Below are positions 1 to 33,302 of a stretch of 33,302 nucleotides of DNA, one piece after another; position 1 is the first letter of the stretch; every line of letters begins with the position of its first letter. Under the pieces are notes generated by a model. That model saw only the letters and a program-made list of their open reading frames with translations. It searched no databases and was not told where the DNA came from. Made by a program: the position numbers and the translations under genes. The stretch is taken from NCBI GenBank assembly GCA_003565135.1, contig PXDC01000318.1, forward strand, positions 1 through 33,302. The letters run 5' to 3'. The stretch is from Verrucomicrobiota bacterium. Lineage in GTDB: Bacteria; Verrucomicrobiota; Verrucomicrobiia; Opitutales; T3Sed10-336.

Positions 1-2
1 CG

Positions 3-128
3 ATGGCGGATAAGAAATGCCAGGGATGCCACCTCCGGGTTTCGGCGGGGGTGGAAAGTGAAGCCCGGCGGGGAAAAGAGATTGCGGCTTGCGATAACTG
101 CGGGCGCATCTTATATTTCGACAGTTAG
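3..128 (+). CDS. C-terminal end of C4-type zinc-ribbon protein (5' truncated by window)
   Basis: Read directly: ...MADKKCQGCHLRVSAGVESEARRGKEIAACDNCGRILYFDS*; CxxC...CxxC zinc ribbon typical of the DUF164/CdsZ-like C-terminus. Confidence 0.75.
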   Translation: MADKKCQGCHLRVSAGVESEARRGKEIAACDNCGRILYFDS

Positions 129-580
129 TTTTGAGGCCGGGTGCTCGCTTTGTCTTTCGTTTGCGGCGCGGGACCTCCGGTCCCGTTGTTGCTTTGAAAG
201 GATAAAGAGGAAAGTCCGGACACCGAAGGGCAGGACTCCCCGGGAAACCGGGGGCGCTCCGCCGCAAAGGCGGGGCGACGGATAGTGTCGCAGAAAACAG
301 ACCGCCTCCCCGGAGGTTGATTTTTTCAGCTTTCGGGGCGGCAAGGGTGAAAGGGTGGGGTAAGAGCCCACCGCCCCGGGAGTGATCCGCGGGGGTCAGG
401 ATAAACCCAGTCCGGTGCAAGATCAAACAGGGGTACGGCGGCCCGTCGAAAACGCCCCGGGTAGGTCGCATCCCGCTTTCCGCGGGAATTCCGGTTCCAC
501 CGGGATAGATAAATGAGTGCCATCCCCGCTTTTCGTGAGGCGGGCGATACAGAATCCGGCTTACAGGCCTCAAAACTAAC
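124..580 (+). ncRNA. rnpB: RNase P RNA, bacterial type A
   Basis: Conserved blocks GAGGAAAGTCCGGACACC, CAGAAAACAGACCGCC, GGGTAAGAGCCCACCG, GGTGCAAGATCAAACAGGGG, CGGGTAGGTCGC, ATAAATGAGTGCC, ACAGAATCCGGCTTA; closing P1 stem GTTAGTTTTGAGGCC/GGCCTCAAAACTAAC. Confidence 0.96.
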
Positions 581-641
581 TTTTTTTGATTTCTCCCTTG
601 ACGAAAGCGGGGCTTTCGGAGTTTTGTAGCGCTTTTCACTC

Positions 642-902
642 ATGGCGAATACCAAGTCAGCAGTCAAACACGTGCGCAAAACCGAGCGCCGGACCGAGCA
701 TAACCGCGGCATTAAAAGCCGGCTGAAAACGCTGGCGCGGGCGGTGAGGCGTGCCGATGCGGCAGGCAATAAAGAAGAGGCCCAAAAAATGGCCCGCGAG
801 TTTGTTTCCGCTCTTGACAAGGCTGCCAAAAGCCGGATCATTCACCCCAACGTGGCGCGAAGGCACAAGGCCTCATGCTCACACCTGATTTTCGGGGCCT
901 GA
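642..902 (+). CDS. rpsT: 30S ribosomal protein S20
   Basis: MANTKSAVKHVRKTERRTEHNRGIKSRLKT...; short, basic, classical bS20 N-terminus. Confidence 0.96.
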   Translation: MANTKSAVKHVRKTERRTEHNRGIKSRLKTLARAVRRADAAGNKEEAQKMAREFVSALDKAAKSRIIHPNVARRHKASCSHLIFGA

Positions 903-937
903 AGATTTTTTAAAATTTCCTCCTCCCATCCTACTCA

Positions 938-975
938 AACCCTCCGGTGCCTTCGGGCCCGGGGGGTTTTCTTTT
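938..975 (+). terminator. Rho-independent terminator-like hairpin after rpsT
   Basis: AACCCTCCGG (938-947) pairs with CCGGGGGGTT (959-968), followed by a T-rich TTCTTTT tract. Confidence 0.7.
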
Positions 976-976
976 G

Positions 977-1783
977 ATGAGTCAACGGTTTATCAGTTTT
1001 CCGGAAGGCATTCTGCACGAGCGTCCTCTGCGGCTTCCCCTGCTGTTTGATTCGGAGGCGTGTTTCGCCCTGGTGAAACCGGCCGGGATTCCGGCGACGC
1101 GGGATGCCCTGGGGAGCACCGGTGGCGGGGTCACCCTGCTGGACGCCCTGCGACGCGATGCCGAGCTCGGCAAAGGGCAGCTGAAGAGGCTGGGTATCGG
1201 CCCGGTGCACGCGGTGACTTTTCCCGATCCCGAAGTGGCCGGCATCTTCCTTTGTGCCAAATCGGAGGATGCGAAGGCGACGTTGAAGAATGCCATGGGG
1301 GGGAGCGGGTTCGGGTTTGGCTATCGCTTCCTCGCGTCGGGGCGCGTCGAGGAGGACGAGCGTCGGTGCGATCTGCCCCTGACTCATCCGGCCGGGTCGA
1401 AGCGGATGCTGGTGTCCCACACGAACGGGAAACGCACGATCACCCATTTTCGGCGGGAGCGGGTTCTCGGCGCCTATACCCTCTGGGAGGCGGAATCGGC
1501 GTACAATCGCCGTCACCAGGTCCTTTTGCATGCCATGGAGTCCGGGCTTCCGGTGGTGGGAGACCGTTTATACGCTCGATCCAGCCCGCTTTACCTGTCG
1601 CAGTTGAAGCGAAATTACCGGGCCAAGGGCCGGGAGGAGGCGCTTTACGACCACCCGTGCGCGGTGATGACCCGGCTTCGATTTCCGGACCCCGAATCGG
1701 GGCGGAGCATCGAGGTTTGCGCCCCGGAACCGTCCCGGTTTCGCGCCATGCTGGCACAGATCGAGCGCTACGGCAGGGGTTGA
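977..1783 (+). CDS. RluA-family pseudouridine synthase
   Basis: ORF 947..1783; likely ATG at 977 (MSQRFISFPEG...). ACFALVKPAGIPATRD and NRRHQVLLHAMESGLPVVGDRLY motifs typical of RluA-type synthases. Confidence 0.8.
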   Translation: MSQRFISFPEGILHERPLRLPLLFDSEACFALVKPAGIPATRDALGSTGGGVTLLDALRRDAELGKGQLKRLGIGPVHAVTFPDPEVAGIFLCAKSEDAKATLKNAMGGSGFGFGYRFLASGRVEEDERRCDLPLTHPAGSKRMLVSHTNGKRTITHFRRERVLGAYTLWEAESAYNRRHQVLLHAMESGLPVVGDRLYARSSPLYLSQLKRNYRAKGREEALYDHPCAVMTRLRFPDPESGRSIEVCAPEPSRFRAMLAQIERYGRG

Positions 1784-1912
1784 CACTCGCGGCGGGCTGC
1801 GGCTCAGCCGCGTCGGGGAGGGCGGGCGCGGTGTTTTTTTTGGAGAACGTGCTTTACACGCGGTAAGCGAAACGCCACCCTTTTCTTTTTTTCGTGAAAC
1901 GAATCACACGCC

Positions 1913-2008
1913 ATGGGTAACCTGAAGAAGAAACGCCGACTGAAAATTTCGAAGCACAAGCGCCGCAAGCGCTCGAAGTCGAACCGTCACAAAAAGCGCA
2001 ATTGGTAG
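1913..2008 (+). CDS. 31-aa highly basic AURKAIP1/COX24-domain (mS38/bS22-like) protein
   Basis: ATG..TAG read manually: [31 protein letters not shown]. Not in ORF track because of length. Confidence 0.78.
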
Positions 2009-2056
2009 TGCGCGGGGCGTCCGGGCGCGCTGCTTGATTCCAGGCGTGTCCTTGTT

Positions 2057-2938
2057 CTAGGGCGTTGCGGGTTCGGTTCCGACCCGCTCGATGGTGTATC
2101 CCCGTTCCTCCAGGAGGGCCAGGATCCCCTTGTCGCCGAAGTAGTGTCCGAGTCCCACGGCGACAAATGCGCCGCCCGCTTCCAGGTGCGGCAGGGCCCG
2201 CTTTGTCATGGTCAGGTTCCGCTCGGTGAATAGCGCCTCGCGAAAGGCTTCGGGGGCGTCCTTCTTCAGCTCCAGCACGAGCCGGTGCATGGCGTCCGCA
2301 TCGCCGGCGGCGTAGTGTTCGATCAGCTTGCGGTAGGACGGGTAATGGTTCTCGGCTTCGTCCAGGGCGTCCTCGATCAATTGCAGGGTGGTCGATTCGT
2401 CGACCCCGCGGAAAACCGCCAGTTGCTCTTCCAGTGTTTCCAGGGCAACGATACGTAGCCCGTTTTCGCGGGCCGTCTGGTAGAGTTTTACGTCCATCAC
2501 TTCGGTGAAATCCTCGCCCGGCGGATGGCCCAGGAGGAAGGGGAGCATTTCAAAGGACACTTTTTCGAGCACGAGGTCCGGAAGGCCGAGCTTTTGGGTC
2601 GTGCGACGGAGGCGACGGTAGAGGTCGTCCGGAAGCCGTTCCCGCAGGCGGGAGTCCTCCCAGTCGAAAGCGGCTGCCAGCATGGCTCCGATGTTCTGTG
2701 GCGAGAGTTCGAGCTCGGGCAGAAAGACATCCGCGTTTGCCACCGCGTTGAGAACGGACGGAGGCAGTTCCCGCACCAGGGGGTGTGAGGAGTGGACCGT
2801 GCCCATCAGGTGACTGATGCGCCCGTCCTTTTCCGCCTCCCACAGGAAGGGATCGGTTCCCGGCAGTTCGGCCCGCGGCAGCAGGTACAGAAGGGAGAGT
2901 AAGATCAGGGCGAACGGCGGACGACGGGATCGGTGCAT
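2057..2938 (-). CDS. TraB/GumN family protein with signal peptide
   Basis: N-terminal hydrophobic signal; DGRISHLMGTVHSSHP...ADVFLPELELS...GGAFVAVGLGHYFGDKGILALLEERGYTIERV, typical of TraB/PrgY/GumN. Confidence 0.85.
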   Translation of the reverse strand: MHRSRRPPFALILLSLLYLLPRAELPGTDPFLWEAEKDGRISHLMGTVHSSHPLVRELPPSVLNAVANADVFLPELELSPQNIGAMLAAAFDWEDSRLRERLPDDLYRRLRRTTQKLGLPDLVLEKVSFEMLPFLLGHPPGEDFTEVMDVKLYQTARENGLRIVALETLEEQLAVFRGVDESTTLQLIEDALDEAENHYPSYRKLIEHYAAGDADAMHRLVLELKKDAPEAFREALFTERNLTMTKRALPHLEAGGAFVAVGLGHYFGDKGILALLEERGYTIERVGTEPATP

Positions 2939-3081
2939 GGGGAAAAGCTTAGATCAAAGGCTTCGTTATGCCCAATCTTTTTGATTTATAATCGCTCTAA
3001 AAAAACTGTAAACTTAGGTTAACGTTGCACTTCCGTATTGCTTCCTAGGGGTTGATGTTTTGTAAAACAAAGTCTCATTTT

Positions 3082-4122
3082 ATGCCGTCTTCGAAACACA
3101 GCGCCTTTTTTGTCGAATTCTCAAATGCCGGCTTTTTCCTGGCCCGTACCTCCGGGTACGGGCTTCCCATGACGGTGGAGGAAATTCACGAGGTTCCGGC
3201 TGAAAGCAAAGGCGGGATTGCACCGGTCCTGGAAAAGGCGGGGAGGCCGTCCCGGAGCGGTGCCTACACCCGTGCGCGGTGCGGCGTATATCCGCAAAAC
3301 CGCGTGCTGGGAAAGATCACGGTGGACGAGCCGCGCAAGGCCAGGGATCCCCGCTACCTCGAGGAGCGTGTGCGGGCCGAGTTCAATATCGACCCGGCCG
3401 CCTACAGTCTCGCCGTGCTCAATCCCGCTTCCGGGGTTCCCGCCGATGTGGGCAGCCTGATGGAGAAGGAGTTCTTTCTGTGCGGCGCACCGACCGACGA
3501 GTTTGGCGCCCTCCAGCGGGACCTCCTCAATCACGGCATTTTTCCCGACCGCCTCGAGCTGGGCAGCGTCGCCAGCCTCGGAGCGCTGGTTGACTACCAT
3601 CGTTTCGCCCGGGTCGAACACCCCACGCTGGTGCTCGAGATCGGGATGACCGACACGCGCGTCATTATTATCAAGGCCGGTGCCGTCGACTCGGCGCAGG
3701 TGATTCCCCAGGGGTTGCGTTCGATGATTGCCGTGGTTCAGCGGGAACTCGGACTCAAAGATGAGGCCGCGGCCCAGCGCCTGTTTTATTCCGAATCGTT
3801 CGATTTCAAGGAAATGGGTCCCAAGCTGGTCGATCGCCTCCTGCGTGAGTTGCAGTCATCGATCGGGTTTTACGAAGTTCAGACCGGATTGTCCGTTGGA
3901 CAGGTTCTGTGCATCAGGGCCCCGGAACAGCTTTCCTGGCTGAACAAAACCTTTGCCAAAAATTTAAACGTCGACCCCTTCAGTATCAATTTTCCGGAAT
4001 GGCTCGAGCAGAACGGCATTCAGTTGGGGCCGGAGATAAAAGCCGAAACCATACCCGTACGTTGGCTCGGCCTTTTCGGTCTCATGGCGGATACAAAACT
4101 TCCCGAGGATGAAACGAAGTAA
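3082..4122 (+). CDS. PilM-like actin-fold pilus/secretion assembly protein
   Basis: ORF 3052..4122, preferred ATG 3082 (MPSSKHSAFF). Position immediately upstream of PilN/PilO-like genes and a secretin; TLVLEIGMTDTRVIIIKAGAV resembles an actin-fold phosphate-binding segment. Confidence 0.6.
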   Translation: MPSSKHSAFFVEFSNAGFFLARTSGYGLPMTVEEIHEVPAESKGGIAPVLEKAGRPSRSGAYTRARCGVYPQNRVLGKITVDEPRKARDPRYLEERVRAEFNIDPAAYSLAVLNPASGVPADVGSLMEKEFFLCGAPTDEFGALQRDLLNHGIFPDRLELGSVASLGALVDYHRFARVEHPTLVLEIGMTDTRVIIIKAGAVDSAQVIPQGLRSMIAVVQRELGLKDEAAAQRLFYSESFDFKEMGPKLVDRLLRELQSSIGFYEVQTGLSVGQVLCIRAPEQLSWLNKTFAKNLNVDPFSINFPEWLEQNGIQLGPEIKAETIPVRWLGLFGLMADTKLPEDETK

Positions 4123-4726
4123 ACGAGATTCCAAACATTCGTCGTCCTGGCACCCCGACTTCCGGGATCCGGCGATGTTGCCGGACGTCAAGGTGGTGCG
4201 CACGTCATTCTTTGTGAATGGCTGTGCGCTCGTGGTGACCTGCGCGCTTCTCATATTCTTCGTTTACCGGGAGTACGAAATTGCCAGTGTCAAGGATCAG
4301 GTGGCGTCCTGGGAGGAGAGGATTGCCGAGCGGGGGCCGCAGAGTGAAGAGGTGTTGGAACTGGGTCGCGAATTCGCCGCCGAGAAGACCAAAGTCGACG
4401 AGTTGCTCGGGTTCGTGGCGGCACCTGTTTCCCCTTCCGAGTTCCTGGCCGCGGTTGCCCGCACGGTTCCGGATCGGGTGGTGATCACCCGTTTGAGTCG
4501 TCGCGATGTGGAGCAGGGACCGAGGGTGGCCCTGTCCGGTCGGGTGCAGGGTATTTCGGAGGAGGCTACGGATATCCTTTCCGCTTACGAGCGGCTGTTT
4601 ACGGAAGACGATTATTTTTCCCGTATCGTCGGTGACGTCGATGTTACGTCGGTTACGCGTAATCCGGAAACGGATACGCTATCGTTTAATTTTGTTCTCC
4701 ACCTGGAGGCCGATAACGAGGAGTAG
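4109..4726 (+). CDS. PilN-like single-pass membrane protein
   Basis: One TM helix (FFVNGCALVVTCALLIFFVY) followed by coiled coil and PilN-like domain; overlaps preceding ORF by 14 bp. Confidence 0.6.
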   Translation: MKRSKRDSKHSSSWHPDFRDPAMLPDVKVVRTSFFVNGCALVVTCALLIFFVYREYEIASVKDQVASWEERIAERGPQSEEVLELGREFAAEKTKVDELLGFVAAPVSPSEFLAAVARTVPDRVVITRLSRRDVEQGPRVALSGRVQGISEEATDILSAYERLFTEDDYFSRIVGDVDVTSVTRNPETDTLSFNFVLHLEADNEE

Positions 4727-4734
4727 GAGAGGCT

Positions 4735-5283
4735 GTGATGAATGCGAGTGTCCTGATTGATAAAGCCAAGGAGCGTCCGATCGTTTTTGTTTGTGCGGTC
4801 CTCAGCTTGATCCTTGTGGTTGCTGTCTTTGTTCGTTCCGGCGAGCTTTCGGATGCGAGGACGTCGCTCGAGAGCGCTTCGCGGGAAGGAACGCGCATCA
4901 ATGATAACATCAAAAATTCGTTAAACATCGGCGAGCATCTTGACTCTATTCGGGCGATTACGCATGATGTCGACGATCGCCTGGTTCGTCCGTCCGAACT
5001 GGCCCGCAATCTTCAATATTTTTACCGGCTGGAGGATGAGACAGGTGTGCGGATAGCGTCTTTGGATCAACGGGCGGCAGCGGGAGGAGATTCGGTGTAT
5101 TTGAGAGTTCCATACGAAATGGCGGTTGAGGGGGATTTTGTGAATCTGGTTACATTTATTCACGCGGTAGAGAATGGAAGGCATTTTGCCCGGATCAGGA
5201 ATTTCGAAATAATCCGTGCGCGCCAAACTGAATCCACTCTTCTGAGTATGGCGATTAATCTCGAACTGCTGGGGCGGCCATGA
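4735..5283 (+). CDS. PilO-like single-pass membrane protein
   Basis: N-terminal TM, coiled coil, and VYLRVPYEMAVEGDFVNLVTFIHAVENGRHFARI, a PilO-like signature. Confidence 0.65.
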   Translation: MMNASVLIDKAKERPIVFVCAVLSLILVVAVFVRSGELSDARTSLESASREGTRINDNIKNSLNIGEHLDSIRAITHDVDDRLVRPSELARNLQYFYRLEDETGVRIASLDQRAAAGGDSVYLRVPYEMAVEGDFVNLVTFIHAVENGRHFARIRNFEIIRARQTESTLLSMAINLELLGRP

Positions 5284-5708
5284 AATCAATCCGGGTAATC
5301 TGTGTTGTAACGGTCGCGCTCACGGGCTCCGTCGGGGGCCTCGGCCAGGTGGCGCCGCCCGAAACGCGGGAGGCCGTCCTGGAGGGAGTCCGGGCGGTCG
5401 TGGAGGCGGAGGTAACGTCGATCGACGCCCTTCTCGAAGGTGTGGTGGCCCATCCGTTTCATGCGCGTATGGACGCGGTGGCGGGAACCTCGACCGGGTT
5501 GGCCAGGATTGCGGAAAGACTTTCTCCGGACGGTACTATGCAGATGGGAGGCAGACGTTTTCTGCTTTTCGATGGCCGGCGCCTCGGCGCGGGTGAGTAT
5601 CTGTCGGTTGAATACGAAGGGCGAACGTATGAGGTGCAGGTGGTGGAGATTACAGCTTCCTCCTACACGTTGAGAATGAATGATGAGGAAATTGAAAGAA
5701 ACCTTTAA
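5280..5708 (+). CDS. Small secreted protein in secretin locus (positional PilP equivalent)
   Basis: N-terminal signal peptide; 4-bp overlap with PilO-like gene; followed by secretin. Confidence 0.55.
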   Translation: MKSIRVICVVTVALTGSVGGLGQVAPPETREAVLEGVRAVVEAEVTSIDALLEGVVAHPFHARMDAVAGTSTGLARIAERLSPDGTMQMGGRRFLLFDGRRLGAGEYLSVEYEGRTYEVQVVEITASSYTLRMNDEEIERNL

Positions 5709-5718
5709 CTCAAGAAAG

Positions 5719-7971
5719 ATGAAAAAAATGAACCCCAGACAACTGGTACTGTGTTTGCTGGCCGGCGCGATGCTGTCGCAGCCTGTTTCGGCGGAGGAGG
5801 CATCGTCTGCCGAGTCCGCCTCCATTGAGGCATTGTTGGAACACTTGGCGGATGAGCGCGACGATGTGACGCGCTTCGATCCCGTCGTTGAGGCGGTGGC
5901 CGGGGAGCCGGAGAGGGCGGCGGAGCTGGCCGCGGCTCTGTGCCGGGAATATCCCGCATTGGCCGGTGCGATTGTCCGCAGCATTGTGGCCGGACTGCCG
6001 GACGGTGATAATGTGTCCGACATCGTGCGGGCGGCGGTCAAAGCGGCGCCGGAATCCATGCAGGATATTGTCGCCGCCGCGACCGCGGAGGCACCCGGAC
6101 AGGAGGATGTTGTCTCGGCGGCGGCGGGCGAAGCCCTGCGGGAGCTTGCCGATGACGAGCTCCGCGTCGAAGAAGACGAGGAGACGGATGCTCCGGCGGT
6201 CTTAGGGGACGATGAGTACGCCGAGATCGAAGATGAAGAGTTGGAAACCATCTCGGTCGATTTTCCCGATACGAATATCCGCACCATCCTTCGAAGCGTG
6301 GCGGATCTTTACGAACTCAACCTGGTGATACCGGAGGAACTGACGGGTCAGGCTTCGGTTCAGTTGCGGGATGTGACCTGGCGGCAGGTGTTCGATATCG
6401 TGTTGTCACCGATCGGGTACACGTACGTTGAAGAAGAGGGGATCATTCAGGTGGTCAGGGATGACTTCGTCGACCTGGGGGTTCCGGACGAACAGGTGAC
6501 CATGCACGACGATGGTACGATGACGGTGAACTTCGACAATGTACCCATCGCGGATATCGTTACGCGGGTATCGTCGGCGGCGGACATTAATGTGGTCATT
6601 CCGCAGGATTTCATGACGATGGGGGCTGAGGCGACCGCCACCATCCGGTTGCGCAACGTGGGCTGGCAGCAGGTCTTCGACGTTTCGCTTTCGCAGGTGG
6701 GATACGGCTACATCGACCGGGATGACATTATCCGGATCGAAACCCTGGACCGGATTCAAGCGGTACCGCCGGCCACCCGGGTCATTCAGGTTAAGTTTCC
6801 CCCGGCTTCGGCTATTGCCGAGCTCGTCAGTAACCTTTCCGGGGTGCAGCAGGTCCAGGTCGACAGTGGAACGAACGTCCTGATCGTGACCGCGGAAGAA
6901 GGGAAGATGCGCGAGGTGCAGAGCCTGGTCGACCGGCTGGACCAGCCCGCCCAGCAGGTTCTCATCGAAGCGATGTTCATCGAGGTGTCGGGGACCGACG
7001 CCCGCGACCTCGGGGTCAAATGGCAATCGCTCGCCGATGGCATGGAGGTGTCGGCCGGCCCGGCGACCCATCGGTGGGAACGCATGCGCGGTCAGGCGGA
7101 TCCGGGTTTCAGCGACCTGATGGAATCGGTGGGCACCGCCCGCCATTCCGAGGCGATTTTCAACGCCTCCGAGTTCAATGCGATTCTGACGGCGCTGCAG
7201 CGCGAGACGGACGCCCGGCTGACGGCCAGTCCGACGGTGGTGACCATGAACGCGGAGGAAGCGGAGATCCAGGTGATCGACCACCTCTACCGTGACGGTG
7301 CCATCAACGTCTTCGGCACCGGGCAGCCGGGAGATCCGGTACGGGAATCCTTCGAGGAGCCGATCCTGCTGGAACCGCTTCCCGGTATTATGCTCGCGGT
7401 CACGCCCACGATCAGTGGCGGCGACTTGATAAATCTCAGGGCCCGCCCGGAAATCAACAATGTGGTGGGTACACAAACGCTGGGGCAGGGTCAGGTTATC
7501 CCCACCATCCGGCAGCGCACCGTGACCTCGAACGTGATGGTCAAAAGCGGACAGACGCTGGCCATGAGCGGTCTGGCGGACGAGGATTCGGTGACCGTTG
7601 AAAGCAAGGTGCCGCTGCTCGGGGACATTCCGGTGGTCGGACGCCTGTTCCGGAGCGATTCGCGCGACAGCCTGAGGAAGGACCAGATTATCTTTATCAC
7701 GGCGACCATTACCGATCCCGACCGGCACAATTACACCGATTTCATCGACGAACGCCGGATGATGGAAATGGATCTGTCGCACCGCGAGATCCAGGGATCG
7801 CAATACCAGCGGACGGCCGAGGAAGAGCAGTATCTCGAGGAGCTGTCTCGCTGGCGCAGTGAACAGCAGAGGGAGCAGATCCGCCAGATGATGGAGGACC
7901 TGGAGCAGGACGATCCGGAGGGAACCCGGGAGAGCCGTGGAGCCCGCACCGGTCCCCGTCAACGCAGGTAA
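5719..7971 (+). CDS. Secretin (PilQ/GspD superfamily) with N-terminal helical repeat module and two STN-like domains
   Basis: ORF 5680..7971, likely ATG 5719. QVLIEAMFIEVSGTDARDLGVKW, VTPTISGGDLINLRARPEIN, VMVKSGQTLAMSGLADEDSVTVESKVPLLGDIPVVGRLFRSDS, diagnostic of the secretin domain. Confidence 0.92.
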   Translation: MKKMNPRQLVLCLLAGAMLSQPVSAEEASSAESASIEALLEHLADERDDVTRFDPVVEAVAGEPERAAELAAALCREYPALAGAIVRSIVAGLPDGDNVSDIVRAAVKAAPESMQDIVAAATAEAPGQEDVVSAAAGEALRELADDELRVEEDEETDAPAVLGDDEYAEIEDEELETISVDFPDTNIRTILRSVADLYELNLVIPEELTGQASVQLRDVTWRQVFDIVLSPIGYTYVEEEGIIQVVRDDFVDLGVPDEQVTMHDDGTMTVNFDNVPIADIVTRVSSAADINVVIPQDFMTMGAEATATIRLRNVGWQQVFDVSLSQVGYGYIDRDDIIRIETLDRIQAVPPATRVIQVKFPPASAIAELVSNLSGVQQVQVDSGTNVLIVTAEEGKMREVQSLVDRLDQPAQQVLIEAMFIEVSGTDARDLGVKWQSLADGMEVSAGPATHRWERMRGQADPGFSDLMESVGTARHSEAIFNASEFNAILTALQRETDARLTASPTVVTMNAEEAEIQVIDHLYRDGAINVFGTGQPGDPVRESFEEPILLEPLPGIMLAVTPTISGGDLINLRARPEINNVVGTQTLGQGQVIPTIRQRTVTSNVMVKSGQTLAMSGLADEDSVTVESKVPLLGDIPVVGRLFRSDSRDSLRKDQIIFITATITDPDRHNYTDFIDERRMMEMDLSHREIQGSQYQRTAEEEQYLEELSRWRSEQQREQIRQMMEDLEQDDPEGTRESRGARTGPRQRR

Positions 7972-7984
7972 CAGGAGGAGGACC

Positions 7985-9577
7985 ATGAAACGTAAACAAC
8001 TCGTACAGTATTTGGCGGTGTTCGCCTGGATCGGGACGCTTTGTGCGCCCGCGATCCGGGGCGATCAAGACCCTGATGCCTTGATCACCGGGAGCGAGAC
8101 GGCCGGGAGCGACCGGTTTTCCTCGGTAACCGAGGCGGTGGCGGAGGACCCGGACAATGCCGTGGCCATCGTCGGGTCGCTGGCGGCAAGTTTTCCCGAG
8201 TCGGCCCCGGCGATCGTGGTGAGCGGTATCGACGGATTGCCGGAGAAGGATCCGGGGAAAATAGCCGAGATTGTCAATGCGGGCGCCGATGCCGCTCCCG
8301 GACGGCGCGACGCGATTGAGGCGGCCGTGGCGGAAGCGTATCCCGGGCAGGCAGAAGCCGATGCGGCCGGTGAAACGGACGAACCGGAGCGTGAGGAGGA
8401 GCCGGACGCTTCCGAGGCGGCGGATCAGCCGGATGAACTGCCGGCCCGTTTGCAGCGCGAGATCAGTCTGGTCGAGTCGCTCGTGGGGACCTTCCCGGCG
8501 AATGCCGGGATGGCGACCCGTCGCTCGGTGGGCCGGGTGGCCGACGAAGAAGCCTACTGGACCGGGTCGATCGTGGAGGCGGCTTTGCGGGTGGCTCCGG
8601 ATCGGGCGGATGAAATTGTTCAAGAGGCCATCGGGGCGGCACCTCATCACGAGGAAGCCATTCTGGCGGTCGCCGGCCGGGTCCCGGAAGAGGTCGCCGA
8701 GGAGGGGGTTTCCGACGAGCCGGTGGAAAAAACCGAGGAGTTGGCGGTCGTCGAGGATGTGCCGGCGGAACCGGAGCCCGCCGAGTTGGAAGAGGCCGTG
8801 GAGGAAGGCCCGTACCACTTGAGCGGGGTGCGGGAGCGCCCGGATTTGGTCGGAGACCGGTACTACGTCCTCCTGGACATGCCCGGCGCCGAATCGGCCC
8901 GCCAGCGCCGGGCGGTGGAGAACCTGGAGCTTCGCATCTTTCCCGAGAGGTATTTTGATCCCTACGAAGGGCGTTTTCTGGAGCGAAACGCCGCTATTAT
9001 TACCGGGGACGATATCGTCGGACTCACCTTCAAGCTGGTGCCGGGCGATGCCGAACAGCGGGAATTGCTGGCCGAAGCCCTGGGGGAGTTCGAGCGCCGG
9101 GTGGTCGGAGCCCGGGAGTTCGTCCGCCGGAAACAGGCGGACGAGGAAAGTGAGTTGTTTCTGCGCGAGTTCCGGGGTTCGGTGGGGGAGGTTTACCTGT
9201 ACCCGTCGAAACACCGGTTTGAAGCGGAGATGCACGCCGACTTTCGGGATCATCACTATCGTTTGCTGATCGGTGGATCGATAACGGTAACGGTCGACAC
9301 CGTTGGTGCCATTCGCCACCTGGTCGAAAACCTCGACCGGTTTGAACGGCAATACCGGGAAAGCCTGGAAATGCGGGAGCGGCAGATGCAGGAATTTATC
9401 GATTTCAGCCGCAGCGACTGGGCGCAAGAGGTCGACGAGGAGGACGTTGACGACAGGGAAGTCGACGGGGAAGAGGTCGAGCGTGACGATGCCGTCGGCG
9501 AGGAGGCTGAAAAAGCTGACGAAGCTGACGAGGCTGACGAAGCTGACGAGGCTGAGGAGGCTGAGGAGGCGGTATAG
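7985..9577 (+). CDS. Secreted protein with helical repeats and acidic low-complexity tail
   Basis: Likely ATG 7985 (MKRKQLVQYLAVFAW); signal peptide; repeat module shared with secretin N-terminus; C-terminal EEAEKADEADEADEADEAEEAEEAV. Confidence 0.75.
   Translation: MKRKQLVQYLAVFAWIGTLCAPAIRGDQDPDALITGSETAGSDRFSSVTEAVAEDPDNAVAIVGSLAASFPESAPAIVVSGIDGLPEKDPGKIAEIVNAGADAAPGRRDAIEAAVAEAYPGQAEADAAGETDEPEREEEPDASEAADQPDELPARLQREISLVESLVGTFPANAGMATRRSVGRVADEEAYWTGSIVEAALRVAPDRADEIVQEAIGAAPHHEEAILAVAGRVPEEVAEEGVSDEPVEKTEELAVVEDVPAEPEPAELEEAVEEGPYHLSGVRERPDLVGDRYYVLLDMPGAESARQRRAVENLELRIFPERYFDPYEGRFLERNAAIITGDDIVGLTFKLVPGDAEQRELLAEALGEFERRVVGAREFVRRKQADEESELFLREFRGSVGEVYLYPSKHRFEAEMHADFRDHHYRLLIGGSITVTVDTVGAIRHLVENLDRFERQYRESLEMRERQMQEFIDFSRSDWAQEVDEEDVDDREVDGEEVERDDAVGEEAEKADEADEADEADEAEEAEEAV
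9506..9572 (+). repeat. Short tandem repeat encoding (A-D/E-E)n
   Basis: Degenerate 9-bp units gctgacgaa/gctgacgag/gctgaggag in tandem at the 3' end of the CDS. Confidence 0.85.
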
Positions 9578-9650
9578 GAATCGTACGGGTTCTGGCCGGA
9601 AGGTTTCCTTTTTCGTGAAACCGGGCTTCCGTCTGGAAGCCCCGCATCAA

Positions 9651-9685
9651 GCGCCCCCGGGACGGATCCGGAAGGGCGCTTTTTG
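9651..9685 (+). terminator. Rho-independent terminator-like hairpin after secretin locus
   Basis: GCGCCC (9651-9656) ... GGGCGC (9674-9679) followed by TTTTTG. Confidence 0.65.
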
Positions 9686-10324
9686 TTACCACCAACCGGT
9701 GACGAACCCCTGGGCCGCTTTGATCCCGAATACCCCGAGGTTGCTGCAGAGATGGGCGGCGAAACACGGGATAAGGGAGCGGGTGGCGTTGAGGGCGTAA
9801 AACCGAACGGTATAGAACCAGAGCGAATTCACGAAGACAATCGAGGTGCTGAACCAGGCCTTGAGTGAAAAATCGAAGGTGAGGACGCCCTCCCAGAATC
9901 GCCAACCGTTTTCGGGCCCCTCGAAATCCCAGAGGAAGGGGTGTGCCAGGGTGAAAACCAGGGAAAAGAAGATGATGCTGGCGATTAACGCGGCTTTTCC
10001 CCGGTTTTGCACGACGAGGTATCCCCGGAAAATGAGCTCTTCAAAAAATGCGGCCGCGAGCATAAAAACACCGAAGAGAACCGTGATTTCCGACTGATCC
10101 TCGACGATGTCGAGGGCGTATTCTCCCCCCGTTTCCAGTCCCAGAATGATCAAGGCTCCCCCCACCGCGACCAGGACCGCCGTGCGGGTGGTCCGGCGGG
10201 CGCCGGGAAGGGCTCCGGGGGGCGGGGTGCCTTTTTCGGTCTGCCGATAGTCGTCCAGCCAGAGTTTGAAGACGTATGCGGCGATGCCGAGTGTGAGGAG
10301 TATCAATAGAGGATTGTCAGTCAT
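9686..10324 (-). CDS. CPBP family intramembrane glutamic endopeptidase
   Basis: AAAFFEELIFRGYLVVQ (EExxxR motif) and SLVFTLAHPFLW; multiple TM helices. Confidence 0.85.
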   Translation of the reverse strand: MTDNPLLILLTLGIAAYVFKLWLDDYRQTEKGTPPPGALPGARRTTRTAVLVAVGGALIILGLETGGEYALDIVEDQSEITVLFGVFMLAAAFFEELIFRGYLVVQNRGKAALIASIIFFSLVFTLAHPFLWDFEGPENGWRFWEGVLTFDFSLKAWFSTSIVFVNSLWFYTVRFYALNATRSLIPCFAAHLCSNLGVFGIKAAQGFVTGWW

Positions 10325-10420
10325 TATCGCTTTCCCTTATAGTTGCCGGCGCCGGAAAAATAGATTGCGCCGTTCCTTGCGGCACGCCTTTGATGGTCTC
10401 GTAATCTCAGGTATTCATTC

Positions 10421-11464
10421 ATGCTTGCCAGCGAAAAATTTCTTACACCGACGGGGAAGGGGAACAAGAGTCTGTCGCTTTTTGCCTCCCTGGCTCCGCA
10501 CATGCAAGCATTGGATGATTTTCTTCAGAAGGAGACGGGGAGCTTTGAACCTGAAATCCGCGATTACGTCCGCTACTGCCTCGGGCGCGGCGGTAAGCGT
10601 TTGCGTCCCGCCCTGGTATTTTTTGCCGGTTGGAGGGGAGAAGGTGCCGTGTCGCCGGAATTGGTCAAGGTGGCGGCGGTAATCGAGCTGGTCCATTTGG
10701 CGACCCTGGTGCACGATGATATCCTCGATTCGGCCGCGGTGCGGCACGGGCGCTCCACGGCAAGCCGGAAGTTCGGGCCGGACACGGCGGTATTGCTGGG
10801 CGACGCCCTCTTCGCCCATGCCGTCAACCTCTCCACGGATTTCCCCGGATCGGAGGTCTGCCGGCTGGTTTCCCGCGCCACCCGGCGGGTTTGCGCGGGC
10901 GAAATCGCACAAACCGCCCGCCGCGGTTCGCTCGATATCAGTTTGGAGGAATACTTCCGGGTGATTGAACTGAAGACGGCGGAATTGTTCAAGGTGTCCT
11001 GCTTCCTGGGGGCGCGGCTGGGTGAATACGGAGACGATTTCTGCGAAGCCGCGGGCCGTTTCGGGGTCAGCCTGGGTACCGGCTACCAGGTCTATGACGA
11101 CCTGACCGATTTTTTCGGCAAAGAGGAGGAGGTCGGTAAAACACTGGGCACGGACCTGGCGGGCGGGAAATACACGCTCCCGGTGATCCTGCTCCTGCAG
11201 AGGCTCGGCGAGGCGGAAAAGGAGGCGTTTCACCGGGACGTCCGGGCCGGGAATGAGGAAAGAATCGAAATGTGGCTGGCACGTTTGGTTGACCGCGGGG
11301 TTCATTCCGAAGTGGCGGAAACCGTGCTGGAGAAAGCGCGGCAGGCGGAGCGGGCGATCGAACCGTTCGAGCCGTTGCCGCCGGTCGAATGCCTCCTTCG
11401 CCTCAGCGGGTACCTGCGCTCGCGCACAATGGGTATGGCGGTGATTTCATCGAGCGGCGGGTAA
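10421..11464 (+). CDS. Polyprenyl (isoprenyl) diphosphate synthase family protein
   Basis: GGKRLRPAL, LVHLATLVHDDILDSAAVRHGRSTAS and GYQVYDDLTDFFG, the first and second Asp-rich motifs. Confidence 0.92.
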   Translation: MLASEKFLTPTGKGNKSLSLFASLAPHMQALDDFLQKETGSFEPEIRDYVRYCLGRGGKRLRPALVFFAGWRGEGAVSPELVKVAAVIELVHLATLVHDDILDSAAVRHGRSTASRKFGPDTAVLLGDALFAHAVNLSTDFPGSEVCRLVSRATRRVCAGEIAQTARRGSLDISLEEYFRVIELKTAELFKVSCFLGARLGEYGDDFCEAAGRFGVSLGTGYQVYDDLTDFFGKEEEVGKTLGTDLAGGKYTLPVILLLQRLGEAEKEAFHRDVRAGNEERIEMWLARLVDRGVHSEVAETVLEKARQAERAIEPFEPLPPVECLLRLSGYLRSRTMGMAVISSSGG

Positions 11465-11590
11465 GGGGGCGGTTTGCACGGTGGTTTTGGCGGGAACGGT
11501 TGTGTCGGCAAAAGGGGCGATCGCAGCCGACTCGCCCCGGACTGTCAATCCGGCAGAGGTTTTGGTTGGAACACGAAATACGGAAAAGAT

Positions 11591-12976
11591 ATGAGAATCG
11601 AAAAAGACTCCATGGGAGAAATGCAGGTCCCGGAAGATGCCCTTTACGGGGCCTCGACTCAGCGGGCGGTACTGAATTTCCCGATCAGCGGCCGCCCGAT
11701 GCCGTCGGCGTTTATCCGCGGACTCGGCCTGGTCAAAGCGGCTTGCGCCACGGCAAACGAGGAATTGGGCAAACTCGACAAAAAGAAGGCCCAGTTGATC
11801 CGACAAGCCGCGGAGGAGGTTTACGGCGGTCAGTGGCACGAACACTTTCCGGTGGATGTTTTTCAGACCGGTTCCGGGACCTCGTCGAACATGAATATTA
11901 ACGAAGTGATCGCCAACCGGGTGAGCCAGCTGGCCGGCGAGACGATCGGCTCCCGGCGCCCGGTGCACCCGAACGACGATGTCAACCTCGGGCAGTCCTC
12001 GAACGACATTGTGCCGACGGTCCTGCACGTCAGTGTGGCCTTTGCCCTCAAGGAGGAGTTGGTGCCGGCCCTGGACGAACTTGCGACCGCCCTGGACGAA
12101 AAGGCACGGGAATGGAGCGACCTGGTCAAGATCGGCCGCACGCACCTGATGGATGCCACCCCGCTCACCCTGGGCCAGGAGTTCTCCGGCTACGCCGCCC
12201 AGGTCGGGAAGGCCCGCGACCGGGCCCGCCGGGCGGTGGATCTTCTCCTGGAACTCGCCATCGGCGGGACCGCGGTGGGAACCGGAATCAACTGCCATCC
12301 CGAGTTCCCGCAACGCGTCTGCCGAATCCTCGCGGAGAAGACCGGAATCGCTTTCCGCGAGGCGGACAATCACTTCGAGGCCCAGGGCGGCCGCGACGAT
12401 TGCGTCGAGGTGGCCGGGATCCTGGCGGCCATTGCCGCCAGCCTGACCAAGGTGGCCAACGATATCCGCCTGCTGGGGTCCGGACCCCGCTCGGGGCTGG
12501 GCGAGATCCAGTTGCCCGCCACTCAGCCGGGCTCATCGATCATGCCGGGAAAGGTGAATCCGGTGATGAGTGAAATGCTGGTGCAGGTCGGGATGTACGT
12601 CAACGGCATGGCGAACGCCGTGGCCATGGCCGGACGCGACGGGCATTTCGAGCTGAACGTGACCATTCCGTTGATCGCCTACGCGCTGCACGACTCGATC
12701 ACCTGCCTGAGCAACGGCGCCCGAACTTTCAGCCGCGAATGCGTCAAGGGGATCGAGGCCAATCGGGAGACCTGCCAGGAGTTGGTCCGGCGTTCGTTGA
12801 TGCTGGTCACCGCGCTCAATCCCCATATTGGCTACGACAACGCGGCCGAGGTGGCCAAACAGGCTTTTGCCGAAGGGAAAACCCTCCGCGAAGTGGTGCT
12901 GGAGAAGGGGCTTCTGGACGAGAAGACGCTCGATGAAGCCCTCGACCCGATGACCATGATCGCGCCCAAAGGTTGA
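11591..12976 (+). CDS. fumC: Class II fumarate hydratase
   Basis: ORF 11474..12976 with ATG at 11591 (MRIEKDSMGEMQVPEDALYGASTQRAVLNFPIS); GSSIMPGKVNPVMSEM signature. Confidence 0.95.
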   Translation: MRIEKDSMGEMQVPEDALYGASTQRAVLNFPISGRPMPSAFIRGLGLVKAACATANEELGKLDKKKAQLIRQAAEEVYGGQWHEHFPVDVFQTGSGTSSNMNINEVIANRVSQLAGETIGSRRPVHPNDDVNLGQSSNDIVPTVLHVSVAFALKEELVPALDELATALDEKAREWSDLVKIGRTHLMDATPLTLGQEFSGYAAQVGKARDRARRAVDLLLELAIGGTAVGTGINCHPEFPQRVCRILAEKTGIAFREADNHFEAQGGRDDCVEVAGILAAIAASLTKVANDIRLLGSGPRSGLGEIQLPATQPGSSIMPGKVNPVMSEMLVQVGMYVNGMANAVAMAGRDGHFELNVTIPLIAYALHDSITCLSNGARTFSRECVKGIEANRETCQELVRRSLMLVTALNPHIGYDNAAEVAKQAFAEGKTLREVVLEKGLLDEKTLDEALDPMTMIAPKG

Positions 12977-13031
12977 GGCCGGGCGCTTTTCCTTGCGTTT
13001 GGCGGGAAGCGCTCCTTTGCTGCGGGGAATT

Positions 13032-13451
13032 ATGGCGGTTTACCAGGCTACGCTCAAAATCCAGACCAGCGGAAAAGGGACGCGGGAAATCACCCGCGAT
13101 CTCGCCGCGGTCCTGGAAAAAAGCGGCATGGACTGCGGGGTGGTTTCGGTGTTTTGCCGTCACACCAGTTGCAGTCTTGTCATCATGGAAAACGCCGATC
13201 CCAGCGCCCGCAGGGACCTCGAGATGTTTTTCGAAAAGCTGGTCCCGGAGGACGATCCTGATTTCGTCCACACCATGGAGGGACCGGATGATATGCCCAG
13301 CCACATCAAAATGGCCCTGACACGGACATCGGAAGCCATTCCGTTTTCCGGCGGGCGAATGGCGCTGGGGACGTGGCAGGGGGTTTACCTCTGGGAACAC
13401 CGCCTGGCGGGCCACACGCGTACGGTTCTCGTGACGGTGCAGGGAGAGTAG
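13032..13451 (+). CDS. YjbQ / UPF0047 family protein
   Basis: ATG 13032: MAVYQATLKIQTSGKGTREITRDL...; VFCRHTSCSLVIMENADPS; GTWQGVYLWEHR typical of YjbQ. Confidence 0.9.
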   Translation: MAVYQATLKIQTSGKGTREITRDLAAVLEKSGMDCGVVSVFCRHTSCSLVIMENADPSARRDLEMFFEKLVPEDDPDFVHTMEGPDDMPSHIKMALTRTSEAIPFSGGRMALGTWQGVYLWEHRLAGHTRTVLVTVQGE

Positions 13452-13453
13452 CA

Positions 13454-13478
13454 CCGGGTCCGGGCGCGCCGGATCCGG
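13454..13478. terminator. GC-rich hairpin between convergent genes (possible bidirectional terminator)
   Basis: CCGGGTCCGG-GCGCG-CCGGATCCGG (9/10 pairing); lacks a clear T tract. Confidence 0.35.
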
Positions 13479-13482
13479 AGGC

Positions 13483-14202
13483 TCAGTCCCGGTTGAGGGC
13501 CATGAGCAGGTAGAGAACGTAGTAGAAAAGAAGCCCGACTCCGGCAAAAAGCGCCAGGGCTGCGGCGACGTGCTGGTTCGGGTTGTACTCGTGGATGATG
13601 TTCGATGTCGTGTAGAGGATCGACGCACCGGCGACGGCAACCATGGCGGCGGCAAAGAATACGCCGAGGGAAAAACCGAAGAGGATGCTGGCGACGATGA
13701 TGCCAAGCGCGACAAAGAACGAAACCGTGATCACTCCCCGCAGGAAGGAGAAATCCTTGCGCGTGATAAACGCGGTCGCGGTCAACCCGCCGAAGAGAAG
13801 GCCGGTAATGATTCCGGCGGTGGGGATGACATCGGGACTGGAGTAATGGGCGGCCACGTAGAGGAGGGGGAGGAATATGACCGAAAGGGCGGCCACGTAG
13901 ACGGCCAATCCGAGGTACTGCACCGGGGCCGAGGTTTCCGAACGGGCCCACTTGTCGGCGATCCAGGATACCGCGATGAAGGCGCCGATGACCAGGAGCC
14001 AGTTGTAGCCGGTGGTCATGGTCGCAGCCAGGTCGCCGGCGCCCGGCCACTGCAGCAGGGCCGTTTCGAGGAGGACAAATGCCAGGATGGCCCCGGCCAG
14101 GTGGCCGTAGGTGCGGCGAATAAAAACGGCCCGGGCGTCGGGTTCGGCCTGGGCGACGGTGAACGGATTGCCGGTTCGGCTGGAATGGTGTAGATGCGGC
14201 AT
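13483..14202 (-). CDS. Bax inhibitor-1/YccA family membrane protein
   Basis: About 7 hydrophobic segments; RAVFIRRTYGHLAGAILAFVLLE; HEYNPNQHVAAALALFAGVGLLFYYVLYLL. Confidence 0.88.
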   Translation of the reverse strand: MPHLHHSSRTGNPFTVAQAEPDARAVFIRRTYGHLAGAILAFVLLETALLQWPGAGDLAATMTTGYNWLLVIGAFIAVSWIADKWARSETSAPVQYLGLAVYVAALSVIFLPLLYVAAHYSSPDVIPTAGIITGLLFGGLTATAFITRKDFSFLRGVITVSFFVALGIIVASILFGFSLGVFFAAAMVAVAGASILYTTSNIIHEYNPNQHVAAALALFAGVGLLFYYVLYLLMALNRD

Positions 14203-14378
14203 GACTTGCGGATCAGGGTTCCTGGATTGCGGGAAGGATAAAAAACGCCACCCTATCCCTTTTCGTCCGGGAATCCAGTAAAAACCGGTTTTCCAACCTC
14301 CCGTCGACCCTTTTTCGCAAATTGCGTTGCACGGTCGCGGAATGCGGCCTACCTTTTAATAAGCATTTGTCCAACGCT

Positions 14379-15881
14379 ATGTTAAAGGGTTTTCGCAGGG
14401 TTTTCGCTCTCGTATTGATCGCGGCCGGTGCCGGTTTGATGGCCTCGGAGCCGCGCGATTCCGCCGGGGACGAAACGGAGGCCGGCGAGCGGGCCGAACC
14501 GGCGGAAGCCGGTGATATCAAGACGGTTTACATCCTGCCGGTGCGGGATCAGATCGGCCGACCCATTCAGTACATTCTGCGCCGGGGAATGAAGGAGGCC
14601 GTGGCGGAGGGGATCGACCTGGTGGTGCTCGACATGGATACGCCGGGCGGTCGGCTCGATACCACGCTCGAGATCATGGAGATGATGGGCCGGTTTGACG
14701 GTGAGACCCTCACGTTTGTCAATCCGGACGCGATCTCCGCCGGAGCGTTCATTGCCGCCTCAACCAAGGAAATCTATTTTTCACCGCGCGGCGTCATGGG
14801 GGCGGCTGCGCCCGTTACCGCCACCGGGGAGGATATCCCGGAGGCCATGCAGCAGAAGATCCTGAGTTTCCTCAAAGCGCGGATACGTTCGTTCACCGAA
14901 GAGGTGCCCTACCGGGCGGACGTGCTGACGGCGATGGTGGACGCCAGTTTCGAGCTGATCATCGACGACGAAGTGATTTCCGCCGAAGGAGAACTCCTGA
15001 CCCTGACGGCCAGCGAGGCGGTGAAAAAGTACGGTGACCCTCCCTTTCCCCTGCTGGCGGCGGGGGTACACGATTCCATAGAAGCGCTGCTCGATGACCG
15101 GTTCGGCGCGGGCCAATACGAGATCAAGGAATTCACGGTGACGTGGTCCGAACACCTGACCCAGTACATTGCGAGCATCGCGCCGATCCTGATCGGCCTG
15201 GGATTGGTCATGCTCTACCTCGAGGCACAGAGTCCGGGGTTCGGGGTGTTCGGAATAATCGGTGTCACGGCCCTGGCGATTTTTTTCCTCGGCAATTACG
15301 CGGCGGGCCTCGCCGGCTACGAGCCGGTTCTGTTTTTTCTCCTGGGGCTGGTCTTTATTGCGGTCGAGGTCTTTTTTTTACCGGGCACGTTTGTTTTCGC
15401 CGTTCTGGGGATCCTGTTTGTGCTCGGTTCCCTGATATACGGTATGGCCGATATCTGGCCGGAAGAAGGCTTTTCGTTTTCGCCCGAAGTCCTGATCGAG
15501 CCGACACTCAATGTCTTCGCCGGTTTGATCCTGGCGTTTGTGCTCGCCATCCTGTTCGCCCGGTTGGTTCCGCGCTCGTGGTTCCTCGATCGGTTGATCC
15601 TCACTTCGGCTATATCCGGTTCCTCGCAGGGAGTCCTGGCGGGGGAGGGGGCACCGGGGGCGGAGACCGGGGCCGCCGCGTCGCCGGCCTCCGGCATCTC
15701 GGGTAAGCCGCCGATCGGGGCGCGGGGACGAGCCGTGACCGACCTGTATCCAAGCGGCGAGGTGGAGATCGACGGCCGGCGCTTCCAGGCCCGCGCCGAA
15801 TACGGAAGCGCCGAGGCCGGGGCGGAGATCGAGGTGGTCCGGTACGGTGATTTCGTGCTTATCGTGCGCGAGATTTCCTGA
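14379..15881 (+). CDS. NfeD-like membrane-bound ClpP-class serine protease homolog
   Basis: ATG 14379; DLVVLDMDTPGGRLDTTLEIMEMM; NPDAISAGAFIAASTKEIYFSPRGVMGAAAPV; C-terminal TM bundle and NfeD OB-fold-like domain. Confidence 0.88.
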   Translation: MLKGFRRVFALVLIAAGAGLMASEPRDSAGDETEAGERAEPAEAGDIKTVYILPVRDQIGRPIQYILRRGMKEAVAEGIDLVVLDMDTPGGRLDTTLEIMEMMGRFDGETLTFVNPDAISAGAFIAASTKEIYFSPRGVMGAAAPVTATGEDIPEAMQQKILSFLKARIRSFTEEVPYRADVLTAMVDASFELIIDDEVISAEGELLTLTASEAVKKYGDPPFPLLAAGVHDSIEALLDDRFGAGQYEIKEFTVTWSEHLTQYIASIAPILIGLGLVMLYLEAQSPGFGVFGIIGVTALAIFFLGNYAAGLAGYEPVLFFLLGLVFIAVEVFFLPGTFVFAVLGILFVLGSLIYGMADIWPEEGFSFSPEVLIEPTLNVFAGLILAFVLAILFARLVPRSWFLDRLILTSAISGSSQGVLAGEGAPGAETGAAASPASGISGKPPIGARGRAVTDLYPSGEVEIDGRRFQARAEYGSAEAGAEIEVVRYGDFVLIVREIS

Positions 15882-15900
15882 TAGCGTCCTCTCCTGACCT

Positions 15901-16368
15901 ATGTTGAGCCTGATTATCGGATTGTTTGTCCTCGGGTTGGTTTTTTTCTTCTTCGAATTGATTGTTCCCGGCGGAATCCTCGGCATGATCGGGGCGCTCG
16001 CCATGCTGGGCGGGTGCGTGCTGGCGTTTGTGGAGTACGGGGCCGGCGGGGGCATGCTCACGTTCATGATCTTTTCCGTGCTGGCCGTCGCCTGCCTGGT
16101 CCTGGAACTGAAGATTCTGCCCCGGACACGGCTCGGGGGAAGTCTTTTCCTGGATGACGCCATTTCCGGGACCAGCCAGAAGCCCGCGGGGGAGCGCGAA
16201 TTGATCGGGCTCGAGTGTGAAGCCTTGACGACCCTTTCCCCTACCGGTTTAGTGAAGATCGAGGGAAAACAGTACGAGGCTTTTTCCCAGAGCGGCCTGG
16301 TCAATCGCGGTGCGCGCTTGAAAGTGGTCGATGTCGATAATTTCCGAGTGAAAGTCAGCAAGCTATGA
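15901..16368 (+). CDS. NfeD-like short membrane protein
   Basis: TM segments plus C-terminal [41 protein letters not shown] NfeD OB-fold. Confidence 0.85.
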
Positions 16369-17399
16369 ACCCAACCGTTATTGTCCTTATCGTTCTTGGT
16401 GTCATCGTCGTGATCGCGGCGGGCATCTTTTTCTCTTTCCTGAGCGTTTGGTTGCGCGCCTGGCTGGCCGGTGCCTATGTCAGCATCACCAACCTCGTGG
16501 CCATGCGGCTGCGCCAGGTTCCGTATGGACTGGTGGTCGACGCCCGGATTACGGCCAAAAAGGCCGGTATCGAGCTGAGCTCCGACGAACTCGAAGCCCA
16601 TTACCTGGCGGGTGGAAGCCTGATCCCCACCGTCCAGGCGCTGGTCGCGGCCATGAAAGCCGGGATCCCGCTGGACTTTACCCGCGCCTGTGCGATCGAC
16701 CTCGCCACGCGGGGCAGCGGCAAGTCGGTCGTGGAAGCGGTCCGCACATCGGTCGATCCGAAGGTGATCGATTGCCCCAACCCGGCCCAGGGTCGTTCGA
16801 CCATCGACGGGGTCGCCAAAGACGGTATCCAGGTGAAAGTGCGGGCCCGGGTGACCGTGCGGACCAACCTCGATCGTTTTGTCGGCGGTGCCAAGGAGGA
16901 AACCATCATCGCCCGGGTGGGCGAGGGCATCGTCACGACGATCGGCTCGGCCGATTCCTACAAAACGGTCCTGGAAAGTCCGGACGCGATTTCCAAGATG
17001 GTGCTGCAGCGCGGGCTCGACGTGGGGACCGCCTTCGAGATTCTTTCCATTGACATCGCCGATGTGGATGTCGGCGAGAACGTCGGCGCCCAGCTTCAGG
17101 AGGCCCAGGCCGAGGCGAACAAGAATATGGCCCAGGCCCAGGCCGAAATCCGCCGTGCCGCGGCGGTGGCGCTCGAGCAGGAAAACAAGGCGAAGGTCCA
17201 GGAGATGCAGGCCAAGGTGGTCGAGGCCCAGGCCCAGGTACCGCTCGCCATGGCCGAGGCGTTCCGCCAGGGCAATCTCGGGGTCATGGATTACCAGCGC
17301 TTCATGAATATCCAGTCCGATACCGACATGCGCAAATCCATCGCCCGTCCGGATGCGGGCGATACTCCCGGGGCGACTCCCAAGCCCGGCGGCAAGTAG
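16365..17399 (+). CDS. floA: Flotillin-like protein FloA (UPF0365)
   Basis: [71 protein letters not shown]; starts overlapping nfeD stop. Confidence 0.95.
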
Positions 17400-17422
17400 G
17401 GCGCGCAAGAGGCTGATTCCCG

Positions 17423-18082
17423 ATGGATAACTGGTTCGAGTTTCTCATTCCGATCATCATCGTGCTGCTCTACCTCTTTTCGAGGGGCAGGGGGGGCGAT
17501 GAGATGGAGGGGCCGCCACCGAGTGAATCGGAGACGTCGGAGGAGGCGCGGCGGATCCAGGAGGAGATCCGCCGCAAGATCGTGGCCCGGCAACAGGGGA
17601 AATCCGGGGATGCCTCGTCGGCGCAATCGGAAACCGCCACGGTGGAGACGCCCCGGGAGGCGGCGCCTCCCGCAACCGAGTTTTTCGACACCGGTTTTCC
17701 GACCGAGTTCGAACGGTACGGTGAAGCGCAGCCGGATGAACCGGAATGGGTGGAACCGCCGGCGGCGGCACCCGCGGGCCGTGATTTTCAGGGCGAATTG
17801 AAAGCCCAGCTCCGGCGGGTCAAAGAAGCGCGCGATGCCCGGCGCGCGGCCGTGCGAGAGGCGGCGAACCCGGATGAGATCGGGGGAGGCGGTGCCTTCG
17901 AGCACCGGGCGGGCGAAGTCTACCGCCGGTACGGCACCTACTCGCTGAACGCGGTGTTGGACGAGCTTCACAGTCGGGACGGACTCCAGAAAGCGTTTGT
18001 CCTGAAGGAGGTTCTCGGGCGTCCGGTCGGGGTGCGCCACCGGCGCGATTCCTACGCGGAGTTCGCGTGGGATGACGAGTGA
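17423..18082 (+). CDS. Hypothetical single-TM protein downstream of floA
   Basis: MDNWFEFLIPIIIVLLYLFSRGRGG then a charged, Pro/Glu-rich cytosolic part; good gene spacing within operon. Confidence 0.65.
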   Translation: MDNWFEFLIPIIIVLLYLFSRGRGGDEMEGPPPSESETSEEARRIQEEIRRKIVARQQGKSGDASSAQSETATVETPREAAPPATEFFDTGFPTEFERYGEAQPDEPEWVEPPAAAPAGRDFQGELKAQLRRVKEARDARRAAVREAANPDEIGGGGAFEHRAGEVYRRYGTYSLNAVLDELHSRDGLQKAFVLKEVLGRPVGVRHRRDSYAEFAWDDE

Positions 18083-18172
18083 TTCCGGTCCGGCGCCAGC
18101 TCCCGGCCGTTCCCGCCCCTGTTTTTTTCGCCCGCATCGGCCGATGCGCGGGAAAACCTTCGCGGCGAGGGC

Positions 18173-18201
18173 TTGACAGACCCGTCGAAAGGGCTGATTC
18201 T
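18173..18201 (+). promoter_or_regulatory. Candidate sigma70 promoter for rpmH-rnpA operon
   Basis: TTGACA (18173-18178), 17-nt spacer, GATTCT (18196-18201); upstream of rpmH. Confidence 0.5.
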
Positions 18202-18243
18202 TTTCGTTTTTCTCCGGTTCCAACACTTGGATAATTAACTGTC

Positions 18244-18378
18244 ATGCAACCGACTTACCGACCTTCCAAACTCAAACGAGCCCGTAAATTCGGCTTCCGC
18301 GCCCGTATGGCGACGCGCGCCGGGCGCAAAATCCTGGCCAATCGCCGCCGCAAGGGACGCAAACGCCTGGCCGCTTGA
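18244..18378 (+). CDS. rpmH: 50S ribosomal protein L34
   Basis: Read manually: [44 protein letters not shown]. Absent from ORF track (44 aa). Confidence 0.96.
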
Positions 18379-18404
18379 CCCCGATCGGCTCATGACCGCT
18401 TCCG

Positions 18405-18779
18405 ATGCGCTTTTTCCCCGCTCAGCACCTGCGGAAAGCCGCGGAGTTCCGAACCGTCCGCGAGAATGGTGTGTTTGTCGATTGTGGGCCCTTCGTCGCC
18501 TATTTTCTCCTCGGAACTGAGCGCGGAACGGGTCCGGGAGCGGCGCCGCGTCTCGGGGTTGTGACCTCGAGGCGGGTCGGTAACGCCGTGGTTCGCAATC
18601 GGGTTCGCCGCCGCCTGCGGGAAGTTTTTCGCCGCAACCAGGATCCGCTGCCAGGCGGCAGCTCGCTGGTTTTAATAGCACGTCGTTCGTGTGTGGGACG
18701 AAGTTATGGCGAGCTCGAACAGCGTTTTCTCAAGCTTTGCCGGAGGGTCGCCGCTATTGCTCATGCATCCGCGAATTAA
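18405..18779 (+). CDS. rnpA: Ribonuclease P protein component
   Basis: [32 protein letters not shown] (RNR motif); directly after rpmH. Confidence 0.94.
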
Positions 18780-19179
18780 AAGAGGACTATACGGCGTTCT
18801 GCGCATGCCCTCGCGGGTAATGATCGGCGTCATCGCCCTGTACCAGGTGGCATTCTCCCCGCTGAAGTTTTTCCTGACCGGCGGGGTCGCTTCTTGCCGG
18901 TTTTACCCCACCTGTTCGAGTTACGCGAGGGAGAGCCTGCGGCGGCACGGTTTGATTGCCGGTCTGGGACTTTCGGTCTGGCGGCTGTGCAAGTGCCATC
19001 CTTTTCACCCGGGGGGCTTTGATCCCGTACCCGAACGCCTGACCTTCGCTTCCCGGCGTCCCTGTTGCGCAGGGCCCCGGCCGGCGCCGGAGGAAAAGGG
19101 GGACGGGCCGGCCGAAATTCCCCGCCGGCAGCGCTCGAAGCGCGCCAAACCTTTATCTGAAAATGTTGACGCCCGTTAG
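18763..19179 (+). CDS. yidD: Membrane protein insertion efficiency factor YidD
   Basis: ORF 18691..19179, ATG 18763; [67 protein letters not shown]. Confidence 0.94.
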
Positions 19180-19191
19180 ACGGGACTGGGT

Positions 19192-21018
19192 ATGGATAAA
19201 AAAAATACCATCATAGGGATTACCCTCCTTGTATTTGCCTTTATTCTGATGTTCACGTATCAGCCTCCGGAGCCGGTGGAACGGCCGGCGCGGGAGCTGA
19301 CCGAAGAGCGTGACACGGATCCGGAGGCTCCCGGCGTGTCGCCCGCACCGGATGCGGCTCCGTCCGAGACGGAGCCGGCGCGCGAACGCCCCGTTCCCGA
19401 CGCTCCGGCTGTGGCGCGGGAGGCGTATCCCCAGGAGGAGGAAATCGTCGAACTGGAGAACGACTACATGGTGGTCCGCCTGACCAATTTCGGCGGTGCC
19501 ATTCGCGAGGTCTCGTTCCAGCGTTTTGCCCGAACCCGGGGCGAGGAGGAACGCTACGCCTTTAATCGGGAGAGTTATGCGCCGGCCCTGAGCCTGTCGG
19601 GGTTTCCCGGGGCGGATGACGATGTCGCGTACCGGCTGGAAGAGCACAGTGCGGACCGGGTGGTCTACGTGCGCGAACTCGATGGCGGGCTCGAAATCCG
19701 CCGGACCTATTCCATCGAACTCGACCCCGAGCCCCGGCGGCCGGACGACTACATGATCCGGCATGAAACCGTCCTGGTGAACCGGGGCGATGAGACCGTC
19801 ACCCTGCCGCGTTTCGGCGTCAACCTCGGCACCGCCATTCCCGACGATACCGAAGCGCGCGCCGTGGGGCCGCAGTTCATGAATTTCGGCTTCTACGACG
19901 GAGACGGAGCCGATTTTATCGGTGTAAACAAGTTCCGCGGCGGAGGGTTCCTGAGTTGGATTGGCATGCGCTCGGGGGAACCGAGACAGGTGATCGAGGG
20001 CGAGGATCCGGTCGTGTGGGCGGCCGTCAGCAACCGTTTTTTTACCTCCATCGCCACCTTTGACCGGCACGGGAGAGGGTATTCGGCCCGCCCGGTCGAA
20101 CTCCCGCTCCGCGAGGATGACCGGAGTCCGCGCCAGGGCGTCACCGGAAGCGTGCGTTTCGATCTTCGCTCCCTCGAAGCCGGTGAAGAGGAGTTGATCG
20201 GGTTGGACTTTTATACCGGTCCCAAGGAATACCGCCGCCTGGAGCATCTCGATGACCGGCAGGATCTGATCATGCAGTTCGGCATATTCGGTTTCCTGAG
20301 CAAACTGCTCCTGGTCATGATGACCGGGATCCACTCCTTCCTCCCCAACTACGGGTTGGCCATCATCTGCACGACGGTGATCATCAAGGCGATCCTCTGG
20401 CCGCTGACGGCCAAGGCGGCCCGGTCGTCCAAGCGCATGATGAAGATTTCCGAGCCCATGAAGGAGTTGCGGGAAAAGTACAAGGACAACCCGCAGAAGA
20501 TGCAGCAGGAGACCATGAAGCTGTTCCGGCAGTACAAGGTCAACCCCCTGGGCGGCTGTCTTCCCATCCTGGTGCAGCTGCCGATATTTTTTGCGCTTTT
20601 CCGCATGCTGCAAAGCGCTTCGGAACTGCGTTTTGAAGGGTTTCTCTGGGTGTCCGACCTCTCATCGGCCGATACCGTCGGTCACGTCGCCGGTTTCCCC
20701 GTCAATATTATGCCGGTCCTGATGGGTTTTACCATGTTTCTGCAAATGAAGATGATGCCGACGGCGACGGCCAATCCCATGCAGCAGAAAATCTTCATGT
20801 TCATGCCGCCGGTAATCACCGTGATGCTCTACCAGTTTTCGGCGGGGTTGACTCTTTACTGGACCGTGAACAACCTGTTGACGATACTGCAACAGTTTCT
20901 GATCAACCGTCAGAAGGACGAGATTGATGTGACTCCGCTGCCGGAGACGGAGGAATCCGCGGGCGGGGGGAAGCATAAATCCAAACGGAAAAAACCGAAA
21001 GGCAAGCGCAGGAAATAA
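19192..21018 (+). CDS. yidC: Membrane protein insertase YidC
   Basis: VEIENDY-type periplasmic domain and SKLLLVMMTGIHSFLPNYGLAIICTTVIIKAILWPLTAKAARSSKRM; C-terminal YidC/Oxa1 core; Lys-rich tail. Confidence 0.96.
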   Translation: MDKKNTIIGITLLVFAFILMFTYQPPEPVERPARELTEERDTDPEAPGVSPAPDAAPSETEPARERPVPDAPAVAREAYPQEEEIVELENDYMVVRLTNFGGAIREVSFQRFARTRGEEERYAFNRESYAPALSLSGFPGADDDVAYRLEEHSADRVVYVRELDGGLEIRRTYSIELDPEPRRPDDYMIRHETVLVNRGDETVTLPRFGVNLGTAIPDDTEARAVGPQFMNFGFYDGDGADFIGVNKFRGGGFLSWIGMRSGEPRQVIEGEDPVVWAAVSNRFFTSIATFDRHGRGYSARPVELPLREDDRSPRQGVTGSVRFDLRSLEAGEEELIGLDFYTGPKEYRRLEHLDDRQDLIMQFGIFGFLSKLLLVMMTGIHSFLPNYGLAIICTTVIIKAILWPLTAKAARSSKRMMKISEPMKELREKYKDNPQKMQQETMKLFRQYKVNPLGGCLPILVQLPIFFALFRMLQSASELRFEGFLWVSDLSSADTVGHVAGFPVNIMPVLMGFTMFLQMKMMPTATANPMQQKIFMFMPPVITVMLYQFSAGLTLYWTVNNLLTILQQFLINRQKDEIDVTPLPETEESAGGGKHKSKRKKPKGKRRK

Positions 21019-21021
21019 GCC

Positions 21022-21771
21022 ATGTCCGGACACAGTAAGTGGGCGACAACCAAGCGGCACAAAGCGGCCGTAGATGCCAAGCGGGGCAAGATCTTCAGCC
21101 GTATCAGCAAGGAGATCACCATGGCTGCGCGCGAAGGCGGCGGTGACGCCGAGATGAATCCGCGCCTGCGGACCATTCTGCTGAAGGCCAAGGGGGCCAA
21201 TATGCCCGCCGACAATATCGAACGGGCGGTCAAGAAGGGGACCGGCGAGCTGCCCGGTACGGTGTACGAAGAGGTGGTCTACGAGGGCTACGGTCCGGGT
21301 GGCGTCGGCATTATCGTTCAGGTTACGACGGACAACAAGAATCGAAGCGCATCCGAAGTCCGCAGTGTGTTTGCCAAAAACAACGGTAATCTCGCCGGTG
21401 CCGGCGCCCTTTCCTTTCAGTTTCAGCACATGGGGCAATTCCTCATCGCGGCGGAAAAGGCGACCGAAGAGGTGTTGATGGAGAGTGCCGTCGAAGCGGG
21501 GGCCGAAGAGATTAAATCCGAGTCCGATCACTTCGAGGTCCTTTGCCCCATCCAGGCCTATTACGACGTCAGCCGGGCGCTCGAAGGCAAGGGTATCGAG
21601 CCCGACTCCTCCGAGTTGGCCTACGTGCCGAACAATCTGGTTCCGATTTCGGACGCCGATACCGCCCGCCAGGTCCTGCGTCTTATCGAGCAGTTGGAGG
21701 AATGTGAAGACGTTCAGAGCGTTTACACCAATTACGATATCGACGACGCGCTCCTGGAGAAAGCCGGTTGA
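21022..21771 (+). CDS. YebC/PmpR family protein
   Basis: MSGHSKWATTKRHKAAVDAKRGKIFSRISKEITMAAREGGGD, diagnostic N-terminus. Confidence 0.95.
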   Translation: MSGHSKWATTKRHKAAVDAKRGKIFSRISKEITMAAREGGGDAEMNPRLRTILLKAKGANMPADNIERAVKKGTGELPGTVYEEVVYEGYGPGGVGIIVQVTTDNKNRSASEVRSVFAKNNGNLAGAGALSFQFQHMGQFLIAAEKATEEVLMESAVEAGAEEIKSESDHFEVLCPIQAYYDVSRALEGKGIEPDSSELAYVPNNLVPISDADTARQVLRLIEQLEECEDVQSVYTNYDIDDALLEKAG

Positions 21772-21809
21772 GCGCCCCCCGCGGGCCCGACCGTGAGCGG
21801 CATCGATTC

Positions 21810-22955
21810 ATGAATGACGCCAAGGAGAATCCACTGCTGAGCCGGCCGGGAGAGGTCGGTTTGGTGCAGTACAGCGATTTCGAATACGAACGTCCGTTTA
21901 CGTTCGAAGACGGTCAGACCATTCCCCGCTTCCGGTTGCGCTACGAGACTTACGGTCGCCTGAATGCGAAGCGGAACAACGCCATCCTGATCTGTCATGC
22001 CCTCAGCGGCGACCACCACTGCGCCGGGGTTTATTCCATTCGCGACCGCAAGCCGGGCTGGTGGAACAATATGATCGGCCCGGGTAAACCGATCGACACC
22101 AACCGTTTTTTTGTCATTTGCTCCAATTGCCTGGGCGGATGCCAGGGATCGACCGGTCCGCAGTCGATCAATCCGGAGACGGGCAAACGGTACAATCTCG
22201 ATTTTCCGTTCATCACCATCGGGGATATGGTTCGTGCCCAGAGGCTGTTGATCGATCACCTCGAGATTCCCGGGCTTTATGCCGTGGTCGGCGGTTCCAT
22301 GGGGGGGATGCAGGTCCTGCAGTGGGCCATTCAGTATCCGGATTTTGTCCGGTGCATTATCCCGCTCGCCACCACCTCCCGCCAGGGAGCCCAGAGCATC
22401 GCGTTCAATGAAGTCGGGCGCCAGGCGATCATCCGGGATCCGGAATGGAAGGCGGGCAATTACGATCCGGATGCCGGTCCCCGCGTCGGCCTCTCCATCG
22501 CCCGCATGATGGCCCACATTACCTACCTCTCGGATAAGGGGATGGAGAGGAAATTCGGGCGGCGCCGCCGGGACAGCGGCGATATCAATTTCAGTTTCGA
22601 TGTCGACTTCGAAGTCGAACGGTACCTTCGCTACCAGGGCCAGACCTTCATTAACCGTTTCGACGCCAATACCTACCTTTATTTTACCCGCGCCCTCGAT
22701 TACTTCGATCTGCCGGAGACCTACGGATCGCTGGAGGAGGCTTTCCGCGACATCCAGGCGCGGGTGCTGGTCGTGGGGTTCACCTCGGATTGGCTCTTCC
22801 CCCCCGAACAAAACAAGGAAATCGTCCAGGCTCTTCTGCGGCAGCGAAAACAGGCGACTTATGCCGAGGTGCCGATGGATTTCGGGCACGATTCCTTTCT
22901 GGTCGACGCCCCCAACCTTTACCGGCTCATGGTGGCCTTTCTCTGGGAAAAGTGA
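21810..22955 (+). CDS. metX: Homoserine O-acetyltransferase
   Basis: CHALSGDHH, VVGGSMGGMQVLQWAIQYPD, FTSDWLFPPEQ; alpha/beta hydrolase of MetX type; ATG 21810. Confidence 0.92.
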   Translation: MNDAKENPLLSRPGEVGLVQYSDFEYERPFTFEDGQTIPRFRLRYETYGRLNAKRNNAILICHALSGDHHCAGVYSIRDRKPGWWNNMIGPGKPIDTNRFFVICSNCLGGCQGSTGPQSINPETGKRYNLDFPFITIGDMVRAQRLLIDHLEIPGLYAVVGGSMGGMQVLQWAIQYPDFVRCIIPLATTSRQGAQSIAFNEVGRQAIIRDPEWKAGNYDPDAGPRVGLSIARMMAHITYLSDKGMERKFGRRRRDSGDINFSFDVDFEVERYLRYQGQTFINRFDANTYLYFTRALDYFDLPETYGSLEEAFRDIQARVLVVGFTSDWLFPPEQNKEIVQALLRQRKQATYAEVPMDFGHDSFLVDAPNLYRLMVAFLWEK

Positions 22956-22958
22956 ATC

Positions 22959-23564
22959 ATGGAGAAACTACCGGATAAACGCACCGTGGATATGCGGATC
23001 ATCAGCGACTGGATTGAGCCCGACAGCAGTATCCTCGATCTCGGGTGTGGCCGGGGTGTGCTCCTGGAGTACCTGATCAAGACCAAGTCGGTATTCGGGG
23101 TCGGGGTGGACTGGAATATGGATAAAATCTCCTCGTGTATCAAGCGGGGTGTTCCGGCCTACCAGGGCGATCTTACCGAGATGATGAAAACCTTTCCGGA
23201 CAAGTTTTTCGACCGGGTGATTTGCTCGCGGACGGTGCAGGAGCTGAGCAACCCGGCGGCGGTTTTGCTCGAAGCCCTTCGCCTGGCCGATTCGGTGGCG
23301 GTGGGATTTGTCAATTACGGCTACTGGAAGAACCGCCTGCATCATCTGATCAGCGGCAGCCACATTCCCAACGAAGTCAACACCTACGAATGGTACGAAG
23401 GGCCGCCCACGCACCCTATTTCGATTTCGCAGTTCGAGGCTTTCTGTGATCGCCACCGTATTCGGGTTACGCGCCGTGTCTACCTGCGCGGAGATTGGGA
23501 GACGCCCTGCGAACATCTGCACAACCTGCTGTGCGGGTACGCGCTGTTTGAATTGACCAAGTAG
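22959..23564 (+). CDS. metW: Methionine biosynthesis protein MetW
   Basis: IISDWIEPDSSILDLGCGRGVLLEYL...; immediately downstream of metX. Confidence 0.92.
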   Translation: MEKLPDKRTVDMRIISDWIEPDSSILDLGCGRGVLLEYLIKTKSVFGVGVDWNMDKISSCIKRGVPAYQGDLTEMMKTFPDKFFDRVICSRTVQELSNPAAVLLEALRLADSVAVGFVNYGYWKNRLHHLISGSHIPNEVNTYEWYEGPPTHPISISQFEAFCDRHRIRVTRRVYLRGDWETPCEHLHNLLCGYALFELTK

Positions 23565-23619
23565 GCGCGAAGCGAAAATCCCATTGCGCTTCGTTGGCGG
23601 GAGGGTTTTTCTGGAGCCG

Positions 23620-24522
23620 ATGAATGCTGATCCCTCTCCCCCGGCCCCGTTCGACCTTCACCTTCACTCCTGCTGGAGTTATGACGCCCGGGCCGAGGTT
23701 GAAGCGCACTTTATCCGCGCGCGGGAATCGGGTGTAGCGGTAATCGCCCTGACCGAACACCACCACCTCGATTCCCTCGGTGAGGTCCTGGAGGTGGCCG
23801 CGCGTTATCCCGATATCCGCGCCATCCCGGCGGCCGAGCTGAGCGTGACCACGTCGATCGGGCCGGTGGACCTGCTCTGTTACGGCCTGCCGGTGGCCCC
23901 CAGCGAACGGTTGCGGCGCCTGACGGATCTTTATCACGAATGGCAGCGCGAGGCGGGTGCGGCGGTTTCCGCCGGCATGCAGGCTCTCGGTTTCGATTAC
24001 TCCGACGACAGGCGCCGCGAATTGTTGCAGTCCTACCGTCCCGCCCGCGCGATGGCTCACCAGGGCGCCACCCACGTCAACAACCACATCCAGCGGCGGT
24101 ATTTCCTGGACCGCGGCTACATCCGTTCCGAGGGGGAGTACCGGGACGTTCTCCGACGGGCGTCGGAGCGGGTTCCGGTGCCTCCCTACCCGGCGGTATC
24201 GACGGTTGTGGACGCCGTTCACGCGGTGGACGGCGTGATCGCGATCGCGCACCCGCAGGGGTATTTCCGGGACGACGATGTCGGGCGGATGGACGCGCTC
24301 CGGGACGAATGCGGGCTCGACGGCATCGAGTGCGCTCACCCGGCGGTGGCTCCCGAATTGACGCCGTTTTACCGCGACTACTGCCGCCGGCACGGGCTCT
24401 TATCCGTCGCCGGTTCGGATTGCCATACGCAGGAGGATATCGACACCAGGTTCGCCCGCCACGCCGGCGATCCGGAATGGCTCGATGAATTTCTCGCCCG
24501 GATCGACGGCGTCAGACAATGA
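23620..24522 (+). CDS. PHP-domain metal-dependent phosphoesterase
   Basis: FDLHLHSCWSYDARAEVEAHFIRARESGVAVIALTEHHHL...IAIAHPQGYF...SVAGSDCHTQEDI. Confidence 0.9.
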   Translation: MNADPSPPAPFDLHLHSCWSYDARAEVEAHFIRARESGVAVIALTEHHHLDSLGEVLEVAARYPDIRAIPAAELSVTTSIGPVDLLCYGLPVAPSERLRRLTDLYHEWQREAGAAVSAGMQALGFDYSDDRRRELLQSYRPARAMAHQGATHVNNHIQRRYFLDRGYIRSEGEYRDVLRRASERVPVPPYPAVSTVVDAVHAVDGVIAIAHPQGYFRDDDVGRMDALRDECGLDGIECAHPAVAPELTPFYRDYCRRHGLLSVAGSDCHTQEDIDTRFARHAGDPEWLDEFLARIDGVRQ

Positions 24523-24547
24523 GCGCCGGGTGATTCCGGCGGCGGGG

Positions 24548-25411
24548 CTAACCTTTTCCCGCCAGGCTTTTTTCCGCCAGGGTTTGCGTTCCGTCGACCA
24601 TTTCCCTCCAGGCATCGGGGCTGTAGTCGGGACCGTAGGCGAACGGCGGGGTTTCGATACAGGCGACGTGGGCGAAGCCGATTTCCGCCATCCCCTGGAA
24701 AAAACGATCCCAGTCGACCCGGCCGTGACCGGGGGCCAGGTGGGAATCCCGGTCTCCCGCGTTGTCCGCGAGGTGAAAGGCGGCCAAGGCCGGTTTCATC
24801 GCGGAGAAGAATTCGTGCGCGCGCTCGTGGCCCGCGACCAGGGCGTGCCCGGTGTCGAGGCAGAAGCCGAGGTGGCGGTGACCGAATTCGCGCTGGAAAC
24901 GCTCGAAATGTTGCGGGCGGGAACCCAACCGTCCCCCGTCCGGCCCGGGCAGCATGTTTTCGATCGCGATCACCAGCCCCAGTTTTTCGGCCAGCGGAAG
25001 CAGGGTTTCCAGACTCCTTCCCAGGGCTCCGAGGTAGTTGTCGAAACCGTCGGTTTCAACCGGTCCTCGGGTGGTGGTCGGGTGCTGGATGACCACCCGG
25101 GAGCCCGTCCAGGCCGCGCACTCCATCCAGCGCGCCATTTTTTCCACCGCCTTGCGCCGAATGGTTTCGTAAAAGGAGGAAATATCGTCTTCCGGCGCGA
25201 ACGGCAGGTGGAACGAGTCGAATTTGAGTCCGGCGGCCCGGTATTCGTCGGCGATTTTCCGGACCGCGGTTTCGTCCTTGCCCTCGAAGAGCGGGGCGAC
25301 ACCCTCGATGCCGGCCAGCCCGGCTTTGCCGCAAAGGGCGATGATACTTTCGTGGGATTTTCCCGCCAGGCCGAAGCCGGTGGTGGACCAGGTCCAGGGC
25401 ACAGTACTCAT
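24548..25411 (-). CDS. Sugar phosphate isomerase/epimerase (xylose isomerase-like TIM barrel)
   Basis: LVIAIENMLPGPDGG...GFCLDTGHALVAGHERA...AAFHLADNAGDRDSHLAPGHGRVDWDRFFQGM. Confidence 0.88.
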   Translation of the reverse strand: MSTVPWTWSTTGFGLAGKSHESIIALCGKAGLAGIEGVAPLFEGKDETAVRKIADEYRAAGLKFDSFHLPFAPEDDISSFYETIRRKAVEKMARWMECAAWTGSRVVIQHPTTTRGPVETDGFDNYLGALGRSLETLLPLAEKLGLVIAIENMLPGPDGGRLGSRPQHFERFQREFGHRHLGFCLDTGHALVAGHERAHEFFSAMKPALAAFHLADNAGDRDSHLAPGHGRVDWDRFFQGMAEIGFAHVACIETPPFAYGPDYSPDAWREMVDGTQTLAEKSLAGKG

Positions 25412-25582
25412 GGTGGGTGAGGTTAGGTGCGGATCGGCGAGGGATCAAGGTTTTGCTCGGTTTTTCGGCACCGCCGCCTCCCGGGAAAAGGGGAATCGTG
25501 CGTCGCGGCTCGTTCCCGGGGAGAAGGTTGACCCGGGGCGTCCGGTTGCGTTAGAAGGAGCACAATCGAATCCGACCTCGCC

Positions 25583-26485
25583 ATGCCGAAACACATCCCG
25601 CCCGTCAATCGCCGTCAGTTCCTCTCCACCGCCGCTGTAACCGCCGCCGGCTGGCTTACCTTCGGGGCCTCCGGATTCGCCGCGGACTCGGACGTGGATC
25701 CCGATTATTACCTGCTCCTGGCGGATACCCACATCGACCGCAATTCGAACCGCCTCCTCCGCGGCGTCAACACGGCCGAACACCTCGATATTGCGGTCAA
25801 ACGCATCGTCGAGCTTCATCCCCGGCCCGCCGCGGTGATCATCAATGGCGATGCCGCCAACATTCGCGGATACCTCGGTGAATACGGGCTGCTCAGCTGG
25901 ATCCTGCGTCCCCTGTCCCGGGCCGGTATCCCGGTCCACATTACCATGGGCAACCACGATGACCGGGGACCGTTTTATACCGTACTGGCCGATATGGAAC
26001 GGGAGGCCCCCTTTGTCGACGGGCGGCACCTCGACATTCTCGAAACGCCCAACGTCTACCTTTTTCTGCTCGATACCCTCGATCAGGTTAACCAGACGCC
26101 GGGATTGCTCGGCGAGCGGCAACTCGAATGGCTGGACCGCGCCCTGGCGAAACATGCCGACAAACCCGTCATCCTGTTCGGCCACCACTTCCCGGAGACC
26201 GGAACCGGTCGCGGACTGCAGGATATCGAGGCCCTGTACGCGATCGCCCTGTCACATCCGCATGTGAAGGCCTATTTCTACGGGCACTCTCATCGCTGGG
26301 AGCTCGGCAAACACGAAGACCTGCACCTGGTCAATCAGCCCGCCACCGGTTACGTTTTTCGGGAGGAGCAGCCCGGTGCCTACGTCCACGCCCGGTTTCA
26401 GGCCGACCGGGTAGAGCTCAAACTCGACTGCATCGACCGCGAGCATCCCTGGCACGGTCAGACCCATTCCCTGGCGTATCGCTGA
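25583..26485 (+). CDS. Calcineurin-like metallophosphoesterase with Tat-type signal
   Basis: NRRQFLSTAAVTAAGWL Tat-like signal; LLADTHIDR, INGDAAN, TMGNHDDRG, GHHFPETG, YGHSHRWE metal-binding motifs. Confidence 0.9.
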   Translation: MPKHIPPVNRRQFLSTAAVTAAGWLTFGASGFAADSDVDPDYYLLLADTHIDRNSNRLLRGVNTAEHLDIAVKRIVELHPRPAAVIINGDAANIRGYLGEYGLLSWILRPLSRAGIPVHITMGNHDDRGPFYTVLADMEREAPFVDGRHLDILETPNVYLFLLDTLDQVNQTPGLLGERQLEWLDRALAKHADKPVILFGHHFPETGTGRGLQDIEALYAIALSHPHVKAYFYGHSHRWELGKHEDLHLVNQPATGYVFREEQPGAYVHARFQADRVELKLDCIDREHPWHGQTHSLAYR

Positions 26486-26491
26486 ACCGCT

Positions 26492-27442
26492 TTATTCGCG
26501 CAGTTTTTTGCCCGTGGAGAGCAGGTACAGGGCGACCGCACCAAAGACCGCAACCGAGCCGGCCACCAGGAACAGGCCGAATCCCACCGGCACGTCGGTC
26601 ACACCGGTCATTCCGTAACGCAGCCCGTTGACCATGTAGAGAATCGGATTGACCAGGGAAACCGTATCCCACGGCGAGGGCAGCATATCGATCGAGTAAA
26701 ACACCCCGCCCAGGAAAGTCAGCGGCATCAGGAGGAAGCTGGGGAAGATGTTGATGTGATCGAAATCCTCCGCCAGGATGGCGACCACGAGGCCGAACAG
26801 GGCGAAAGCCAGTGAGGTCAGGATCATAAAAATGAGGGTGAATGCCGGATTGTGCAGGGTCGATGCGCCCATAACGCCCGCGACCGCCCAAATAAGACCG
26901 CCGATAATGAGGGCGCGCAGAAGCGAGGCCGCGATATAGCCGATAATAAGTTGCAGGGGTGAAAGCGGGGTGAGCAGCACGTCGACGACCGAACCGTGGA
27001 TTTTGGAGATAAACAGGGAAAAACCCGTATTCAGAAATGAGTTATTGATCAGGTTGAGCATGATCAGGCCGGGTACCAGGAAATCCACGTAGGGGATCCC
27101 CTGGATCTCGTCGAGGCGGCTGCCCAGGGAGTACCCGAACACGATAAACCACAGGATGGTCGTGAGCACCGGGCTGACAATGGTTTGCCCGGCCACTTTC
27201 ATAAAGCGCGCCAGCTCGCGCCGGAAAAGCATCCACGTCCCTCTCCAGCCGCGGTTATTCCGGGCGCGCGTTTCGACCGCCGCAATGTGCCTCCGGGCGG
27301 CCTCTTCCGCGCCCGGAGGAGGCCGCCCGTCGCCGGTCGCCACGGGGGAACCGGGCCCGTCGGCGGTTGCGGTTGTCCCCGGCGTCATCACGTCTCCGCG
27401 GTGCGGTTGCCGGGTCTCGGCGGATAAGTTGTCTGAAGTCAT
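26492..27442 (-). CDS. ABC-2 type transporter permease
   Basis: VAGQTIVSPVLTTILWFIVFGYSLGSR...LVPGLIMLNLINNSFLNTGFSLFISKIHGSVVDVLLTPLSPLQLIIGYI; long disordered N-terminus, exact start uncertain. Confidence 0.88.
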   Translation of the reverse strand: MTSDNLSAETRQPHRGDVMTPGTTATADGPGSPVATGDGRPPPGAEEAARRHIAAVETRARNNRGWRGTWMLFRRELARFMKVAGQTIVSPVLTTILWFIVFGYSLGSRLDEIQGIPYVDFLVPGLIMLNLINNSFLNTGFSLFISKIHGSVVDVLLTPLSPLQLIIGYIAASLLRALIIGGLIWAVAGVMGASTLHNPAFTLIFMILTSLAFALFGLVVAILAEDFDHINIFPSFLLMPLTFLGGVFYSIDMLPSPWDTVSLVNPILYMVNGLRYGMTGVTDVPVGFGLFLVAGSVAVFGAVALYLLSTGKKLRE

Positions 27443-27494
27443 GGGTCAACGCGGCTGGCGACGGGATGGGAGCATATCGGGTTCGTGCCGGGCA

Positions 27495-28454
27495 TCATGG
27501 GCGATCGGAGTGAACGACCTCGCGGAAGATATCCTCGAGGCGATTTCGTCCCCCTTCGAGTGTTTCCACCTCGAGGCCGGCGTTTTGCAGGGCCAGCATG
27601 AGGCGTTTGACGGGGGCTTCCTCGCCGGCACGGTGGTGTGCGCTTTCGGGAAAGGTGATGCGGAGGCGGTCGGGCGCCGGGGTCTCCGGCACGTACTCCG
27701 CGAGTGCGTTCACCAGGTCCCGGGGGACGGTGCCGGAGAGTCGGACTTCGATCCAGCGTCTTCCGAAGGTACGCATCAGATTGTCGCGGGAATCGACCCG
27801 GAGGAGGCGTCCGCGGTTGATGATTCCGATCCGGTCGGCCAGGTTTTCGGCCTCTTCGAGGTAGTGCGTGGTGAGCACGATGGTGGTCCCGGCATCCCTG
27901 AGCCTCGAGATGTAGCTCCACAGTTCTTCGCGCAGATCGACGTCCACCCCCGCGGTCGGTTCATCCAGGAAAAGGAGGGCCGGCTGGTGCATGAGCGCTT
28001 TGCAGACCATGAGCCGGCGTTTCATGCCCCCGGAGAGCTTACGGGTATTGGCTTTGGCCTTGTCCGCGAGGGCGAAGGTCTCCAGCAGCCGGTCGCCGCG
28101 TTCCCGGTTTCCCCGGCTGCCGAAATACCCGCCCTGGTAACGCAGCGTCTCGGCGGTGGGAAAAAAACCGTCGAAATTGAGCTCCTGCGGCACGAGGCCC
28201 ACCAACTGGCGGGTGATTTGATAGTCGCGGCGCACGTCGTAGCCGGCGACGCGGATGTCGCCCTCGAAATTCGAAATCAACCCGGTGATACAGCCGATCA
28301 TGGTGGTTTTGCCCGCCCCGTTGACCCCGAGCAGAGCGAAGATCTCGCCCGGGCGAATGTCCAGGGAGACGCCATCGACCGCGGTGAGGTTGCCATACCG
28401 CTTGGACAGGTTGCGTATCGACAGCAGGTGGGATTGGGAATAAGGATCGGCCAT
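27495..28454 (-). CDS. ABC transporter ATP-binding protein
   Basis: Walker A GVNGAGKTT, signature KLSGGMKRRLMV, Walker B LLFLDEPTAGVD. Confidence 0.95.
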   Translation of the reverse strand: MADPYSQSHLLSIRNLSKRYGNLTAVDGVSLDIRPGEIFALLGVNGAGKTTMIGCITGLISNFEGDIRVAGYDVRRDYQITRQLVGLVPQELNFDGFFPTAETLRYQGGYFGSRGNRERGDRLLETFALADKAKANTRKLSGGMKRRLMVCKALMHQPALLFLDEPTAGVDVDLREELWSYISRLRDAGTTIVLTTHYLEEAENLADRIGIINRGRLLRVDSRDNLMRTFGRRWIEVRLSGTVPRDLVNALAEYVPETPAPDRLRITFPESAHHRAGEEAPVKRLMLALQNAGLEVETLEGGRNRLEDIFREVVHSDRP

Positions 28455-28660
28455 GAATGATTGCCGCGGTTCACGCGGCCTGACTGCGGCTTTGGCGTTG
28501 AGGATTATCGAAAGTCGGCTTTGAATTTGAATTGGCGCACGGTCCGGGCGGTCGAATCCGGTTTCGGCCGGCAGGGCTCGGTCCGGGCCGGGGATACCGC
28601 GCCCGGAACGGTCGTTGTTTCGGCCTGCATGACGAATCCGAAAATCCTAGTTTAACCGAT

Positions 28661-30682
28661 TTGAAACGCAAGAATTCCCAGGGTTTATCACCCAACGCCC
28701 TCTGGCAGAAGCTCAATGACCCGTCGGCGCCGCTGGTGGAGCAGGTCTGGCCGGAGGAAAAAAAGCTCGGGTTCCTCGACGCCTTGCGGGAAATGGATGA
28801 CCGGGCGCACGACCGGATGGTCACCACCTTCCGTATTGCCCGCGAGTTCAACGAGGTCCCCATTCTCGCGGTGGCCGGCCCGATCAACGGGGGCAAATCT
28901 TCCCTGGTCGGATCGTTTCTCTCCGCCGCCGGCCGCGCCCGCGTTCCCATCGGCCTGGGCAGCCGGCAGGGTACCCAGCGATTTGTGCTCTGGATTCCCC
29001 GGGCGTGGCGCGACAACGCCGCGGTTTTCGACCGGTTGCACGAGTTCCTCGGCCTGGTCTTCGAGCAACCTCCGGAATGCCTGGCGGCCGACCCGGCCAC
29101 CGCCCGGGAGCAGTATGCCGATGTGAGCCGTTTTTCCAGCCCCCTGTTCGCGGTGGACGACCACCTGGATCGACATGGGATCGCCCTGCTCGATTGTCCC
29201 GATATGCAGCGCCTGCAGGAAAATGAGAGAGAAGGGGAGAACCTCCGGATGCAGGCGATCGCGAGGGCGGCGGAGATCTGCGCCGGGGTGGTGGTGGTCA
29301 CGCCGCGCTCGCAATTGGAGATTCGTGATCTCGCCGATCTCGTGCGCCAGAGGATTCCCGAGGCGGTGCGGATCTATGCCGTCAATCTGATGCGTCCGCC
29401 CGAACCGCCGGAGAACGTCCACGAGGAATTGCGCCGGGCGCTCAATACCAACGAAGCGATCCTCTGTTACGGGGCCTATGATTTTCTGGTGCCGTCCGGT
29501 TTCGGGTATTCGCCGGCGTGGGACGGGAACCGCGATCGGCCGGAAGGCGAGCGGATTCCCTGCTTCTTCCGGATCGATCCCGCGGCCGGCGCGAACCGGC
29601 CGGAACAAATCGGACCGGAGCGTTCCATTCTCCGGCTGGCCGACCAGGTGCGCCCGGCCGTCATGGGCCAGAAGCGGCAGCGCGAACTCATCGGCGACCT
29701 GATCGGGCAGGCCCGGCGGAACCTGGCGGCATTGACCTCCCGGGCGGAGACGGATCGCGCCCGGTTGAGGCGGGCGGCGGAGGAGCTGTATGCCGCCGCC
29801 CACGACCTGATGCACGATCGGGACGGCCGCCTGCGCCTCAAGATGGATCCCGAGATCGTGCTGAGTTTCAAGGAAAGCATGGAGCGGACGGCTCCCCTGC
29901 ACCTGAAGCCGGTGATGGCCTTGCGCCGGCGAGTGGTGGAACGGGCGGCCGAGGTGGTCCGGCAGGGAAGGGAGGCGATCGCCCGGGCGGTTCCCTGGAT
30001 CCGGGCGCACGGCCGGTACCGGGTCCTGCAGAAGCGCCTGCGGAAACAACTCATCCAGGTTGCCGATATCGAAAAGCTCCTGTACCGGTGGGCGGTGGCG
30101 ACGCGGGAAGCGCCTCCGGACCGCTCCTGGAACGAAGAGGCGCGCGGAATCCTCGAGCGCTACCGCAGCGAGGAACGCACCAATATGAGCCGCGACGAAT
30201 GGGATGCGATCGCCCGCCGGATCTGGCGCAACACGAGCAAACTCAAGGCGACGGTCCATATTTTCGGATCGTTCTTCGTCGGCCTGGCCGCGGTGATCCT
30301 GATCCCGTTTGACGGCGGGGCCTCCGTCCTGGGGATTACCGCCCTGGAGCTCCTCGGGGTCCTCGGGTTCAGCGGATTGCTGGCCGCCGGGACCCTTCGC
30401 ATGCTCGATCGGGAATTGAACGAAAAGGTCGGGTACCGCCAGTTCAGTAATTTTGTCACCCTTGCCGCCGATCACATCGGTTTGCCGAGAAGTGTCGTGG
30501 AGGAGCTTCTGCGGGAGAAAGGGCTTTTCAATCCCTCCGTAAAATCGCATCTTCCCCAAAGGTGTTTCGGTATTTCCGATGCCGGCTGGCGCCTTTACCG
30601 GATCGATCCGGCGGCGGCGAAAGAGCTCGGCCGTTACCTGGAACGATGGGAGAAGGAAAACCATGCCCTCGAAATTGCTTGA
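28661..30682 (+). CDS. Large dynamin-like P-loop GTPase with C-terminal TM hairpin (partner 1)
   Basis: ORF 28532..30682; start uncertain (TTG 28661 chosen). G1 GPINGGKSS, G2-like GTQRF, G3-like LLDCPD, hydrophobic hairpin VHIFGSFFVGLAAVILIPF...LELLGVLGFSGLLAAG. Confidence 0.7.
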   Translation: MKRKNSQGLSPNALWQKLNDPSAPLVEQVWPEEKKLGFLDALREMDDRAHDRMVTTFRIAREFNEVPILAVAGPINGGKSSLVGSFLSAAGRARVPIGLGSRQGTQRFVLWIPRAWRDNAAVFDRLHEFLGLVFEQPPECLAADPATAREQYADVSRFSSPLFAVDDHLDRHGIALLDCPDMQRLQENEREGENLRMQAIARAAEICAGVVVVTPRSQLEIRDLADLVRQRIPEAVRIYAVNLMRPPEPPENVHEELRRALNTNEAILCYGAYDFLVPSGFGYSPAWDGNRDRPEGERIPCFFRIDPAAGANRPEQIGPERSILRLADQVRPAVMGQKRQRELIGDLIGQARRNLAALTSRAETDRARLRRAAEELYAAAHDLMHDRDGRLRLKMDPEIVLSFKESMERTAPLHLKPVMALRRRVVERAAEVVRQGREAIARAVPWIRAHGRYRVLQKRLRKQLIQVADIEKLLYRWAVATREAPPDRSWNEEARGILERYRSEERTNMSRDEWDAIARRIWRNTSKLKATVHIFGSFFVGLAAVILIPFDGGASVLGITALELLGVLGFSGLLAAGTLRMLDRELNEKVGYRQFSNFVTLAADHIGLPRSVVEELLREKGLFNPSVKSHLPQRCFGISDAGWRLYRIDPAAAKELGRYLERWEKENHALEIA

Positions 30683-32462
30683 ATCCTGTTTGACCCTGGC
30701 CGACACCGTGGAGCACCAGGCCGGGGTGCTCGGTCTGGTGCGCAACGGCGACGCCGAGTTGGTCCGGTTGTGCCATGAATTCCGGCGTTCCTGCCGGGAG
30801 ATTGCCGGGAACCGGGGGATCGAGCGCATCACGCTCGCCTTTACCGGACCGAAGAATTCCGGCAAGACCTGTTTGCTGTCTCAGTTCGTGCGGGCCGAAG
30901 GCGTGCGCAAGCGCTTGCGGGTGGGGTACGCCCGGGCGGAGGCGACGGAAAAGACCACGTGGGTCGGGCCGGAGCCTCCGGCCGACTTGCGGCCGGAGTA
31001 CGAGGCCCATATCCATTGCTCCGAAAACGAGATGGAGGCGATCGGGTTTCCCTACACCCTGGTCGACGTCCCGGGATTGAACGAGGCGGACGAAGGGCGG
31101 GCGAAGGCGGCGCGCCGGGCGTTGGACAATGCCCTGATCAAGGTCTTTGTCGTCGCCCAGCGGGAAATGGAGGATAAAGCCGTTTTTCAATACCTTTCCC
31201 GGGCCGATGGCTCCCTGATTCTGCCGGTGATCAATTTCGTGCGCGAGGAACCGTCAAGCGGGGACGTGGAGGGATTCCGCGAACGGCTGCGGACCTTTGT
31301 CCCGCACGCTGAAGTGATGTCGCCGGTTTTGATCCCGGATCTCGGCCTGAGCGGCGACGGGGACGATTCGCGGGCGGTGTCGTCGTCTCCGGAAATGGCG
31401 GTTTCGCTGCGGAAGGCGATCGGGGAAGCGGCGGGTTTCAGCCGGATGGGGGACGTCCCCCGTTCCCAGTTGTTGCAGACGTTGCGGCGGTTTCAGGAAG
31501 AGGTGTCCGCGCTGGTAACGGCGCAGCTTCCCGCCAGCCGGCGGGCCCTGGACGCTCTCCGGGAATTCGAACGCAGTCTGCCGAGGGAAACCCTGGGCCA
31601 CCTCCTCGAACCGGAATCGGTGTTTCGGGCCGGCGTCCGGCAGCGGCTGCGAACGGTTTTCCTGCAGCGAACGCCTTATGCGTTCTTTCCCTGGCGCCTG
31701 GTGCTGGTTCTGGCCAACCTGCTCCACGGAGCTTTGGAACGGGTTCCGCTGGCCCTGATGGGGAGCGTCCCGTCGTTCGTTTCCAGTGCGTTTGCCGCAG
31801 CCAGGAATCTCCGCGATGCGCGGCGGTTTTCACAAGGTGTTCAGGGAGGCATACGCGATTACGTCGAAAGCGCGGTGAAGGAGAAGATCACCCCCGGAAT
31901 GCGGGATCTCGAGTTTGCCCTGAACCGGGAATTGGGTACGGAAGCGGAATCCTCCGCCGGGCGTTCGGAGGAACTTGAGGTTACGGTGACGGGCCTGGAA
32001 AACCTGCAGGCCCGTTCGTCCGGCATCTTTCAGCGCGCGGTGGAAACCTGGGCGCCGTCCCGGCCGGCGGCAATCCTGTACGGGTTGTGCGGGTTTCTCA
32101 TTTTCTGGGGCTTTTTCGCCTGGCCGGTTTACGGACTTTACCTCGATTTTTTCCAGGCCGTTCGCGATACGATCGCCGGCGGCGAGGGCGTTTCGGGGAA
32201 CTTTCCCGCCGCTCCGTTCGGGATGCTGGGGACCAGTCTGCTTCTCGCGTTGCTGCCGATGGGCTTTTTTATGCTGGTGACCCTGTCCGTCCTGGTCCGG
32301 CCGGGCCGGGTCACGGAATGTGTCGATGAGATTCGGCGGGAGCACGACGAGGCCGTTGCCGAACTGGTTCAATCCGGATTGCTGACGGTCAAGGTGGAAC
32401 AGCCCCGCCTCGATGCCTGCATGTATTTGATCAACCTTCCCTCGGAAAGAATCGACGGCTGA
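30663..32462 (+). CDS. Large dynamin-like P-loop GTPase with C-terminal TM segments (partner 2)
   Basis: ATG 30663; overlaps partner 1 by 20 bp. G1 GPKNSGKT, G3 LVDVPGLNEAD, two TM helices near C-terminus (ILYGLCGFLIFWGFFAWPVYGLYL; MLGTSLLLALLPMGFFMLVTLSVLV). Confidence 0.75.
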   Translation: MPSKLLESCLTLADTVEHQAGVLGLVRNGDAELVRLCHEFRRSCREIAGNRGIERITLAFTGPKNSGKTCLLSQFVRAEGVRKRLRVGYARAEATEKTTWVGPEPPADLRPEYEAHIHCSENEMEAIGFPYTLVDVPGLNEADEGRAKAARRALDNALIKVFVVAQREMEDKAVFQYLSRADGSLILPVINFVREEPSSGDVEGFRERLRTFVPHAEVMSPVLIPDLGLSGDGDDSRAVSSSPEMAVSLRKAIGEAAGFSRMGDVPRSQLLQTLRRFQEEVSALVTAQLPASRRALDALREFERSLPRETLGHLLEPESVFRAGVRQRLRTVFLQRTPYAFFPWRLVLVLANLLHGALERVPLALMGSVPSFVSSAFAAARNLRDARRFSQGVQGGIRDYVESAVKEKITPGMRDLEFALNRELGTEAESSAGRSEELEVTVTGLENLQARSSGIFQRAVETWAPSRPAAILYGLCGFLIFWGFFAWPVYGLYLDFFQAVRDTIAGGEGVSGNFPAAPFGMLGTSLLLALLPMGFFMLVTLSVLVRPGRVTECVDEIRREHDEAVAELVQSGLLTVKVEQPRLDACMYLINLPSERIDG

Positions 32463-32491
32463 CTCGGCCGACCGGCGGCTTCAGACAAGAA

Positions 32492-32526
32492 AAAAGCGGG
32501 TGCCGGAATCCGGCACCCGCTTTTGC
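32492..32526. terminator. Bidirectional Rho-independent terminator
   Basis: Near-perfect palindrome AAAAAGCGGGTGCCGGAATCCGGCACCCGCTTTTT between convergent genes. Confidence 0.92.
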
Positions 32527-32543
32527 ATAGATCTGTCGTCGGA

Positions 32544-32747
32544 TCAGGATTTGTCGCCGTCGCCTTTGCCGCCGCAGGAACCTCCGTTGCAGCCGCCGGC
32601 GGCCACGTCGAAGGAGGCGGGTGAGTAGGCTTCGGACTTATCCCGGTCACAGCCTCCCTTGTCCCCGCAACCGCCGCCCGCGAGGGCGATGGAGGAAAAG
32701 GAAGCGACGGCGAGAATGGCAAAGAATGCAGTAGTTTTTTTAATCAT
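32544..32747 (-). CDS. Small secreted Cys/Gly-rich peptide
   Basis: MIKKTTAFFAILAVASFSSIALAGGGCGDKGGCDRDKSEAYSPASFDVAAGGCNGGSCGGKGDGDKS; signal peptide, 4 Cys; good -35/-10 upstream and terminator downstream. Confidence 0.75.
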   Translation of the reverse strand: MIKKTTAFFAILAVASFSSIALAGGGCGDKGGCDRDKSEAYSPASFDVAAGGCNGGSCGGKGDGDKS

Positions 32748-32755
32748 AGGCCTCT

Positions 32756-32783
32756 AAAATACTAACCTTGGCCTCGCTGTCAA
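32756..32783 (-). promoter_or_regulatory. Candidate sigma70 promoter of Cys/Gly-rich peptide gene
   Basis: On minus strand TTGACA (32783-32778), 16-nt spacer, TATTTT (32761-32756). Confidence 0.65.
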
Positions 32784-32800
32784 CCCGATCGCCCTTTTTG

Positions 32801-32932
32801 CCCTAATATGGCAAACGCGTTCTGGCAAAGGATATGTAAGGTTTTTGTTTCCATGAGGTTTTGAAATTTTGCAGCAATTTTCCAAACCTCATTCCCAATG
32901 GAGTTTGCCGGAACGCGTTGGCAACATCAGGG
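32801..32932. repeat. Nested imperfect inverted repeat
   Basis: Arms ccctaatatggcaaacgcgttctggcaa (32801-32828) and ttgccggaacgcgttggcaacatcaggg (32905-32932), 23/28 complementary; inner pair gaggttttgaaat/attttccaaacctc (32855-32890). Confidence 0.75.
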
Positions 32933-32991
32933 TTTACTCCGAAAAGGCTGCCGGCGGGGGCGGAGCGGGATGCGGTCCCCTGAGTCCACGT

Positions 32992-33302
32992 TTATTTTGT
33001 TGGCAACGGGCTGTTTGCGGATCTCATCGCCGCGTTTTTCCGGGTGCGGGAGCCGGCGGTCCGGGCGTCGCCGTTCCCGGTGAGAAAGGGGCGCGTGGGG
33101 CTCGCGGGGCATTGGGAAAGCCCGGACACGGGACCCTGAAAAAGCACCCGGCCTCCGAGGTCGCCCCCTTCGGGCCCGATTTCGACGAGGTAATCGGCCT
33201 CCTCCAGGAGGTCGGTATTGTGTTCGATGACGATGACCGTGTGCCCCTGGTCGACCAGGCGGTGCAGGAGGTGGATCAGGTTTTCACAGTCGCTGAAATG
33301 AA
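32992..33302 (-). CDS. uvrA: Excinuclease ABC subunit A, C-terminal fragment
   Basis: Minus-strand translation HFSDCENLIHLLHRLVDQGHTVIVIEHNTDLLEEADYLVEIGPEGGDLGGRVLFQGP...; stop TAA at 32994-32992; truncated by window. Confidence 0.88.
   Translation of the reverse strand, partial: HFSDCENLIHLLHRLVDQGHTVIVIEHNTDLLEEADYLVEIGPEGGDLGGRVLFQGPVSGLSQCPASPTRPFLTGNGDARTAGSRTRKNAAMRSANSPLPTK

Follow-up and report, generated by a model that had tools for sequence, protein, structure and literature searches.

Two overlapping genes in this window (the whole 33,302-nucleotide stretch that was analysed, contig C147 of the 4.2-Mb metagenome-assembled genome G000) encode large proteins, here called P1 and P2, that are likely to constitute a divergent bacterial dynamin-like pair and to act as a hetero-oligomer on the membrane. 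The dynamin-like fold and the pairing are themselves likely, while the particular function proposed by analogy, protecting or tethering the membrane, is a guess. Paired dynamins are already known in bacteria, but the libraries and papers searched describe neither the sequences of P1 and P2 nor the fact that both have lost the guanine motif. The original prediction of an undescribed two-component membrane system is therefore borne out for the sequences and not for the concept, which is established for bacterial dynamins (PMC6104087, PMC4159319).

The P1 and P2 genes

The two open reading frames, expected at about 670 and 600 residues with a 20-bp overlap, were found as such (Table 1). The stop codon of P1 occupies 30680-30682 in the list of open reading frames, and its frame is open upstream as far as a TTG at 28532, giving 716 codons from that first TTG (28532-30682, forward strand). 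The true start is probably the TTG at 28661, because the relative in genome G002 also uses TTG at the corresponding residue (MKRKKSQGL) and because similarity among the homologues ends there, with none farther upstream.

Table 1. Coordinates of the P1/P2 locus and adjacent features within the window
Feature	Position	Strand	Basis or detail
Divergent ABC-2 exporter genes	26492-28454	-	permease 26492-27388, ATPase 27495-28454; YadH/DrrA-like by NCBIfam
Intergenic region, about 206 bp, common to P1 and the exporter genes	28455..28660		
P1, probable large dynamin-like protein, about 673 aa	28661..30682	+	ORF, relatives, motifs, fold search
P1 hydrophobic hairpin	30242..30406	+	residues about 524-578 counted from 28673; hydropathy
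P1 end/P2 start overlap, 20 bp	30663..30682	+	ORF coordinates
P2, probable large dynamin-like protein, 599 aa from ATG 30663	30663..32462	+	ORF, motifs, fold search
P2 transmembrane pair	32061..32306	+	residues about 467-492 and about 514-548; hydropathy

Both proteins carry the P-loop (G1) motif originally pointed out, GPINGGKSS in P1 and GPKNSGKT in P2, and every full-length member of both groups retains G1, consistent with a dynamin-type G-domain fold with an intact P-loop. Switch I reads GTQRFVLW in P1 and ATEKTTW in P2. The proposed C-terminal hydrophobic segments are also present, and by hydropathy they are kept in seven of seven homologues of each protein. In P1, two hydrophobic stretches flank a conserved IPFDGG turn. 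In P2, there are two transmembrane (TM) segments, and the structural model places predicted helices at residues 467-504 and 518-544. The region of P2 around residues 345-382 is conserved and hydrophobic too, and is poorly modelled.

Non-canonical nucleotide motifs

Two of the remaining guanine nucleotide-binding motifs depart from those of typical GTPases, a feature of G4 in both proteins and of G3 in P1 that had escaped the first reading of the sequence. At the G4 position, where strand beta-5 ends in both models, P1 has NLMR and P2 has NFVR, and N[LF]xR replaces [NT]KxD in all 14 P1 and P2 sequences. The missing aspartate is the residue that reads guanine in P-loop GTPases. At this position the window proteins also lack the RD that GBP and atlastin have instead. 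Among the canonical dynamins of these genomes, nearly all members have NKxD. At G3, the DxPG motif is kept in P2 (DVPG, 7/7 sequences) and replaced by DCPD in P1 (also 7/7).

The description of P1 and P2 as GTPases thus stands for the P-loop, intact in both, but GTPase activity should not be assumed, given that all 14 sequences lack the guanine-specificity motif and P1 has DCPD in place of DxPG. With arginine in place of the G4 aspartate, both proteins probably bind nucleotide with a changed affinity or base specificity, and assembly of the pair may depend less on GTP. Because DxPG is kept in P2 and not in P1, catalysis would more likely fall to P2 and a supporting role to P1. A bolder proposal, and a somewhat doubtful one, is that these genes represent a heterodimeric dynamin lineage without guanine recognition: two paralogous membrane-anchored subunits of dynamin fold, with an invariant Asn-x-x-Arg and a switch II that differs between the two (DVPG in P2, DCPD in P1), that would use another nucleotide or be under little nucleotide control, beside a canonical pair in the same genomes.

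Sequence relationships

Neither open reading frame had been assigned to a named family at the outset, and searches of Pfam, NCBIfam, PADLOC and PDB sequences likewise returned no family for P1 or P2. Pfam Dynamin_N remained below its cut-off for P2 (14.9 versus 27 bits) and gave no match for the P1 of the window. The one curated sequence match was MMR_HSR1, which barely passed its cut-off (22.0 versus 21.9 bits). The Der/EngA equivalog was not matched (NCBIfam EngA, 14.8 against a cut-off of 306.7), and NKxD is not found either. Against the PADLOC LeoA/LeoBC models, P1 had no match and P2 had a very weak one to LeoA (E 0.0042, 14 bits).

The G domains of P1 and P2 align to one another by hhalign with a probability of 96% (E 2e-9, score 81). 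Comparison of either profile with Der, Obg and MnmE-like proteins and with two families of canonical dynamins from these genomes gave scores of at most 57, the Der, Obg and MnmE-like control clusters having been called from their P-loop contexts and lengths. By this test, P1 and P2 are paralogues, with G domains that are mutually closest among the GTPase families tested. The P2 profile matches Der at 89% and canonical dynamin at 87%, and so by sequence profile alone is equally close to both. Placing the pair among the dynamins by profile comparison alone was dropped, as the Der, Obg and MnmE-like controls show no discrimination.

Predicted fold

The dynamin placement rests on the fold, because profiles cannot separate dynamins from Der-type GTPases. 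The P2 model, built from seven sequences (pLDDT 74, pTM 0.63), has an alpha/beta G domain followed by long helices, with the TM pair close to the end. A Foldseek search of the PDB with this model gave 22 matches at E<=1e-3, and 22/22 belong to the dynamin superfamily, with the bacterial dynamin-like protein BDLP first (E 1.7e-8); the others include the Cj-DLP pair, IniA, DRP1, LeoA, mitofusins and SynDLP. P2 is aligned along the whole of BDLP as long helices, at TM-scores of 0.2-0.3 that are low because the domains are set at different angles and some parts are poorly modelled, and the fold claim therefore covers rank and local fold and not whole-protein superposition. In the poor P1 model (pLDDT 56), the G domain can be trusted in part and the stalk, with pLDDT below 50, is essentially unmodelled. 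The best eight PDB matches of this weak model are nevertheless members of the dynamin superfamily (Foldseek; dynamin-1, E 1e-4; Fzo1, 5e-4). The fold search thus supports the originally proposed dynamin-like character strongly for P2 and more weakly for P1.

It is improbable that P1 and P2 are instead membrane-anchored P-loop proteins of the generic Era/Der (TRAFAC) type that have acquired long helical tails and are not mechanochemical dynamins. The marginal MMR_HSR1 match, the near-equal P2 profile matches to Der and canonical dynamin, and the unmodelled stalk of P1 would all be compatible with such proteins, but for both models Foldseek ranks dynamins, mitofusins and bacterial dynamin-like proteins (DLPs) above Era, MnmE and HflX. 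In addition, the alignment of P2 to BDLP extends beyond the G domain, and the size, the helix-rich body and the position of the TM pair within the helical part suit the architecture of bacterial DLPs.

Distribution and linkage

P1 and P2 occur together, one copy each, in the same seven of the 373 Opitutales genomes searched. These carriers are seven of the eight genomes of family T3Sed10-336 (Verruconatronaceae), and none of the 365 other Opitutales genomes has the genes; within the family, neither was found in G004, which is 88% complete. In a sample of the phylum comprising 388 genomes, P1 was found only in its own genome. A genome scan with the P2 sequence alone as query found no relatives, and a scan with the P2 alignment found six, all Opitutales/Opitutia metagenome-assembled genomes, with the record prefixes SLOW01, JAIUMY01, PWMU01, SLTG01, PXBO01 and JAFIGF01. 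SLOW01 and JAIUMY01 are genera of the GTDB family T3Sed10-336 (now Verruconatronaceae), a lineage abundant in soda lakes whose first isolate was described in 2026 (PMC13274419), and the assignment of the window to this family is based on these shared records.

The genes overlap by 20-23 bp in five of the seven carrier genomes. Beyond the window, G001, G002 and G006 have the same 20 bp and G003 has 23 bp, and the overlap is retained in two genera (g1 and g2); persistence at this length in four relatives is not attributable to chance. As the genes are co-oriented and overlapping, they are probably translationally coupled. Both are under purifying selection, with dN of 0.19-0.31 against dS of 1.1-1.6. 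In the two genomes of genus g4, both genes are present on separate contigs among unrelated neighbours, and linkage is therefore not obligatory. The expected conservation of the pairing is accordingly found as co-occurrence in 7/7 carriers and as a retained overlap, but not as linkage in g4. Between the two g4 species, DNA identity is 96% for P1 and its neighbour, 73% for P2 and 81-82% for two other loci, which points either to a separate recent history of P1 or to one contaminated bin.

The g4 genomes bear most directly on the idea that P1 and P2 are functionally separate proteins that form no complex, their adjacency in g1 and g2 being historical. The loss of linkage in both g4 genomes and the very different between-species divergence of the two genes there are what this idea would lead one to expect. 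However, every carrier of one gene has the other, g4 included, the overlap has been retained in four relatives, and the two G domains are mutually closest. In g4 the family's canonical dynamin pair has been split as well, and the rearrangement is therefore not specific to P1 and P2. Functional separation is, on this evidence, quite unlikely.

Beyond the pair itself, the neighbourhood is variable. G006 retains the divergent ABC-2 exporter, G002 has open reading frames that match it in length and position, and G001 has the permease alone. Downstream genes differ among relatives (uvrA, lptFG, amidohydrolase), and the wider chromosomal surroundings consist of housekeeping genes (yidC, metW, uvrA). 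Deriving a function from gene context was rejected, given the incomplete exporter in G001, the differing downstream genes and the unrelated g4 contexts.

Possible role of the pair

In the favoured reading, that of a divergent dynamin-like pair, P1 and P2 would sit in the cytoplasmic membrane as a hetero-oligomer, touching each other through their G domains like the Campylobacter Cj-DLP1/2 proteins. It may be that this assembly tethers, patches or fuses the bilayer, and so contributes to membrane integrity in an obligately haloalkaline habitat. The analogy is with Cj-DLP1/2 and with DynA, which accumulates where membrane is damaged (PMC8844932). In the first isolate of the Verruconatronaceae, the cell wall is loose and stationary-phase cells lyse rapidly (PMC13274419), making a membrane-protection role plausible, though this is no test of it.

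DynA also protects against phage at the population level, delaying lysis and phage release (PMC8844932), and a dynamin-type anti-phage system might be suspected here too, given the very weak PADLOC match of P2 to LeoA. The housekeeping surroundings argue against it, as do the viral contigs, where no homologue was found, and the plasmids, where there was no P2 match. No defence genes accompany the pair, and the PADLOC matches of the adjoining ABC ATPase are those of a generic ATPase. A defence function is very unlikely and was rejected for want of supporting context. A vesicle-release machine like that proposed for LeoABC, which is linked to vesicle-associated secretion (PMC4159319), is equally hard to credit: LeoA is among the P2 fold matches (4aur, E 1.7e-5) and a divergent ABC-2 exporter adjoins the pair in several genomes, but there is no sequence kinship above chance, the exporter has no known vesicle link, and nothing nearby encodes a secretion substrate.

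Pairs of dynamins are widespread in bacteria, and their roles and the reason for their pairing are still poorly understood. The pair described here lies outside every profile library tried, is limited to one soda-lake family as far as searched, and joins fixed membrane anchors with a G4 motif that would not be expected to recognise guanine. If the favoured reading is correct, it would show that a dynamin machine can persist while its nucleotide specificity changes, and an asymmetric pair, with one intact and one degenerate switch II, would suit tests of the division of labour. The Verruconatronaceae now have a cultured member (PMC13274419).

Comparison with known dynamin systems

Most bacterial DLPs occur as side-by-side pairs, and the Campylobacter jejuni pair Cj-DLP1/Cj-DLP2, which needs both P-loops and tethers liposomes, is likewise encoded by two adjacent, co-oriented large dynamin-like genes (PMC6104087). 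The P2 fold search returns 5owv and 5oxf, and the P1 search returns 5oxf. However, Cj-DLP1 and Cj-DLP2 have no detectable sequence similarity to P1 and P2, which differ from them in their strongly hydrophobic TM pairs and in the non-canonical G4 of both proteins and G3 of P1. Nostoc BDLP1 (2J69), the top PDB fold match of P2, aligns over the full length at 12% identity. It has a transient paddle where P2 has a TM pair, and because P2 has only about 50 residues beyond that pair, a full return of the chain to the neck looks unlikely from the predicted helices.

The ETEC dynamins LeoA/LeoBC (PMC4159319) resemble the pair in the fold match of LeoA to P2 and in their paired operon logic, and LeoA by itself shows neither GTP binding nor GTP hydrolysis (PMC4159319). 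Mitofusins and yeast Fzo1 are fold matches of both models and have integral TM segments toward the end of the helical body, but they are outer-membrane fusogens with a different G4 and no sequence kinship to P1 and P2. A further comparison is provided by the same genomes, which encode a second, canonical dynamin pair, DLP-A/DLP-B, at another locus (G000:C131, G002:C74 and others). These are also adjacent large GTPases, and DLP-B has a TM hairpin as well. This pair matches LeoBC and LeoA in PADLOC, whereas P1 has no such match and that of P2 reaches only E 0.004. Unlike P1 and P2, DLP-A and DLP-B score above the Dynamin_N cut-off (48-63 bits in G000) and have NKxD in nearly all members, and DLP-A, in contrast to both P1 and P2, has no TM segment.

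A second dynamin locus

A second, canonical dynamin pair, distinct from the divergent P1/P2 pair, is present in the window's genome and in relatives. One member is a protein of ~735 aa without TM segments, and the other, EHD-like, is ~453 aa long with a TM hairpin; both exceed the cut-off of the Pfam profile Dynamin_N.

Gene neighborhoods of P1 and P2

The ABC-2 exporter genes share an upstream region with P1, and several relatives retain the exporter next to P1 and P2. In the relative G002, a UvrA-like protein encoded downstream of the two genes has two UvrA interaction domain matches and is apparently a tandem-duplicated UvrA. Judged by eye, the end of the window looks like the same gene.

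In genus g4, where P1 and P2 lie on separate contigs, two species share 96% identity at the P1 locus, which has short repeats next to it, as against 73-82% at the remaining compared loci. Candidate causes of this excess are a recent transfer, a recombination event and an artefact of binning. The P2 neighbors in g4 are an alpha-2-macroglobulin gene on one side (G007) and, immediately upstream, a pilin-like (N_methyl) gene (G005).

Coordinates of features in the window and in extracted loci (L)
Feature	Sequence	Position
PilO-like protein, secretin with STN domain	window	4738-7971
Two NfeD proteins, then flotillin-like FloA	window	14379-17399
Metallophosphoesterase	window	25583-26485
ABC-2 exporter, YadH/DrrA-like, divergent from P1	window	26492-28454
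Window end, UvrA-like by eye	window	32992-33300, minus
UvrA-like protein, 1890 aa	L015 (G002)	11931-17603
Canonical dynamin pair	L056 (G000:C131, window's genome)	2683-4881, 4878-5816
Canonical dynamin pair	L057	2787-5009, 5057-6418
g4 P1 locus	L020	5715-10356
g4 P1 locus	L022	2133-7954
Alpha-2-macroglobulin	L019 (G007)	1575-7886
Pilin-like	L021 (G005)	927-1415

Elsewhere in the window, the PilO-like and secretin genes form a cluster of the pilus or type II secretion-like kind. The metallophosphoesterase resembles the 2',3'-cyclic nucleotide phosphodiesterase SpdA, scoring 88.6 bits, far under the NCBIfam cut-off of 400 bits. The NfeD/FloA cluster lies ~11 kb from P1/P2; in B. subtilis, dynamin and flotillin are genetically linked (PMC3551649).
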